This document shows, piece after piece, positions 1 through 64,000 of a stretch of DNA of 64,000 nucleotides. Both the position numbers and the translations under genes were made by a program. The notes beneath the pieces are model-generated. The model was given only the letters and a program-made list of their open reading frames with translations, did no database searches and was not told the origin of the DNA. Each line of letters starts with the position of its first letter. Within the stretch, counting starts at the first letter, position 1. The DNA is from Pseudomonas sp. Irchel 3E20 (GTDB lineage Bacteria > Pseudomonadota > Gammaproteobacteria > Pseudomonadales > Pseudomonadaceae), in contig NZ_FYEE01000001.1 in assembly GCF_900187645.1 (NCBI RefSeq), positions 620,001 to 684,000 of the forward strand, read 5' to 3'.

Positions 1-425
1 TGGTGCAGCGACAAACGCGAACCGGGCAGGTAGTGGTTAATCAGGCAGGCATCGGCGGCGAAATCGGCAAAGCCTGCGGCCAACGCGGCGGCTGTGGCCA
101 GTTCGCTGAAGGCCTCTGGCATCGCCGGCCATGGCGCCTCGCGCAGCGGGTCCAGTGGGCTATAGCGGTAGCCGCGGTGGTCGCTGGTCCAGCCCAGGCT
201 GCCGCAATTGGTCAAGGCCACCGACAAGGTAAAGCCGCGCACGGTGACCATATGACGAAAGGGCGAAGTGGCCTGAATCGCCTGTAACGCCGGCAGCAAC
301 TGATCCACCCAAGGCAGCGCAAACCCGCGCAACACCCAGGCCTGGGCGCCGATCTGCTGGGTGGTGGGCTCGGGCGTGTGGTGGGCGAACAGGTCCGGGG
401 TGTGTGGGCCGTTGGGGGCTGGCAT
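1..425 (-). CDS. alkB: AlkB, 2-oxoglutarate/Fe(II)-dependent DNA repair dioxygenase, partial (C-terminus beyond window)
   Basis: AlkB removes methyl groups from 1-methyladenine and 3-methylcytosine in DNA by Fe(II)/2-oxoglutarate hydroxylation. The reading frame starts at ATG 425 and stays open to base 1 (141 codons). The translation follows the family: SPFRHMVTVRG, ALTNCGSLGWTSD, the YRYSPLDP stretch, PWPAMPEAF, and DACLINHYLPGSRLSLH just before the edge. That last His sits where the first iron ligand of the HxD motif lies, so the catalytic half is outside the window. It is transcribed away from nadA, 249 bases to the right. Assignment is from motif memory of E. coli AlkB and is secure. Confidence 0.93.
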   Translation of the reverse strand, partial: MPAPNGPHTPDLFAHHTPEPTTQQIGAQAWVLRGFALPWVDQLLPALQAIQATSPFRHMVTVRGFTLSVALTNCGSLGWTSDHRGYRYSPLDPLREAPWPAMPEAFSELATAAALAAGFADFAADACLINHYLPGSRLSLH

Positions 426-674
426 GGCAGATCTCACTCAATTGACCCGGTAGCAAGCGGGTTGTGGGGCAGTCTATACCCAGCGCGCCACGCGCATCAC
501 TGCGACTCTTGCGGTGTATGGCAGGGCTTTTGAATCGGCCGGTTATTCTGTAGCCTTGCGCAGCTTCAACGCTGTCCACCTGATGACTTTCCATTCTCCC
601 GGCGGTATCCGAAAGGGTCCGGAGCCGGGTGTATACTCGACTTTCGCGCGAAAGCGCCTGCAGGTCTTGCGATC

Positions 675-1733
675 ATGACGCACATTTCCGAACGCCTTCT
701 GGTACAAGCCCACCTCGACGCCAAGCAGCCCAAACCGCTGACCGCCGCGCAAGAGGCCGATTACCGTGCCGCCATCGCCGCCGAGCTCAAGGCTCAGGAC
801 GCGGTGCTGGTGGCGCACTTTTATTGCGACCCCGTGATCCAGGCCCTGGCCGAGGAAACCGGCGGCTGCGTGTCCGACTCCCTGGAGATGGCCCGCTTCG
901 GCAACGCCCACCCGGCCAAGACCGTGGTCGTGGCCGGGGTTAAGTTCATGGGCGAGACCGCGAAAATCCTCAACCCGGAAAAACGCGTGCTGATGCCTAC
1001 CCTGGAGGCGACTTGCTCCCTGGACCTGGGCTGCCCGGTGGAAGAATTTTCCGCTTTTTGCGACCAGCACCCCGAGCGCACGGTGGTGGTTTATGCCAAC
1101 ACGTCGGCGGCGGTCAAGGCGCGTGCCGACTGGGTGGTGACGTCCAGTTGCGCCCTGGAAATCGTCGAAAGCCTGATGGACAACGGCGAAACCATCATCT
1201 GGGGCCCGGATAAACACCTGGGCACCTACATCCAGCGCAAGACCGGCGCCGACATGCTGCTCTGGGACGGTGCGTGCATCGTCCATGAAGAGTTCAAGTC
1301 CAAGCAGCTCGAAGACATGAAGGCCCTGTACCCGGACGCCGCTGTCCTGGTACACCCGGAGTCGCCGACCTCGGTGATCGAATTGGCCGACGCCGTGGGC
1401 TCCACCAGCCAGTTGATCGCTGCCGCCCAGAGCCTGCCGAACAAGACCCTGATCGTGGCCACCGACCGCGGCATCTTCTACAAGATGCAGCAGCTATGCC
1501 CGGACAAGGTCTTTATCGAAGCGCCCACCGCCGGCAACGGCGCCGCCTGCCGCAGTTGCGCCCACTGCCCGTGGATGGCGATGAACACCCTGGAGCGCAC
1601 GCTGCAATGCTTGCGCGAAGGCTCGGGGGAGATTTTCGTCGACCCGGCGCTGGTGCCCCAGGCCATTCGCCCGCTCAAGCGCATGCTCGACTTCACCGCC
1701 GCCGCGCGGCTCAAACTGTCGGGCAACGCCTGA
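675..1733 (+). CDS. nadA: Quinolinate synthase A
   Basis: NadA condenses iminoaspartate with dihydroxyacetone phosphate to quinolinate, the first dedicated intermediate of NAD synthesis, using a [4Fe-4S] cluster. The 352-residue protein is the usual length for the family. It has the three expected cysteine contexts: [22 protein letters not shown] and the C-terminal [22 protein letters not shown] near residue 55 is the usual substrate-binding segment. The gene stands alone, followed by a strong bidirectional terminator shared with the RDD gene coming from the right. The start at 675 gives a normal NadA N-terminus. Confidence 0.96.
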
Positions 1734-1750
1734 GGGTTTAAGCCGGATAA

Positions 1751-1779
1751 AAAACGCCCCGACTGGTTCGGGGCGTTTT
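1751..1779. terminator. Bidirectional rho-independent terminator between nadA and the RDD gene
   Basis: A perfect 12-bp stem (AAAACGCCCCGA 1751-1762 / TCGGGGCGTTTT 1768-1779) with a 5-base loop is flanked by A and T runs. It can therefore stop transcription from both convergent genes. Confidence 0.9.
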
Positions 1780-1791
1780 CGTGTAGGCGCT

Positions 1792-2280
1792 TTACTTTTT
1801 CTTCTTGGGCACCCGCACCACGCAGGTGTCGGAATAGATGTCGTGCCAACTGCGTTTTTGCTTGTCCACCAGCACCCAGAAAAAACCCAGGCCCAGGCAC
1901 AGCAGCGATGCAATCGACACCACAAAGCGCAGCAGCGCCTGCCACAGGCTGATGGCAGTGCCGTCGGGGTTTTGCACACGCACGCACCACACCTGCATGC
2001 CCAGGGTCTGGCCGGACCAGGTCCAGAACTTGGCGAAGAAGCCAAACAGCACGAACAGCAGCACGGTGGACAGCAAAGGGTCACCGTCCAGGGCGCCGGA
2101 CTCGGTCAAGGTGCGCATGCGTTCTTCGCCGATAATGGCCATTTGCACCATCTTGTACAGGCCGGCGGTGCAGATCAGCAGGGCGGTGCACAGCAGGAAG
2201 TCGTAGAACATGGCAGCCAGGCGACGGCCGAGGGTGGCGACGGGGAAGTCGCCCTGGGGCGTGAGCGGGTGTTTCGACAT
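1792..2280 (-). CDS. RDD family membrane protein
   Basis: This 162-residue inner-membrane protein carries the RDD-domain signature: LGRRLAAMFYDFLL near residue 20, hydrophobic segments at about 25-48 and 65-85, the WTWSGQTLGMQVWCVRV stretch, and a third hydrophobic segment near 120-140. It ends in a lysine-rich tail (PKKKK). RDD proteins are small multi-span proteins; some have been linked to Na+/H+ exchange, but the role here is unknown. ATG 2280 has an AGAGGC ribosome site 6-7 bases upstream. It converges on nadA. Confidence 0.85.
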   Translation of the reverse strand: MSKHPLTPQGDFPVATLGRRLAAMFYDFLLCTALLICTAGLYKMVQMAIIGEERMRTLTESGALDGDPLLSTVLLFVLFGFFAKFWTWSGQTLGMQVWCVRVQNPDGTAISLWQALLRFVVSIASLLCLGLGFFWVLVDKQKRSWHDIYSDTCVVRVPKKKK

Positions 2281-2330
2281 GACAGCCTCTGGCCAAAAAA
2301 GAAGCCATTTTACGGCTTTACGCCCATAAA

Positions 2331-2360
2331 AAAGCCTCTGATGTCAGCATCAGAGGCTTT
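2331..2360 (-). terminator. Rho-independent terminator of the cold-shock gene
   Basis: Stem AAAGCCTCTGATG (2331-2343) / CATCAGAGGCTTT (2348-2360) with loop TCAG. The run of A on the plus strand before it gives a U-tract for minus-strand transcripts. Confidence 0.88.
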
Positions 2361-2376
2361 TTGTCGAAGCGGTGAA

Positions 2377-2589
2377 TCAGGCTTCGGCTTGTACTTCATC
2401 AGCCTGCATGCCTTTTTGGCCCTGCACGGCGACGAAAGTGACTTTTTGGCCTTCTTTCAGGCTCTTGAAGCCGTTGCCCTGAATGGCGCGGAAATGTACG
2501 AACAGATCCGGACCGCTTTCTGGAGTGATAAAACCAAAACCTTTCTCGTCGTTAAACCACTTGACGGTGCCGCTCTGACGTTGGGACAT
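2377..2589 (-). CDS. Cold-shock protein, CspA family
   Basis: A 70-residue single cold-shock domain that binds single-stranded RNA or DNA and melts mRNA structure. Both RNP motifs are present (KGFGFITP at about residues 16-23 and DLFVHF at about 28-33) after the GTVKWFNDE start. Its N-terminus and the [11 protein letters not shown] end resemble the CapB-type cold-shock proteins of Pseudomonas. A GGAAATAAGA ribosome site precedes ATG 2589, and a strong terminator follows. The long upstream spacer fits the extended 5' leaders typical of cold-shock mRNAs. Confidence 0.93.
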
Positions 2590-2987
2590 TTCTTATTTCC
2601 TTTGAAGCAATAAATTGATGGCAGCCTCTTTCGCAGGAAAGAGCACTGGGGCTGGTTGCAGGAAAGTAAGAGACGTCGAACGGGTTGTAGCAAACTTATG
2701 GCTACTGCCCAGGTCACGGTTCTAAGCGACCCATGCAAACACAGTTCGCGAACTCTACGCCAACTAATGGAGAAAAGACAACCCCCTCAAGGAGCCCGTT
2801 TTTGCTGGGCTTTGAGCCAGGTCAATGAGTGCGGTGGGTTTATTCGATAGTGCTGTTCAATTGTTTTCGTAGGTTATAAGCAAAGTTCACTATCGAAATA
2901 GTGAGCGCTTGTGTGCACTGTTTTATGGCGGTTGCGTTACAGATTAGTGCACTGTTACGCAACCGCGTTACTTATAGAAACAGTCAA
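2590..2987. other. 398-base intergenic region: cold-shock leader plus nested inverted repeats
   Basis: I see no gene here. The left part is the probable leader and promoter of the cold-shock gene. On the right are a short palindrome, CACTAT-CGAA-ATAGTG (2888-2903), and a matching arm TATTCGATAGTG at 2841-2852 that could pair with it. A long hairpin follows at 2928-2966. The function of these structures is unknown. Confidence 0.6.
2928..2966. repeat. 15-bp inverted repeat beyond the gcvT stop codon
   Basis: GCGGTTGCGTTACAG (2928-2942) pairs with CTGTTACGCAACCGC (2952-2966) with one mismatch around a 9-base loop. GTGCACTG occurs both before and inside it (about 2913 and 2947). It lies 22 bases past the gcvT stop and may end that transcript, but it lacks a clear U-tract. 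Confidence 0.6.
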
Positions 2988-4112
2988 TCAACCACGGTAG
3001 TAGCGTTGTGGAACAAAGGGCATCTTGCTTACCACCATAGGTACTTGCTTGCCTCGCACAATCGCCCAAACGACGGTATCGAGCGCCAGGTAGGCGCTGT
3101 CCACGTAGCCCATGGCCAGCGGCCCACCGAGGGTCGGGCCGAAGCCGCCGCTGCACACGGTGCCGATGCTGTCGCCCGCCTGGTTGACGATCTCGGCGCC
3201 TTCGCGCACCGGTGTGCGTTCCTGGGGCAGGAAGCCCACGCGCTTGCGGCTCACGCCGTCGCGCTGCTGGGCGAAGATGGCCTCCGCGCCGGGGAAACCA
3301 CCGGCACGCGGCCCGTCGGCGCGGCGGGCCTTGGAGATGGCCCACAACAGGCCCGCTTCGATGGGCGTGGTTTGGGCGTTCATGTCATGGCCGTAGAGGC
3401 ACAGGCCGGCCTCCAGGCGCAGGGAGTCGCGGGCGCCAAGGCCGATGGCTTCGACTTGCGGCTCGGCCAGCAGGGCGCGGGCCAGGGCCTGGGCGTTCGC
3501 GGCGGGTACGGAAATCTCGAAGCCGTCTTCACCGGTGTAACCCGAGCGGCTGACGTAGCAGTCCACGCCCAGCAACTTGAGGCTGGCGAACTGCATGAAG
3601 GTCATGCTGTTCACCTCAGGGGCCAGGCGCGCCAGCACCTTGACCGCTGCCGGGCCTTGCAGGGCGAGCAGGGCGCGTTCCTCGAACAGTGCCTCGATCT
3701 GGCATTGCTCGCCGATGTGCTGGCGCAGGTGCGCCAGGTCCTGGTCCTTGCAGGCGGCGTTGACCACCAGGAACAACTCGTCATTGCCCAGGTTGGCCAC
3801 CATCAGGTCGTCGAGGATGCCGCCGCTTTCGTTGGTGAACATGGCATAGCGCTGCATGCCCACCGGCAGGTCGAGGATGTCCACCGGCACCAGGGTTTCC
3901 AGGGCTCTGGCGGCATTGGCGCCGGTGAGGCGGATCTGGCCCATGTGGGACACATCGAACAACCCGGCCTGTTCGCGGGTGTGCTGGTGTTCCTTCATCA
4001 CGCCCAGAGGGTATTGCACCGGCATGTCGTAGCCGGCGAACGGCACCATGCGGGCGCCGAGTTCCAGGTGCAGGGTGTGCAGCGGGGTTTTCAACAGGGT
4101 TTGGGTGGACAT
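2988..4112 (-). CDS. gcvT: Aminomethyltransferase, glycine cleavage T protein
   Basis: GcvT moves the aminomethyl carbon from lipoylated GcvH to tetrahydrofolate, releasing ammonia. The 374-residue protein shows the family landmarks: [13 protein letters not shown] near residue 50, [14 protein letters not shown] near 190, [21 protein letters not shown] with the folate-site Asp near 230, and a C-terminal beta domain. ATG 4112 follows an AGGAG site. It is the last gene of the gcvH-gcvP-sdaA-gcvT operon, 40 bases after sdaA. It probably corresponds to the second (gcs2, gcvT2) copy of P. aeruginosa, since it sits with sdaA and gcsR. Confidence 0.95.
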
Positions 4113-4152
4113 GTGCAGCTCCTGAAAAATGCGCGGATGGGCGTGGCGGCCC

Positions 4153-5529
<1,377 letters not shown>

Positions 5530-5632
5530 GGGGGGCTCCTGGGGGAGCAGTGGTTAGCGGCAGGCTTCAAGCGGCAAGTCAGAGCGGGTGGGCTCTTAAC
5601 GTGCAGCTTGGGGCCTGTCGCTTACGGCTGCC

Positions 5633-8485
5633 TTACGCGTAATTTTCTATGGAGGGGCAGGCGCACACCAGGTTGCGGTCGCCGAAGACGTTATCGACAC
5701 GCCCCACCGGTGGCCAGTATTTGCCTTCCACCAGGGACGCCACCGGGTACACCGCTTGTTCGCGGCTGTAGGGGTGGCTCCACTCGCCGACGATTTCCGC
5801 GGCGGTGTGGGGGGCGTTTTTCAGGGGGTTGTCGTCCTTGTCCAGGGTGCCGTTTTCCACCGCGCGGATTTCTTCGCGGATGCGGATCATGGCGTCGCAG
5901 AAGCGGTCCAGCTCTTGTTTGGATTCGCTTTCGGTGGGCTCGATCATCAAGGTGCCGGCCACCGGGAACGACATGGTCGGGGCGTGGAAACCGAAGTCGA
6001 TCAGGCGCTTGGCCACGTCATCGACGCTGATGCCGCTGCTGTCCTTGAGCGGGCGCAGGTCGAGGATGCATTCGTGGGCCACCAGGCCATTGCTGCCGGT
6101 GTAGAGCACCGGGTAGTGCTCCTCCAGGCGCCGGGAAATGTAGTTGGCGTTGAGGATCGCCAGTTGCGAAGCGCGCTTGAGGCCTTCGCCGCCCATCATG
6201 CGGATGTACATCCAGGTGATCGGCAGGATGCTGGCGCTGCCGAACGGCGCCGCGCACACCGCGCCTTCCTTGCGTGCCATGGCCGCGTGGCCCGGCAAGA
6301 ACGGCGTGAGGTGGGCCTTGACGCCAATTGGGCCGACGCCCGGGCCGCCACCGCCGTGGGGGATGCAGAAGGTCTTGTGCAGGTTCAGGTGCGATACGTC
6401 GCCGCCGAACTTGCCCGGGGCGCAGAGGCCGACCATGGCGTTCATGTTGGCGCCGTCGATGTACACCTGGCCGCCGTGGTCGTGGATGATGCCGCAGATT
6501 TCGCGGATGCCTTCCTCGAACACGCCGTGGGTGGAGGGGTAGGTAATCATCAGCGCGGCGAGGTGTTCGCGGTGCTCGATGGCCTTGGCTCGCAGGTCTT
6601 CGATATCCACGTTGCCGCGCTCGTCGCACGCGGTGACCACCACGCGCATACCGGCCATATTGGCGGTAGCCGGGTTGGTGCCGTGGGCCGAGGACGGGAT
6701 CAGGCAGATGTCGCGGCGCGCTTCGCCACGGCTCTGGTGGTAGGCGCGGATCGCCAACAGCCCGGCGTATTCGCCTTGGGAGCCGGCGTTGGGTTGCAAC
6801 GAGATGGCGTCGTAACCGGTGGCCGCGCAGAGCATGGTTTCCAGTTCATCGGTCAGTTGCTGGTAGCCGGCGCTCTGGTCGGCGGGGGCGAAGGGGTGCA
6901 GGGCGCCGAATTCGGCCCAGGTCACCGGGATCATTTCGCTGGCGGCGTTGAGTTTCATGGTGCACGACCCCAGCGGGATCATGGTGCGGTCCAGGGCCAG
7001 GTCCTTGTCGGCGAGTTTGCGCAGGTAGCGCATCAGCTCGGTTTCCGAGTGGTAGCGGTTGAACACCGGGTGGCTGAGGATCGGCGACTGGCGCAGCAAC
7101 TCGCCGGGAATGCGGCTGGCCACGCTGGCGGCGAGGGTGGCGAAGCCCGGCAGCGGCTGGTCGCCGGCGAACAGGCGCCATAGGGTTTCGACGTCAGCCT
7201 GGCCGGTGGTTTCATCCAGCGACAGGCCCAGGCGTTCGCCGTCGATCACCCGCAGGTTGATACGCATGGCGCGGGCCTGTTCGTGCAGGGCAGCGGTGCG
7301 GGTGCCGGTGTGTAGGCTCAGGGTGTCGAAGAAGGCGCTTTGCTCCACGGCCACGCCCAGGTCGCTCAGGCCTTGGGCCAGGATCGCGGTCAGGTGATGG
7401 ATGCGTTGGGCGATCTGGGTCAAGCCTTGGGGGCCGTGGTACACCGCGTACATGCTGGCGATGTTGGCCAGCAGCACCTGGGCGGTGCAGATGTTGCTGG
7501 TGGCTTTCTCGCGGCGGATATGTTGCTCGCGGGTTTGCATGGCCAGGCGCAGGGCCGGTTTGCCGAAGCGGTCCACGGAGACCCCCACCAGCCGGCCCGG
7601 CATGTCGCGCTTGAAGGCGTCCTTGGTGGCGAAGTACGCCGCGTGCGGGCCACCGAAGCCCAGTGGCACGCCAAAGCGCTGGGCGCTGCCGATGGCCACG
7701 TCGGCGCCGAATTCGCCCGGCGGGGTCAGCACGGTCAGGGCCAGCAGGTCGGCGGCCACCGCCACCAGGGCGTTGGCGGCGTGCAGGCGTTCGGTCAGTG
7801 CGCGGTAGTCGAACAGGTCGCCGTTGCTGGCCGGGTATTGCAGCAAGGCGCCGAAGAAGGCGCTGACGTCGGTCAATTCGCGCTCGTCGCCGACCACCAC
7901 GTCGATGCCCAGCGGCTCGGCGCGGGTGCGCAACACGTCAAGGGTCTGCGGGTGGCAATGGCGGGAGGCGAAAAACGCGTGGCTGTTTTTGTTCTTGCTC
8001 AGGCGCTTGCAGAAGGTCATGGCTTCGGCGGCGGCGGTGGCTTCGTCCAGCAGCGAGGCGTTGGCGATCGGCAGGCCGCTGAGGTCGCTGATAAGGGTCT
8101 GGAAGTTGAGCAGCGCTTCGAGGCGGCCCTGGGAGATTTCCGGCTGATAAGGCGTGTAGGCGGTGTACCAGGCCGGGTTTTCCAGGAGGTTGCGCAGGAT
8201 AGGCGACGGCGTGTGGCAGTTGTAATAGCCCTGGCCGATGTAGGTCTTGAACAGTTGGTTCTTGGCGGCGATGGCCTTGATCGCGGCCAGGGCATCGGCT
8301 TCGCTCTGCCCGGCCGGCAGGTCGAGCACGCTGGTGCCCTTGATGCTGTCGGGGATCACGCTGGCGCTCAGGGCCTCCAGGGAATCGAAGCCCAGGCTGT
8401 TGAGCATGGCTTGCTCGTCGCCCTGGCGCGGGCCGATGTGGCGCGCGATGAATTCGTTGGCGGTGCTCAGGTTGACTTCAGTCAT
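5633..8485 (-). CDS. gcvP: Glycine dehydrogenase (decarboxylating), P protein
   Basis: GcvP is the PLP enzyme that decarboxylates glycine and passes the aminomethyl group to lipoyl-GcvH. At 950 residues it is a full-length fused P protein (alpha2 type, not the split form). The PLP lysine lies in [18 protein letters not shown] (Lys704), and [13 protein letters not shown] is also conserved. Only 11 bases separate it from gcvH upstream. The 103-base gap before sdaA holds an imperfect AGCGGCAGGCTTCAAGC-type repeat and no gene. Confidence 0.97.
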
Positions 8486-8496
8486 GGCGGCGCTCC

Positions 8497-8880
8497 TCAG
8501 GCTTGGGCGTTGGCTTTAATCAAGCGGTCGTAGGCGTCCTGGTCGAGCAACTGGCCGACCTCGCCCGCGTTGGCCGGGATAAAGCGGAAGAACCAGCCTG
8601 CGCCTTGTGGGGCCTCGTTGACCAGCTCTGGGTTGGCCTCCAGGGCCGCGTTCACTGCAACCACTTCGCCGCTCAGGGGCATGTACACGCCGCTGGCTGC
8701 CTTGACCGATTCGACGGTGGAGGCTTCGGCGCCTTTGTCGTAGTGCTGCAGCTCGGGCAATTGTACGTAGACCACGTCCCCTAGCGCGTCCTGGGCGAAC
8801 GGCGTGATGCCAACGGTCACGCTGCCGTCGGTTTCGGTACGCAGCCATTCGTGATCTTCAGTAAACCGCAACTCGCTCAT
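8497..8880 (-). CDS. gcvH: Glycine cleavage H protein
   Basis: GcvH carries the lipoyl arm that shuttles the aminomethyl intermediate between GcvP, GcvT and the L protein. It has 127 residues. The lipoylated lysine is Lys60 in [15 protein letters not shown], and FTEDHEWL opens the protein as in most H proteins. It is the first gene of the operon, about 70 bases after the start point predicted from the sigma-54-like promoter at 8962-8976. Confidence 0.96.
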
Positions 8881-8961
8881 GGAAACTCCTTAGGGCCAGA
8901 ATCGTCTGGTGGACGCCGATTGAATGCTCGTGCAGGGCCGAGCCGATGGGTAAAGCCCATA

Positions 8962-8976
8962 GCAAGAATGCGGCCA
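8962..8976 (-). promoter_or_regulatory. Candidate sigma-54 (-24/-12) promoter of the gcvH operon
   Basis: Read on the minus strand: TGGCCGC-ATTC-TTGC. GG and GC are separated by exactly 10 bases, and the -12 box TTGCT is perfect; the -24 box is partly degenerate (consensus TGGCACG). Start of transcription would be near 8950. The gene just upstream encodes a sigma-54 activator, which strongly supports the call. Confidence 0.75.
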
Positions 8977-9040
8977 ATAGTTTTATTGCCTTATAAAACA
9001 ATAGGTTGGAGATCGCTGGCGATAAGCGAGAAGCCAGTGC

Positions 9041-9058
9041 TGTAGCGAAACCGCTACA
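9041..9058. promoter_or_regulatory. Candidate GcsR binding site 1
   Basis: A perfect 18-bp palindrome, TGTAGCG-N4-CGCTACA. From memory, P. aeruginosa GcsR binds tandem sites of the form TGTAACG-N4-CGTTCCG upstream of its gcvH2 operon. This copy lies about 80 bases upstream of the -12 element, a usual activator distance. Confidence 0.7.
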
Positions 9059-9121
9059 GCTGTTGGGGAAGAAAAAAGTTTATGAGGATCAAAGCCTTGG
9101 GATACGGCTACGGAAGCGGCG

Positions 9122-9158
9122 TGTATCGATATCGTTCCGCTGTAGCGTTTTCAGTACG
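9122..9158. promoter_or_regulatory. Candidate GcsR binding sites 2 and 3
   Basis: TGTATCG-ATAT-CGTTCCG (9122-9139) fits the GcsR site in 13 of 14 fixed positions. One base later TGTAGCG-TTTT-CAGTACG (9141-9158) is a weaker copy in the same register, 19 bases along. Together with 9041-9058 this gives three sites upstream of the sigma-54 promoter. Confidence 0.68.
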
Positions 9159-9202
9159 GCGGAGGTCGTTTTTGGCTGCGCCCTTTAGCAAGCGGGCGCG
9201 TA

Positions 9203-10711
9203 TCAGCCCTTTGCGGCAATTCCATACTTGCGCAGCCGATGGGCGATGGCGGTGTGGGAGGTTTGCAAGCGGTTGGCCAGTTGCCGGGTGGAAGGGTAGC
9301 TGACATAGAGCTTCTCCAGCAGGCTGCGCTCGAAGGCTTCCATGGCCTGCTCCAGGCTATCGACCTCGCTGTCGCCCTGGCGCGCCACGGAGGTGCCGGC
9401 GATGTCCAGGTCGCCGATGTCCACCAGGCTGCTTTCGCAGATGGCGGCGGCGCGGAAGATCACGTTTTGCAGTTGCCGCACGTTGCCCGGCCAGCGGTTG
9501 CCCAACAGCGCCGGGTAGGTGCCCGGGGCGAGGCGGCACACCGGGCGCTGGATCTGCGCGCAGGCCTGCTGCATGAAGTAGCGCGCCAGCAGTAGGATGT
9601 CCTGGCCGCGCTCGCGCAGGGGCGGCACTTCGATGTTGAGTACGTTGAGGCGGTAGAACAGGTCTTCGCGGAAGGTGCCTTCGCTGACCATTTTTTCCAG
9701 GTCGCGGTGGGTGGCGCTGAGGATGCGCACATTGACCTTGACCTCGCGGTCGCCGCCCACGCGGCGGAAGCTGCCGTCATTGAGAAAGCGCAGCAGCTTG
9801 GCTTGCAGGTACGGCGACATTTCGCCGATTTCGTCGAGGAACACCGTGCCCTGGTTGGCCAGCTCCATCAGCCCCGGTTTGCCGCCGCGCTGGGCGCCGG
9901 TGAAGGCGCCGGGGGCGTAGCCGAACAGTTCGCTCTCGGCCAGGTTCTCCGGCAGCGCGGCGCAGTTGAGGGCCAAAAACGGCGAGCCGTGGCGGGTGCT
10001 GATGGCATGGCAGGCGCGGGCCACCAGTTCCTTGCCGGTGCCGGTTTCGCCCTGGATCAGCAGCGGTGCATCGAGGGCCGCGACTCGCTGGGCACGGGCC
10101 TTGAGGGTGCGGATCGCCGGGGAGTCGCCCAGCAGCGCATCGAAGCCTTCGGCGTGGTCGTGGTGCAGGGCCGAGAGCCGTTCGCCGATGCGGTTGGGCG
10201 GGTACAGGGTCAGCAGGGCGCCGGCGTCGGTGATGGGCGTGGCCTCCAGCAGCAGGGTCTGGCCGTTGAGGGTGATTTCGCGCAGCGGCAGGCGAAAGCC
10301 CTGTTCCAGCAGGCTGGCGAGCAGGCTGGCGTCGTCGAACAATTGCGCCACGCTTTGCCCCGCCGGCTCGCGGCCATACAGGGCGATCAGCGCCGGGTTG
10401 GCCAGCAGCACCACGCCAGCGCTGTCCAGGGCCAGCACCGGGTCGGTCATGGCGGCGAGGAGGGCGTCGAGCTGCAAATGCCGGCGCTGGCCAGGGAGGA
10501 TGTCGACCACCGTCACCGCTTGCACGCCGCGCACGTTGAACAGCGCCTCGCGCAGCTCATCCAGCACCTGGGGGCTGAGGGTGGGGGCGTCGATGTAGAC
10601 GTTGGGTGGCACCATTTCCACCGCATCCAGGTTGAGATTACGCCCGCCGAGCAGGGCCAGGACTTCCTGGGTGATACCGACGCGGTCGATGAAGCTGACG
10701 TGGATACGCAT
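9203..10711 (-). CDS. gcsR: Sigma-54-dependent activator of the TyrR type, glycine cleavage regulator
   Basis: The 502-residue enhancer-binding protein has four parts: an ACT domain (about 1-75), a PAS-like domain (about 78-190), an AAA+ domain (about 205-430) and a C-terminal helix-turn-helix (about 455-500, STRQLANRLQTSHTAIAHRL). The AAA+ domain shows Walker A GETGTGKE, the sigma-54 contact loop GAFTGA, and FLDEIGEM. It is TyrR-like in build. Its position directly upstream of gcvH, with matching operators and a sigma-54 promoter between them, identifies it as GcsR, which senses glycine in P. aeruginosa. There is no strong ribosome site before ATG 10711. Confidence 0.9.
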   Translation of the reverse strand: MRIHVSFIDRVGITQEVLALLGGRNLNLDAVEMVPPNVYIDAPTLSPQVLDELREALFNVRGVQAVTVVDILPGQRRHLQLDALLAAMTDPVLALDSAGVVLLANPALIALYGREPAGQSVAQLFDDASLLASLLEQGFRLPLREITLNGQTLLLEATPITDAGALLTLYPPNRIGERLSALHHDHAEGFDALLGDSPAIRTLKARAQRVAALDAPLLIQGETGTGKELVARACHAISTRHGSPFLALNCAALPENLAESELFGYAPGAFTGAQRGGKPGLMELANQGTVFLDEIGEMSPYLQAKLLRFLNDGSFRRVGGDREVKVNVRILSATHRDLEKMVSEGTFREDLFYRLNVLNIEVPPLRERGQDILLLARYFMQQACAQIQRPVCRLAPGTYPALLGNRWPGNVRQLQNVIFRAAAICESSLVDIGDLDIAGTSVARQGDSEVDSLEQAMEAFERSLLEKLYVSYPSTRQLANRLQTSHTAIAHRLRKYGIAAKG

Positions 10712-10800
10712 GGGGCGGCTGAGGTTTCTGGCTGGCGGGAGGCGGCCAGTATGCCTTGGGCTGGGGCGGGAGGTGAAACCCCAAGAGTGCGATCACTGAC

Positions 10801-10873
10801 TGTGGGAGCGAGCCTGCTCGCGATGGCGGTGGTTCAGGCACCTGATGCATCAGGGGTAGACCGCTCCCACACA
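10801..10873. repeat. REP palindrome pair
   Basis: TGTGGGAGCGAGCCTGCTCGCGAT at the left and CCGCTCCCACACA at the right form a degenerate inverted pair of the common P. fluorescens REP sequence, in the gcsR/DUF5064 gap. Confidence 0.8.
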
Positions 10874-10877
10874 GGCT

Positions 10878-11252
10878 TTATTCCAGATGTTCAGGCTTTA
10901 CCGGGTCGCCGGGTTTTACCCGTAGCTGTGCCTGCACGTCGCTGAACATGCGGTCGTAGTAGTTGTGCATCGAGCGGATGTCGGCTTCGTGGGGCACGCC
11001 GTATTTTTCGGCGATGTGGAAGGCTTCGCTGGCGAAGTTGTACGCCAGATCCCGGGGCAGGGTGAATTGCTCCTTGAAGTCGCGGCTGACGCGGTCCTTG
11101 CCGATGATGTTGCCGTGCATGGTGAACTGCATCGAGGCGCCATCCTTGGGGCTTTGGACGACTTCGTAGTCAATCTTGATGTCGTAGCCGAAATCGCCGG
11201 GTTGCAGCGGTGCACGATGGATATGCAGATGACCTGGCTCGAACGTGGCCAT
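10878..11252 (-). CDS. DUF5064 family protein
   Basis: A 124-residue soluble protein of unknown function, beginning MATFEPGHLHIHR and ending VKPGDPVKPEHLE. I recall proteins of this kind downstream of arcC in Pseudomonas. ATG 11252 is chosen because an AGGAGA site lies 7 bases upstream. A longer start at 11312 would overlap the arcC stop as ATGA but adds a low-complexity, Pro-rich leader. As last gene of the arc operon it is probably co-expressed with arginine fermentation. Confidence 0.75.
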   Translation of the reverse strand: MATFEPGHLHIHRAPLQPGDFGYDIKIDYEVVQSPKDGASMQFTMHGNIIGKDRVSRDFKEQFTLPRDLAYNFASEAFHIAEKYGVPHEADIRSMHNYYDRMFSDVQAQLRVKPGDPVKPEHLE

Positions 11253-11308
11253 TGGCGTCTCTCCTGACAAGGCTGGGATGGGCCGGCGATGGGCCGGCCC
11301 GGTGTTAC

Positions 11309-12238
11309 TCATTTATAGGTGATGCCCGGGGTGGCCGTGCTGATGCGGGTGCCGGCGGTGCCCTGGACGATGGCTTCGATGTCCGACAGTGAACCGATCA
11401 CCGCGACTTTGCCAGTGTTGCGCGCGAAGTCGCAGGCCGCTTGCACCTTGGGCCCCATGGAGCCGGCGGCGAAGCCGAGTTTTTCGATCTCGTCGGGGTG
11501 GGCCTGGGCGATGGCTTTTTGCGTTGGCTTGCCAAAGTCGATGAACGCGGCGTTGACGTCGGTGGCGATCACCAGCAGGTCACCTTCGAGCTGTTCGGCC
11601 AGCAGGGCCGAGCACAGGTCTTTGTCGATCACCGCTTCGATGCCTTTGAGCTTGCCGTCTTCACCATACATGGTCGGAATGCCGCCGCCGCCCGCGCAGA
11701 TGACGATGCTGCCCTTGTCCAGCAGCCACTTGATCGGGCGGATCTCGAAGATGCGCTTGGGTTTTGGGCTGGCCACCACGCGGCGGAACTTGTCGCCGTC
11801 GGGGGCGATGGCCCAGCCTTTTTCCGCGGCCAGGGCCTCGGCTTCGGCCTTGCTGTAGACCGGGCCGATGGGCTTGGTCGGGTTCTGGAAGGCCGGGTCT
11901 TTGGCGTCGACTTCCACCTGGGTGAGCAGGGTGGCGAACGGCACTTCAAAGTCCAGCAGGTTGCCCAGTTCCTGTTCGATGATGTAACCGATCATGCCTT
12001 CGGTCTCGGCGCCGAGCACGTCCAGCGGGTAGGGCGAAACCTGGGTGTAAGCCGCAGCCTGCAACGACAGCAGGCCCACTTGTGGGCCGTTGCCGTGGGC
12101 AATTACCAGTTGGTTGCCGGGGTGGATCTTGGCGATTTGTTCGGTGGCGATGCGGATGTTGGCGCGTTGATTGTCTGCGGTCATGGGTTCACCACGACGC
12201 AAGAGGGCGTTGCCGCCCAGGGCTACGACGATACGCAT
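11309..12238 (-). CDS. arcC: Carbamate kinase
   Basis: ArcC transfers phosphate from carbamoyl phosphate to ADP, the ATP-yielding last step of the arginine deiminase pathway. It has 309 residues. N-terminal [23 protein letters not shown] near residue 50, and [13 protein letters not shown] near residue 210 are all carbamate-kinase motifs. The start at 12238 is chosen over an upstream in-frame ATG at 12331. An AAGGAC site precedes 12238, and the extra N-terminus would be encoded by a REP element. Confidence 0.95.
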
Positions 12239-12270
12239 GGGAGTTGTCCTTGTAGGTAGGAGCGAGGCTG

Positions 12271-12361
12271 GTGTGGGAGTGAGCCTGCTCGCGATAGGGC
12301 GGGAGCATTCAACCGGGATTAAGGCTGGCATGGCCCCATCGCGAGCGGGCTCGCTCCCACC
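12271..12361. repeat. REP palindrome pair between arcB and arcC
   Basis: GTGTGGGAGTGAGCCTGCTC (from 12271) and CGCGAGCGGGCTCGCTCCCA (to about 12360) are inverted copies. The pair sits inside the arcDABC transcript, where it could stabilise upstream mRNA. Confidence 0.85.
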
Positions 12362-12398
12362 CTGGCGGTGTTGCGCCAGGGTGGGCCGAACGAGCCGT

Positions 12399-13409
12399 TT
12401 ACAGATCAGCCAACGTCGAAACCAGGATCGCCTTGATGGTGTGCATGCGGTTTTCCGCTTGCTCGAAGGCGATGCAGGCGGGCGACTCGAACACGTCGTC
12501 GGTGACTTCGATGCCGTTGGCCAGGTGCGGGTACTGTTCGGCGATCTGCTTGCCGATTTTGGTGTCGCTGTTGTGGAAGGCCGGCAGGCAGTGCATGAAC
12601 TTGGTGCGCGGGTTGCCGGTGGCTTTCATCAGATCAGCGTTGACCTGGTAGGGCAGCAGTTGCTCGATGCGCTCGGCCCAGGCTTCAACAGGCTCGCCCA
12701 TGGAGACCCAGACGTCGGTGTGGATGAAGTCCACGCCCTTGACCGCGGCTTTCGGGTCTTCAGTCAGGGTGATGCGGGCACCGCTTTCTTCTGCGTATTT
12801 TTTGCAGCGTTCCACCAGGTCTTCGGCCGGCCACAGGGCTTTTGGCGCGCAGATGCGCACGTCCATGCCCAGTTTGGAACCCACCAGCAGCAGCGAGTTG
12901 CCCATGTTGTTGCGGGCGTCGCCCAGGTAGGCGTAGCTGATGTCGTGGATCGGCTTGTCGGCGTGCTCCCGCATGGTCAGCACGTCGGCGATCATCTGGG
13001 TGGGGTGGTATTCGTCGGTCAGGCCGTTGAACACGGGAACGCCGGCGAACTTGGCCAGTTCTTCGACGATTTCTTGCTTGAAGCCACGGTATTCGATGGC
13101 GTCGTACATGCGCCCCAGTACGCGGGCGGTGTCCTTCATGCTTTCTTTGTGGCCGATCTGCGAGGAGTTCGGGTCGATGTAGGTGACGTTGGCGCCTTGG
13201 TCATAGGCGGCCACTTCGAAGGCACATCGGGTGCGGGTCGAGGTTTTCTCGAAGATCAGCGCGATGTTGTTGCCTTTGAGGTGTTGTTGCTCGGTGCCGG
13301 TGTACTTGGCGCGTTTGAGGTCGCGGGACAGGTCCAGCAGGTAGCGCAACTCGCGAGGGGTGTGGTGTTCCAGGCTCAGCAGGTTGCGGTTATGAATGTT
13401 GAACGCCAT
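12399..13409 (-). CDS. arcB: Ornithine carbamoyltransferase, catabolic
   Basis: ArcB phosphorolyses citrulline to ornithine and carbamoyl phosphate. It has 336 residues, the length of P. aeruginosa ArcB. The carbamoyl-phosphate motif STRTRCAFE (about residues 57-65), the HxxQ-type site [20 protein letters not shown], and the ornithine-binding HCLPAFHN near 273 are present. Start 13409 has a GGAGAA site; an in-frame ATG ten codons earlier lacks one. It is the third arc gene, after arcD and arcA. Confidence 0.95.
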
Positions 13410-13491
13410 GAGGATTCTCCTTGGGTTTAGGTCATCCACTTGCCGAGGCCCTTCGTGGGGGCAGCGGCAAGCAGGCAGAGTCAGTGGTTAA

Positions 13492-14748
13492 TTAATAGTC
13501 AATCGGGTCGCGGATGATCGGGCAGGTCATGCAGTGGCCGCCGCCACGGCCACGGCCCAGTTCGCCGGCGCTGATGGTGATGACTTCCACGCCCGCTTTG
13601 CGCAGCAGGGTGTTGGTGTAGGTGTTGCGGTCATAGCCGATCACCACGCCTGGCTCCAGGGCCACCACGTTGTTGCCGTCATCCCACTGTTCGCGTTCGG
13701 CGGCGAAGCTGTTGCCACCGGTCTCGACCACGCGCAGGGCCTTGAGGTTCAGGGCTTGGGCCACGGTGTCGAGGAAGCTTGCGTCTTCACGTCGCACGTC
13801 GATGCCACCGGGTTTGCTTTCATCGGGGCGCAGGCTGAAGGCGACGATCTGGCTGACCACTTCGGGGAAGATGGTGACCAGGTCGCGGTCGCAGAAGCTG
13901 AACACGGTGTCCAGGTGCATCGCGGCGCGCGATTTTGGCAGGCCGGCGACGATCACCCGTTCCACGGCTTTGTTCTTGAACAGGTTCAGCGCCAGTTGGC
14001 CGATGGCCTGGCGCGAAGAGCGCTCGCCCATGCCGATCAGGACCACGCCGTTGCCAATGGGCATCACGTCGCCGCCTTCGAGCGTGGCGTTGCCGTGTTC
14101 CTGGTCCGGGTCGCCGTACCAGATCTGGAAGTCGGCGTTGGTGAATTCCGGGTGGAACTTGTAGATGGCGCTGGCCAGCAGGGTTTCCTGGCGGCGGGCC
14201 GGCCAGTACATCGGGTTGAGGGTCACCCCGCCGTAGATCCAGCACGTGGTGTCGCGGGTGAACTGGGTGTTGGGCAGCGGCGGCAGGATGAAGCTGGTGT
14301 GGCCGAGGAAGTCGCGGAACATCTCGATGGTTTTGCCACCGAAGCTGTTGGGCAGGTCATCGGCCGATACGCCGCCGATCAGGAACTCGGCGACTTTGCG
14401 CGGCTCCAGGCTGCGCAGCCAGGAGCTGACTTCGTTGACCAGGCCCAGGCCAACCTGGTTGGCGGTGATCTTGCGCTCCAGGATCCAGTCCAGGGCTTCG
14501 GGGATGGCGACGATGTCGGTCAATAGGTTGTGCATTTCCAGCACGTCGATATCGCGTTCACGCATCTTGGTGACGAAATCGAAGTGGTCGCGCTTGGCCT
14601 GGGCCACCCACAGCACGTCGTCGAACAGCAGTTCGTCGCAGTTGTTGGGGGTCAGGCGTTGGTGGGCCAAACCTGGGGAACACACCATGACTTTGCGCAG
14701 TTTGCCGGCTTCGGAATGTACGCCGTACTTAACTTTTTCCGTGGTCAT
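13492..14748 (-). CDS. arcA: Arginine deiminase
   Basis: ArcA hydrolyses arginine to citrulline and ammonia. It has 418 residues, matching P. aeruginosa ArcA, and its catalytic cysteine is Cys406 in [22 protein letters not shown] and [14 protein letters not shown] are further active-site segments. ATG 14748 follows a GGAGGAT site. The gene lies 33 bases after arcD. Confidence 0.97.
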
Positions 14749-14781
14749 TACAGATCCTCCAGTTAACAAGAGATTACTTAC

Positions 14782-16209
14782 TTACAAAGTCAGGAAGCCG
14801 TCGTAGAGCCCATAGGCCGCCACCAGGGCGCCAATGACCACTGCGGCGAAAATCAGCTTCTCGACAGAGGTGAAAATCGGTTTGCCCAGCTCATGCTTGG
14901 CCTTGGCGAACAGGATCACGCCAGGGGCATACAGCAGGGCGGAGAGCAGCAGGTATTTCACGCCGCCGGCATACAGCAGCCAGACCGCGTAGATCAGGGC
15001 GATGGAGCCGATAATCAGGTCTTTCTTGCGCTCGGCCAGGGCTTTTTCATAGGTCTCGCCGCGTACCGCCAGCAACACCGCATAGGCCGCCGACCACAGG
15101 TAAGGCACCAGGATCATCGAAGTGGCGAGGTAGATCAGCGACAGGTAGGTACTGGCCGAGAACAGGGTGATGACCAGGAAGATCTGCACCATGGCGTTGG
15201 TCAGCCACAGGGCGTTGGCCGGCACGTGGTTGGCGTTCTCGCGGCGCAGGAACTCCGGCATGGTGTGGTCTTTGGCGGCGGAGAACATGATCTCTGCACA
15301 CAACAGCACCCAGGACAGCAGTGCACCGAGCAGCGAGACGATCAGGCCCACGCTAATCAGTACCGCACCCCAATGCCCGACCACGTGCTCCAGCACGGCG
15401 GCCATCGACGGGTTCTGCAGCTTGGCCAGCTCCGGTTGGGTCATGATGCCCAGCGACAGCACGTTCACCAGCATCAGGAACAGCAGCACGGTGATGAAGC
15501 CGATCACAGTGGCCTTGCCCACGTCCGAACGTTTTTCCGCCCGCGATGAGAAGATGCTCGCGCCTTCGATGCCGATGAACACCCATACGGTGACCAGCAT
15601 CATGTTGCGCACCTGGTTCATCACGCTGCCCAGGTCCGGGTTTTTCACGCCCCAGATGTCAGCGGTGAAGATTTCCAGCTTGAACGCGAACACCGCGATC
15701 AACACGAACAGCACCAGCGGCACGATCTTGGCGACGGTGGTCACCAGGTTGATGAACGCCGCCTCGCGGATGCCGCGCAGCACCAGAAAGTGCACGGCCC
15801 ACAGCAATACCGAAGCGCCGATGACCGCCGCCGGGGTGTTGCCCTCGCCAAATATCGGGAAGAAGTAGCCCAGGGTGCTGAACAAGAGGACGAAGTAGCC
15901 GACGTTGCCCAGCCAGGCGCTGATCCAGTAGCCCCAAGCCGAGGAGAAGCCCATGTAGTCGCCAAAACCGGCCTTGGCGTAGGCGTATACGCCGCCATCG
16001 AGGTCGGGTTTGCGGTTGGCCAGGGTCTGGAACACGAAGGCCAGGGTCAACATACCGATGGCGGTAATAACCCAGCCAATTAGTACTGCGCCCACATCGG
16101 CACTGGCGGCCATGTTCTGGGGCAGTGAAAAGATCCCGCCGCCAATCATCGAGCCGACTACAAGTGCCACTAAGGCGCCTAATCGAAGTTTTCCGGGAGA
16201 TTCTGACAT
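14782..16209 (-). CDS. arcD: Arginine/ornithine antiporter, copy 1
   Basis: This 475-residue APC-superfamily transporter has about 12 hydrophobic segments and exchanges external arginine for ornithine, driving the deiminase pathway without energy cost. The N-terminal VGSMIGGGIFSLPQNMA is the substrate-binding glycine motif. It is the first gene of arcDABC, preceded by GGAG and a possible ANR box at 16271-16284. A very similar 475-residue paralogue starts 442 bases away on the other strand. Confidence 0.94.
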   Translation of the reverse strand: MSESPGKLRLGALVALVVGSMIGGGIFSLPQNMAASADVGAVLIGWVITAIGMLTLAFVFQTLANRKPDLDGGVYAYAKAGFGDYMGFSSAWGYWISAWLGNVGYFVLLFSTLGYFFPIFGEGNTPAAVIGASVLLWAVHFLVLRGIREAAFINLVTTVAKIVPLVLFVLIAVFAFKLEIFTADIWGVKNPDLGSVMNQVRNMMLVTVWVFIGIEGASIFSSRAEKRSDVGKATVIGFITVLLFLMLVNVLSLGIMTQPELAKLQNPSMAAVLEHVVGHWGAVLISVGLIVSLLGALLSWVLLCAEIMFSAAKDHTMPEFLRRENANHVPANALWLTNAMVQIFLVITLFSASTYLSLIYLATSMILVPYLWSAAYAVLLAVRGETYEKALAERKKDLIIGSIALIYAVWLLYAGGVKYLLLSALLYAPGVILFAKAKHELGKPIFTSVEKLIFAAVVIGALVAAYGLYDGFLTL

Positions 16210-16651
16210 TGCATGACTCCAATGCGGGAGAAGAGAGGCTACAGCGTAGATCCAGCGCTATTTCAAACAACTGACTTAGATCAGTGCATTGGTACATTCC
16301 ATTGTGAATTAGGGAGTTAGGTGCTATTGCGGGTATACCATCGCGTACCCGAGAAGCCTTTTGCAGAGGCCTCGGCAACGATAAAACAGGAATGGATCCT
16401 ATTGCCGTGCGAGTTGAACTTAGACCCTTTTTCCTAATGTGCAAACTTTTCCAGAGGCTTTTTCTTTTGTCCGTCATTTATCGCGAGTAGCCCACATTTT
16501 TGAAAACTGTAGAACAATTCATAGACCCTTTTGTTCTAAATAAGCGGTGGCAGTCGGCGTTATCTAATAAACGCTATTAGTGTGACGATATTTAGTTCAT
16601 GAAGGCTGCTAAGGTATTTTCGCCTTCAGCCATTTTCAGACAGAGGTCAGG
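16210..16651. other. 442-base divergent promoter region between the two arcD genes
   Basis: No gene is visible. The arcD(-) side holds the ANR-like box at 16271-16284. The arcD2(+) side is AT-rich around 16500-16620 (AATAAACGCTATTAG, GATATTTAG). I found no second TTGAT-N4-ATCAA site on that side. Confidence 0.55.
16271..16284. promoter_or_regulatory. Possible ANR (FNR-type) site for arcDABC
   Basis: CTGAC-TTAG-ATCAG matches the FNR/ANR consensus TTGAT-N4-ATCAA in 7 of 10 positions. Its centre lies 68 bases upstream of the arcD start codon, leaving room for a -41.5 promoter with a weak TACGCT -10 at 16244-16249. The arc operon is a known ANR target in P. aeruginosa. Confidence 0.5.
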
Positions 16652-18079
16652 ATGTCCCAACCGGCACAAAAGCTTCGACTCAGTGCGCTGATTGCACTGG
16701 TAGTGGGTTCGATGATTGGCGGCGGGATCTTTTCATTGCCCCAGAACATGGCGGCCCGGGCGGACGCCGGGGCGGTGCTGATCGGCTGGGCGATCACTGC
16801 CGTGGGCATGCTCACCCTGGCCTTCGTATTCCAGACCCTGGCCAACCGCAAGCCTGAACTTGACTCCGGGGTTTACGCCTATGCCAAGGCCGGTTTTGGC
16901 GATTACATGGGCTTTTCCTCGGCCTGGGGCTACTGGATCAGTGCCTGGATGGGCAACGTCGGCTACTTCGTTTTGCTGTTCAGCACCCTGGGCTACTTCT
17001 TTCCGGTGTTCGGCCAGGGCAACACGCCGATCGCCATCGGCTGCGCCTCGGTGCTGCTGTGGGCCGTGCATTTTCTGGTGCTGCGGGGGATCAAGGAGGC
17101 GGCGTTCATCAACCAACTGACCACCGTGGCCAAGATCGTGCCCCTGGTGATGTTCATCGTGATCGCCGCCGTGGCGTTCAAGGCCGAGATTTTCACCCGT
17201 GACATCTGGGGCACCAGCAACCCCAATTTCGGCAGCGTGATGGACCAGGTGCGCAACATGATGCTGGTCACGGTGTTCGTGTTCATCGGCATCGAAGGTG
17301 CCAGCGTGTACTCGGCCCGCGCCGAAAAACGCTCGGACGTGGGCCGCGCCACGGTCATCGGTTTTGTCGGGGTGCTGGCGCTGCTGGTGCTGGTCAACGT
17401 GCTGTCGTTGGGGATCATGAGCCAGCCGGAACTGGCCAACCTGCAAAACCCGTCCCTGGCGGCGGTGCTGGAACACATCGTCGGGCCCTGGGGGGCGCTG
17501 CTTATAAGCATTGGCCTGGCGGTGTCGCTGCTGGGCGCGCTGTTGTCCTGGGCGCTGTTGTGCGCCGAGATTCTCTTCGCCACCGCCCGCGACAACACCA
17601 TGCCGGCGTTCCTGAAAAAGGAAAACGCCAACCACGTACCGGCCAACGCGTTGTGGCTGACCAACGCGATGATCCAGATTTTCCTGGTGATTACCCTGGT
17701 CTCGGCGGGCACCTACACCAGCCTGATCTACTTGGCGTCGTCGATGATCCTGGTGCCCTACCTGTGGTCGGCGGCCTACGCGGTGCTGCTCAGCGGGCGC
17801 GGCGAAACCTACGAAGAAGCCTCGGGCCAGCGCCTCAAGGACCTGTTCGTCGGTGGCGTGGCCTTGAGCTACGCGGTGTGGCTGTTGTACGCCGGTGGGG
17901 TGAAGTACCTGCTGCTCTCAGCCCTGCTGTATGCGCCGGGCGTGATCCTGTTCGCCAAGGCCAAGCGCGAACAGGGCGAGCCGCTGTTTACCACGGTAGA
18001 GAAGGGGATTTTTGCCTGCGTGCTGGCCGGGGCGGGGTTGGCGGCGTATGGGCTTTATAGCGGCGTGTTGTCGTTGTGA
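16652..18079 (+). CDS. Arginine/ornithine antiporter paralogue, copy 2
   Basis: A 475-residue transporter, collinear with and largely identical to copy 1: the same VGSMIGGGIFSLPQNMAA start, the same YMGFSSAWGYWISAW and FIGIEGAS segments, and the same lysine-rich end before the last membrane span. Differences are mostly conservative. It is transcribed away from arcDABC as a single gene and lacks the clear ANR box of its twin, so it may work in aerobic arginine or ornithine exchange. Exact substrate is inferred from similarity only. Confidence 0.88.
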   Translation: MSQPAQKLRLSALIALVVGSMIGGGIFSLPQNMAARADAGAVLIGWAITAVGMLTLAFVFQTLANRKPELDSGVYAYAKAGFGDYMGFSSAWGYWISAWMGNVGYFVLLFSTLGYFFPVFGQGNTPIAIGCASVLLWAVHFLVLRGIKEAAFINQLTTVAKIVPLVMFIVIAAVAFKAEIFTRDIWGTSNPNFGSVMDQVRNMMLVTVFVFIGIEGASVYSARAEKRSDVGRATVIGFVGVLALLVLVNVLSLGIMSQPELANLQNPSLAAVLEHIVGPWGALLISIGLAVSLLGALLSWALLCAEILFATARDNTMPAFLKKENANHVPANALWLTNAMIQIFLVITLVSAGTYTSLIYLASSMILVPYLWSAAYAVLLSGRGETYEEASGQRLKDLFVGGVALSYAVWLLYAGGVKYLLLSALLYAPGVILFAKAKREQGEPLFTTVEKGIFACVLAGAGLAAYGLYSGVLSL

Positions 18080-18101
18080 GGCAGTGGTGCCGGGTGGGGG
18101 G

Positions 18102-18190
18102 CATCGCGGGCAGGGCCCGCTCCCAGAGTTGAACGGTGGTGCGGGTGCAATGTTCATTTTTCCCCTGTGGGAGCGAGCCTGCTCGCGATA
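18102..18190. repeat. REP palindrome pair
   Basis: ATCGCGGGCAGGGCCCGCTC (from 18102) and TGTGGGAGCGAGCCTGCTCG (from about 18166) are opposed REP units in the gap between the convergent arcD2 and YbaN-like genes. Confidence 0.8.
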
Positions 18191-18204
18191 GCTGCCTATC
18201 TGAC

Positions 18205-18591
18205 TCAACACGCCACCGATTCAGGCCGCGACCAGATCCACAGGTTGCCCAGGCCCATGCCCGCGATGGCCAGGTAGATCGGCCAGCCGTGGTCGAGCAT
18301 CACCAGCATCAGTACCGCGCACAGCAGCATGCTCAGGGTGGCGCTGACCTTGGCCCGGCGCGCGACGATCCTACCGTTGCGCCAGTTGCTCAGGATCGGG
18401 CCGAACAGGCGATGGTTTTCCAGCCAGGCACTCAGGCGCGGCGAGCTCTTGGTCGCGGCCCAGGCTGCCAGCAGGATGAACTCGGTGGTCGGCAGGCCGG
18501 GCACGACAATGGCGAGCAGGCCGATGCCCAGGCTGACGTAGGCCAGCACCCCGAAGAGGAGGCGGGCGAGTTTTGAGGTGGGTGGGGTCAT
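18205..18591 (-). CDS. YbaN/DUF454 family inner-membrane protein
   Basis: A 128-residue protein with about three hydrophobic segments: LLFGVLAYVSLGIGLLAIVVPGLPTT in pieces near residues 12-37, a middle stretch, and ALLMLVM...IYLAIAGMGLG near the end. The VVPGLPTTEFILLAAWAATKSSPRLSAWL region is characteristic of the DUF454 (E. coli YbaN) family, whose function is unknown. Start 18591 is chosen because the upstream extension is REP-derived. It has no good ribosome site. Confidence 0.82.
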   Translation of the reverse strand: MTPPTSKLARLLFGVLAYVSLGIGLLAIVVPGLPTTEFILLAAWAATKSSPRLSAWLENHRLFGPILSNWRNGRIVARRAKVSATLSMLLCAVLMLVMLDHGWPIYLAIAGMGLGNLWIWSRPESVAC

Positions 18592-18620
18592 AAATAAGCG
18601 CAGGGTGCGTCCTGATTCCC

Positions 18621-18711
18621 CTGTGGGCGCCGGCGTGCCCGCGATGGCGGTGGCCCAGCCAACAGGGCGGCTGGCAGATGAGTCGCTATCGCGGGCGGGC
18701 CCGTTACCACA
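18621..18711. repeat. REP palindrome pair
   Basis: CTGTGGGCGCCGGCGTGCCCGCGAT and its degenerate inverse GCTATCGCGGGCGGGCCCGTTACCACAG flank a 40-base spacer between the YbaN-like gene and hemO. Confidence 0.78.
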
Positions 18712-18718
18712 GTGGGCA

Positions 18719-19327
18719 TCAGGCCAGTTCAGGGGCGCTGGCGTAAGCCTGTTCCAGCAGCACGGTGAAGCGGTTGAAGGCGGCCAGCGCACCTTTGTTG
18801 GCCAGGGCTTCTTCTTCCGGGCTCAGCTCCAGCTCATCGAGGATGTGGGTGAAGCTCTTCCAGCCCTCGGCACGGCCACCGGCCGGCTCGCCGAGGTGGC
18901 GGGCGCCGAAGGTTTCGCTCATGCCCAGGGCCACGGCGCGCTTGATAAGGAACGCGGCGCCGAGCTTGGAACCTTCGGAAACGAAGATCCAGCCCAGGGC
19001 TTCGGCCTTGCTTGGGTTGTGCACGGCACCGGCCACGGGGGCGGGCACGTCGGTGTTGAGGTCGGCGAGGTCGGCCTTGGCCTCTTCGGCGCGGCAGCGG
19101 GCGGCCAGGTCCGGGACGATGGCGATCAGTTGCGGGTCGTTGTACAGCGCCACCAGTTCGGACTGGAACAGGTACTGAGCAACGACGAAACGGGCGAAAT
19201 TGGCCGGGGTCTCGAACGGTGCGTGGGCCTTGACCAGGGCATCGAGCTTGGAATGGGGCTCGTGGGTGATCTGGTTCAGGCGCTGGGAACGCAGGGTGGG
19301 ACGCGAGGCATTGTGCGGGGCAGTCAT
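18719..19327 (-). CDS. hemO: Biliverdin-producing heme oxygenase
   Basis: This enzyme opens the heme ring to release iron in the cytoplasm. The 202-residue sequence follows P. aeruginosa PigA/HemO closely: LRSQRLNQITHEPHSKLD with the proximal heme His, FARFVVAQYLFQ, ALGWIFVSEGSKLGAAFLIKR, and FGARHLGEPAGGRAEGWKSF. An AAGGA site precedes ATG 19327, and a Fur-box-like sequence overlaps the promoter at 19339-19357. It follows the heme-type receptor gene but is separated from it by a terminator, so it probably has its own iron-controlled transcript. Confidence 0.94.
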   Translation of the reverse strand: MTAPHNASRPTLRSQRLNQITHEPHSKLDALVKAHAPFETPANFARFVVAQYLFQSELVALYNDPQLIAIVPDLAARCRAEEAKADLADLNTDVPAPVAGAVHNPSKAEALGWIFVSEGSKLGAAFLIKRAVALGMSETFGARHLGEPAGGRAEGWKSFTHILDELELSPEEEALANKGALAAFNRFTVLLEQAYASAPELA

Positions 19328-19338
19328 GGGGAATCCTT

Positions 19339-19357
19339 GAGAATGAGATGCACTATC
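19339..19357 (-). promoter_or_regulatory. Candidate Fur box of hemO
   Basis: On the minus strand, GATAGTGCATCTCATTCTC matches the 19-bp Fur consensus GATAATGATAATCATTATC in 13 positions. It ends 11 bases before the hemO start codon. Confidence 0.6.
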
Positions 19358-19411
19358 TAACTAGACGTACCAGAAGACGGAACACAGTAAAAAATCCTCA
19401 CTGTGGCCGGT

Positions 19412-19455
19412 AAAAAAACAGGCAGGAGGCGCAATGCCACATCCTGTGGCATTGC
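19412..19455 (-). terminator. Rho-independent terminator of the TonB receptor gene
   Basis: GCAATGCCACA (19431-19441) / TGTGGCATTGC (19445-19455) is a perfect 11-bp stem with a 3-base loop. On the minus strand it is followed, after a short spacer, by a run of seven T (19412-19418). Confidence 0.8.
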
Positions 19456-19493
19456 CTGTGAAAGCAGGCTCCCCCCTACAGGCCGTCAGGCAA

Positions 19494-22055
19494 TCAGATA
19501 TCCCACGCCAGGTTGATGGCGAAGTTGCGGCCCGGTTGGCTCAGGCGATCGAGGTTGGCCGGGGCCAGTACCTCGGCTTCGCCACTGGCGTCGAAGCCGC
19601 GTACGTCATCCCACAGCCAGTATTTCTTGTCGGTGAGGTTGTACAGGCCGGCGCTGACGGTGAGGTCGTCGGTGACCTTGTAGAACCCGCTCAGGTCGAG
19701 GATGCCGAAGCCCGGGGTCTTGAACTGCTGGTTGATGCCGTCCGGGGATTTGAACGACTCGTCGTCCACGCGGTTTTTTGCCCGTACCACCGTCCAGTTG
19801 AGCACGGCGCCGTAGTTGTCCTGGTCGTAGCCCAGGCCGAAGACACCGGTCAGCGGGTTGATGCTGTTGAGCGGTTGGCCGTTGTCGTTGTTGCGCCCGT
19901 ACAGGTAGGTCACCGAACCCTGGGTGTAGAGGCCCTGCGGCGCGCCGAAGGTGTCCAGTTGCAGGCGGCCCTTGGCCTCGATGCCCTTGATGGTGGCGTG
20001 CTTGATGTTGTTGGCCTTGAAGGTCTGCTCGGTGTAGCCGGGCTTGATCGCGTCTTCGTTGATGAAGTCGCGGTACTTGTTATAGAACACCGCCACGTCG
20101 AAGGTGCCGGCGTCGAAGCGCCCGCGCAGGCCGGTTTCCAGGCCACGGCTTTTTTCCGGTTCCAGGTCCGGGTTGGGCTCGACCACATAGCCTTCGGCGG
20201 TGTTCTGGAAGCGCCCGTACAAGGCTTTGGCCGAGGGGGTGCGGAAGCCTTCGGCGTACTGGCCGTACCAGGTGTATTGGTCGCTCAGGGCGTAGGTCAG
20301 GCCGAACTTGGGCGACAGGCGTTCCCAGGTCTTGTTGTCGCCATTGACAGTGCCTTTGCCGTCGGCATTGACGGTGTCGATGAAGGCCTGGGTCAGGTGC
20401 GGCTTGAGCTGGGTGTAGTCATAGCGCAGGCCGGGCAGGAAGCTCCAGCGGTTCCAGGTGATTTCGTCCTGGGCGAACAGGGCATAGCTGTTGATGGTTG
20501 GGTCCGGGAAGTCGCTGGCCTTTTTCAGGCGATCGGCGGGGCTGTCGGCACCCGGCCCGGTGCAGCGCATGCCGGCCTTGAGGCAGGTGCCCGAGCCGCG
20601 CCGCGAACCGGTGACTTTTTCCTGCTTGAGGGTGGCGCCGTAGGTCAGCAGGTGGTCGGTTTCACCCACGCTGAAGGCCTTGTCGGCCTGGGCGTCGATC
20701 ACCCACTGCTTTTGCTCGTAGCGGGTTTCGCGCTCGCGCATCACGTCCCGCACGAAGGGCACGTAGTGTTCCAGGGTGGTCTGGCCGGTCTTGGCGACCT
20801 GATAGTTGAGGCTCCACTTGACGTGGTCGGCCACCAGGCTGTCGAGGGCGAAGCTGTTCTCCAGGCCGAAACGCTCGCGGCTGACGGTGTCGTTGCCCAC
20901 ACGTGAGCGGTACATGTTCTGCCCGTTGCCTTTGTCGAACGGCCCGCCGACCGCGCTCTTTTGGTTGGTGTCGCGGTCGTCCTTGTATTTTTCGTAGGTC
21001 AGGCCCAGGCGTGCGTCGTCGGCGTAGTTCCAGCCCAGCTTGGCCAGCACGTTGGTGGTGCGGGCGTCTTCGGGGTTGGCGGCGGTGCGGTCCAGGCCGG
21101 TGCCATTGTTCGTGCCGTAGGAGTCAGTCTCGTGGCCGTCGCGCTGGCTGAAGTGCAGCAGGGCGTCGAACTGCTCGGCGCGCCCGGCCACGGTGCCGGA
21201 TTTGAGCCAGCTCTCGTCGGCCGAGCTGTAGCCGGTCTTGAGGCGGGCGCCGACATCTTTGCCGGGCTTGATGATGTCGTCCGGGTCGAGGGTGAAGTAG
21301 CTGACCACACCGCCAATGGCGCTGCTGCCGTGCAGCACCGAGGCCGGGCCGCGCAGGATCTCCACGCGCTTGACGATTTCCGGGTCGACGTAGTTGCGTT
21401 GGGTCTTGGCGTAGGGGCCGTTGAAGAAACCGTCCGGCACTTCGACCCCGTCCACTTGGGTCAGGACGCGGTCGCCGTCGATGCCACGGATGTTGTAGCC
21501 GCTGATGCCGCCGCGCTGGCCCGCACCGCCCACCGAGACGCCCGGCTCGTAGCGCACCAGTTCCTTGATGGTATTGACGTTCTGGCGGTCCAGGTCCTGG
21601 CGTTCATGCACGGTGACGGTGCTGGGCACGCTGTCGATGCTCTGTTCCTGGCGGGTGGCGCTGATGGTCATCTGTTGCAGGGTCAAGGTGCTGCTGGTGC
21701 GCCGCTCCAGGACGATGCTGTTGTTGCCTAGTTTGCGGTACGCCAGGTTGGTGCCAGCCAGCAGGCGTTCCAGGGCCTTTTCCGGGGGCAGGGAACCGCG
21801 CACGCCGGGGGAGGCGACGCCGGCGCCCAGTTCCGCCGGCAGGCCGACTTGCCACCCGGTGACCGCAGTGAAGGCGTTAAGGGCCGAGACCAGCGGTTGC
21901 TGGGCGATGGCGAAGCTGTAGTCGCCCAGGTTGCGCGCCGGCGGTTGCGCCGCAGTGGCGGCCAGCACGGGGGTGGCCTGGGCGCCGGCCAGCAGGAGGG
22001 CGGCGGTGAGCAGGGACAGGGTGCAGTTGTGTAGGCGTGAAGGTGAAGAGGACAT
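19494..22055 (-). CDS. TonB-dependent receptor with signalling domain, heme/hemoprotein type
   Basis: An 853-residue outer-membrane receptor. A signal peptide (about residues 1-34) is followed by an STN signalling domain (about 45-120) that talks to the FecR-type protein encoded upstream. The plug starts near 130 and a 22-strand barrel ends in aromatic-type residues NLAWDI. YAEGFRTPSAKALYG and VEPNPDLEPEKS correspond to the FRAP/NPNL boxes of heme receptors. No histidine lies between them, unlike classic heme receptors. Heme as ligand is inferred from these boxes and from the neighbouring hemO. Start 22055 has GGAGCG upstream. Confidence 0.85.
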   Translation of the reverse strand: MSSSPSRLHNCTLSLLTAALLLAGAQATPVLAATAAQPPARNLGDYSFAIAQQPLVSALNAFTAVTGWQVGLPAELGAGVASPGVRGSLPPEKALERLLAGTNLAYRKLGNNSIVLERRTSSTLTLQQMTISATRQEQSIDSVPSTVTVHERQDLDRQNVNTIKELVRYEPGVSVGGAGQRGGISGYNIRGIDGDRVLTQVDGVEVPDGFFNGPYAKTQRNYVDPEIVKRVEILRGPASVLHGSSAIGGVVSYFTLDPDDIIKPGKDVGARLKTGYSSADESWLKSGTVAGRAEQFDALLHFSQRDGHETDSYGTNNGTGLDRTAANPEDARTTNVLAKLGWNYADDARLGLTYEKYKDDRDTNQKSAVGGPFDKGNGQNMYRSRVGNDTVSRERFGLENSFALDSLVADHVKWSLNYQVAKTGQTTLEHYVPFVRDVMRERETRYEQKQWVIDAQADKAFSVGETDHLLTYGATLKQEKVTGSRRGSGTCLKAGMRCTGPGADSPADRLKKASDFPDPTINSYALFAQDEITWNRWSFLPGLRYDYTQLKPHLTQAFIDTVNADGKGTVNGDNKTWERLSPKFGLTYALSDQYTWYGQYAEGFRTPSAKALYGRFQNTAEGYVVEPNPDLEPEKSRGLETGLRGRFDAGTFDVAVFYNKYRDFINEDAIKPGYTEQTFKANNIKHATIKGIEAKGRLQLDTFGAPQGLYTQGSVTYLYGRNNDNGQPLNSINPLTGVFGLGYDQDNYGAVLNWTVVRAKNRVDDESFKSPDGINQQFKTPGFGILDLSGFYKVTDDLTVSAGLYNLTDKKYWLWDDVRGFDASGEAEVLAPANLDRLSQPGRNFAINLAWDI

Positions 22056-22105
22056 CGAAAGCGCTCCGTGTCGCACGAATCTTATAGGTGGCAAATTCAC
22101 ACGCA

Positions 22106-22125
22106 AAATGCGAATCAATTGCATT
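22106..22125. promoter_or_regulatory. Imperfect palindrome upstream of the TonB receptor gene
   Basis: AATGCGAATCAATTGCATT is nearly self-complementary and AT-rich, and lies 50-70 bases upstream of the start codon. It fits Fur poorly (7 of 19) and may belong to the promoter read by the neighbouring ECF sigma factor. Confidence 0.35.
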
Positions 22126-22176
22126 GGCTATAACGAGACGTATCACCGCGCGCGATCGCGTAAAAATAATTGCCGA

Positions 22177-23130
22177 TCAGTTGATGATGACCAGCGCCGG
22201 GAACTCGCGCAGGCGCGCAGAGGTGATGTGGGCCAGGGAACGCACCACGTCCAGGGGCTGGTCGAGGCGGTAGTTGCCGGTCACGGCGACGTCGGCCAGC
22301 CGCGGGTTGTTGTTGACGATAAAACCGGGGTAATAGCGGCGCAGTTCGGCCAACACCTGGCTCATCGGGCAGTTCTCGAACACCAACCGGCCTTGGACCC
22401 AGGCCAGGTCTTTGTCCTGGTCGAGCATGGCGGGGGCGTCGAAGCCCTTGGGGCCGATACGGATGCTTTGCCCGGCACTGAGGCGGATGCGCGCGTCGTT
22501 GTAGTCGTTGCGCAGGTCAACGTCGCCGCGCTGCACTCGCACCTGGGCTTCGCCGTCCAGGTAACGCACGGCGAACGCAGTGTCGCGCACGCTGGCGCGC
22601 ACCGGGCCGGCACTGATTTCCAGGGGTTGGGCTCGGTTGGCGGCGATCTCGAAAAAGGCTTCGCCCTGATAGAGGCGGGCGACGCGCTGACGCTCGTCGA
22701 TGGTGCTGGAGAACGCCGAATTGGTGTTGAGCAGCACCTGGGAACCGTCCGCCAATTGCACGCGCTGGCGCTCGCCGACTACGGTCAGGTGATCGGCCTG
22801 CAGGCGCAGGGGCAGGTTGCTGAAACTGAACAGGCCGACCAGCAACACGGCGGCGGTGGCCAGGGGTTTCCAGTGCGGGCGCAGGCGCCGCAGGCCGGTG
22901 ACTTTTTGTTTGGCGCTCAAGGTTTGCGCGCAGTGCGCCACCTGCGGGCCGTCCCAGATCGCCTGCGCGCGGGCGAAGGCCTGGGCGTTGGCGGGGACGG
23001 CGAGCCAGGCGTGGAACTGGCGGGTTTGTGCCTCGCTGGGGCTTTGCATCACGATCAGCCAGTCCAGGGCCTGGTCCATGGCGCTTGCGCTGGCAGTGTC
23101 CGGCGCGGGGGGCGATTGGTTGGTGTCCAT
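22177..23130 (-). CDS. FecR-type anti-sigma/sigma regulator
   Basis: A 317-residue inner-membrane regulator that relays receptor occupancy to its ECF sigma factor. The N-terminal cytoplasmic region has the DUF4880 pattern AMDQALDWLIVMQSP...FHAWLAVPANAQAFARAQAIW. A single membrane segment (AVLLVGLFSFSNLPL, about residue 115) and a periplasmic FecR domain (VNTNSAFSSTIDERQRVARLYQGEAFFEIA in pieces, about 155-190) follow. The C-terminal part, ending near DVVRSLAHITSARLREFPALVIIN, is STN-like. The start at 23130 has AAGGACC upstream; the in-frame region before it does not look like protein. Confidence 0.88.
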   Translation of the reverse strand: MDTNQSPPAPDTASASAMDQALDWLIVMQSPSEAQTRQFHAWLAVPANAQAFARAQAIWDGPQVAHCAQTLSAKQKVTGLRRLRPHWKPLATAAVLLVGLFSFSNLPLRLQADHLTVVGERQRVQLADGSQVLLNTNSAFSSTIDERQRVARLYQGEAFFEIAANRAQPLEISAGPVRASVRDTAFAVRYLDGEAQVRVQRGDVDLRNDYNDARIRLSAGQSIRIGPKGFDAPAMLDQDKDLAWVQGRLVFENCPMSQVLAELRRYYPGFIVNNNPRLADVAVTGNYRLDQPLDVVRSLAHITSARLREFPALVIIN

Positions 23131-23257
23131 CACGGGGGTCCTTGGCAGTGTCTGCGCACGGCTGGTTTTTGGCTGAAGCGAGGCAACGGCGCCTAGGGTA
23201 ACAAAATGTATTGGCGGGCACAGAGGGCGGCCGTGCCCCTCAGCCAAGGGGTAAGGA

Positions 23258-23773
23258 TCAGTGGTTCAAGCGATCCGCCACGCCCACGCAAATGGCCATG
23301 ATGAGCTTGAGTTCCTTTTGCACCGTGCTCAGGGACACGCCCAGGTGTTCGGCGATCTGCTGGTAACTGTGGCCGTGCAGGCGGCTGAGGATGAAGATCT
23401 GTTGTTGGCGCAGGCTCAGTTGGTTGAGGCTCACGTTCAGGCGCTCGAGCAGTTGCTGGGCATGGGCGCCATCCTCGGCGCTGCTCAGGGGCGCGGCGAC
23501 ACTTTGCAGCACCGCTTGTGGCACGTCTTCGAGCAGGGTGCGCGACTGAATGCGCCGCGCCCGCAAGTGATCGAGCGCCAGGTTACGGGCAGTCTGGAAC
23601 ACAAAGGGCTCCAAGTGATCGATGGCCCGCTCGCCCAGGGCACGGGTGACCCGCAGGTAGGTTTCCTGGAGCAGGTCCTCGGCGGTGCTGTGGTTGTTGA
23701 CCATGCGCTCCAGCGTGCGCAGCAGCGAAACCCGCTGGGTGAGGAACACCTGGTTGAAACGAGACTGACTCAC
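23258..23773 (-). CDS. ECF sigma factor of the FecI type
   Basis: A 171-residue extracytoplasmic sigma factor. Region 2 includes NHSTAEDLLQETYLRV (core binding) and FVFQTARNLALDHLRARR (-10 recognition). Region 4 includes LSLRQQQIFILSRLHGHSYQQIAEHLGVSLSTVQKELK in pieces (-35 helix-turn-helix). The only start giving normal FecI length is GTG 23773 (VSQSRFNQVF); earlier in-frame ATGs lie in REP DNA. A strong Fur box sits immediately upstream. It should transcribe the receptor gene when the receptor binds ligand. Confidence 0.87.
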   Translation of the reverse strand: MSQSRFNQVFLTQRVSLLRTLERMVNNHSTAEDLLQETYLRVTRALGERAIDHLEPFVFQTARNLALDHLRARRIQSRTLLEDVPQAVLQSVAAPLSSAEDGAHAQQLLERLNVSLNQLSLRQQQIFILSRLHGHSYQQIAEHLGVSLSTVQKELKLIMAICVGVADRLNH

Positions 23774-23794
23774 AGCGCTACCCAGTGAAAATTT

Positions 23795-23813
23795 GCGAAT
23801 GATAATGCTTATC
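23795..23813. promoter_or_regulatory. Fur box of the ECF sigma gene
   Basis: GCGAATGATAATGCTTATC matches the 19-bp Fur consensus in 15 positions. It lies about 20 bases upstream of the sigma-factor start, so the whole signalling system would be repressed by iron. Confidence 0.8.
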
Positions 23814-23911
23814 AAAAGCGAAATTGGCAAGGGTGAACTGTGGTCTGCCGCCCCGCCCCCTGTGGGATCAACTGTCTTACCCCTACCCTTCGTCACAGCC
23901 ACTGCGTGCCG

Positions 23912-24050
23912 CCATCGCGAGCAGGCTCGCTCCCACCTAGGAAAGATGAAAATCCCATCCACACCACCGCTCAATTGTGGGAGCGGGCGCTGCCCGCGAT
24001 GGAGCCAATACAGCCACGGCATTACCGCCAACCCGGCCCACTCCCACAGG
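23912..24050. repeat. Cluster of REP units
   Basis: ATCGCGAGCAGGCTCGCTCC (from 23914), TTGTGGGAGCGGGCGCTGCC (from 23975), and a degraded unit ending CCACTCCCACAGG (24050) lie between the ECF sigma gene and mgsA. Confidence 0.8.
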
Positions 24051-24071
24051 GCAGGCGTGGTGCCCGGCGCC

Positions 24072-24536
24072 TCAGGTGCGCTGTTGCAGGTACGCCGGGT
24101 AATCCGGAACGCGGTAGTCGTGGGCCTGGTCCATCAACGGGCTACTGAGCAGGTAGTCGGCGCTGGATTCGTTGCAGGCCACGGGGATGTTCCACACGGC
24201 GGCGACCCGCAGCAGGGCCTTGATGTCCGGGTCGTGGGGCTGGGGCTCGAAGGGGTCCCAGAAGAAGATGAGCATGTCTACCCGTTGCTCGGCGATGCGC
24301 GCGCCCAGTTGTTGGTCGCCGCCTAGGGGGCCGCTAATCATGCTTTCCACGGGCAGGTCCAGGTGCTTGCTCAGCAGCAGGCCGGTGGTGCCGGTGGCCA
24401 CCAGTTCATGGCGCGCCAGGCGTTCGCGTTGGCGCTGCGCCCAGTCGAGCAAAAACACCTTGCAGTGGTCGTGGGCCACCAGGGCGATGCGCTTGCGCGC
24501 GGCCAGGGTGGCGTGGGTGAAACCGATGCCGATCAT
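24072..24536 (-). CDS. mgsA: Methylglyoxal synthase
   Basis: MgsA converts dihydroxyacetone phosphate to methylglyoxal and phosphate, a bypass used when sugar phosphates pile up. The 154-residue protein has ALVAHDHCKVFLLDW, ELVATGTTGLLL (phosphate binding), SGPLGGDQQLGARIAE with the catalytic Asp, and FFWDPFEPQPHDPDIKALLR. GGAGC precedes ATG 24536, and gap ends only 17 bases upstream, so the two genes are almost certainly co-transcribed. Confidence 0.93.
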   Translation of the reverse strand: MIGIGFTHATLAARKRIALVAHDHCKVFLLDWAQRQRERLARHELVATGTTGLLLSKHLDLPVESMISGPLGGDQQLGARIAEQRVDMLIFFWDPFEPQPHDPDIKALLRVAAVWNIPVACNESSADYLLSSPLMDQAHDYRVPDYPAYLQQRT

Positions 24537-24553
24537 AGGGTGCAGCTCCCGGC

Positions 24554-25555
24554 CTATTCGGCGTGGCACAGCGCCAGGCAGTTATCGAGCATGCGGTTGG
24601 AGAAGCCCCATTCGTTGTCATACCAGGCCAGTACCTTGAGCAGTTTGCCGCTGACCTTGGTGTGGTTGGCGTCGAAGATCGACGACAGCGGGTTGTGGTT
24701 GAAGTCGCTGGAAACCAGCGGCAGGGTGTTGTAGCCCAGCACCTTGGAATGCAGGCTGGCGGCCTGGAACAGGGCGTTGACTTCCTCGCGGCTGGTTTCG
24801 CGCTTGAGCTGCACGGTGAGGTCCACCAGCGACACGTTGATGACCGGCACCCGCACGGCCATGCCGGTGAGTTTGCCCGCCAGCTCCGGCAGCACCAGGC
24901 CCACGGCTTCGGCGGCGCCGGTTTTGCTGGGGATCATGTTCTGGGTGGCGGAGCGGGCGCGGTACGGGTCGCTGTGGTAGACGTCGGTGAGGTTCTGGTC
25001 GTTGGTGTAGGCGTGGATGGTGGTCATCAGGCCGCTTTCGATGCCCAGTTCGCGGTGCAGCACCTGGGCCACCGGGGCCAGGCAGTTGGTGGTGCAGGAG
25101 GCGCTGGAGATGATCTGGTGCGATTGGCGCAGGATGTCGTGGTTGACCCCGTACACCACCGTGGCATCGGCGCCCTTGGCCGGGGCCGAGATAATCACTT
25201 TGCGCGCGCCGGCGCTAAGATGGGCGGCCGCCTTGGCGCGGTCGGTGAACAGCCCGGTGCACTCGAACACCACGTCGATTTTCTCGGCGGCCCAGGGCAG
25301 GTTGGCCGGGTCGCGGATGGCGCTGACGGCGATGCGGTCGCCGTTGACGGTGAGGCTTTCCTGGTCGTGGGCAACTTCGGCATCGAAGGTGCCGTGGACG
25401 GTGTCGTACTTGAGCAGGTGCGCGTTGATAGCGCTGTCTCCCAGATCGTTGATGGCGACGATCTGCAGGTCTTGGCGATAACCTTGGGTATACAGTGCGC
25501 GCAGGACGTTGCGGCCGATGCGGCCAAAACCGTTGATGGCGATGCGTAAAGTCAT
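24554..25555 (-). CDS. gap: Glyceraldehyde-3-phosphate dehydrogenase, type I
   Basis: This enzyme oxidises and phosphorylates glyceraldehyde-3-phosphate, here receiving the product of the Entner-Doudoroff aldolase. It has 333 residues. N-terminal [14 protein letters not shown] is the NAD-binding motif, and [12 protein letters not shown] holds the catalytic Cys154. [13 protein letters not shown] lies near the end. Start 25555 (AGGTG upstream) replaces a spurious longer frame. The gene is divergent from edd across two HexR-type operators, as in P. putida and P. aeruginosa gap-1. Confidence 0.96.
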
Positions 25556-25581
25556 GGGAAGGGCACCTGCTCTGAAATTTG

Positions 25582-25596
25582 TTGTTGGAATTACAA
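25582..25596. promoter_or_regulatory. HexR operator, gap side
   Basis: TTGT-TGGAATT-ACAA fits the published Pseudomonas HexR site TTGT-N7/8-ACAA exactly. It lies 27-41 bases upstream of the gap start codon. Confidence 0.8.
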
Positions 25597-25643
25597 GATT
25601 ATTCGCAAAAAAATAGAAAACAAGCCTTTTTAGTGGCAATATT

Positions 25644-25658
25644 TTGTTTTATCTACAA
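25644..25658. promoter_or_regulatory. HexR operator, edd side
   Basis: TTGT-TTTATCT-ACAA is a second exact TTGT-N7-ACAA site, 62 bases right of the first, in the gap/edd divergent promoter region. Confidence 0.8.
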
Positions 25659-25779
25659 CGAGTGACCTGAATCAACTGGTCCCAATGGTCAACCAATGCC
25701 GCGCCCGGCCACGCCGCGCGGTGTTATTGCCCAGCATAGACACACAGGTCGCCACATCCGTTAGCCTGGAGTTCTACAC

Positions 25780-27606
25780 ATGCATCCCCGCGTTCTTGAG
25801 GTCACCGAACGGCTTATCGCCCGCAGTCGCGCCACTCGCCAGGCTTACCTGGCCCTGATCCGCGGTGCCGCCAGCGACGGGCCGGTGCGCGGCAAGCTGC
25901 AATGCGCGAACTTCGCCCACGGCGTGGCCGGTTGCGGCACCGAGGACAAAAACAGCCTGCGCCTGATGAACGCCGCCAACGTGGCCATCGTGTCGTCTTA
26001 TAACGACATGCTCTCGGCCCACCAGCCCTACGAAACCTTTCCCCAGCAGATCAAGCAGGCCCTGCGCGAGATCGGTTCGGTGGGCCAGTTCGCCGGCGGC
26101 ACGCCCGCCATGTGCGACGGCGTGACCCAGGGCGAGCCGGGCATGGAACTGAGCCTGCTCAGCCGCGAAGTGATCGCGTTGTCCACCGCTGTGGCGCTGT
26201 CCCACAACATGTTCGATGCGGCACTGATGCTGGGCATCTGCGACAAGATCGTGCCGGGCCTGATGATCGGTGCTCTGCGCTTTGGCCACTTGCCGACGAT
26301 TTTCGTCCCCGGCGGGCCGATGGTTTCGGGCATTTCCAACAAGGAAAAAGCCGACGTACGCCAACGCTACGCCGAGGGCAAGGCCAGCCGCGAAGAGCTG
26401 CTGGAGTCGGAGATGAAGTCCTACCACAGCCCCGGCACCTGCACCTTCTACGGCACCGCCAACACCAACCAGTTGCTGATGGAAGTGATGGGCCTGCACC
26501 TGCCCGGCGCGTCCTTTATCAACCCCAACACGCCGCTGCGCGATGCCCTGACCCGCGAGGCGGCGCACCAGGTGACGCGCCTGACCCGGCAGAACGGCCA
26601 GTTCCTGCCCATTGGCGAAATCGTCGATGAGCGCTCGTTGGTCAATTCCATCGTCGCCCTGCACGCCACCGGCGGCTCCACCAACCACACCCTGCACATG
26701 CCGGCCATCGCCATGGCGGCGGGCATCCAGTTGACCTGGCAGGACATGGCCGACCTCTCCGAAGTGGTGCCGACCCTGTCCCACGTCTACCCCAACGGCA
26801 AGGCCGACATTAACCACTTCCAGGCCGCGGGCGGCATGTCGTTCCTGATCCGCGAACTGCTCGGCGCCGGCCTGCTCCACGAAAACGTCAACACCGTGAT
26901 GGGCCATGGCCTGAGCCGCTACACCCTGGAACCCTTCCTCGACAACGGCGAACTGGTGTGGCGCGAAGGCCCGTTGGCCAGCCTCGACGAACACATCCTG
27001 CGCCCCGTGGCCCGTGCGTTCTCCCCCGAGGGCGGCTTGCGGGTGATGGAAGGCAACCTCGGCCGTGGCGTGATGAAAGTCTCGGCCGTGGCCCTGGAAC
27101 ACCAAGTGGTCGAAGCCCCGGCCGTGGTGTTTCAGGACCAGCAGGACCTGGCCGACGCCTTCAAGGCCGGGTTGCTGGAGAAAGACTTCGTCGCGGTGAT
27201 GCGCTTCCAGGGCCCGCGCTCCAACGGTATGCCGGAGCTGCACAAAATGACGCCGTTCCTGGGTGTGTTGCAGGACCGTGGCTTCAAGGTGGCGCTGGTG
27301 ACCGACGGGCGCATGTCCGGTGCCTCGGGGAAAATCCCCGCGGCCATCCACGTCAGCCCCGAAGCTCAGGTGGGTGGGGCGCTGGCCCGGGTGCGCGACG
27401 GCGACATCATCCGCGTCGATGGCCAACTCGGCACCCTGGAGCTGAAGGTCGATGCCGCCGAGTTTGCCGCCCGCGAACCGGCCACCGGCCTGTTGGGCAA
27501 CAACGTGGGCAGCGGCCGCGAACTTTTTGCCTTTATGCGCCAGGCGTTCAGCTCGGCGGAGCAGGGCGCCAGCACCTTCACCTCGGCCCTGGAGCGCCTT
27601 GAATGA
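25780..27606 (+). CDS. edd: 6-Phosphogluconate dehydratase
   Basis: Edd dehydrates 6-phosphogluconate to KDPG, the first committed Entner-Doudoroff step. The 608-residue protein belongs to the IlvD/Edd family with iron-sulphur cysteines in [28 protein letters not shown] and [26 protein letters not shown] and [21 protein letters not shown] are also typical. Its product acts on 6-phosphogluconate delivered by zwf-pgl further right; HexR, which releases DNA when it binds KDPG, controls it. The stop overlaps glk (ATGA). Confidence 0.96.
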
Positions 27607-28556
27607 AGTGCGCGTTGGTCGGTGATATCGGCGGCACCAACGCGCGTTTCGCCCTGTGGCAGGACGGCCAACTGGCCTCGGTGCAGGTGCTGGCCACGGC
27701 AGATTTCTTGAGCCCTGAAGCGGCCATCGGCGCCTACCTGCACAGCCTCGGCCTGGCCCCCGGCAGCCTCGGCGCCGTGTGCCTGGCAGTGGCCGGGCCG
27801 GTGGGCGGCGATGAGTTTCGCTTCACCAACAACCACTGGCGCCTGAGCCGCCGGGCGTTCTGCGACACCTTGCAGGTGGCGCAACTGCTGCTGGTCAATG
27901 ACTTTTCGGCGATGGCCCTGGGCATGACCCGCTTGCAGCCCGAAGACTGCCGCGTGGTCTGCCCCGGTACGCCCGAAGCGCTGCGCCCGGCGGTGGTGAT
28001 CGGCCCCGGCACCGGCCTGGGGGTGGGCACCTTGCTCGACCTGGGCGGCGGGCGCTGGGCGGCGCTGCCGGGAGAGGGCGGGCATGTCGACCTGCCATTG
28101 AGCAGCGTGCGCGAGACGCGCCTGTGGCAGCACATCCACGAACAAATCGGCCACGTCAGCGCCGAGACCGCGTTGAGTGGCAGCGGCTTGCCCCGGGTGT
28201 ACCGGGCGATCTGCGCCGTGGACGGCCACGTCCCGCAGTTCGAGACCCCCGAAGCGGTCACCGCCGCGGCCCTGGCCGGCGACCCGGTGGCCCTGCAAAC
28301 CCTCGAACAATTCTGCTGCTGGCTCGGCCGCGTGGCGGGCAACAACGTGCTCACCAGCGGCGCGCGCGGCGGGGTGTACATCGTCGGCGGCGTGATCCCG
28401 CGCTTTGCCGAGTTCTTCCTGCGCAGCGGCTTTGCCCGTTGCTTCGCCGACAAAGGCTGCATGAGCGACTATTTCACCGGCATCCCGGTATGGCTGGTGA
28501 CCGCGCCCTACCCGGGGTTGATGGGCGCGGGTGTGGCGTTGCAACAAACGGTGTAG
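27603..28556 (+). CDS. glk: Glucokinase
   Basis: Glk phosphorylates cytoplasmic glucose imported by GtsABCD. The 317-residue bacterial-type glucokinase has the ATP motif [14 protein letters not shown] at its N-terminus, [12 protein letters not shown] with the catalytic Asp near residue 100, and [15 protein letters not shown]. The start ATG overlaps the edd stop by four bases, giving translational coupling. A REP pair follows. Confidence 0.94.
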
Positions 28557-28558
28557 GC

Positions 28559-28660
28559 GTGGAGCGAGCCGGCTCGCGATGGCCGTTTGTCAGTCGATAG
28601 GGTCGGTGGCTGAACCACCGCTATCGCGGGCAAGCGGAGTGCGGCTCGGCCCGCTCCAAC
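28559..28660. repeat. REP palindrome pair between glk and gltR
   Basis: GTGGAGCGAGCCGGCTCGCG and CTATCGCGGGCAAGCGGAGTGCGGCTCGGCCCGCTCC are degenerate opposed units with an extra insertion in the right arm. Confidence 0.7.
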
Positions 28661-28669
28661 AGCGTTGGC

Positions 28670-28683
28670 AATAACAATAAGAA
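28670..28683 (+). promoter_or_regulatory. A-rich Hfq/Crc-type leader motif before gltR
   Basis: AATAACAATAAGAA is a run of AAN triplets directly before the AAGGA ribosome site of gltR. Such AAnAAnAA stretches are the targets of Hfq/Crc catabolite repression in Pseudomonas. Confidence 0.55.
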
Positions 28684-28693
28684 GGACCACTCA

Positions 28694-29425
28694 GTGACCC
28701 TCATCAACAAATCCATCCTGCTGGTCGATGACGACCAGGAAATCCGCGAACTGCTCGACACCTACCTGACCCGCGCCGGGTTCCAGGTGCGCACCACGGC
28801 GGACGGTGCCGGGTTTCGCCAGGCCTTGAACGAGGCCAGTTGCGACCTGGTGATCCTCGACGTGATGCTGCCCGACGAAGACGGTTTCAGCCTGTGCCGC
28901 TGGGTACGCCAGCACCCGCGCCAGGCCCAGGTGCCGATCATCATGCTCACCGCCAGTTCCGACGAAGCCGACCGGGTGATCGGCCTGGAGCTGGGCGCCG
29001 ACGACTACCTGGGCAAACCCTTCAGCCCCCGCGAGTTGCAGGCGCGGATCAAGGCCCTGCTGCGCCGCGCCCAGTTCGGCCAGGAACGCCCCGGCGGCGA
29101 GGTGCTGCGCTTCGACGACTGGCGCCTGGACATGGTCAGCCATCGCCTGTTTCACGCCGACGGCGAAGAAGTGCTGCTCTCCGGCGCCGACTTCGCCCTG
29201 CTCAAGCTGTTTCTCGACCACCCGCAGCAGATCCTCGACCGCGACACCATCGGCAATGCCACCCGGGGCCGCGAGCTGATGCCCCTGGACCGCATCGTCG
29301 ACATGGCCGTCAGCCGCTTGCGCCAGCGCCTGCGCGACACTGACAAGCCGCCCCGGCTGATCCGCACCGTGCGCGGCAGCGGCTACCAATTGGCGGCTAA
29401 CGTGGTGCCCGGCAATGGCCTCTGA
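28694..29425 (+). CDS. gltR: Response regulator of glucose/ketogluconate response, GltR
   Basis: A 243-residue OmpR-family regulator. Receiver residues 1-120 contain the acidic pair VDDDQE, phospho-acceptor Asp56 in VILDVMLPDEDGF, and Lys near 107 (LGKPFSPREL). A winged-helix DNA-binding domain runs from about 145-240 (IVDMAVSRLRQRL, IRTVRGSGYQL). It starts with GTG at 28694 after AAGGA. With GtrS it controls glucose transport genes. Its stop overlaps the gtrS start by 11 bases. Confidence 0.92.
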   Translation: MTLINKSILLVDDDQEIRELLDTYLTRAGFQVRTTADGAGFRQALNEASCDLVILDVMLPDEDGFSLCRWVRQHPRQAQVPIIMLTASSDEADRVIGLELGADDYLGKPFSPRELQARIKALLRRAQFGQERPGGEVLRFDDWRLDMVSHRLFHADGEEVLLSGADFALLKLFLDHPQQILDRDTIGNATRGRELMPLDRIVDMAVSRLRQRLRDTDKPPRLIRTVRGSGYQLAANVVPGNGL

Positions 29426-30884
29426 GGGGGTGGCCCGCTTGGCCAGGCGCCTGCCGGTGCCGCGTTCGCTGCTGGGGCGCATGCTCCTGCTGACCCTGCT
29501 GGCGGTGCTGTTCGCCCAGGGGTTGTCGAGTGTGATCTGGGTGTCGCAACTGCGCGCCACCCAGCTCGAAGGCCTGGTCACCAGCGCCCGCAGCCTGGCC
29601 CATTCGATGACCGCCAGCGTCAGCTATTTCCGCTCGTTGCCGGTGGCCTACCGACCGTTGGTGCTGGACCAGTTGCGCAGCATGGGTGGCACGCGGTTTG
29701 TCGTGACCCTCAACGACAAACCCTTGGACATGCAGGTGCTGCCCGCCACGCCGCGCAAGCGCGCAGTGCTTGCGGCAGTGGACGCGGTGCTGCGCCAATC
29801 CCTGGGCAACGACACCGATATGTCCGTGCAATTCGTCAGCCCCAACGACCTGCGTATTTTCAACGGTGGCCTCAAGCTCGATGAATTGCCGCGCTCCTGG
29901 GCCCACTACGCGCTGACCCTGGAACCGGTGAACCCGCCGGTGCTGGTGACGCAGATCCAGTTGGCACCGGGGGAGTGGCTGTACATCGCCTCTTTGCTGC
30001 CCGAGCCCTACACCAGCCTCGAAGAACAGGGCCTGCCGTCCCAGCAGGTGTGGTTCATCCTGCTCACCAGCGGTTTTTTGCTGTTGTTCATCGGCCTGCT
30101 GGTGCACTGGCAGAGCCGCCCCCTCAAGCGCCTGGCGCGCACCGCGCGGGACATGTCCCTGGGCGCCGAAGTGGAACCGGTGGTGGAGGGCGGTGGCAGC
30201 GAGGTGGTGGAGGTCAGCCGCGCTTTCAATGCGATGCGCGAACGCATCAGCCGCTACCTGACCGAACGCAGCCAGTTGTTCAGCGCCATTTCCCATGACC
30301 TGCGCACCCCCATCACACGCCTGCGCCTGCGGGTGGAGCTGCTCGAAGACGAGCAACTGCAAGCCAAGTTCGGCCGCGACCTGGATGAGTTGGAGCTTTT
30401 GGTCAAGGGCGCCTTGCAGTGCGTCAAGGACACCGACATCCACGAAAACATCGAGCCGGTGGACCTCAACCAAGTGCTCGACTGCCTGGTCGAGCCCTAC
30501 CTGGCGCCCACCGGCAATGGCCGCGTGACCCAGCAGGGGCGGGCGGCGGCGCCGTATCCGGGCAAACCCCTGGCCCTCAAGCGCTGCATTGGCAACCTGA
30601 TCGACAACGCCCTCAAGTACGGGCAACGGGCCCACCTGCATATCGATGACGACGACACGGCGTTCATCCTCCACGTTGACGACGAAGGCCCCGGCGTGCC
30701 CCAGCAACGCCTGGAGCAGTGCTTCGAGCCGCACTTTCGCCTGGCCGGCAAGCAGCAGGGTTACGGCCTGGGCCTGGGCATCGCACGCAACATCGCCCAC
30801 AGCCACGGCGGCGAAGTGAGCCTGCAAAACCTGCGTGAAGGCGGTTTGCGCGTGACCCTGCATTTGCCGCGCAGCACCGAGTAA
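29415..30884 (+). CDS. gtrS: Sensor histidine kinase GtrS
   Basis: The 489-residue inner-membrane kinase pairs with GltR. A first membrane segment (about 22-42), a periplasmic ligand domain (about 43-205) and a second membrane segment (about 210-228) are followed by HAMP. The dimerisation helix has His294 in AISHDLRTPITRL, and the ATPase part has NLIDNALKYG, DEGPGVP and YGLGLGIARNI. In P. aeruginosa GtrS senses 2-ketogluconate or 6-phosphogluconate. No strong ribosome site; translation probably coupled to gltR. Confidence 0.92.
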   Translation: MASEGVARLARRLPVPRSLLGRMLLLTLLAVLFAQGLSSVIWVSQLRATQLEGLVTSARSLAHSMTASVSYFRSLPVAYRPLVLDQLRSMGGTRFVVTLNDKPLDMQVLPATPRKRAVLAAVDAVLRQSLGNDTDMSVQFVSPNDLRIFNGGLKLDELPRSWAHYALTLEPVNPPVLVTQIQLAPGEWLYIASLLPEPYTSLEEQGLPSQQVWFILLTSGFLLLFIGLLVHWQSRPLKRLARTARDMSLGAEVEPVVEGGGSEVVEVSRAFNAMRERISRYLTERSQLFSAISHDLRTPITRLRLRVELLEDEQLQAKFGRDLDELELLVKGALQCVKDTDIHENIEPVDLNQVLDCLVEPYLAPTGNGRVTQQGRAAAPYPGKPLALKRCIGNLIDNALKYGQRAHLHIDDDDTAFILHVDDEGPGVPQQRLEQCFEPHFRLAGKQQGYGLGLGIARNIAHSHGGEVSLQNLREGGLRVTLHLPRSTE

Positions 30885-30908
30885 ACCCCCGCTTGCTACG
30901 GGCCGTGT

Positions 30909-30977
30909 GAATGTCACCGTCCCGTGACATTCCCCTGCGCCTTCGTTACCTGCGCCCAACCTGGCGTTGAGTAGACT
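30909..30977 (+). promoter_or_regulatory. Composite promoter copy A (palindrome, conserved box, -10) before the AGE-family gene
   Basis: A perfect palindrome GAATGTCAC-CGTCCC-GTGACATTC (30909-30932) is followed 7 bases later by CCTTCGTTACCTG (30940-30952) and 19 bases later by TAGACT (30972-30977) as a -10 box. The same three elements with the same spacings precede gtsA (32261). No good -35 is present, which suggests activator dependence. GltR is the obvious candidate because it is encoded next door. Confidence 0.65.
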
Positions 30978-30989
30978 TTGCCTCGTCAT

Positions 30990-31000
30990 AACAACAATAA
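30990..31000 (+). promoter_or_regulatory. A-rich Hfq/Crc-type leader motif before the AGE-family gene
   Basis: CATAACAACAATAAAAGG places AAnAAnAAnAA right at the ribosome site, 11 bases before ATG 31011. Confidence 0.55.
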
Positions 31001-31010
31001 AAGGCTCGCC

Positions 31011-32279
31011 ATGACCCTCGATCCGTTGCCGTTCAGCAGTTGGTTGACCGCCCCAGCCCATCAGTCCTGGCTCGCCGCAGAGGGTTTGCGCCTGCTGGAG
31101 TTCGCCCGGGGTTCGCGGCTCGACATCGGCTTCGGCGCCCTCGATGCCCAGGGCCGCTTGGGCGCCGGGAGCCGCCCCGACACCCTGATTACTGCGCGCA
31201 TGACCCACAGTTTTGCCCTGGCCCACCTGCAAGGCATCGGCGGTGCTTGCCAGTACACCAGCCACGGCGTGCAGGCCCTGGCCGGGCCGTTGCGCGATGC
31301 CGAGCACGGCGGTTGGCTGGCCTGCGCCGACCCGCGGCCCGACAACTGCCGCAAGAGCGCGTACCTGCACGCCTTCGTCGCCCTGGCCGCCAGTTCCGCC
31401 CAGGTGGCCGGCCGCCCCGGTGCCCAGGCCCTGCTGGACGAGGCCATCGAGATCATCGAGCGGTATTTCTGGAGCGAGGAGGAGGGCGCCCTGCGCGAAT
31501 CCTTCAACCGCCACTGGAGCGAGGCCGAAGCCTATCGCGGCGCCAACATCAACATGCACGCCACCGAGGCGTTCCTGGCCCTGGCCGACGCTACCGGCGA
31601 CGCACTGTGGCTCACGCGCGCGCTGCGCATCGTTGAGCGGGTGATTCACCAGCACGCGGCGGCCAACGGTTTTATGGTCATCGAGCATTTCGACGGCCAC
31701 TGGCAGCCGCTGCGCGATTACAACCAGGCCAACCCGGCGGACGGTTTTCGCCCCTACGGCACCACGCCCGGCCATGGTTTTGAGTGGGCGCGCCTGCTGC
31801 TGCACCTGGAGGCGGCGCTGCGCAAGGCTACTTTGCCGGCGCCGCCGTGGTTGCTGGAGGATGCGCGGCAATTGTTCGACGCCAATTGCCGCCATGGTTG
31901 GGTGGTCGATGGCGCGCCGGGCATCGTCTACACGCTGGATTGGCACAACCGCCCGCTGATGCGCCAGCGCCTGCACTGGGTGCACTGCGAGGCGATCGCC
32001 GCCGCCAGTGCCCTGATCCAACGCACCGCCGAGCGCCGCTATGAAGACTGGTATCGCCTGTTCTGGGCCTACTGCGAGCAGTACTTGCTGGACCTGCGCG
32101 AGGGCAGTTGGCACCACGAACTCGACCCCAACAATCACCCGGGCGGGGAGATCTGGCCGGGCAAACCTGACCTCTATCACGCCTGGCAAGCGCTGCTGAT
32201 CCCGCGCCTGCCCCTGGCCCCGAGCCTGGCCACGGCCCTGGCCCAACAAGGGCGCGGGGCGAATGTCACGGGGGTGTGA
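31011..32279 (+). CDS. AGE-family sugar epimerase/isomerase
   Basis: A 422-residue alpha/alpha-toroid enzyme of the N-acylglucosamine 2-epimerase superfamily, which includes YihS-type aldose-ketose isomerases and mannose isomerases. Typical segments are ARMTHSFALAHL, FWSEEEGALRESF, NINMHATEAFLALADATGD, RPYGTTPGHGFEWARLL, GIVYTLDWHNRP and HWVHCEAIAAA, with the conserved His and Arg residues of the active site. Position between gtrS and gtsA suggests it interconverts hexoses such as mannose, fructose or glucose after uptake. Substrate is not shown by sequence. I do not recall this gene in the PAO1 locus. Confidence 0.82.
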   Translation: MTLDPLPFSSWLTAPAHQSWLAAEGLRLLEFARGSRLDIGFGALDAQGRLGAGSRPDTLITARMTHSFALAHLQGIGGACQYTSHGVQALAGPLRDAEHGGWLACADPRPDNCRKSAYLHAFVALAASSAQVAGRPGAQALLDEAIEIIERYFWSEEEGALRESFNRHWSEAEAYRGANINMHATEAFLALADATGDALWLTRALRIVERVIHQHAAANGFMVIEHFDGHWQPLRDYNQANPADGFRPYGTTPGHGFEWARLLLHLEAALRKATLPAPPWLLEDARQLFDANCRHGWVVDGAPGIVYTLDWHNRPLMRQRLHWVHCEAIAAASALIQRTAERRYEDWYRLFWAYCEQYLLDLREGSWHHELDPNNHPGGEIWPGKPDLYHAWQALLIPRLPLAPSLATALAQQGRGANVTGV

Positions 32280-32330
32280 CATTTGCCCGTCCCTTCGTTA
32301 CCTGGCACAGGTACAACGCTGTTTAAACTC
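32261..32330 (+). promoter_or_regulatory. Composite promoter copy B (palindrome, conserved box, -10) before gtsA
   Basis: GAATGTCAC-GGGGGT-GTGACATTT (32261-32284), then after 7 bases CCTTCGTTACCTG (32292-32304), then after 19 bases TAAACT as -10 (about 32324-32329). Arrangement and spacing equal copy A at 30909. The palindrome overlaps the last codons of the AGE-family gene, whose end reads through it. Confidence 0.65.
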
Positions 32331-32362
32331 GTTCGCAACGCAAGCAGCAGACTTGCACGCAT

Positions 32363-32374
32363 AACAACAAGAAA
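32363..32374 (+). promoter_or_regulatory. A-rich Hfq/Crc-type leader motif before gtsA
   Basis: CATAACAACAAGAAAGG, almost identical to the leader at 30987-31003, lies just before the gtsA start at 32385. Confidence 0.55.
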
Positions 32375-32384
32375 GGTACTTCAG

Positions 32385-33677
32385 ATGAATGGCATTTCCC
32401 GCCTGGCTACAGTCATTTCCCTCGCCTCGTTGTTCCCCCTCCACGCCCTGGCCGCCGACAGCAAAGGTGCCGTGGAAGTCGTGCATTGGTGGACCTCGGG
32501 GGGCGAAAAAGCCGCGGTCGACGTACTCAAGGCCCAGGTCGAAAAAGACGGCTTCACCTGGAAGGACGGTGCCGTGGCCGGTGGCGGCGGGGCGACGGCC
32601 ATGACCGTGCTCAAGAGCCGCGCAGTGGCCGGCAACCCGCCGGGCGTGGCGCAGATCAAAGGCCCGGACATCCAGGAGTGGGGCAGCACCGGGCTGCTCA
32701 GCACCGAAGCCCTAAAGGGCGTGGCCAAGGCCGAGAACTGGGATGGCCTGCTGGCGCCGCAGGTCTCTGACACCGTCAAGTACGAGGGCGACTACGTGGC
32801 CGTGCCGGTGAACATCCACCGCGTCAACTGGCTGTGGATCAACCCCCAGGTGTTCAAGAAGGCTGGCATCGACAAGGCCCCGACCACCCTGCAAGAGTTC
32901 TACGCCGCCGGCGACAAGCTCAAGGCCGCCGGTTTCATCGCCCTGGCCCATGGTGGCCAACCCTGGCAGGACAGCACCGTGTTTGAAGACGTGGTGCTCT
33001 CGGTGATGGGTGTCGAGGGCTACAAGAAAGCCCTGGTGGACCTGGACCAGAACACCCTGGCCGGGGCGCAGATGACCCAGGCTTTCACCGAGCTGAAAAA
33101 AATCACCGCCTACATGGACCCCAACCGCGCCGGGCGCGACTGGAACATCGCCGCCGCCGACGTCATCAACGGCCGCGCCGGCATGCAGATGATGGGCGAC
33201 TGGGCCAAGAGCGAATGGACCGCGGCGAAGAAAATCGCCGGCCAGGACTACCAGTGCGTGGCCTTCCCGGGCACCGAAAAGGCCTTCACCTACAACATCG
33301 ATTCGTTGGCGGTATTCAAGCTCAAGGCCGATCGCACCGGCGACATCGCCGCCCAGCAGGACCTGGCCAAGGTCGCACTGGGCAAGGACTTCCAGAAGAT
33401 TTTCAGCATCAACAAAGGCTCGATCCCGGTGCGTAACGACATGCTCAACGACATGGCGGCCCAGGGTTTCGATAGCTGCGCCCAGACCTCGGCCAAGGAC
33501 TTCCTCGCCGACGCCCAGAGCGGCGGTTTGCAACCGAGCATGGCCCACAACATGGCCACCACCCTGGCCGTGCAAGGCGCGATCTTCGATGTGGTGACCA
33601 ACTTCATGAACGACAAGGACGCCGACCCGGCCAAGGCCAGCGCCCAACTCGCCTCGGCGGTCAAAGCCGCGCAGTAG
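32385..33677 (+). CDS. gtsA: Glucose/mannose ABC transporter substrate-binding protein
   Basis: GtsA captures glucose in the periplasm for the GtsBCD importer. The 430-residue family-1 binding protein has a signal peptide (about 1-24, ending LHALAADSK), [18 protein letters not shown] at the mature N-terminus, and the [16 protein letters not shown] and [15 protein letters not shown] ligand-site regions. Start 32385 gives a proper signal peptide; an upstream in-frame ATG at 32283 does not. Confidence 0.93.
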
Positions 33678-33704
33678 CGCGCTTTCCGGGCGAGCGCGAG
33701 CCTT

Positions 33705-33798
33705 TGTGGGAGCGGGCCTGCCCGCGATGAGGCCGGTACAGCCACCGCATCTCTTTATGACAGGACTGCCGCTATCTCGGGGGAGCCCGCTCCCACAG
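33705..33798. repeat. REP palindrome pair between gtsA and gtsB
   Basis: TGTGGGAGCGGGCCTGCCCGCGATGAG and GCTATCTCGGGGGAGCCCGCTCCCACAGG face each other. Such hairpins often protect the upstream message, which would favour a high level of the binding protein over the membrane parts. Confidence 0.85.
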
Positions 33799-33857
33799 GG
33801 GCGCCCGGCCCAAGGGGCGCGGCTGCCCCAACATTCACCTTTGTACGGACTACTGCG

Positions 33858-34766
33858 ATGAGCTCTGTGGCGGTTTTCAACAAGGCGTCACCCTTGGACG
33901 CCTTGCAACGCTGGCTGCCGAAACTGGTGCTGGCGCCCAGCATGGTGATCGTGCTGGTGGGGTTTTACGGTTACATCCTCTGGACCTTCGTGCTGTCGTT
34001 CACCAACTCCAGCTTCATGCCCAGCTACAAGTGGGTCGGCCTGCAACAGTACGCACGGCTGCTGGACAACGACCGCTGGTGGGTAGCGAGCAAGAACCTG
34101 GCGTTGTTCGGCGGCATGTTCATCGGCATCAGCCTGGTGCTGGGGGTGTTGCTGGCGGTACTGCTGGACCAGCGCATCCGCAAGGAAGGCTTTATCCGCA
34201 CCGTGTACCTGTACCCCATGGCGCTGTCGATGATCGTCACCGGCACCGCGTGGAAGTGGCTGCTCAACCCCGGCCTGGGCCTGGACAAGATGCTGCGCGA
34301 CTGGGGCTGGGAAGGCTTTCGCCTGGACTGGCTGGTAGACCAGGACCGCGTCGTCTACTGCTTGGTGATCGCCGCCGTGTGGCAAGCCTCGGGCTTTGTC
34401 ATGGCGATGTTCCTGGCGGGGTTGCGCGGTGTCGACCAGTCGATCATCCGCGCCGCCCAGGTGGACGGCGCGAGCCTGCCCACTATCTACCTGCGTATCG
34501 TGCTGCCGAGCCTGCGCCCGGTGTTTTTCAGCGCCTTCATGATCCTCGCCCACATCGCGATCAAGAGTTTTGACCTGGTGGCCGCCATGACGGCGGGCGG
34601 GCCGGGCTACTCCTCGGACCTGCCGGCGATGTTCATGTATTCCTTCACCTTCAGCCGCGGGCAGATGGGCATCGGGTCGGCCAGCGCCATGCTGATGCTC
34701 GGCGCGGTGCTGACGATTCTGGTGCCGTACCTGTACTCCGAGTTGCGAGGTAAACGCCATGACTGA
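33858..34766 (+). CDS. gtsB: Glucose ABC transporter permease 1
   Basis: A 302-residue MalF-type permease with six predicted membrane helices. The cytoplasmic EAA loop reads IIRAAQVDGASLPTIYLRIVLPSLRP near residues 195-220. It overlaps gtsC by eight bases. Only a weak ribosome site precedes ATG 33858. Confidence 0.93.
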   Translation: MSSVAVFNKASPLDALQRWLPKLVLAPSMVIVLVGFYGYILWTFVLSFTNSSFMPSYKWVGLQQYARLLDNDRWWVASKNLALFGGMFIGISLVLGVLLAVLLDQRIRKEGFIRTVYLYPMALSMIVTGTAWKWLLNPGLGLDKMLRDWGWEGFRLDWLVDQDRVVYCLVIAAVWQASGFVMAMFLAGLRGVDQSIIRAAQVDGASLPTIYLRIVLPSLRPVFFSAFMILAHIAIKSFDLVAAMTAGGPGYSSDLPAMFMYSFTFSRGQMGIGSASAMLMLGAVLTILVPYLYSELRGKRHD

Positions 34767-35595
34767 CCAACCACGCTTGAGCGCCAGCCGCGTGGCAATC
34801 TACGCCACCCTGCTGCTGGCGGCGGCGGTGTACCTGGTACCGCTGGTGGTGATGCTGCTCACCAGTTTCAAGACCCCCGAAGACATCCGCACCGGCAACC
34901 TGCTGAGCTGGCCCCAGGTGATCGACGGCATCGGTTGGATCAAGGCCTGGGACGCAGTGGGTGGCTACTTTTGGAACTCGGTGAAAATCACCGTGCCGGC
35001 GGTGCTGATTTCCACCTTCCTCGGCGCGATGAACGGCTACGTGCTGTCGATGTGGCGCTTTCGCGGCTCGCAATTGTTCTTCGGCCTGCTGTTGTTCGGC
35101 TGCTTCCTGCCGTTCCAGACCGTGCTGCTGCCCGCGTCCTTCACCCTGGGCAAGCTGGGGCTGGCCAACACCACCACCGGCCTGGTGCTGGTGCATGTGG
35201 TCTATGGCCTGGCCTTCACCACGCTGTTTTTCCGCAACTACTACGTGAGCATTCCCGATGCCCTGGTCAAGGCCGCGCGCCTGGACGGGGCGGGGTTCTT
35301 CACGATTTTCGGCAAGATCCTGCTGCCGATGTCGATCCCCATCGTGATGGTCTGCCTGATCTGGCAGTTCACCCAGATATGGAACGACTTTCTGTTCGGC
35401 GTGGTGTTCGCCAGTGGCGACGCGCAACCGATCACCGTGGCCCTCAACAACCTGGTCAACACCAGCACCGGGGCCAAGGAATACAACGTTGATATGGCAG
35501 CGGCGATGATCGCCGGGCTGCCGACACTGTTGGTCTACATATTCGCTGGCAAGTATTTCCTGCGTGGGCTGACGTCCGGCGCGGTCAAGGGGTAG
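34759..35595 (+). CDS. gtsC: Glucose ABC transporter permease 2
   Basis: A 278-residue MalG-type permease with six membrane helices and an EAA loop (ALVKAARLDGAGFFTIFGKILLPMSIP in pieces, about 170-195). It overlaps gtsB and is followed three bases later by gtsD. Confidence 0.93.
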   Translation: MTDQPRLSASRVAIYATLLLAAAVYLVPLVVMLLTSFKTPEDIRTGNLLSWPQVIDGIGWIKAWDAVGGYFWNSVKITVPAVLISTFLGAMNGYVLSMWRFRGSQLFFGLLLFGCFLPFQTVLLPASFTLGKLGLANTTTGLVLVHVVYGLAFTTLFFRNYYVSIPDALVKAARLDGAGFFTIFGKILLPMSIPIVMVCLIWQFTQIWNDFLFGVVFASGDAQPITVALNNLVNTSTGAKEYNVDMAAAMIAGLPTLLVYIFAGKYFLRGLTSGAVKG

Positions 35596-35598
35596 CAC

Positions 35599-36750
35599 AT
35601 GGCAACGCTCGAATTACGTAACGTCAACAAAACCTACGGCGCCGGGTTGCCGGACACCCTCAAGAACATCGAACTGAAGATCGAGGACGGGGAGTTCCTG
35701 ATCCTGGTCGGCCCTTCCGGGTGCGGTAAATCCACCCTGATGAACTGCATCGCGGGGCTGGAAACCATCAGCGGCGGCGCTATCCTGGTGGACGATGCCG
35801 ACATCAGCGGCATGAGCCCCAAGGACCGGGACATCGCCATGGTGTTCCAGTCCTATGCGCTGTACCCGACCATGACCGTGCGCGACAACATCGCCTTTGG
35901 CCTGAAGATCCGCAAAATGCCCACGGCGCAAATTGACGAAGAAGTGGCGCGGGTGGCCAAGCTGCTGCAGATCGAACACCTGCTGGGGCGCAAGCCCGGC
36001 CAGCTCTCCGGCGGCCAGCAGCAGCGCGTGGCCATGGGCCGGGCCCTGGCGCGCCGGCCCAAGATCTATTTGTTCGACGAACCGCTGTCCAACCTCGACG
36101 CCAAGCTGCGGGTCGAGATGCGCACCGAAATGAAACTGATGCACCAGCGCCTCAAGACCACCACCGTCTACGTCACCCACGACCAGATCGAGGCCATGAC
36201 CCTGGGCGACAAAGTGGCGGTAATGAAGGACGGCATCATCCAGCAGTTCGGCACGCCCAAAGAGATCTACAACGACCCGGCCAACCTGTTCGTGGCCAGT
36301 TTTATCGGCTCGCCGCCCATGAACTTCATCCCCCTGCGCCTGCACCGCCAGGAGGGCCGCCTGGTGGCATTGCTCGACAGCGGCCAGGCGCGTTGCGTGC
36401 TGGCGTTGGGCACAGAGGATATGGCGTTGGCGGACCGCGAAGTGATCCTTGGCATGCGCCCGGAGCAGATTGCCTTGGCGAGCGGTGACGCCAATGGCTT
36501 GCCCAGCATCCGCGCCGAAGTCCAGGTCACCGAGCCCACGGGGCCGGACACCCTGGTGTTCGTCGAGCTCAACCAGACCAAGGTCTGCTGCCGCCTCGCG
36601 CCCGACCTCGCGCCCCAGGTGGGCGAGACCCTGACCCTGCAACTGGACCCGGCCAAGGTGCTGCTGTTCGACGCCAAGACCGGCGAACGCCTGGGCATCG
36701 CCCCCAGCGCAACCCGCAAGGCGAATGTGGCGCAGTTCAAGAGCCGGTGA
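35599..36750 (+). CDS. gtsD: Glucose ABC transporter ATP-binding protein
   Basis: A 383-residue MalK/UgpC-type ATPase. Walker [10 protein letters not shown] (about 37-45), Q-loop [10 protein letters not shown], signature [17 protein letters not shown], Walker [13 protein letters not shown] and H-loop [13 protein letters not shown] are followed by a C-terminal OB-fold (TOBE) regulatory domain from about 240. It energises GtsBC. Confidence 0.95.
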
Positions 36751-36792
36751 GGGGCGGGCGCAGCCGCAGCCACCCCAACCGCAAGCAATTCC

Positions 36793-36803
36793 AATAACAA
36801 GAA
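36793..36803 (+). promoter_or_regulatory. A-rich Hfq/Crc-type leader motif before oprB
   Basis: AATAACAAGAA precedes the ribosome site GAGGATGTAGGG of oprB. Confidence 0.5.
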
Positions 36804-36816
36804 CGAGGATGTAGGG

Positions 36817-38175
36817 ATGAAAAACAACACCACCAACGCTCGCTTTGCCGGCCGTGTTTCGGCATTGGCGGCGATGATGCTGGTCGCCAGTGCGCAAGCG
36901 GCCGAGGGCGCCGAGGCGTTCAGCGCCGAGTCGCCGTGGATGACTGGCGACTGGGGCGGCGAGCGCACGCGGTTGATCGAGCAGGGTTATGACTTCACCC
37001 TCGACTACGTGGGCGAGGTCGGTTCCAACCTCAGTGGCGGCTACAACGACGACACCACGGCGCGCTATAGCCACCAGTTCGGCCTGGGGGCCAAGCTGGA
37101 CCTGGAGAAAATTTTCGGCTGGAAAGACGCCGAGTTCAAACTGGCGATCACCGAGCGCAGCGGGCGCAACATCTCCAACGACCGCATCGGCGACCCTCGC
37201 GCCGGCACGTTCAGTTCGTCCCAGGAAGTCTGGGGCCGTGGCCAGACCTGGCGCCTGACCCAGTTGTGGATCAAGCAGAAGTACTTCGACGGCAAGCTCG
37301 ACGTGAAGGCCGGCTATTTCGGCGAAGGCGAAGACTTCAACACCTTCCCCTGCGACTTCCAGAACCTGGCGTTCTGCGGCTCGCAAGTGGGTAACTGGGT
37401 CGGTGGCATCTGGTACAACTGGCCGGTCAGCCAAGCGGCGATCCGCGTCAAGTACAACCTCACCCCCGAGCTCTACGCGCAAATCGGCGCCTACAACCAG
37501 AACCCCTCGCAACTGGAAACCGGCAACGGCTTCAAGCTCAGCGGCAGCGGCACCAAGGGCACCATCCTGCCGGTGGAATTGGTCTGGTCGCCTAAGGTCG
37601 ATGGCCTGCCGGGCGAGTACCGCGTGGGCTACTACAAAAGCACTGCCAAGGCTGATGACGTGTTGAAAGACGCCAACGGCCAGTACGCCGCCGTCAGTGG
37701 CGACGCGTATCGCAGCCACAGCAGCAAGTCCGGTTATTGGTTCGTGGCCCAGCAGCAACTGACCGACCATCACGGCGACAAGAGCCGCGGCCTGCACATC
37801 GCGGCCAACGCCACGTTCCACGACAAGGACACCAACACCGTCGACAACTACCAGCAACTGATGCTGACCTACAAAGGCCCGTTCAACGCCCGGCCCAAGG
37901 ACGACGTGGGCATCGGCATCGCGCGCATCCACGTCAACGAAGATGTGCAGAAAAACCGCAAGCTGATTAACGCCGGCAACGGGTTCAACGACTACGACCA
38001 GGCCGGGTTCCTGCCCATCCAGGACACCGAATACAACGCCGAGATCAACTACGGCTTCCATGTCACCAACTGGCTGACCGTGCGCCCCAACCTGCAATAC
38101 GTGAAGCACCCCGGCGGCGTGGACAAAGTGGATGACGCATTGGTGGCCGGGTTGAAAATTCAGTCGGTGTTCTGA
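36817..38175 (+). CDS. oprB: Carbohydrate-selective porin OprB
   Basis: OprB is the glucose-inducible outer-membrane channel. The 452-residue precursor has a signal peptide (about 1-28, ending ASAQA), the family start ESPWMTGDWGGERTRL, and a C-terminal barrel strand ending GLKIQSVF. AGYFGEGEDFNTFPCDFQNLAFCG is a conserved loop with two cysteines. It follows gtsD by 66 bases. Confidence 0.95.
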   Translation: MKNNTTNARFAGRVSALAAMMLVASAQAAEGAEAFSAESPWMTGDWGGERTRLIEQGYDFTLDYVGEVGSNLSGGYNDDTTARYSHQFGLGAKLDLEKIFGWKDAEFKLAITERSGRNISNDRIGDPRAGTFSSSQEVWGRGQTWRLTQLWIKQKYFDGKLDVKAGYFGEGEDFNTFPCDFQNLAFCGSQVGNWVGGIWYNWPVSQAAIRVKYNLTPELYAQIGAYNQNPSQLETGNGFKLSGSGTKGTILPVELVWSPKVDGLPGEYRVGYYKSTAKADDVLKDANGQYAAVSGDAYRSHSSKSGYWFVAQQQLTDHHGDKSRGLHIAANATFHDKDTNTVDNYQQLMLTYKGPFNARPKDDVGIGIARIHVNEDVQKNRKLINAGNGFNDYDQAGFLPIQDTEYNAEINYGFHVTNWLTVRPNLQYVKHPGGVDKVDDALVAGLKIQSVF

Positions 38176-38222
38176 CAACGGCTGCGCTAAGCTCCGCTGC
38201 CCCAGCACCTCACCTGGGGACC

Positions 38223-38299
38223 CTGTGGGAGTGGGCTCGCCCGCGATGAGGCCGGTACAGGGTTGTACCATCGCCATCGCGGGCGGGCCCGTTCCCACC
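38223..38299. repeat. REP palindrome pair between oprB and the mutarotase gene
   Basis: CTGTGGGAGTGGGCTCGCCCGCGATGAG and CCATCGCGGGCGGGCCCGTTCCCACC are opposed REP units. Confidence 0.85.
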
Positions 38300-38332
38300 C
38301 AGGGCAGCCATCGTTTTTCAGGACTGCGGTAC

Positions 38333-39202
38333 ATGCACAAGCACCCGCTACAACGCTTTTTCCGATCCCTGCGCGAACGCCCTACCTTCGGGTGGGAGCG
38401 CTATCAACGGCGCGATGTGCTGGTGATCGACCACCCACGCTGCCAAGCGGTGTTCAGCCGCCAGGGCGCGCAACTCCTGCATTTCCAGCCCACCGGGCAA
38501 AAGCCCTGGCTGTGGTGCGCGGCGAAGTGGCCGCAGGTGGGTGCCATCCGCGGTGGGGTGCCGGTGTGCTGGCCCTGGTACGGCCGCCATCCTAGCGAAA
38601 ACGCCTGGCCGTCCCACGGGTGGGCGCGGCTGATCGACTGGAAGCTGTTGGCCAGCCACGCTGGCGTCGACGGTGTGCGCTTGCACTGGCGCTTGCAACT
38701 GTGCGACTGGCAAGTGGACCTGCACGCCCACCTGGGCGAACGCATGGACCTGCGCCTGAGCACCGAGCACCAAGACAGCGAACCCTGCCATTTGAGCCAG
38801 GCCTTGCATGCCTACTGGCGTGTTGGCGACGCTGCCGAGACAGCGCTGTCTGGGCTGGAGGACGCCGAAGGCTACGACCCACTCAACCGCACCACGTACC
38901 GGCATAGCGGCGAGTTGAGCGTGGTGGGCGGCTGCCAACGGGTGTTCCGCCACGACGGCGAGTTGCAGCTCAAGGACCGCGCCTGGCAGCGCGAACTGTG
39001 CATCGACACCGGGCACGCGGCGGACACGGTGGTTTGGCACCCGGGTACTCGGCCGCTGTTGGGCGTGAGCTGGAATGAGGTGGCGCAGTTCGTCTGCGTC
39101 GAAGCGGCCAGCGGCGGCACCACTCGCCAGAGCCTGGCACCGGGAGAAACGGCGCACTTGAGTTTGCAGGCGCGGGCGGGGGGCGATTGCAGGGGGGTGT
39201 GA
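38333..39202 (+). CDS. D-hexose-6-phosphate mutarotase (YeaD-like aldose epimerase)
   Basis: A 289-residue beta-sandwich protein of the galactose-mutarotase superfamily. It speeds interconversion of alpha and beta glucose-6-phosphate, which helps Zwf (beta-specific). The family pattern includes FSRQGAQLLHFQPTG, IRGGVPVCWPWYG, SHGWARLIDW and HAYWRVGDA. It ends the gts-oprB cluster. Start 38333 is chosen because the preceding in-frame part is REP DNA. Confidence 0.88.
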   Translation: MHKHPLQRFFRSLRERPTFGWERYQRRDVLVIDHPRCQAVFSRQGAQLLHFQPTGQKPWLWCAAKWPQVGAIRGGVPVCWPWYGRHPSENAWPSHGWARLIDWKLLASHAGVDGVRLHWRLQLCDWQVDLHAHLGERMDLRLSTEHQDSEPCHLSQALHAYWRVGDAAETALSGLEDAEGYDPLNRTTYRHSGELSVVGGCQRVFRHDGELQLKDRAWQRELCIDTGHAADTVVWHPGTRPLLGVSWNEVAQFVCVEAASGGTTRQSLAPGETAHLSLQARAGGDCRGV

Positions 39203-39211
39203 GGCTAGGTT

Positions 39212-39240
39212 CTGGTGGGAGCGAGCCTGCTCGCGATAGC
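39212..39240. repeat. Single REP unit after the mutarotase gene
   Basis: TTCTGGTGGGAGCGAGCCTGCTCGCGAT is one REP unit between the convergent mutarotase and hexR genes. Confidence 0.8.
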
Positions 39241-39324
39241 GGTGCGCCCGCCCCGCCCGCCGTTAGCCGAGTACCTCTGTCGTAGAGGGTTGCGCGATAA
39301 AGGCTTCGATCCCACCGCAGTTTT

Positions 39325-40194
39325 TCAGTCCAGATCATCCCCCACCGGATAACGGCTGGCATTGAGGCTTTCTTTGATCTTGCGCAGGTGTGGCTGAAAA
39401 TCCACGCCACGGCGCAGGGTCATGCCGGTGGCCAGCACGTCGAGCACGGTGAGCTGGATGATGCGCGAGGTCATGGGCATATAGATGTCGGTGTCTTCGG
39501 GCAGCGGGATGTTCAGGCTCAGGGTGCTGGCCTTGGCCAGAGGCGAGCCGGCGGCGGTCAGGCCCAGCACCGAAGCGCCGTTTTCCCGGGCGATGCGCGC
39601 CACTTCCACCAGTTCGCGGGTGCGCCCGGTGTAGGAAATAATCACGAACAGCTCCCCCGTGTGGGCCACCGAGGCAATCATGCGCTGCATCAGCACGTCG
39701 GCGTGGGCGGTGACGGCCAGGTTGAAGCGGAAGAACTTGTGCTGCGCGTCCAGGGCCACCGGGGCCGAGGCGCCAAGGCCGAAGAAGTGGATCTGGCGGG
39801 CCTGGATCAGCAGGTCGACAGCGCGGCTGACCAGGTTCGGGTCCAGGGCCTGGCAGGCACTGTCCAGCGAGGCGATGGCGCTGCCGAAGATCTTTTGGGT
39901 GTAGGCCTCGGGGTTGTCGTCGGCCTCCACCGCGCGGCTGACATAGGCCGCGCCGCTGGCCAGGCTCTGGGCCAGTTGCAGCTTGAGCTCCGGGTAGCCG
40001 CTGACGCCGAACGAGCGGCAGAAACGGTTGACCGTTGGCTCGCTGACCGAAGCGGCCTGGGCGAGGGCGGCAATGCTGAAACGGGTGGCCTGCTGGGGGT
40101 TGAGCAGGATCACTTCGGCGACCTTGCGTTCAGCTTTGTTCAGTTCTTCGAGGCGTTTCTGGATCTGTTCCAGGAGATTTCGCACGCGGTCCAT
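39325..40194 (-). CDS. hexR: HexR, RpiR-family repressor of sugar catabolism
   Basis: HexR represses zwf-pgl-eda, edd-glk and gap until KDPG binds. The 289-residue protein has an N-terminal helix-turn-helix ([23 protein letters not shown], about 38-60) and a SIS sugar-phosphate domain (about 125-250), with [19 protein letters not shown] and [22 protein letters not shown] in pieces. It is divergent from zwf, sharing a 200-base promoter region with a HexR-type operator. Confidence 0.94.
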
Positions 40195-40310
40195 TCAGGT
40201 TTCCTAGGTCGGCAATGCAAATGGAAGTCGGACTTATCCGGGCTTCGGCGGTGGCCTATCCTACTGATGGCTCCGGCCATCCACCACTGGGATTCTGTAT
40301 TCTGAAAAAA

Positions 40311-40329
40311 TGTTGTGGTTATTACTACA
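40311..40329. promoter_or_regulatory. HexR operator of zwf
   Basis: TGTTGT-GGTTATT-ACTACA is symmetric and resembles the two exact TTGT-N7-ACAA sites at gap/edd, with one arm changed (ACTA for ACAA). It lies 66-84 bases upstream of zwf. Confidence 0.65.
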
Positions 40330-40394
40330 TTTTTCCTTGAGCGATGCCTTGAAAAAAGGTATTTGTAGCTTAACTTGATAAAAGAACCAACATC

Positions 40395-41864
40395 ATGCCC
40401 TCGATAACGGTTGAACCGTGCACCTTTGCCTTGTTCGGCGCCCTCGGCGACCTGGCCCTTCGCAAGTTGTTCCCAGCCTTGTATCAACTCGATGGCGCCG
40501 GCCTGCTGCATGACGACACGCGCATCATCGCCCTGGCCCGCGAGCCCGGCAGCGAAGCCGAGCATTTGGCGTTTATCGCCGCCGAGTTACGGCGCTACGT
40601 CGGCGCCCAGGCGCTGGACGAGGCGGTGCTCGAGCGTTTTCTTGCACGCCTGAGCTATTTGCACGTGGATTTCCTCAGGGCTGAGGACTACCCGGCCCTG
40701 GCCGAGATGGCGGGCAGCGGCCCACGCCTGATTGCCTATTTCGCCACGCCGGCGGCGGTGTACGGCGCAATCTGCGAGCACCTGGCCAGCGTGGGCCTGG
40801 TGGAAAACACCCGGGTGGTGCTGGAAAAACCCATCGGTTCGGACTTGGAGTCCTCGCGCAAGGTCAACGACGCCGTGGCGCAGTTCTTCCCTGAAAACCG
40901 CATCTACCGCATCGACCACTACCTGGGCAAAGAGACGGTGCAGAACCTCATCGCCCTGCGCTTTGCCAACAGCCTGTTTGAAACCCAGTGGAACCAGCAC
41001 TACATCTCCCATGTGGAAATCACCGTGGCCGAGAAGGTCGGCATCGAAGGCCGCTGGGGCTATTTCGACAAGGCCGGGCAACTGCGCGACATGATCCAGA
41101 ACCACTTGCTGCAACTGCTCTGCCTGATCGCCATGGACCCGCCGGCGGACCTCTCCGCCGACAGCATCCGCGACGAGAAGGTCAAGGTGCTCAAGGCCCT
41201 GGCGCCCATCAGCCCGGAAGGCCTGACCACCCAAGTGGTGCGCGGCCAGTACATCGCCGGCTACAGCGAAGGCAAACCGGTGCCCGGCTACTTGGAAGAG
41301 CCCAACTCCAACACCCAGAGCGACACCGAAACCTTCGTTGCCCTGCGCGCCGACATCCGCAACTGGCGCTGGGCCGGGGTGCCGTTCTACCTGCGCACCG
41401 GCAAGCGCATGCCGCAAAAGCTGTCGCAGATCGTCATCCACTTCAAAGAGCCGTCGCACTACATCTTCGCCCCCGAGCAGCGCCTGCAAATCAGCAACAA
41501 ACTGATTATTCGCCTGCAACCGGACGAGGGCATTTCCCTGCGGGTGATGACCAAGGAGCAGGGCCTGGACAAGGGCATGCAGCTGCGCAGCGGGCCTTTG
41601 CAGCTGAATTTTTCCGACACCTACCGCAGCGCGCGGATTCCCGATGCCTACGAACGGTTGCTGCTGGAAGTGATGCGCGGCAACCAGAACCTGTTTGTGC
41701 GCAAAGACGAAATCGAAGCGGCGTGGAAGTGGTGTGACCAACTGATCGCGGGTTGGAAAAAATCCGGCGACGCACCCAAGCCCTACGCGGCTGGGTCCTG
41801 GGGGCCGATGAGTTCCATTGCCCTCATCACACGAGACGGGAGATCTTGGTATGGCGATATCTGA
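40395..41864 (+). CDS. zwf: Glucose-6-phosphate 1-dehydrogenase
   Basis: Zwf oxidises glucose-6-phosphate to 6-phosphogluconolactone with NADP+ or NAD+. The 489-residue protein has the nucleotide motif [14 protein letters not shown] (14-27) and the substrate motif [13 protein letters not shown] with catalytic region His175/Lys179. It overlaps pgl by 14 bases. It heads the zwf-pgl-eda operon. Confidence 0.97.
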
Positions 41865-42564
41865 ATTGAAACTGCCGGCCGGCGTGCAGGCCCATGAGCT
41901 GCGCAGCCCCGTGCTGCTGGCCGAGGGTTTGGCGCTGAACGTGGCCGAACACCTGCGCGTGGCTATCGCCGCCCGTGGCACGGCGGTGTTGGTGGTATCG
42001 GGCGGGCGCAGCCCGGTGGCGTTTTTTCAGCACCTGGCCAAGCAGGCGCTGGATTGGTCCAAGGTGCTGGTGACCCTGGCCGATGAGCGCTGGGTGCCGG
42101 TGGAACATGCCGACAGCAATGCCGGCCTGCTCAAGCGCTACCTGTTGCAGGGGCCGGCGGCCAACGCCCGGTTTCTGAGCCTGTACAGCGCCAGCGCCAA
42201 CCTGGAGGAAGCGGCGGCCCACGCCGATCGCCTACTGGCCGAACTGCCGGGCATCGACGTATTGGTGCTGGGCATGGGCGACGACGGCCACACCGCGTCG
42301 TTGTTCCCCAGCAGCCCGAACCTGGTCGAGGCTCTCAAGCCTGATGGCGAGCGCCGTTGCTGGCCGATGCTAGCGCCCAGCGTGCCTCATCAGCGCTTGA
42401 GCATGAGCCGCGCCTTGCTGGCCTCGGCGCGCTTTACCGCGCTGTCGATCAGCGGCCAATCGAAACTGCACACCCTTAATGCCGCACTGGCCGGTGGCGA
42501 TCTCGCCGAGATGCCGATTCGTGCCTTCTTGCAACCTCCGTTAGAGATTTACTGGTGCCCATGA
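41851..42564 (+). CDS. pgl: 6-Phosphogluconolactonase (DevB type)
   Basis: Pgl hydrolyses the lactone made by Zwf. The 237-residue protein has [16 protein letters not shown] and [14 protein letters not shown], both DevB-family active-site segments. ATG 41851 lies inside the end of zwf; an in-frame start 11 codons earlier is less likely. The stop overlaps a possible eda start (ATGA at 42561). Confidence 0.95.
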
Positions 42565-42581
42565 GCCAAGGATCAGCCGCG

Positions 42582-43247
42582 ATGAAAACCCCACAGCCTA
42601 CCGTTTCCATGGCGGCCAAGACTGCCCTGATCGACAGCCTCTGCGCCAAGGCGCGGATCCTGCCGGTCATCACCATCGCCCGCGAGCAGGACATCCTGCC
42701 CCTGGCCGATGCCCTGGCGGCGGGCGGTTTGAGCGCCCTGGAAGTGACCCTGCGTTCGCAGTTCGGCCTGCGCGCCATTCAGGTGCTGCGCGAGCAACGC
42801 CCGGAACTGGTAACCGGTGCTGGCACGGTGCTGGATCGCACCAGCCTGGCGGCGGCCGAAGCGGCGGGTTCGCAGTTCATCGTCACCCCGGGCATTACCC
42901 GTGACCTGCTGGAAGCCAGCGTCGATAGCGCCATCCCGCTGTTGCCGGGCATCAGCAATGCCTCGGGGATCATGGAGGGCTACGCGCTGGGCTATCGCCG
43001 CTTCAAGCTGTTCCCGGCCGAAGTCAGCGGCGGCGTGGCGGCGATCAAGGCCCTGGGCGGCCCGTTTGGCGAGGTGAAATTCTGCCCCACCGGCGGTGTC
43101 GGCCCGGCCAACATCAAGAGCTACATGGCCCTCAAAAATGTGATGTGCGTGGGCGGCAGTTGGATGCTCGACCCCGAGTGGGTGAAAAACGGCGACTGGG
43201 CGCGTATCCAGGAATGCACCGCCCAGGCGCTCGCCTTGCTCGATTAA
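42582..43247 (+). CDS. eda: KDPG aldolase
   Basis: Eda splits KDPG into pyruvate and glyceraldehyde-3-phosphate. The 221-residue protein has catalytic Glu54 in ALEVTLRS, Schiff-base Lys142 in FKLFPAEVSGG, and FCPTGGV. ATG 42582 is preferred because AAGGA lies 9 bases before it; ATG 42561, overlapping the pgl stop, would add seven residues. A strong terminator ends the operon. Confidence 0.95.
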   Translation: MKTPQPTVSMAAKTALIDSLCAKARILPVITIAREQDILPLADALAAGGLSALEVTLRSQFGLRAIQVLREQRPELVTGAGTVLDRTSLAAAEAAGSQFIVTPGITRDLLEASVDSAIPLLPGISNASGIMEGYALGYRRFKLFPAEVSGGVAAIKALGGPFGEVKFCPTGGVGPANIKSYMALKNVMCVGGSWMLDPEWVKNGDWARIQECTAQALALLD

Positions 43248-43283
43248 TTGTTTTCAAACGTTAGGTAGTTGTTCTACGGCTTT

Positions 43284-43316
43284 ACGGCGCACTTGGTCAG
43301 TGCGCCGTTTTTTTTT
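43284..43316 (+). terminator. Rho-independent terminator of zwf-pgl-eda
   Basis: ACGGCGCACT (43284-43293) / AGTGCGCCGT (43299-43308) with a 5-base loop, followed by a run of nine T. Confidence 0.92.
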
Positions 43317-43440
43317 GCATGGTCATTTTTTGCAAAGACTTCACGGATTATTGATGTGGAGATTTCCAAGAGCGCTATCTACGCTCAGTCAAGTTCCTGT
43401 GCGCAACAGGACCACTAAAACTAAACATATGGATGTGTTT

Positions 43441-44184
43441 ATGAAGAAAACTCCTATCAACCCGTCGGTCTTAGATAAGGCCGCCAGTGTGAATAGTCCC
43501 ATGTGTCTATTCTCCCCCGAGCAAATCGCCGGGCCTTACTTCAAGAATGACCGGCTCGAACGCTTCGATATCACAGAAGGGGCGGCGGGCGTGCCATTGC
43601 AATTGAACTTAAAAGTGCTCCATGCCTGTACTGGCGAACCTGTCGAGGGGGTGCTGGTGGATGTTTGGCACTGCAATGCCCAGGGCCGCTACTCAGGCTG
43701 GAGTGCGGTCGACCCGGATCAGGAAGCTCCTTCGGGGGAGATCGGTGCCATTGCCCGTACTGATGAAGACACTTACCTGCGTGGCTGCGGTTTTACCGAC
43801 CGTCATGGTCGGCGTGAGTTTCTGACGATATTTCCGGGCTTCTATGCCGGACGCGCCATTCATGTGCATGTTGCAGTAAGGAAAGTTCTGGAGCACGACC
43901 ATGATCGGCATGTTGCCTACGTGGGGCAGTTGTACTTTTCGGAACTAATTTCCTCGCAGATTAATGAACTTCCAGATTATGCCGGTAGGAAAATATCGCG
44001 TCTGACTAATGCCAAGGATGAGATTTACAGTGAAATGGATGGTTATGGAACTTTAATGGACGTTGGCTGGATTAACCGTGGTTCCAAAGATGAGCGTCTA
44101 TTGGCAAGTGCCGTTATTGGTATCGATCCTGAGGCTTTTTCCCAGCATATAAAACCTGAAGACTTCGATAAGCCTACGGTTTGA
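43441..44184 (+). CDS. Intradiol ring-cleavage dioxygenase
   Basis: This non-heme Fe(III) enzyme class opens catechol-type rings between the hydroxyls. The 247-residue protein keeps all four expected iron ligands: Tyr in NAQGRYSGW, Tyr in FPGFYAGR, and both His in AIHVHVAV. The N-terminal FSPEQIAGPYF is the PcaH-like 'TPEQTEGPYY' segment. Which substrate it uses is unknown, and no other aromatic pathway gene is near. Its GC content is lower than that of its neighbours and its codons are AT-ending, suggesting recent arrival. ATG 43429 is an alternative start; 43441 has GGATG upstream. Confidence 0.85.
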   Translation: MKKTPINPSVLDKAASVNSPMCLFSPEQIAGPYFKNDRLERFDITEGAAGVPLQLNLKVLHACTGEPVEGVLVDVWHCNAQGRYSGWSAVDPDQEAPSGEIGAIARTDEDTYLRGCGFTDRHGRREFLTIFPGFYAGRAIHVHVAVRKVLEHDHDRHVAYVGQLYFSELISSQINELPDYAGRKISRLTNAKDEIYSEMDGYGTLMDVGWINRGSKDERLLASAVIGIDPEAFSQHIKPEDFDKPTV

Positions 44185-44224
44185 ACCCCCACGCCAAGGC
44201 ATAGGTGGCGCCTGCCGCCAGAGG

Positions 44225-44314
44225 CTGTGGGAGTGGGCTTGCCCGCGATAGTGGTGGGTCAGGCCGTAAAGAGGTGCAGGCCCGGCCTCTTCGCGGGCGG
44301 GCCCGCTCCCACAC
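44225..44314. repeat. REP palindrome pair
   Basis: CTGTGGGAGTGGGCTTGCCCGCGATAG and TTCGCGGGCGGGCCCGCTCCCACAC face each other in the gap between the convergent dioxygenase and aminotransferase genes. Confidence 0.85.
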
Positions 44315-44362
44315 GAGCCCGCTTGCACAGAGATGATTCATTCCCCCTGGGACACATTGCGC

Positions 44363-45544
44363 TCAGAGGCTCAGTTCACGCAGGGCCTTGGCCAATCGGT
44401 GCATATCTGCCGCCGAGGTGGCGAACCCCGGGGTGATGCGGATGCACGGTCCGCAGGCCGAGCCGCTGCGCACCACGGTGAACAGGTTGTAGTCGCGCAG
44501 CAGGCGCTCGGCCATGTCTTGCTGGTCGCGGCCGACGAACCGCAACGAGGTGATGCCGCCATACAGGCGCGGATCGTCCGGGATCATGATTTCGATGTCT
44601 TCTATATCCTGCACTTGCCGCACCCACAGGTTGCGCAGGTACTTGAGCCGCGCGCCCTTGGTGGCCGCGCCGCCCAGGTTGCGGTGTTCTTCGAGTACCA
44701 GGGGCAAGGTCAACAGCGCTGGAATATTGGGCGTGGCATAGGGCGTGCGGGCACGCACATCGGTGGCTGGGTAGTGGCTCTCGCCCATGTCCGGGTCAAT
44801 GTCCGCCAGGCGTTGGGGGTCGATGTAGAGCACGCCCTGGGTCAGCGGCGCGCCGATCCATTTATGCAAGTTGAAGCCGGCAAAGGCGATACCCAGGTAC
44901 GCCAGGTTGAACTCGATCTGGCCCAGGGCGTGGGCGCCGTCGAGGATCACGTCGATCCCGTGTTCTCGGGCGGCGGCAGCAATAGCGGCCACCGGCATCA
45001 CCAGGCCGGTGCGGTGGGTGACGTGGGTCAGGGCCATTAATTTAAGCCGTGGATGGCGGGCGAACGCCTCGCGATAGGCGCCTACCAGGCTGTCGAAACT
45101 GGCAGGGTGCGGGTGCTCGATCTGGATCACCTCCACGCCCCGGTGCCGGCCCAGCCACTGCATCGCGCCTTTGACCGTGTCGTACTCCAGGTCGCAGAAC
45201 AACACCTGGTCGCCCGGTTGCAGGCGGTTGTAGTTGCGAATCAGCGACTGCAAAGCGTCGGTGGCGCTATGGGTGAGGGCTACGGCTTCGGCAGGGGCTT
45301 GCAAGAGGTCGGCCACCTGGCGGTGGATCTCGCTGCTCTGGGCCTGCTCGAAACGCTGGCGCGCATACAGCGAGTTGCTGCGGTTGATAAAGGCGATATT
45401 GCGCTGGTACTCGTCCAGTACCGTGTCAGTCATGCGGCCGAAGTAGCCATTTTCCAGGTTGATGGGCCCGGGCTCGGTTTCATAGCGCGCAGCGAAGGTC
45501 TGCCAGAAGGCTTCATCGTAGGCGTGATAGTTGTGCTCGGGCAT
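44363..45544 (-). CDS. Class V aminotransferase-fold PLP enzyme
   Basis: A 393-residue fold-type I PLP protein of the cysteine-desulfurase/isopenicillin-N epimerase-like branch. LTHSATDALQSLIRN binds the phosphate, VILDGAHALGQIEF holds the PLP-nitrogen Asp, and FAGFNLHKWIGAPLTQG contains the Schiff-base Lys. GSACGPCIRITPGFATS near the end is a Cys-containing loop. Reaction and substrate cannot be told from sequence. It lies 12 bases downstream of the small DUF3820 gene and is probably co-transcribed with it. Confidence 0.85.
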   Translation of the reverse strand: MPEHNYHAYDEAFWQTFAARYETEPGPINLENGYFGRMTDTVLDEYQRNIAFINRSNSLYARQRFEQAQSSEIHRQVADLLQAPAEAVALTHSATDALQSLIRNYNRLQPGDQVLFCDLEYDTVKGAMQWLGRHRGVEVIQIEHPHPASFDSLVGAYREAFARHPRLKLMALTHVTHRTGLVMPVAAIAAAAREHGIDVILDGAHALGQIEFNLAYLGIAFAGFNLHKWIGAPLTQGVLYIDPQRLADIDPDMGESHYPATDVRARTPYATPNIPALLTLPLVLEEHRNLGGAATKGARLKYLRNLWVRQVQDIEDIEIMIPDDPRLYGGITSLRFVGRDQQDMAERLLRDYNLFTVVRSGSACGPCIRITPGFATSAADMHRLAKALRELSL

Positions 45545-45555
45545 GGGGCGCTCGG

Positions 45556-45792
45556 TCAGTGGCGAGGTTTGGGCTTGCCGTGCTTTTCCCGCAAGGGGTC
45601 AAGCAAGTCGGACAAACCGTTATGGTCGATTTCCTGCATCAGGGCCAGTAAGCCGCCCAATTCACCGTGGGGGAAACCTTCACGGGCGAACCAGTTCAGG
45701 TATTGGCCGGGCAGGTCGGCGAGGATGCGGCCCTTGTATTTGCCAAAGGGCATTTGCCGGGTGACCAGCAATTCGAGTTTTTCGGGGTTCAT
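45556..45792 (-). CDS. DUF3820 family small protein
   Basis: A 78-residue protein with the DUF3820 pattern MPFGKYKGRILADLPGQYLNWFAREGFPHGELGGLL in pieces. Family members are called 'putative quorum-sensing-regulated virulence factor' in databases, but no biochemical role is established that I know of. Start 45792 gives the conserved beginning; an in-frame ATG at 45861 would add an unrelated leader. It is upstream of the aminotransferase gene. Confidence 0.82.
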   Translation of the reverse strand: MNPEKLELLVTRQMPFGKYKGRILADLPGQYLNWFAREGFPHGELGGLLALMQEIDHNGLSDLLDPLREKHGKPKPRH

Positions 45793-45900
45793 GGCGCGAC
45801 CGTATGAATTCAACCCTTGGAAAATACAGGCATTCTGCATGCAGGCCAATTGACAGATCATGCAAATAGCGCGGGTAAGAATTTTTGCTTAATTCATAAG

Positions 45901-45952
45901 CTATTGAAAATTAAGGTTAATTTTTTAATCGCCAAGCTGGCACGCAGGGTGC
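45901..45952 (+). promoter_or_regulatory. Candidate sigma-54 promoter of the DUF2383 gene with upstream CTATTG-N6-AAGG element
   Basis: TGGCACG-CAGG-GTGC (45938-45952) has a perfect -24 box and the exact GG-N10-GC spacing, with one -12 mismatch. CTATTGAAAATTAAGG (45901-45916) lies 21 bases before it. The same element occurs before the sigma-54-like promoters at 8962 and 58717. Confidence 0.6.
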
Positions 45953-45993
45953 AATACCTATTGCACGATCCTCAACCCGCAAGGAATTGGAAA

Positions 45994-46461
45994 ATGACTG
46001 ACGTAAATAAAGAATCGATCTCTGTACTTAACGACCTGATCGAAACCAGCAAGGACGGCCAGGAAGGATTCAAGACCTGTGCCGAAGACATCAAACACCC
46101 TGAGCTCAAGGCGCTGTTCCAGAAGCGTTCGGCCGATTGCGCCAGCGCCGCGGCCGAGTTGCAGAGCGCCGTGCGTGCCCTGGGCGGCGACCCAGAAACC
46201 AGCACCAGCGTGGCGGGCGATTTGCACCGTCGTTGGGTCGACCTCAAGTCCCTGGTCACCGGTAAGGACGAAGAAGCGGTGCTTAACGAAGCCGAGCGCG
46301 GAGAAGACCATGCGCTGAAGGCCTATAAGGAAGCCCTGGAAAAAATCACCAAACACAACCTGGTGGGCATTCGTGACCTGGTTGAGCGCCAGTACCACGG
46401 TGTGCAACGCAACCATGACCAGGTCAAGGCCCTGCGTAACCAGGCCCGCGCCCACTCGTAA
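45994..46461 (+). CDS. PA2169-type four-helix-bundle protein (DUF2383)
   Basis: A 155-residue all-helical, charged protein with LNDLIETSKDGQEGFKTCAEDIKHPELKALFQKRSADCA in pieces and a C-terminal helix ending RNQARAHS. This is the ferritin-like DUF2383 pattern found in P. aeruginosa PA2169 and relatives, thought to be stress-related. AAGGA precedes ATG 45994. A terminator follows. The promoter looks sigma-54-like. Confidence 0.85.
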   Translation: MTDVNKESISVLNDLIETSKDGQEGFKTCAEDIKHPELKALFQKRSADCASAAAELQSAVRALGGDPETSTSVAGDLHRRWVDLKSLVTGKDEEAVLNEAERGEDHALKAYKEALEKITKHNLVGIRDLVERQYHGVQRNHDQVKALRNQARAHS

Positions 46462-46480
46462 GTTGCTCTGAAAGCTTGTC

Positions 46481-46509
46481 AAAAACGCCAGTTCAACTGG
46501 CGTTTTTTT
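46481..46509 (+). terminator. Rho-independent terminator of the DUF2383 gene
   Basis: AAAAACGCCAGTT (46481-46493) / AACTGGCGTTTTT (46495-46507); the loop closes with TTCAA, and T continues to 46509. Confidence 0.88.
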
Positions 46510-46629
46510 GTGCCTTGGATTTAACGCTGGACGGACATAGATAGCTAGCTAATAATTTGCCGGCCGCTCTGGCACTGTCCTTTCGTGTATCGCGACTATC
46601 GTTAGCCTGTTCTCTTCTGAGTGTTCTTC

Positions 46630-48618
46630 GTGCTTATAACTTTGCGGGCCTTGTTGGCGCCCGATTTTCGCGCTGTGCAATTTGCGACCAAGACCCTGCT
46701 CGGCGGCGGGTTGGCCTTGTGGCTGGCGCTGCGCTGGGGCCTGGAGCAACCGGCGTGGGCGTTGATGACGGCGTTTATCGTCGCTCAGCCGCTGTCGGGC
46801 ATGGTGGCGCAGAAGGGGCTGGCGCGGCTGGTGGGCACGCTGGTGGGGACCATCATGTCGGTGGTGTTCATGGGCCTGTTCGCCCAGACGCCGTGGTTGT
46901 TCCTGCTCGCCCTGGCGCTGTGGCTGGGCCTGTGCACGGCGTTTTCCACCCTGTTGCGCAGCGCCTGGTCGTACGCCTTCGTGCTGGCCGGCTACACCGT
47001 AGCCATCATCGCCTTGCCGGCCTTGAGCCATCCGTTGTCGGTGTTCGACCAAGCGGTGGCACGTTGTACAGAAATCAGCCTGGGCATCCTTTGTGCCACG
47101 GCCAGCAGTGCACTGCTGTGGCCGATGCGGGTAGAGCGGCAATTGGCCGACCAAGCCCAGGCCGCGTGGCAAAGCGCCATGCAAGCGGCGCGCGCCACGC
47201 TGGCCGGCGATGCTCTGGCGCGCAAGGGCTTGCTGGAGATTCTTGGGCGCATCGTCGCCGTTGACGCCCAGCGCGAACACGCCTGGTTTGAGGGGGGGTT
47301 GGGGCGCCAGCGGGCGCGGGCCATCAGCGGCCTGAGCCAGAAGTTGCTGATGCTGCTGCGCATGTCGCGCTCGGTGCGGCGCCAGTGGCGGCAACTGGAA
47401 GAGCCCGAAGTGACGCAATTGCAGCCGTGGATGGAGGCGGTACAGCAAGCGTTGCAAGTGTGCGATGTGGCGACCTTGCAGGACTTGCGCCCGCGGTTGC
47501 TGGACGCTTCCCACGACCCGGCCATCAGCGCCGCGCAAAGCTACTGTCTGGCGCGTTTTGCCTTGCTGCTCGATACCGCTTTGGCGGCGGCCACCGCCCT
47601 GGACGCGGTGAAGGAGGGCAGGGACCCGGTGCAAGCCCCCGCCACCCTGGCCCCGCACCGCGATCTGTCCCTGGCCCTGGTGTTCGGCGCGCGCAGCGCC
47701 TTGGCGTTTCTGGCGGTGGCGTGCTTCTGGATGGCCACGGCTTGGCCCGCGGCGTCCGGCGCGATGCTGCTGACGTGCGTGGTGTGCAGCCTGTTTGCCA
47801 GCCGGGAGAACGGCGCGCAGATCGGCATGAGCTTTTTACGCGGCATCCTGCTGGCGGTGCCGGTGGCGTTTTTGGTGGGCGAGATCCTGCTGCCACAACT
47901 GAGCAGTTTCGCCATGATGTGCCTGGTGATGGCCGGGCCGTTGTTTTTCGGCGCTTTGGGCATGGCCAAGCCGCAGATTGGCGCGACGGCCACGTCCTTC
48001 TGCCTGCACTTCATTGTGTTGATCGCCCCGCTCAACGCCATGCAGTACGACGTCGCCTATTTCTTCAACAGTGCCCAGGCCATGATGATCGGCGTGGGCG
48101 CGGCGGTGCTGGCCTTCCATTTGCTGATTCTGCGCAACCCGGCCTGGCACGGCCGGCGCTTGCTCGCGGCGACGCTGCACGACCTGGTGCGCCTGACCCG
48201 GCGCAACCTGCGCGGCGCCGAGAGTTGGTTCGGCGGGCGCATGGCCGACCGTTTGCTGCAATTGGCCCGGCATTACCCGGAGCTGCCGCAGCAAGCCCGC
48301 AGCCGTTGGGATGACGGTTTGTTGGGCCTGGATGTGGGCGATGAATTGCTGCACCTGCGCCTGAGCCTGGCAGGGGCGCAAGTGCCGGTGGATGCCGCGC
48401 AGCGGGCTTATTTTTCGCACTTGCAACATGTGCTGGAGCAAGGCCCGGCCGGCAGCCGCGCCGAGGCCCTGGCCGCCCCCAGCGCCGCGTTCCTGGGCAG
48501 CCTGCAAGCCCTGCCGCCCAGCGAGGCGCTAAAACTGGCGCAAGGCGCGGTGGTGCAACTGCAACAGAGCTGGCGCACCTGGTGCCGCCAACAGGAGGAA
48601 CATCATGGGGCTGCGTGA
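46630..48618 (+). CDS. FUSC/AaeB-type efflux membrane protein
   Basis: A 662-residue aromatic-acid exporter-type protein. It has two blocks of membrane helices (about 25-165 and 355-500), each followed by a large cytoplasmic part, the build of E. coli AaeB (p-hydroxybenzoate efflux). WALMTAFIVAQPLSGMVAQKGLARLVGT opens the first block and ATAWPAASGAMLLTCVVCSLFAS the second. GTG 46630 is taken as start (GTG 46621 is possible); neither has a good ribosome site. The stop overlaps the DUF1656 gene. Confidence 0.87.
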   Translation: MLITLRALLAPDFRAVQFATKTLLGGGLALWLALRWGLEQPAWALMTAFIVAQPLSGMVAQKGLARLVGTLVGTIMSVVFMGLFAQTPWLFLLALALWLGLCTAFSTLLRSAWSYAFVLAGYTVAIIALPALSHPLSVFDQAVARCTEISLGILCATASSALLWPMRVERQLADQAQAAWQSAMQAARATLAGDALARKGLLEILGRIVAVDAQREHAWFEGGLGRQRARAISGLSQKLLMLLRMSRSVRRQWRQLEEPEVTQLQPWMEAVQQALQVCDVATLQDLRPRLLDASHDPAISAAQSYCLARFALLLDTALAAATALDAVKEGRDPVQAPATLAPHRDLSLALVFGARSALAFLAVACFWMATAWPAASGAMLLTCVVCSLFASRENGAQIGMSFLRGILLAVPVAFLVGEILLPQLSSFAMMCLVMAGPLFFGALGMAKPQIGATATSFCLHFIVLIAPLNAMQYDVAYFFNSAQAMMIGVGAAVLAFHLLILRNPAWHGRRLLAATLHDLVRLTRRNLRGAESWFGGRMADRLLQLARHYPELPQQARSRWDDGLLGLDVGDELLHLRLSLAGAQVPVDAAQRAYFSHLQHVLEQGPAGSRAEALAAPSAAFLGSLQALPPSEALKLAQGAVVQLQQSWRTWCRQQEEHHGAA

Positions 48619-48811
48619 GTGGTCGATGGGCGGCATTTTGCTCAGCCCGTTTTTGATTTATGTGCTGCTGGCGCTGCTGCTCACGGGGGCGCTGCGGCTG
48701 TTGCTGCGCTTGACCCCGTTGGGCGGCTGGATCTGGCATGAAGCTTTGTTCGACTGCGCGTTGTACGTGTGCGTCCTGACCCTGGTCACCGTTGTCCTCG
48801 GACCTTTATAA
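48605..48811 (+). CDS. DUF1656 small membrane protein (AaeX-like)
   Basis: A 68-residue protein with two hydrophobic helices (LSPFLIYVLLALLLTGALRLLL; ALYVCVLTLVTVVLG). Small proteins of this family sit between AaeB- and AaeA-type genes. Preceded by GGAGG and overlapping the FUSC gene by 14 bases. Confidence 0.88.
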   Translation: MGLREWSMGGILLSPFLIYVLLALLLTGALRLLLRLTPLGGWIWHEALFDCALYVCVLTLVTVVLGPL

Positions 48812-48821
48812 GGAGTTACCC

Positions 48822-49682
48822 ATGCGTACATCCGTACGTGTCGCTATTACCCTGTGCCTGGTGGCCGTGGCGGTGTTCGCCGGTTTCCACTTGTGGCAGT
48901 ACTACATGCTCACGCCCTGGACCCGCGATGCGCGCATCCGCGCCGACGTGGTGGTGGTCGCGCCGGACGTGTCCGGGTGGGTGCGCCAGCTCAAGGTGGC
49001 CGACAACCAACCGGTCAAGGCCGGCGACTTGCTGTTGAGCATCGACCGTGAACGCTTCGAGGCGGCAGTGGAGAAGGCGCAAGCGGTGGTGCAGACCCGC
49101 CAGCAGCAACTGAGCCTGCGCGAGCACGAAGCCAGCCGCCGCGCCAGCCTGGGGCCTCAGGCCATCAGTGCCGAGTTGCGCGAGAACGCCCAGATCAACG
49201 CCGGTATCGCCCGTGGCGAGTTGCGCCAGGCCCAGGCCGAAGCCAAGGTCGCCGAACTCAACCTGGCCCGCAGCCAGGTGCATGCGCCGCGCAGCGGGCA
49301 CATCACTAACCTGCGCCTGGCCGAGGGCAACTTCGTCAATGCCGGGCAACCGGTGATGGCGCTGGTGGATGATTCGACCTTTTACGTGCAGGCGTATTTC
49401 GAGGAAACCAAGTTGCCGCGCATCCGCGTCGGCGACCCGGTCAAGGTGTGGCTGATGAGCGCCGGGGAGGCTTTGCACGGCCATGTCGAAAGCATCAGCC
49501 GCGGCATCACCGACCGCAACGCCACGCCCGACGGGCAATTACTGGCCCAGGTCGAGCCGACGTTCAACTGGGTGCGCCTGGCGCAGCGGATTCCGGTGCG
49601 GATCAAGTTGGACGCTTTGCCTGACGGCGTCACCCTCAGTTCCGGGATGACCGCCAGTGTGCAGGTGCAGGAAGCCCCGTAA
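48822..49682 (+). CDS. HlyD-type periplasmic adaptor (AaeA-like)
   Basis: A 286-residue membrane-fusion protein with an N-terminal anchor (VAITLCLVAVAVFAGFHLW). The split lipoyl domain (VVVVAPDVSGWVRQLKVADNQPVKAGDLLLSID in pieces; LRLAEGNFVNAGQPVMALVD) encloses a helical hairpin of about 60 residues. It would link the FUSC protein to an outer-membrane channel not encoded here. AAGGAG precedes ATG 48822. Confidence 0.9.
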   Translation: MRTSVRVAITLCLVAVAVFAGFHLWQYYMLTPWTRDARIRADVVVVAPDVSGWVRQLKVADNQPVKAGDLLLSIDRERFEAAVEKAQAVVQTRQQQLSLREHEASRRASLGPQAISAELRENAQINAGIARGELRQAQAEAKVAELNLARSQVHAPRSGHITNLRLAEGNFVNAGQPVMALVDDSTFYVQAYFEETKLPRIRVGDPVKVWLMSAGEALHGHVESISRGITDRNATPDGQLLAQVEPTFNWVRLAQRIPVRIKLDALPDGVTLSSGMTASVQVQEAP

Positions 49683-49700
49683 GGCTCCCGGGCGGGGCGA

Positions 49701-50171
49701 TCAGCCGAAGCTGATGGGCCCCAGGGTGGTCAAGGTCACGGTTTGGGCCTTGCGCGGGGCGAGGATCTCGGCTTCGCCGTCCACCACCAGTTCATCGCGC
49801 TGGTTGAACACGCGGGTGGCAATGCGCACGCGGAACTTGGGCAGTTTTTCGAGGATTTCCAGGCGTACGGTGAGGGTGTCGCCCAGCTTGACCGGTTTCT
49901 GGAAGCTCATTTGCTGGCCCAGGTAGATGGTGCCCGGCCCAGGTAGCTCGCAGGCCACGGCCGCGCTGATAAGGGCGCCGCTGAACATGCCGTGGGCGAT
50001 ACGCTCCTTGAACATGGTGCCGGCGGCGTATTCAGCGTCCAGGTGCACTGGGTTGAAGTCCCCGGACATGGCGGCGAACAGCTGGATGTCGCGTTCTTCC
50101 ACGGTCTTGCTGTAGCTGGCGGTCTGGCCGACTTCAAGGGCTTCGTACGGGGTGTTGGTTACCTGGGTCAT
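49701..50171 (-). CDS. MaoC-type (R)-specific enoyl-CoA hydratase
   Basis: A 156-residue hot-dog-fold hydratase with the catalytic dyad in MSGDFNPVHLDAEYAA (Asp and His) and the HGMFSGALIS turn. It links fatty-acid oxidation to (R)-3-hydroxyacyl-CoA, the precursor of polyhydroxyalkanoate. From memory it corresponds to phaJ4 (PA3302), which sits beside a lipase and fadD2/fadD1 in P. aeruginosa, as here. Start 50171 has AGGAT upstream. Confidence 0.88.
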   Translation of the reverse strand: MTQVTNTPYEALEVGQTASYSKTVEERDIQLFAAMSGDFNPVHLDAEYAAGTMFKERIAHGMFSGALISAAVACELPGPGTIYLGQQMSFQKPVKLGDTLTVRLEILEKLPKFRVRIATRVFNQRDELVVDGEAEILAPRKAQTVTLTTLGPISFG

Positions 50172-50203
50172 CGAGAAAATCCTGGGTTGAAAAATGGCTC
50201 GCG

Positions 50204-51151
50204 TCATTCGCTGCGCGGCGGCCTGGGCTGCTGGAGCACCTGGTCGAGCCAGGCCAGCACGTCGCCGGTCACGGCATCGCGGTTGGTTTCGTTGAACAGT
50301 TCGTGGCGCGCCTGGGGGTAGATATTCAATTGCAGGCGTTGGCTGCCGGCCGTGCGCAGGGCGTCGGCCAGGTAGGTGAGACGCACACCATTGCTCACCG
50401 GATCACATTCACCGCCCATCACCAGCAGCGGCAGGCCCGGATCGATCTGGGCGAGGTTGGACGCTTTGCTGATTTGCTGCAAGCCGCCGAGCATATCGAC
50501 CCACAATTGGTTGGTGCAGCGAAAGCCGCACAGCGGGTCGTTGACGTACAAATCGACCTCGGCCGGGTCGCGGCTGAGCCAGTCGAACGCGGTGCGGTTG
50601 GGCTTGAACGCCTTGTTGAACGAGCCGAACGACAGCCAGTCGATCAGCCCGCTGCGCCCGGTGGCGCCTTGGCGCAGGCGTTCGAAGCGGGCGATCAGGC
50701 GCGCGGCGCGGTACAGCGCCACCGGTTGGAAATTCGAGCCGCTGAGGATCGCCCCTTGCAGGCTGGCGCTGTGGTGCAGCAGGTATGCCTGTGCGATGTA
50801 GCTGCCCATGCTGTGGCCCAACAGCACGATGGGCGTGCCCGGGTGCTGCTGGCCGATGTGCTGGTTCAGGCTGGCCAAGTCGCCGACCACTTTGCGCCAG
50901 CCGTCCTGGTCGGCGTAGTGCCCCAGCACGCCGCCCTGTTCGGCGGTCTTGCCGTGGCCGCGCAGGTCAGGGGCATAGAGGCCATGGCCGGCGGCGGTGA
51001 GGGCCTGGGCCAGGCGCGCGTAGCGGCCACTGTGTTCGGCCATGCCGTGGGCCAGCAAGATCACCGCCCGGGGTGGGGTTGGTGGCAACCATTGGTTGAC
51101 ATACAGGCGGCTGCGGTCGCTTGCGGCCAGCCAGAACGGTTCGTGGGTCAT
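50204..51151 (-). CDS. Alpha/beta hydrolase, monoacylglycerol-lipase/lysophospholipase type
   Basis: A 315-residue serine hydrolase: oxyanion segment LLAHGMAEHSGRYARLAQ, nucleophile Ser in LLGHSMGSYIAQA, acid in MGGECDPVSNG and a C-terminal His in YPQARHELFNET. This pattern matches PldB/monoglyceride-lipase proteins that release fatty acids, which the adjacent FadD enzymes could activate. It is divergent from fadD2 and 32 bases upstream of the maoC gene. AAAGGAATCGCC precedes ATG 51151. Confidence 0.88.
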   Translation of the reverse strand: MTHEPFWLAASDRSRLYVNQWLPPTPPRAVILLAHGMAEHSGRYARLAQALTAAGHGLYAPDLRGHGKTAEQGGVLGHYADQDGWRKVVGDLASLNQHIGQQHPGTPIVLLGHSMGSYIAQAYLLHHSASLQGAILSGSNFQPVALYRAARLIARFERLRQGATGRSGLIDWLSFGSFNKAFKPNRTAFDWLSRDPAEVDLYVNDPLCGFRCTNQLWVDMLGGLQQISKASNLAQIDPGLPLLVMGGECDPVSNGVRLTYLADALRTAGSQRLQLNIYPQARHELFNETNRDAVTGDVLAWLDQVLQQPRPPRSE

Positions 51152-51357
51152 GGCGATTCCTTTGCGCGGGGTGGGGCGATTGTATCGCTCATTGAAGGTT
51201 AGCTGGCCGCCGGACTGGCGCGTTGGCAGCAAGATTCACGGTATCAATGACACTGCTGCGCATATTTGCCTCAAACGCCATAACTGCTAACGTCCCCAGA
51301 GCCCCGCTTTGCACAGGTACCGCGACGCGGCACGGAACACGCTCAGGTAACGAGGAC

Positions 51358-51365
51358 AAGAACAA
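51358..51365 (+). promoter_or_regulatory. A-rich Hfq/Crc-type motif at the fadD2 start
   Basis: GGACAAGAACAATG contains AAGAACAA running into the start codon; a possible target of catabolite repression by Hfq/Crc. A single short motif, so weak. Confidence 0.35.
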
Positions 51366-53053
51366 TGCAACCTGATTTCTGGAATGACAAACGCCCGGCC
51401 GGTGTGCCCAACGAGATTGACCTGGGGGCCTACAAATCGGTCATCGAAGTCTTTGAGCGTTCCTGCAAAAAGTTCGCTGACCGCCCGGCGTTCAGCAACA
51501 TGGGCATCACCCTGACCTATGCCGAGCTGGAGCGCTACAGCGCGGCCTTCGCCGGCTACCTGCAAGCCCACACCGACCTGCTGCCGGGCGACCGCATCGC
51601 AGTGCAGATGCCCAACGTTCTGCAATACCCGATTGCCGTGTTCGGTGCCTTGCGCGCCGGGCTGATTGTGGTCAACACCAACCCGCTGTACACCCCGCGG
51701 GAAATGCGCCACCAGTTCAAGGATTCCGGTGCCCGCGCCCTGGTGTACCTGAACATGTTCGGGGCGCGGGTCGAGGAAGTGCTGGCCGACACCGACATCC
51801 AATACCTGATCGAAGCGAAAATGGGCGACCTGATGCCCACGGCCAAGGGGTGGCTGGTCAACACCCTGGTCGACAAAGTGAAGAAAATGGTCCCGGCCTA
51901 CAAGCTGCCTCAGGCCGTGCCGTTCAAGAGCACTCTGCGCCTGGGGCGTGGTCATGACATCAAACCACTGGACGTCAGCCTGGACGATGTTGCAGTACTG
52001 CAATACACCGGCGGCACCACGGGCCTGGCCAAGGGCGCGATGCTCACCCACGCCAACCTGGTGGCCAACATGCAGCAGGCCCGGGCGTGCCTGGGGCAGC
52101 TCGGCGACGACGGCCACCCACTGCTCAAAGAGGGCAAGGAGGTGATGATCGCGCCGCTGCCGCTCTATCACATCTATGCCTTCACCGCGAACTGCATGTG
52201 CATGATGGTGACCGGTAACCACAACGTCCTTATCACCAACCCGCGGGACATCGGCGCGTTCATCAAAGAGCTGAAAAACTGGCGCTTCTCGGCGCTGCTG
52301 GGGCTTAACACCCTGTTTGTGGCGCTGATGGAGCATCCGGATTTCAAGACCCTGGATTTTTCCGGGCTCAAGCTCACCAACTCCGGCGGCACCGCGCTGG
52401 TCAAGGCGACGGCCGAGCGTTGGGAGCAAATGACCGGTTGCCGGATCACCGAGGGTTATGGCCTGACCGAAACCTCACCCGTGGCTTGCACCAACCCCTA
52501 CGGCAACCAATCGCGCCTGGGCACCGTGGGCATGCCGATCCCCGGCACGCTGCTCAAGGTCATCGATGATGAGGGCGTGGAGCAGCCGTTGGGCGAGCGG
52601 GGCGAGTTGTGCATCAAGGGCCCGCAGGTAATGAAGGGCTATTGGAACAAACCCGAAGCCACCGCCGAAGTGATGGATGCCGAGGGCTGGTTCAAGACCG
52701 GGGACGTGGCGGTGATTGAAGCCGACGGCTTTGTGCGCATTGTCGACCGCAAGAAAGACATGATTATCGTCTCGGGTTTCAACGTGTATCCCAACGAGAT
52801 CGAAGATGTGGTGATGGCTCACCCGAAAGTGGCCAATTGCGCGGTTATTGGTGTACCGGACGAGCGTTCCGGCGAGGCGGTGAAGTTGTTTGTGGTGCCG
52901 CGTGAGTCGGGGGTCAGCCTTGAAGAGTTGAAGGCTTACTGCAAGGAGAACTTCACGGCTTATAAAGTCCCTAAACATATCGTGCTGCGTGATTCATTGC
53001 CCATGACGCCGGTGGGCAAGATCCTGCGCCGCGAACTTCGCGACATCGCCTAA
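51365..53053 (+). CDS. fadD2: Long-chain-fatty-acid-CoA ligase, FadD2
   Basis: This enzyme activates fatty acids to acyl-CoA via acyl-AMP. The 562-residue protein has P-loop YTGGTTGLAKGAMLTH (about 213-228), YGLTETSP (about 365) and VDRKKDMIIVSGFNVYPNEIE (in pieces, about 458-478), and catalytic Lys in VGKILRREL near the end. It is named fadD2 because it is the first of the tandem pair behind lipase and maoC, as in P. aeruginosa PA3300/PA3299. Confidence 0.93.
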   Translation: MQPDFWNDKRPAGVPNEIDLGAYKSVIEVFERSCKKFADRPAFSNMGITLTYAELERYSAAFAGYLQAHTDLLPGDRIAVQMPNVLQYPIAVFGALRAGLIVVNTNPLYTPREMRHQFKDSGARALVYLNMFGARVEEVLADTDIQYLIEAKMGDLMPTAKGWLVNTLVDKVKKMVPAYKLPQAVPFKSTLRLGRGHDIKPLDVSLDDVAVLQYTGGTTGLAKGAMLTHANLVANMQQARACLGQLGDDGHPLLKEGKEVMIAPLPLYHIYAFTANCMCMMVTGNHNVLITNPRDIGAFIKELKNWRFSALLGLNTLFVALMEHPDFKTLDFSGLKLTNSGGTALVKATAERWEQMTGCRITEGYGLTETSPVACTNPYGNQSRLGTVGMPIPGTLLKVIDDEGVEQPLGERGELCIKGPQVMKGYWNKPEATAEVMDAEGWFKTGDVAVIEADGFVRIVDRKKDMIIVSGFNVYPNEIEDVVMAHPKVANCAVIGVPDERSGEAVKLFVVPRESGVSLEELKAYCKENFTAYKVPKHIVLRDSLPMTPVGKILRRELRDIA

Positions 53054-53385
53054 CCCCTACCTCCTCTCGCGGGCACCCCTGGCTTGTTGTAGGAGCTGGT
53101 GGCGCCCGCGCTGCTTTTTATAAACGCAGTAAACCCTGTTCTAGAGCCATCTTTGCAGGAATAGAATTTTTACTCTAAAAATGACTATTTAAGTGTCATG
53201 AGTCGTAAGTGTGACCGTTCAGGCGTTCATTGGCTCTAGTAGGGCCTTTGCAAAGCTGCTACTCTCGGCGCGCTTTGTGACTTCTCGGCCTTAAGTAAAA
53301 GCCAGATTCACCTATAAAAAACACACACCAATAATAATCGCATCAACTGCGCTGATGAATTCGCGTTGCTGAGGAGTGGGCTTCC
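53054..53385. other. 332-base gap between fadD2 and fadD1
   Basis: No gene seen. A partial REP-like hairpin (CGGGCACCCC...GGTGGCGCCCGCG, about 53079-53119) follows fadD2, then an AT-rich stretch (53125-53200), which probably holds a separate fadD1 promoter. I found no clear PsrA-type operator. Confidence 0.5.
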
Positions 53386-55077
53386 ATGATCCAAGACTTT
53401 TGGAACGATAAGTACCCTGCCGGGATAGCTGCCAATATCAATCCCGACGAGTATCCGAATATTCAGGCAGTGTTGAAGCAATCCTGCCAACGCTTTGCCG
53501 ACAACCCGGCATTCAGCAGCCTGGGCAAGACGCTTACTTACGGTGAGCTGTATGAATTGTCGGGCGCTTTTGCCGCGTACCTGCAACAGCATACCGACTT
53601 GAAGCCGGGCGATCGAATCGCCGTGCAATTGCCCAACCTGCTGCAATACCCGATTGCCGTATTCGGTGCCCTGCGCGCTGGCCTGACGGTGGTCAACACC
53701 AACCCGCTGTACACCGCGCGGGAAATGGAACACCAGTTCAAAGATTCCGGCGCCAAGGCCCTGGTGTGCCTGGCCAACATGGCGCACCTGGCACAAATCG
53801 TCGTGCCCAAGACATCAGTCAAGTACGTGATCGTCACCGAGGTGGCGGACCTGCTGCCGCCGGTCAAGCGCCTGCTGATAAACAGCGTCATCAAGTACGT
53901 GAAGAAAATGGTGCCGGCCTATCACTTGCCTGCTGCCATCAAGTTCAACGATGTGCTGCGCAAGGGCCGTGGCCAGCCAGTAGCCGATGCCAGCCCCGAC
54001 AGCGGTGATGTGGCAGTGTTGCAATACACCGGCGGCACCACGGGCGTGGCCAAGGGGGCGATGCTGACCCACCGCAACCTGGCGGCGAACATGGCGCAGT
54101 GCAAGGCGCTGATGGGCTCGAACCTGGACGAAGGCTGCGAAATCCTGATTACGCCGCTGCCGCTGTACCACATCTACGCGTTCACCTTTCACTGCATGGC
54201 AATGATGCTGATCGGCGGCCACAACATCCTGATTAGCAACCCGCGCGACCTGACGGCGATGGTCAAAGAACTGTCGAAGTGGAAGTTCACCGGGTTCGTC
54301 GGCCTCAACACCCTGTTCGTTGCCCTGTGCCATAACGAGGCGTTCCGCAAACTGGACTTCTCGGCCCTCAAGCTGACTCTGTCCGGTGGCATGGCGCTGC
54401 AACTGAGTGCCGCTGAGCGTTGGAAGGAAGTGACCGGCTGCGCGATCTGCGAAGGCTACGGCATGACCGAAACCAGCCCGGTGGTCAGCGTCAATCCCAG
54501 CCAGAATATCCAGATCGGCACTATTGGCATTCCGCTACCTTCGACCTTGTGCAAAGTGATCGACGACGACGGCAAAGAGCTGGCGCTGGGTGAAATCGGC
54601 GAACTGTGCGTCAAGGGCCCGCAGGTGATGAAAGGTTACTGGCAGCGCCAGGACGCCACCGACGAGATCCTCGACAGCGACGGCTGGCTCAAGACTGGCG
54701 ATATTGCCATCATCCAGCCCAACGGCTACATGCGCATCGTCGACCGCAAGAAAGACATGATTCTGGTGTCCGGTTTCAACGTCTATCCCAACGAACTCGA
54801 AGACGTGTTGGTGATGCTGCCGGGCGTGTTGCAGTGCGCGGCCATTGGTGTGCCGGACGACAAGTCGGGGGAGGCGATCAAGATCTTCATCGTCGTTAAA
54901 CCGGGCGTGACCCTGACCAAGGAACAGGTGATGGAGCATATGCGCGCCAATGTCACCGGCTACAAAGTGCCCAAGGCCGTCGAGTTCCGCGACGCGTTGC
55001 CGACCACTAACGTGGGCAAGATCCTACGTCGCGAATTACGCGATGAGGAACTGAAAAAACTGGGCGTGAAGAAGTAA
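53386..55077 (+). CDS. fadD1: Long-chain-fatty-acid-CoA ligase, FadD1
   Basis: A 563-residue acyl-CoA synthetase, paralogue of the preceding gene. P-loop YTGGTTGVAKGAMLTH, YGMTETSPVVSVNP, VDRKKDMILVSGFNVYPNELE in pieces, and C-terminal catalytic Lys in VGKILRREL are present. From P. aeruginosa work, FadD1 prefers long chains and FadD2 shorter ones; whether that holds here is inference. GAGGAG precedes ATG 53386, and a terminator follows. Confidence 0.93.
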   Translation: MIQDFWNDKYPAGIAANINPDEYPNIQAVLKQSCQRFADNPAFSSLGKTLTYGELYELSGAFAAYLQQHTDLKPGDRIAVQLPNLLQYPIAVFGALRAGLTVVNTNPLYTAREMEHQFKDSGAKALVCLANMAHLAQIVVPKTSVKYVIVTEVADLLPPVKRLLINSVIKYVKKMVPAYHLPAAIKFNDVLRKGRGQPVADASPDSGDVAVLQYTGGTTGVAKGAMLTHRNLAANMAQCKALMGSNLDEGCEILITPLPLYHIYAFTFHCMAMMLIGGHNILISNPRDLTAMVKELSKWKFTGFVGLNTLFVALCHNEAFRKLDFSALKLTLSGGMALQLSAAERWKEVTGCAICEGYGMTETSPVVSVNPSQNIQIGTIGIPLPSTLCKVIDDDGKELALGEIGELCVKGPQVMKGYWQRQDATDEILDSDGWLKTGDIAIIQPNGYMRIVDRKKDMILVSGFNVYPNELEDVLVMLPGVLQCAAIGVPDDKSGEAIKIFIVVKPGVTLTKEQVMEHMRANVTGYKVPKAVEFRDALPTTNVGKILRRELRDEELKKLGVKK

Positions 55078-55092
55078 CTTCATTGCCTGAAG

Positions 55093-55117
55093 AAAGCCCG
55101 CCCAGTGCGGGCTTTTT
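55093..55117 (+). terminator. Rho-independent terminator of fadD1
   Basis: AAAGCCCGC (55093-55101) / GCGGGCTTT (55107-55115), loop CCAGT, followed by T. Confidence 0.9.
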
Positions 55118-55410
55118 GCTATCTGGCGTTTGGTTTTTCGTGCGGGCGTGTGTTTTCTCGCGCCCTCGGGGCGTCGCAATTGCATCCTCGCGCAAGGTTC
55201 TCAGGTTTATGCCGCAAGCACTTGTTCTGGCCAAGAATTAAGGCGTTAAAAAACGGCAAGCCGTGTATGATTGCGCCCGTCAGCCCCGCCGGGGCTTGTG
55301 GAATACCTCCATGGACTTACCCAGTAGTTACTCAGTATCCCGTTTTTCCAATCATGAATTGACTGATTGATCCTTCCGGCGTGCCCCGCTGCTGGGAGTG
55401 GAGTTCGCCT
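55118..55410 (+). other. Promoter and leader region of mgtE
   Basis: A gap of about 290 bases with no gene. TATGAT at 55265-55270 could be a -10 box. A small hairpin AGCCCC-GCC-GGGGCT (55282-55296) follows, then about 110 bases of leader. I cannot match it to the M-box magnesium riboswitch. Confidence 0.45.
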
Positions 55411-56853
55411 ATGACTGAAGTAGAAGTAAAAAAAACGCAAGAAAGCCTGCAGGATCGCCTCGCTCAAGTCGTTGAGCTGCTGCATCGCCAGCGCGTGGTC
55501 GAAGACCTGACCCATCGTCAGGAAGGCCACCATCAGGACCGGGTCGAGAACCTGGTCCACCGCCAGAACCTCGTCGAGTTACAGCGCAAGCTCGATGACC
55601 TGCACTCCGCGGACGTCGCCTACATCCTTGAAGCCTTGCCGCTGGAAGAACGCCTGACGGTCTGGCAATTGGTCAAGGCCGAGCGCGACGGCGACATCCT
55701 TCTCGAAGTATCCGACTCGGTGCGTGAAACCCTGATCGCCGACATGGACGATCACGAGCTCCTGGCCGCCGCCAAGGAGATGGACGCCGACGAGCTCGCC
55801 GACCTGGCGCCGGAACTGCCGCGCGACGTTGTCCACGAACTGATGGAAACCCTCGACGGCCAGCAGCGCGAGCGCGTGCGCTCGGCCCTGTCCTATGACG
55901 AGGAGCAGGTCGGCGCGCTGATGGACTTCGAGATGGTGACCATCCGCGAGGACGTCAGCCTCGAAGTGGTTCTGCGCTACCTGCGCCGTCTCAAGGAACT
56001 GCCGGGCCACACCGACAAACTGTTCGTGGTCGACTACGAAGGCATCCTCAAGGGCGTGTTGCCCATCAAGCGCTTACTGGTCAACGACCCGGACAAGCAA
56101 GTGGCCGCTGTGATGGCCAGCGATCCGGTGAGCTTTCACCCGGACGAAGATGCCTACGACGCCGCCCAGGCGTTCGAGCGTTATGACTTGATTTCCGCGC
56201 CGGTGGTGGACAAGAACGGCAAGCTCATCGGCCGTTTGACCATCGATGAAATGGTCGACCTGATCCGTGAGGAGAGCGAGAACGAAGTGCTCAACATGGC
56301 GGGTCTGCGCGAAGAGGAAGACATCTTCGCCTCCGTGTGGAAATCCCTTCGCAACCGTTGGGCCTGGCTGGCGGTGAACCTGGTGACCGCATTCGTGGCC
56401 TCGCGGGTGATCGGGCTGTTTGAAGGCTCGATCGAAAAACTGGTGGCCTTGGCGGCGTTGATGCCGATTGTCGCCGGGATCGGCGGCAACTCCGGCAACC
56501 AGACGATCACCATGATCGTGCGCGCCATGGCGTTGGACCAGGTCAGTACCGGCAATACCTCGCGCCTGATGCGCAAGGAGTTGGCCGTTGGCCTGATTAA
56601 CGGCTTGGTATGGGGCGGGGTGATTGGTGTGGTGGCCTATCTGCTGTATGGCAGTTGGTCGCTGGGGGTGGTAATGACCGCGGCCATGACCCTCAACCTG
56701 TTGTTGGCAGCGCTGATGGGGGTGTTGATCCCTATGACGCTGGCCCGCTTGGGGCGCGACCCGGCCATGGGCGCCAGTGTGATGATTACGGCCATGACCG
56801 ACAGTGGTGGCTTCTTTATCTTTCTCGGGTTGGCCACGATCTTCCTGCTGTGA
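55411..56853 (+). CDS. mgtE: Magnesium transporter MgtE
   Basis: MgtE is a gated Mg2+ channel. The 480-residue protein has an acidic N domain (about 50-155, with ELADLAPELPRDVVHELMETL), two CBS domains (about 165-285, including VVDKNGKLIGRLTIDEMVDLI), the plug helix, and five membrane helices (about 315-478) with AALMPIVAGIGGNSGNQTITMIVRA. Start 55411 has GGAG upstream. It is a single gene convergent with amrZ. Confidence 0.94.
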   Translation: MTEVEVKKTQESLQDRLAQVVELLHRQRVVEDLTHRQEGHHQDRVENLVHRQNLVELQRKLDDLHSADVAYILEALPLEERLTVWQLVKAERDGDILLEVSDSVRETLIADMDDHELLAAAKEMDADELADLAPELPRDVVHELMETLDGQQRERVRSALSYDEEQVGALMDFEMVTIREDVSLEVVLRYLRRLKELPGHTDKLFVVDYEGILKGVLPIKRLLVNDPDKQVAAVMASDPVSFHPDEDAYDAAQAFERYDLISAPVVDKNGKLIGRLTIDEMVDLIREESENEVLNMAGLREEEDIFASVWKSLRNRWAWLAVNLVTAFVASRVIGLFEGSIEKLVALAALMPIVAGIGGNSGNQTITMIVRAMALDQVSTGNTSRLMRKELAVGLINGLVWGGVIGVVAYLLYGSWSLGVVMTAAMTLNLLLAALMGVLIPMTLARLGRDPAMGASVMITAMTDSGGFFIFLGLATIFLL

Positions 56854-56930
56854 CCTTCTTTTGAGCGCGGCCCGGCCTGATGGCGGGTTGCGCACCTTCT
56901 CTGGCTTGGCCAAAACCATAAATCGCAGGC

Positions 56931-56957
56931 AAAAAAAGCCAGCCTATAGGCTGGCTT
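56931..56957 (-). terminator. Terminator between mgtE and amrZ
   Basis: AAGCCAGCC (56936-56944) / GGCTGGCTT (56949-56957), loop TATA, with seven A on the plus strand giving a U-tract for the minus-strand amrZ transcript. Confidence 0.88.
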
Positions 56958-56975
56958 GAGTATTCGGGTGTGGCC

Positions 56976-57302
56976 TCAGGACGCGTCGGCCGCCATTTCC
57001 GCATCATGGGCGATCAGCGAAACCAGAGCATTCTGCTGACGATGGGACAGTTGGCGGAAACGTTGCAACAGCTCTCGCTCATGCAACGACAGCTCCGGGC
57101 TGTCCAGGCGCAGGCTTGGCTCGTCGCCAAGAGCACCTTCCTGAATAAGGCTTTGCTCCATGCGGGCGATGATTTCAGAGTTCATGCTGCGATGGTGATT
57201 GCGAGCCACCTCGGCGATGCGTTCACGCATACCATCGGGCAGACGCACGACGAACTTGTCAGCCGTACGGCTGGAATAGATTGCCTGTTTCAATGGGCGC
57301 AT
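56976..57302 (-). CDS. amrZ: AmrZ, ribbon-helix-helix regulator
   Basis: A 108-residue Arc-family DNA-binding protein nearly matching P. aeruginosa AmrZ: MRPLKQA start, [42 protein letters not shown] in pieces (ribbon-helix-helix, residues 9-55), then a C-terminal tetramerisation part [27 protein letters not shown]. AmrZ switches between motility and exopolysaccharide or c-di-GMP programmes in pseudomonads. An AlgU-like promoter lies upstream. Confidence 0.94.
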
Positions 57303-57358
57303 ATATTTAACCGGTTAGTTCAGGGGAGCGGTTTTCGGAATTGGCCGCAAGATGTCAT

Positions 57359-57385
57359 TAGGACAAGGCTCGCAACCAAATGTTC
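57359..57385 (-). promoter_or_regulatory. Possible AlgU (sigma-22) promoter of amrZ
   Basis: On the minus strand GAACAT-N16-TCCTA resembles the AlgU consensus GAACTT-N16/17-TCTGA (5 of 6 and 3 of 5). It would start transcription about 50 bases before amrZ. In P. aeruginosa amrZ is AlgU-dependent. Confidence 0.42.
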
Positions 57386-57413
57386 AACCTGAATTGTTTA
57401 GGAGGCCCGCATC

Positions 57414-57575
57414 ATGCCTCTAAATCGCCAGATCGTTGGCGTCAATTCTGTGACAAATATTGAACTGGATACAGGCGATATGCCAGCACCAATTATCAGA
57501 AATGCCGACTGGTTTGAAAAGAATGCTCCAGCCTGCCTCTCTGCCCACGTCCTTTGCTCCACCCGGTACCGCTGA
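57414..57575 (+). CDS. Unrecognised 53-residue small protein
   Basis: ATG 57414 is preceded at an ideal 8-base spacing by a full AGGAGG ribosome site (57400-57405). The frame begins MPLNRQIVGVNSVTNIELD, continues with DMPAPIIRNADWFEKNAP, and ends in ACLSAHVLCSTRYR with two cysteines. No family is recognised and no signal peptide or membrane helix is obvious. It may be a real small protein or the start of a decayed gene. It sits where, from memory, P. aeruginosa has the phn operon. Confidence 0.45.
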   Translation: MPLNRQIVGVNSVTNIELDTGDMPAPIIRNADWFEKNAPACLSAHVLCSTRYR

Positions 57576-57672
57576 ATACTCCCAAGGGGGCCAGCTGTGT
57601 TCGATCAGTTTTCCCTTGGCTACAGAATAGTGGCAAATGGCCGATTTACTAGCCTGTGACGCGACGAGAGGT

Positions 57673-58269
57673 ATGAATGGCATGCGAGGCCGGCTGATCT
57701 ATCTGATGGGCCCTTCCGGGTCGGGCAAGGACAGCCTGATCGACGCCGCGCGCCAGCGCCTTCTTCAAGAGTTGAATTGCGAGGTGGCACGCCGTGCCAT
57801 CACTCGTTCTGCCGAATCCGTGGGTGAGGCGGCCCTCGGTCTGTCGCCGGCGCAGTTCGAGCAGCGGCGGGGGGAGGGCGCCTTTGCCCTGGACTGGCAG
57901 GCCAATGGCCTCAGCTACGGCATTCCCGTGCAGATCAACGAGTGGCTGGCGGCAGGGCGCAATGTGCTGGTCAATGGTTCCAGGGCTTACTTGGCCGAGG
58001 CGCAGCGGCGCTATCCGGATCTGCTGCCGCTATTGCTGACGGTGCGCAGCGAGGTGCTGCGTGAGCGGTTGGTACGCCGGGGTCGGGAAAATGCAGAGCA
58101 GATAGAAGCGCGCCTGCAACGCAATGCCCGCCTCTCGGCTGCGGGCTTAGACGCCAGCCCAACTGCGCTGATGACTTTGGACAACTCCCAGGCATTGGCG
58201 GCAACGGTGGCGAACCTGATCGCGTTGTTGCGGTGTGCAGGCGTCAGCGCAGAACAGGGTCGAACTTGA
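57673..58269 (+). CDS. phnN: Ribose 1,5-bisphosphate phosphokinase PhnN
   Basis: PhnN phosphorylates ribose-1,5-bisphosphate to PRPP, the last step of carbon-phosphorus lyase metabolism, and can also feed NAD synthesis. The 198-residue protein is guanylate-kinase-like with P-loop LMGPSGSGKDSLID (about 10-23), ARRAITRSAESVGE and ALDWQANGLSYGIP. No other phn gene is present. ATG 57682 is an alternative start. GAGAGG lies just upstream. Confidence 0.9.
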   Translation: MNGMRGRLIYLMGPSGSGKDSLIDAARQRLLQELNCEVARRAITRSAESVGEAALGLSPAQFEQRRGEGAFALDWQANGLSYGIPVQINEWLAAGRNVLVNGSRAYLAEAQRRYPDLLPLLLTVRSEVLRERLVRRGRENAEQIEARLQRNARLSAAGLDASPTALMTLDNSQALAATVANLIALLRCAGVSAEQGRT

Positions 58270-58423
58270 TCTTGCGCCCGACCACCAACGCGGCCACGAA
58301 TAAGCTGGCGAACACTGCGCAGGCCACCGCGGGCAAAAGAGTGCCGGTTTCTTGCGCCAGATTGAGAGTAAGCACACCACTGGCCAGGGCCAGTATCAGA
58401 AAAACAGCGGCTGCTTTGGACAT
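58244..58423 (-). CDS. Small membrane protein, PA3371-like
   Basis: A 59-residue protein with two hydrophobic helices (AAAVFLILALASGVLTLNLA; LLPAVACAVFASLFVAALVVG) and a basic C-terminus GRKIKFDPVLR. I recall a similar protein as PA3371 in P. aeruginosa; function unknown. AGGAG precedes ATG 58423. It overlaps the end of phnN (opposite strand) by 26 bases and follows another small gene, probably in one transcript. Confidence 0.72.
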   Translation of the reverse strand: MSKAAAVFLILALASGVLTLNLAQETGTLLPAVACAVFASLFVAALVVGRKIKFDPVLR

Positions 58424-58445
58424 GTCCAACTCCTGAAAAAAAGGT

Positions 58446-58679
58446 TCAAAAAACCCAGCGCACGGTGCCCGTTTCACTCGGGGTAGCGGGTTGAGGGGCA
58501 TCCGCTATGACCAGCATTTGCGGCGGCGCTTCATTCATCACCGCCAGTTGCGGCGCTTGGCGTGGCGAGTAGGAGATGGGCGCCAATGCGGTGGCAGCCG
58601 CCTCGTCGGCTGGAAAAAAATGAAAACCCACCAGGGTGACCATGGCCAGGGCATTCAACAGTAAAAGGGCGCGGTTCAC
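58446..58679 (-). CDS. Hypothetical 77-residue protein with N-terminal membrane helix
   Basis: It starts with GTG 58679 behind a good GGAGAT site. The first 22 residues (VNRALLLLNALAMVTLVGFHFF) form an uncleaved anchor or signal peptide. The rest is Ala/Pro-rich (DEAAATALAPISYSPRQAPQ) and likely periplasmic. Unrecognised. It forms a probable two-gene operon with the 59-residue membrane protein, under a sigma-54-like promoter at 58717-58731. Confidence 0.65.
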   Translation of the reverse strand: MNRALLLLNALAMVTLVGFHFFPADEAAATALAPISYSPRQAPQLAVMNEAPPQMLVIADAPQPATPSETGTVRWVF

Positions 58680-58716
58680 AGGCGTTATCTCCGTTGTTCT
58701 TCTGATAGGGGATTAA

Positions 58717-58767
58717 GCAGTCTCCGTGCCAGCTTTTTATATGAATAAATTCCTTATAAAACAATAG
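58717..58767 (-). promoter_or_regulatory. Candidate sigma-54 promoter with upstream CTATTG-N6-AAGG element
   Basis: Minus strand: TGGCACG-GAGA-CTGC (58731 to 58717) has a perfect -24 box, GG-N10-GC spacing and one mismatch in the -12 box. Twenty bases upstream lies CTATTGTTTTATAAGG (58767 to 58752), identical in 16 bases to the element before the gcvH promoter (9004 to 8989). Confidence 0.65.
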
Positions 58768-58971
58768 CTTATGTTGATCTTCTAAGGCTGCGGCATTGCA
58801 CTTTGCAATGATGGCTTTATGCAGCGATGCAATTTGCACGATGAGTGCCATGAAAGCCCCGTGTCTGCTGCGGCCTACACTGAAAAAGCCCCACGGACGA
58901 CATGACAAAAGCAGCCTCGCCCGTTACCATGCACGCCGTCCTGCGCAGCGTATTTTCATGTCGCTGCCCTT

Positions 58972-59048
58972 GTCCCAGTAGCTCAATTGGATAGAGCATC
59001 CCCCTCCTAAGGGGAAGGTTGGCAGTTCGAACCTGCCCTGGGACACCA
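58972..59048 (+). tRNA. tRNA-Arg (anticodon CCT)
   Basis: A 77-base cloverleaf with encoded CCA. Acceptor GTCCCAG pairs with CTGGGAC, the D stem is GCTC/GAGC, anticodon stem TCCCC/GGGGA encloses loop CTCCTAA (anticodon CCT), and the T stem GGCAG/CTGCC encloses TTCGAAC. tRNA 3' ends like this are common integration sites; the DNA to its right has a different base composition. Confidence 0.95.
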
Positions 59049-59764
59049 TATAATTCAAGGCTCAAAGCGTTTTCTGCTAGTTCTCTAAATTTCCATGGGT
59101 GCAGAGTGGGTGCGGCTGAGAGTGCTCGCGTAGCACTAGCCTCCTTTCAGATCTTCATCTGTTAATGGGGATATGGCACAGACGTCCTGATCAACCTAAC
59201 GTCGATGCCGCCGGGTTCCCTTCTTCTGTCGATTAAAAGACTTGTTCAGCCACGCACGAGTATTGGTTGAGGGGCATTGGTGATTTACCCGTTCTTGGTC
59301 GAACAGTACCCTTCAGCTCTTTGCTTCGGCGTGCTGATTGCCGCGACTTAGGTAAACGTACGCAAGTGGTCGGTTGGATCAATCGCTATGCGCACGTGAC
59401 GTGGGTTCTGGGGCGAGGCGTTCATTCGAGCATATGCACCTTCCCACTTTAAACGCTGCGCAGATGTTTGGACCGCATGTGACACCGTTCGATTGCCGGA
59501 GCGTCGAACCTTGAGGAGTCGCATAGAACTTTTTACCAAGCAAAACCACAAAGCTTGGTGATGAATCAGTTTCCCGTTAGGTGAACTAGTCAGCACTGCG
59601 CTCCAGTGGGACGCGGGCTTAGAAAAGCGTAAGCAGTCACCAATGTTCAAGCTCCAAAACACCTCCTGAACGGCGAAGTCTTTCGCTTCACTCGGAAACG
59701 AACCGATGCGAGAGCGATATTAAAATGCTACCTTTCCGCGCAAAGAACAGGAAAGGTTCGCCGT
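59049..59764. other. 716-base stretch without a recognisable gene, left edge of a probable island
   Basis: No ribosome site plus long frame is visible on either strand and I recognise no integrase. Short frames occur (for example minus 59662-59348, 104 codons) but resemble nothing. A minus-strand fragment (59378-59236) reading RRSKELKGTVRPRTGKSPMP looks vaguely like the start of phage terminase small subunits. AT-rich DNA with TATTAAAAT near 59716 probably carries the promoter of the next operon. Base composition differs from the core genome to the left. Confidence 0.5.
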
Positions 59765-61078
59765 ATGTTGCTTCTTCAAATCGCAGATATCCATTTTCGT
59801 CACCCAGAATGCAATACGCCTGATATGGACCCTGATCGGGTGTACCGCACGCGCCTGCTCAGCGATGTGAAAGAGCGGGTCCGTGCATTGGGTCCAGTGG
59901 GTGCAATTCTGGTTGGAGGGGACATTGCTTTTCGAGGTATCGAAGCTGAGTACACTGCCGCACTCGCATGGCTGAAAGAATTAGCGGAAGTATCGAGGTG
60001 TCCTATAGAACGAGTATTCGTCGTGCCAGGTAACCATGACGTCGACCGTTCAGTGATTACGAAATCTTTCGCTGTCCAAAACGTTCAAGCTGCGATTAGC
60101 AGTGCCCCCGCAGAGCGCCGTGAAAAACTTTTGCGGGCTCAGTTTATGAACGCTGAGACGGGGCGTACGCTGCTGGAGCCACTGGCTGCATACAACGAAT
60201 TTGCAAAGATATTTAGCTGTCAGGTTTTTCCACCTGAACGTCTGTACTGGAAACAGAGCCTCGAACTAGAAGATGGGGTGACGCTTAGGATTCACGGGCT
60301 GACCTCTACAATTTTGTCGGGTATACATGGCCTCGACGACACACGCGAAAGCCTCTACCTCAGTCCATTGCAAACCATCCTCGATCCAGTGGACGACGTC
60401 GTAAACTTGGTGATGAGCCACCATCCACCTGACTGGTTTAAAGACCATGACGAAATTGAAGATGCTGTACAAGGACGAGCAGCAATACACATGTTCGGTC
60501 ATAAGCATCGCCAACGAATTGCTAGGGATCGCCGCTATGTAAGGCTGGCAGCAGGGGCTGTGAACCCTGATCGCTATGAGCCTGGCTGGCAGCCTGGGTA
60601 CAATCTGGTCAATGTAAAAGTTGAAGGGTATGGTGCTGAACGAAAGCTTTTAATTGATTCGCACCTTCTGGCCTGGCAAACAAATCCCGAAATGTTCCGC
60701 CCTATGGCGGACGGCACGGCGGGTGAGATATTCAGCCATAGCGTTGCTTTCCCCAGTAGACATTTGGGTAATCCCGTTTCGCTATCACCCGTCAGACTAG
60801 AAGCAGCTCAAAGAACCGAAGCAATAGAATTGCCCAATGATAGCGTGGAGGCTTCTATGAGCGATGAGCACACAAGGAATTTGGTGTTCCGCTTTTGGAA
60901 GCTAACAGCAAGCCAACGTCGAGAGGTATCTCTGAAGCTTGGGCTGATCGAAAGAAGCGAGCTAAAATTGCCGGAACCTGAACGTTATGGACGAGCTTTG
61001 CTTCGTGCGGGAGAACGCGGGTTGCTTGATGCTCTCGCATATGAAGTAGCTGAAAAGGAGAACAATCATGGTCGATAG
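59765..61078 (+). CDS. Calcineurin-type metallophosphoesterase with C-terminal death-like adaptor region
   Basis: A 437-residue protein, first gene of a tight four-gene operon. The metal-binding set is complete: IADIH (Asp8, His10), VGGDIAFRG (Asp53), VPGNHD (Asn90, His91), MSHHP (His219/220) and FGHKHR (His246, His248). After a linker, residues about 370-431 form a small helical region (LVFRFWKLTASQRREVSLKLG, then YGRALLRAGERGLLDALAYEV) that looks like the adaptor or effector-associated death-like domains of bacterial conflict systems. It may be an effector cutting a nucleotide or nucleic acid, recruited through that tail. AGGAAAGG precedes the ATG. AT-rich codons. Confidence 0.82.
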   Translation: MLLLQIADIHFRHPECNTPDMDPDRVYRTRLLSDVKERVRALGPVGAILVGGDIAFRGIEAEYTAALAWLKELAEVSRCPIERVFVVPGNHDVDRSVITKSFAVQNVQAAISSAPAERREKLLRAQFMNAETGRTLLEPLAAYNEFAKIFSCQVFPPERLYWKQSLELEDGVTLRIHGLTSTILSGIHGLDDTRESLYLSPLQTILDPVDDVVNLVMSHHPPDWFKDHDEIEDAVQGRAAIHMFGHKHRQRIARDRRYVRLAAGAVNPDRYEPGWQPGYNLVNVKVEGYGAERKLLIDSHLLAWQTNPEMFRPMADGTAGEIFSHSVAFPSRHLGNPVSLSPVRLEAAQRTEAIELPNDSVEASMSDEHTRNLVFRFWKLTASQRREVSLKLGLIERSELKLPEPERYGRALLRAGERGLLDALAYEVAEKENNHGR

Positions 61079-62156
61079 TACTGTTCGGGAAATGCACCCC
61101 GAATTTGCTCGATGGATCAGTGTAATTGGATTTGGTGATGAAATAGCTCGGCGGCAAGCTCGATGGGAGGGTGTTTTAACCGTAGCGGACGACTTTGACG
61201 GCGAAACTATCGAGACTTTAATCCGGCTTGCATATCAGACGAAGCAAAAAGCCAGTGCTGACGCGATTGAGTTGTTTCGAAAAGCTTTCAAAGATATTGA
61301 TGATACCTTTGAGCTTCATGGAAACGACCGCGAGTTGCAAGTCCTTGCGGGCATTTGCTTAGTTATAATCATGGAGCTAGAGAGTGGCGAAGGTGCATCC
61401 GCCGCACTTGCGATCACAACGACTTCATTCGCTGGTGCAAGAAGCACTGATCTGCCCATGAATCTTTGCATCTTAGCAGAAAATGCAATTTTAAAAGCTG
61501 CGGAATTTAACCGTAAACGTCCTATTCTGGCTACCACGCCCGGAGTAATTAAAGCAGATTTTGAACCCGCAATCGCCAAGTTAAAAGAAACTGCCGATGT
61601 AGCAGGTATGGTTCTTGCGCTCCAACTAGCAAGTAGCGCAACGACATCTGCAATCACCCAAACGGCGCAGCGCCAAACCAAAACTATTAGATCTCTTTGC
61701 AATTTTGTAAAAATTCAAGACGAAGAGCTTCAGATGCTATGGTGGCTTATAGGGCAGCATAGTACTGATTATGATAAAGCCTTCGATGCATTACCTACTG
61801 AATTACAGCCGTTGGTCTTTGCCAAGGAGTTATCCGACTCCACGACCTTAACTCCCGGCCCTGCTTCGATTAAGTCATTACTATCACGAGCGGGATTGAA
61901 AGGTCGTAAAAAAATCTCCATTAGTGACGCAATTAATTCTGCCGAAAAAGCATGGTTACAAGCTTTTTGCAGCGAAAGCATCTCCCCAGTGACTACCCCT
62001 TTGCATTTTGCCATACAAAGACAACTCGAAACGGATGGTGGTGATGCTTGGGTACCAAATTGGGCTGCGGTTACCAATATTGCTGACAAAGAGCTTACAC
62101 CTATAGTCTTGGGCACTCTTTTCTATCGTGAACGCCTCCTGCTGATGTTCGAGTGA
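61068..62156 (+). CDS. All-helical protein of a GTPase-associated system (GASH-like)
   Basis: This 362-residue protein is predicted almost entirely helical, with no catalytic motif, signal peptide or membrane helix that I can see. It starts MVDSTVREMHPEFARWI and ends GTLFYRERLLLMFE. From its place between a phosphoesterase and two GTPases I infer the 'GTPase-associated system helical' (GASH) family, recalled from curated domain lists; sequence alone does not prove it. ATG 61068 lies inside the end of the preceding gene (11-base overlap) behind AAAGGAG, so expression is coupled. Confidence 0.6.
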   Translation: MVDSTVREMHPEFARWISVIGFGDEIARRQARWEGVLTVADDFDGETIETLIRLAYQTKQKASADAIELFRKAFKDIDDTFELHGNDRELQVLAGICLVIIMELESGEGASAALAITTTSFAGARSTDLPMNLCILAENAILKAAEFNRKRPILATTPGVIKADFEPAIAKLKETADVAGMVLALQLASSATTSAITQTAQRQTKTIRSLCNFVKIQDEELQMLWWLIGQHSTDYDKAFDALPTELQPLVFAKELSDSTTLTPGPASIKSLLSRAGLKGRKKISISDAINSAEKAWLQAFCSESISPVTTPLHFAIQRQLETDGGDAWVPNWAAVTNIADKELTPIVLGTLFYRERLLLMFE

Positions 62157-62159
62157 TAT

Positions 62160-63173
62160 ATGTCAAACGAAGAACTGACACTCAAATGTGGGAACCCTGA
62201 ATGCCGAGTATCGGAAACAGGTCGGTGCGTAGAAGGTTTCGAGTTAGATGAGTGCCTACAATTTGGTAATGACCCTGAAGAGCTCACCCAAGAGGATGAG
62301 TCCGACGAGGTCGATACCAGTGCACCTTGTGTTCAACTTCGCAGCGCCGAAACCTTAAGCTTAGAAGAAACCTCAATGCTATTACGCGCAGCTCCGACTC
62401 GGGTAATAGCAATTATAGGACCTAGTGATTCTGGAAAGACAAGCCTGATAGCAGGGCTTTATGAACTTTTCCAAGAAGGACCTATAGGCAATATAAGTTT
62501 TTCGCGATCAGTAACTCTTCATGCGTTTGAGCAAACCTGCCACGATGCCCGATCTGCCTCTAGACGAACGAGTCCACATATCCATCGTACTAGACGCGGA
62601 GAAGTGAGATTTTATCACTTGGATATTTCGGGTGCTGGAGCTGCCAAGTCATTAACACTTGCACTGGCTGACCGTGCAGGGGAAGAGTACAAAGGCGCAG
62701 CAGACGACACATCTATGGGGGTTGATTTCCCTGAGGTACAAAGAGCAGACACTCTTACGCTCCTTGTGGATGGGCAACGGCATCTTGACTCAGGAGCTCG
62801 CCATAACCTCCGTAGTGAGGTGATCATGATTATCCAAGCTTTGGTTGATGGCGGTGCACTTCAGAACGGACAGCGACTGGCGGTAGTACTCACAAAAATC
62901 GACCAGATAGTTGGTAGCCCAAATGAAGGGCGAGCGTTAAGCGAGTTCTCGAAATTGGTCAAAAAAATTGAGGAGCTTTTTCCCAATATTTTCACAACGA
63001 TTGTATCTTTTAAAATTGCTGCTTCCCCTAAATCAGGCGAGATGAAACGAGGGACTGGTGTGGACGAGTTACTGGACTTCTGGAAAGATCCAGCTCCACC
63101 TATAGCTGAGCCAGCCATTATTACTATTTTTCCAAAAAGAGCTTTTGCTCGGCTCAGACAGCTTGAAGAATAA
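62160..63173 (+). CDS. P-loop GTPase with N-terminal zinc-ribbon-like region (double-GTPase 2-like)
   Basis: The 337-residue protein starts with four spaced cysteines (Cys10, Cys15, Cys23, Cys32: CxxxxC-x7-C-x8-C), likely a metal-binding knuckle, then an acidic linker. The GTPase has Walker A GPSDSGKTSL (87-96), a switch-II-like LADRAGEEYKG (Asp171), and the guanine motif TKID (245-248). A flexible tail follows. It resembles the 'double-GTPase 2' families described in GTPase-centred conflict systems. It starts 3 bases after the previous stop without a strong ribosome site, so it is probably coupled. Confidence 0.72.
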   Translation: MSNEELTLKCGNPECRVSETGRCVEGFELDECLQFGNDPEELTQEDESDEVDTSAPCVQLRSAETLSLEETSMLLRAAPTRVIAIIGPSDSGKTSLIAGLYELFQEGPIGNISFSRSVTLHAFEQTCHDARSASRRTSPHIHRTRRGEVRFYHLDISGAGAAKSLTLALADRAGEEYKGAADDTSMGVDFPEVQRADTLTLLVDGQRHLDSGARHNLRSEVIMIIQALVDGGALQNGQRLAVVLTKIDQIVGSPNEGRALSEFSKLVKKIEELFPNIFTTIVSFKIAASPKSGEMKRGTGVDELLDFWKDPAPPIAEPAIITIFPKRAFARLRQLEE

Positions 63174-63184
63174 ATGAGGGATAC

Positions 63185-64000
63185 ATGACTGATCAGTCAG
63201 TTGTAATTATTGGATTGCCTGCATCGGGAAAAACGACATTCCTTGCTGCGTTATGGCATTTGGTAACAGAGCGAGAGTTCCAAACCTCCCTGACTTTTGG
63301 AAATCTACGCTCGGGAGATCTAACATATCTAAATGAAATCGCTGCACTTTGGAGAGATGCAAAAAAACAAGAACGTACCGCTGTCGGTGGTAGCAGAATC
63401 GTTAGCATGAATCTGATGAGTGCTCAGCAGTCGTCGCTGCGTGTTACTTTTCCTGATCTTCCGGGCGAGGCATACCTCCGTATGTGGGAAGATCGGGATT
63501 GCGAGCAAGAAGTTGCTGATGTAATGAAAGCTGAAGGTGTTTTGTTGTTTATTCACTCTGACACTATCAATGCTCCTCAATGGGTCGTCGACGAAGTAGC
63601 ACTTAGCCGGCATCTCAATGTTGAAATGCCAAAAGGGCAAGAAGTAGAGTGGCACGCACGGCATGCTCCTACGCAAGTACAGTTAGTTGATTTGCTGCAA
63701 CTTCTTCGAACTGATCCGTTAGATATCGGCCCACGCAAACTAGCAATAATGTTTTCGGCCTGGGATAAAGCAGAAGACGAGGGCTTAAGCCCGCAAGAGT
63801 TTCTAGTTGAAAAGCTTCCTTTACTTGCGCAATACTTGACATGCGATTCCGATGACTGGTCATGGCAAGTTTATGGCATCAGCGCGCAGGGCGGAGATTA
63901 TGACAACACTGATGATGGGGCAAGACCCAGTGACGATGCGGAACGACTTAGAGGCCTCGACTCTCCCTCTTTGAGAATTAAACTAGTTAAAACAGACCAC
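63185..64000 (+). CDS. Second P-loop GTPase (double-GTPase 1-like), partial at window end
   Basis: The reading frame opens at ATG 63185 after GAGGG and is still open at base 64000 (272 codons visible). It shows Walker A GLPASGKT (10-17), a switch-II-like VTFPDLPGEAY (Asp91), and a guanine-specificity-like SAWDK (Asp194). Later residues are acidic and Gly/Asp-rich (QGGDYDNTDDGARPSDD). It differs from the GTPase upstream, so the operon has a pair of distinct GTPases, as expected for double-GTPase systems. The C-terminus and further genes lie outside the window. Confidence 0.72.
   Translation, partial: MTDQSVVIIGLPASGKTTFLAALWHLVTEREFQTSLTFGNLRSGDLTYLNEIAALWRDAKKQERTAVGGSRIVSMNLMSAQQSSLRVTFPDLPGEAYLRMWEDRDCEQEVADVMKAEGVLLFIHSDTINAPQWVVDEVALSRHLNVEMPKGQEVEWHARHAPTQVQLVDLLQLLRTDPLDIGPRKLAIMFSAWDKAEDEGLSPQEFLVEKLPLLAQYLTCDSDDWSWQVYGISAQGGDYDNTDDGARPSDDAERLRGLDSPSLRIKLVKTDH

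Follow-up and report, generated by a model that had tools for sequence, protein, structure and literature searches.

Two adjacent genes of a Pseudomonas glucose cluster, an AGE-superfamily gene and gtsA (gltB), are each preceded by a copy of the same composite element. Each copy is, with a probability of roughly 0.85, an operator of the response regulator GltR joined to a sigma-70 promoter that lacks a recognisable -35, is activated by phosphorylated GltR, and responds to a glucose signal. The window, i.e., the 64,000-nucleotide stretch of the Pseudomonas sp. Irchel 3E20 genome that was analyzed, covers a glucose cluster consisting of gap, edd, glk, gltR, gtrS, the AGE-family gene, gtsABCD, and further genes. 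The cluster continues with an oprB-type porin gene, an epimerase-like gene, hexR, zwf, and pgl. These gene names are our own reading of the open reading frames, except for those tested by Pfam or NCBIfam.

The paired element reported in the initial annotation is confirmed, and its interpretation appears right in the main, since the evidence supports a GltR operator of a known kind. Three points are new: a fixed form of the operator with three half-sites, the prediction that a D-mannose isomerase is among the GltR targets, and a start site of gltB that probably needs correcting. We hold with moderate confidence the joint reading that GltR uses a three-half-site operator, that both the published gltB start and the repressor model resting on it are about 36 bases off, and that the glucose sensor commands D-mannose isomerase in many Pseudomonas species and so opens mannose use.

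Paired elements in the glucose cluster

Direct reading of the window places a palindrome GAATGTCAC-N6-GTGACATT at 30909-30931 and again at 32261-32283, followed by a box CCTTCGTTACCTG at 30940-30952 and 32292-32304. The composite element thus stands before both the AGE gene and gtsA, as had been described. The -10 hexamer, TAGACT in the first copy and TAAACT in the second, lies exactly 19 bases 3' of the box in both, and the same leader sequence, CATAACAACAA, was read after both promoters (Table 1). The separation of the copies, given earlier as about 1350 bases, measures 1352. The spacing between palindrome and box had been put at exactly 7 bases; the gap is indeed fixed, being the same in both copies, but it is 8 bases for the palindrome as it was written and becomes 7 only if the palindrome is taken with a 24th base. 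The AGE gene ends within the second palindrome, stop codon included.

Table 1. Promoter elements and genes of the locus, in window coordinates
Feature	Position	Strand	Basis
gltR, OmpR/PhoB-type response regulator	28694..29425	+	ORF; Pfam Response_reg + Trans_reg_C
gtrS, sensor histidine kinase	29415..30884	+	ORF; Pfam HAMP, HisKA, HATPase_c
Operator 1, left predicted GltR half-site GTCAC	30913..30917	.	sequence; AGE-promoter conservation
Operator 1, right predicted GltR half-site GTGAC	30924..30928	.	sequence; core of published GTNACAAA
Operator 1, third half-site GTTAC (box), about -39 to -35	30945..30949	.	sequence; orthologous position in footprint II
Predicted -10 TAGACT of the mannose isomerase promoter; predicted start near 30984	30972..30977	+	sequence, conservation
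Isomerase leader CATAACAACAA holding Crc/Hfq CA motif AANAANAA	30987..30997	+	sequence
AGE-superfamily gene, D-mannose isomerase	31011..32279	+	NCBIfam NF051846.1; Pfam PF07221
Operator 2, left half-site GTCAC, within the isomerase gene 3' end	32265..32269	.	sequence
Operator 2, right half-site GTGAC, spanning the isomerase stop TGA (32277-32279)	32276..32280	.	sequence
Operator 2, third half-site GTTAC	32297..32301	.	sequence; conservation
Predicted -10 TAAACT of the gtsA promoter; predicted start near 32336	32324..32329	+	sequence, conservation
gtsA leader stem GCAAG-N7-CTTGC near the predicted mRNA 5' end	32340..32356	+	conservation
gtsA leader CATAACAACAA holding Crc/Hfq CA motif	32360..32370	+	sequence; conservation
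gtsA (gltB), glucose ABC transporter binding protein	32385..33677	+	Pfam SBP_bac_1; relatives in named Pseudomonas genomes

A chance origin of the paired element is ruled out by shuffles, reversed controls, and a genome pattern scan. A scan of the window that tolerated up to three mismatches gave four matches (the two sites on both strands) against 0.09 expected, and none of 100 shuffled windows gave four. The genome scan for the palindrome that the initial annotation had proposed was run over the whole 5.3-Mb genome, where TGTCAC-N6-GTGACA matched these two sites only; the reversed control matched nowhere. The three-part pattern GTNAC-N6-GTGAC-N16-GTTAC was found twice in the genome and not at all in the control, and the two matches are the window copies because both copies fit the pattern. 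By itself, the box is no rarity: allowing one mismatch, TTCGTTACCTG occurred 56 times in the genome versus 54 in the control. An exact TTCGTTACCTG was present in the genome solely at the two element copies.

Architecture, conservation and descent of the proposed operator

Both halves of the palindrome and the box have the common core GTNAC. Each promoter carries three such cores at fixed spacing, and they are the cores of the consensus GTNACAAA obtained by ChIP-seq for P. aeruginosa GltR, whose strongest peak was gltB according to the available parts of the reports (PMC7927077; PMC4081096). The core-to-core distances of 11 and 21 bases correspond to roughly one and two turns of the helix. Because GTNAC reads the same on both strands, the palindrome can equally be read as an 11-base direct repeat. 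Direct repeats of about 11 bases are usual for regulators of the OmpR/PhoB family. The full 8-mer GTNACAAA has no exact match in the two operators of the window, whose flanks, compared with GTNACAAA, are ATT and, for the box on the minus strand, of the GAA type; on that strand the box reads GTAACGAA. Among 149 gtsA promoters the box is TTTGTTAC, i.e., GTAACAAA, an exact match to the consensus, in 12, and TTCGTTAC in the remaining 137.

The available text on P. aeruginosa gltB describes GltR footprints from -44 to -13 (I) and from -11 to +15 (II), and places the site GTGAAAAACCGGA, which in the reference strain reads GTGACAAACCCGGA, at -22 to -10 (PMC7927077; PMC4081096). GTGACAAACCCGGA followed by GTTAC within 5-25 bases was found in one of 398 family genomes (G435), which is close to P. 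aeruginosa on a basis that includes the published 14-base site. The gtsA promoter of G435 reads GTAAC-N6-GTGAC-N16-GTTAC, TAGACT, a GCAAG/CTTGC stem, AATAACAAGAAG, and ATG. The footprints were mapped onto this orthologous promoter, which contains the published 14-base site, in place of that of PAO1. By our own arithmetic, accurate to within one base, GTAAC-N6-GTGAC lies under footprint I, and footprint II has GTTAC at its center. The palindrome and the box are best read together as one three-half-site operator that is predicted to bind GltR in this species.

The proposed operator resembles two known systems without being identical to either. PAO1 gltB shares the orthologous gene and regulator, and the orthologous promoter has the same half-sites, spacing, TAGACT hexamer, and A-rich leader. 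In contrast, the available published description consists of an 8-base consensus and two footprints rather than a three-half-site unit of fixed spacing, the published start falls inside the third half-site by our arithmetic, and the gtrS-gtsA interval holds no mannose isomerase gene and hence no second operator copy. Activator promoters of the PhoB/OmpR family are similar in that half-sites lie about 11 bases apart, with the proximal one over the -35 region and only a -10 element. They differ in that the half-site core here is self-complementary, which makes its orientation ambiguous, and in that the third half-site here is 21 bases away, with no recognisable fourth. The literature search, in addition to the sources cited elsewhere, drew on the available parts of PMC5902321, PMC5429807, PMC9007349, PMC3166926, and PMC6235884; it found no DAP-seq study, no mapped gltB start position among the entries listed, and no published binding or expression data on any isomerase promoter.

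The claim that the elements are under selection is well supported by their conservation before both genes and by the co-occurrence with gltR described below. The least biased set consists of 80 named loci for which the GtsA protein was the sole query (the 80 best of 578), and all 80 gtsA promoters in it have the three cores with spacing 16. Altogether 149 gtsA promoters were read, comprising these 80, 26 found by promoter similarity, 41 from genomes without the exact pattern, one found by the pattern (L167), and the window. The operator was exact in 108, had one mismatch in 35, and had a spacing of 15 in 6; none failed. Before the AGE gene it was present in 107 of 108 promoters (58, 18, and 31 from the same sets, and the window), of which 106 were exact and one had spacing 15 (L069). 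AGE hits too near a locus end (e.g., L051) were left out of the 108. The search behind the 26 promoters matched 29 of 57 genomes; L120 and L121 duplicate the genomes of L125 and L155 and were left out. Some species are represented both among the named loci and among the other genomes, and the counts correspond to 144 distinct upstream sequences for gtsA and 105 for AGE.

At the level of whole genomes, the exact pattern occurred in 230 of 298 sampled genomes of the genus; the reversed-pattern control matched in 34, once in each by our count by eye. A gtsA search (E 1e-60) split the 68 genomes without the exact pattern into 44 that gave a hit and 24 that gave none. All 41 gtsA promoters that were read among the 44 proved to be near-variants; those left out were G310, at a contig edge, and G075 and G013, whose hits are 33% identical. 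Promoter similarity also matched 17 of 25 genomes of the sister genus, and all 17 promoters have three cores with spacing 16. These 17 and the 26 above are not independent proof of conservation because they were found by promoter similarity.

At L106 the isomerase operator is missing and a REP-like inverted repeat lies upstream (about positions 1-220), a natural case of operator loss. At P. putida-type loci (L124-L157), 34 gtsA promoters have G(A/C)TGAC as their right half-site, and the third half-site of the isomerase operators is GTGAC in the rows shown.

How did the two copies arise? A recent local duplication or gene conversion could keep the pair alike, and the likeness would then say little about function. 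The window pair has 41 of 66 aligned positions in common, which ranks it ninth of 106 pairs and is the point in favor of such a history. However, over the 106 loci paired copies share a median of 37 of the 66 positions, compared with 48 among gtsA orthologues and 42 among AGE orthologues, so the copies are nearer to their orthologues than to each other. Moreover, the mean identity of true pairs (36.66) is no closer than that of shuffled pairs (36.49, sd 0.18), 342 of 2000 shuffles being as high. Recent duplication or homogenization is contradicted by this comparison, and we regard it as extremely unlikely. Paired copies are no more alike than random pairs, and thus the word "duplicated" in the initial annotation holds at most in the sense of an old similarity and fails as a claim of recent copying. 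An ancient duplication of the operator is plausible, and the copies may also have been assembled independently on a geometry imposed by GltR.

Regulator and mode of regulation

The gltR gene lies in the same cluster as the element, and its product is 82% identical to the G435 orthologue. At a strict threshold (1e-90), neither gltR nor the exact pattern was found in any of the 24 genomes without gtsA, the search being confined to the exact pattern and to that threshold; 21 of them reach 90% completeness with no more than 5% contamination, and 3 fall outside that class. With the same query and threshold gltR was found in 20 of 20 genomes tested that have the operator, 16 in exact form and 4 as a near-variant. 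Since gltR, gtsA, and the element usually form one cluster, much of this co-occurrence reflects linkage and possibly the loss of whole clusters. In 11 genomes (G017, G032, G073, G111, G122, G161, G186, G189, G209, G218, and G303), gltR lies on the same contig but 107-135 kb from the operators, and both operators are kept. The isomerase gene was seen in two of the distant-gltR genomes (L109 and L110) and is deduced from operator spacing in the rest. At L088, other genes lie upstream of the isomerase gene, and the locus gave no gltR or gtrS hit. Of 26 rows compared, only L182 departs from the stretch VDMAVSRLRQRL of the GltR DNA-binding domain, by a single change, the other 25 being identical. 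The assignment of GltR as the regulator, suggested in the initial annotation, is well supported by the published consensus and footprints, the conservation of the sites, the co-occurrence, and the 11 genomes with a distant gltR.

An alternative is that a different dimeric regulator uses the palindrome and that the box is no more than a -35 element, with GltR, the product of a nearby gene, as a bystander. In favor of this, the palindrome forms a good inverted repeat, the OmpR family often uses direct repeats, and the genus has other glucose regulators. However, with a self-complementary core an 11-base direct repeat looks palindromic, the published GltR footprints cover both palindrome and box, and the exact pattern is missing from all 24 genomes that gave no gltR hit. 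Published sites of the other regulators were also looked for by inspection, and the HexR operator (TTGT-N7/8-ACAA), the PtxS operator (TGAAACCGGTTTCA), and the GntR site were all absent from both operators. A bystander role of GltR is accordingly very unlikely.

A TANNNT hexamer lies 21-23 bases after the operator in all 149 gtsA promoters and 21-22 bases after it in 107 of 108 AGE promoters; the script tried nine offsets, and a few of these matches could be due to chance. A consensus scan found no sigma-70 -35/-10 pair at either element, its sole match lying inside the isomerase gene; on this ground neither element was taken as a sigma-70 promoter with a -35. By our arithmetic the published gltB +1 falls within GTTAC and TAGACT implies a start about 36 bases further downstream; the published start is probably misplaced by that distance. 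Taken as printed, it places the operator over the start region, a poor fit to an activator and a point against the preferred explanation. If the start is moved to the place implied by TANNNT, the half-sites come to lie at about -71 to -35, which fits an activator.

Published accounts disagree about what GltR does once bound, and a misplaced start would be a simple reason for the disagreement. One P. aeruginosa paper, in its available parts, places the operator over the start region and argues for repression; unphosphorylated GltR would block both promoters and leave the DNA on phosphorylation. The consensus in that paper, tgGTTTTTc, fits a variant form of the gltB site on the other strand. However, the strain of that study is described as having sequence changes in this very site. 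A later study, as far as its available text goes, reports that GltR binds more strongly once phosphorylated and that the site is needed for induction: glucose induces gltB about 64.5-fold, this induction is lost without gtrS-gltR, and removing GTGACAAA abolishes it (PMC7927077; PMC4081096). The conserved TANNNT likewise implies a start about 36 bases downstream of the printed position, which puts the operator upstream, in an activator-like position. Repression by GltR is therefore unlikely, and activation by phosphorylated GltR is preferred.

The activation model runs as follows. Glucose-bound GtsA (GltB) would activate GtrS, which would phosphorylate GltR. Phosphorylated GltR would bind the three GTNAC half-sites, whose spacings of 11 and 21 bases would put them on the same side of the helix. 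The half-site nearest the start would cover the -35 region, so that bound GltR stands in for a -35 element and aids RNA polymerase at the TANNNT -10. The same signal would turn on the gtsABCD-oprB glucose uptake genes and, through its own operator copy, the D-mannose isomerase gene. Finally, CATAACAACAA in the mRNA leaders would let Hfq and Crc restrain translation under better carbon sources. What was observed is the sequence itself, its conservation, the co-occurrence with gltR, and the agreement with the P. aeruginosa footprints in print; that GltR binds in this species, that the third half-site is an activator site, that glucose induces the isomerase gene, and that Crc controls both leaders are inferred. 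The fixed-spacing operator model can be used for genome scans.

The isomerase gene and the leaders

The AGE gene is assigned as a D-mannose isomerase by NCBIfam, as it matches the equivalog NF051846.1 with 689.1 bits against a cut-off of 600. The nearest solved structures to its product are YihS-type sugar isomerases. The gene is a new predicted GltR target; in other words, the paired element predicts one more enzyme in the regulon of a known two-component system. If this is true, a glucose signal would open mannose use in many Pseudomonas species. An AGE hit was missing at 40 of the loci scanned, which include P. syringae-type and P. aeruginosa-like loci and the P. putida-type L142, L156, and L157; the count covers the loci themselves, a few of them short. 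At these loci the operator lies between gtrS and gtsA where both genes were seen. They keep the gtsA operator, and therefore the gtsA copy, which bears the leader stem, is likely the older one. Identity to relatives at the other loci is 62-73% for the isomerase protein, compared with 71-92% for GtsA at the same loci, and the isomerase seems to evolve faster than its neighbor.

The matching leaders noted in the initial annotation are present, but their likeness was ruled out as evidence of duplication since CATAACAACAA recurs elsewhere in the genome. It occurs seven times, and by our own reading five of the seven, including these two, stand before plausible gene starts. Both leaders of the window contain AACAACAA near the translation start, in agreement with the CA motif AANAANAA of Crc/Hfq targets, so the matching leader is, by its letters, a separate and fairly common motif of the Crc/Hfq type. 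As in the known CA-motif leaders (PMC3003667), CATAACAACAA directly precedes the ribosome-binding site. The available part of that source lists the gtsA orthologues PA3190 and PP_1015 as predicted Crc candidates but does not name the isomerase among them. A P. aeruginosa Crc study lists gltB with the values 0.2, 2.92, and 8.1, which are taken here as RNA, protein, and a derived measure, the available part of its table being without column heads.

AANAANAA is present in all 149 gtsA leaders and in 86 of 108 AGE leaders (58 of 58 at named loci, 16 of 18 in relatives, 11 of 31 of P. putida type, and the window). Its absence from 20 of 31 P. putida-type isomerase leaders, a further difference from the known Crc/Hfq leaders, means that operator and leader motif are separable. 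The fixed stem pattern GCAAG-N7-CTTGC is found in 147 of 149 gtsA leaders versus 0 of 108 AGE leaders. Although the letters of the stem are conserved, the folding energy of the gtsA leader is not unusual (z 0.32), and an unusually stable fold was rejected. The stem perhaps protects the mRNA. A search for known structured RNAs at gathering scores gave no match in 24000-42600. Three further occurrences of CATAACAACAA in this genome (G000:C15:70220, C23:45726, and C28:74327) each precede a gene; by our own reading these encode a tricarboxylate-binding protein, a formaldehyde dehydrogenase-like enzyme, and an HU-like protein, and they are possible Crc targets.
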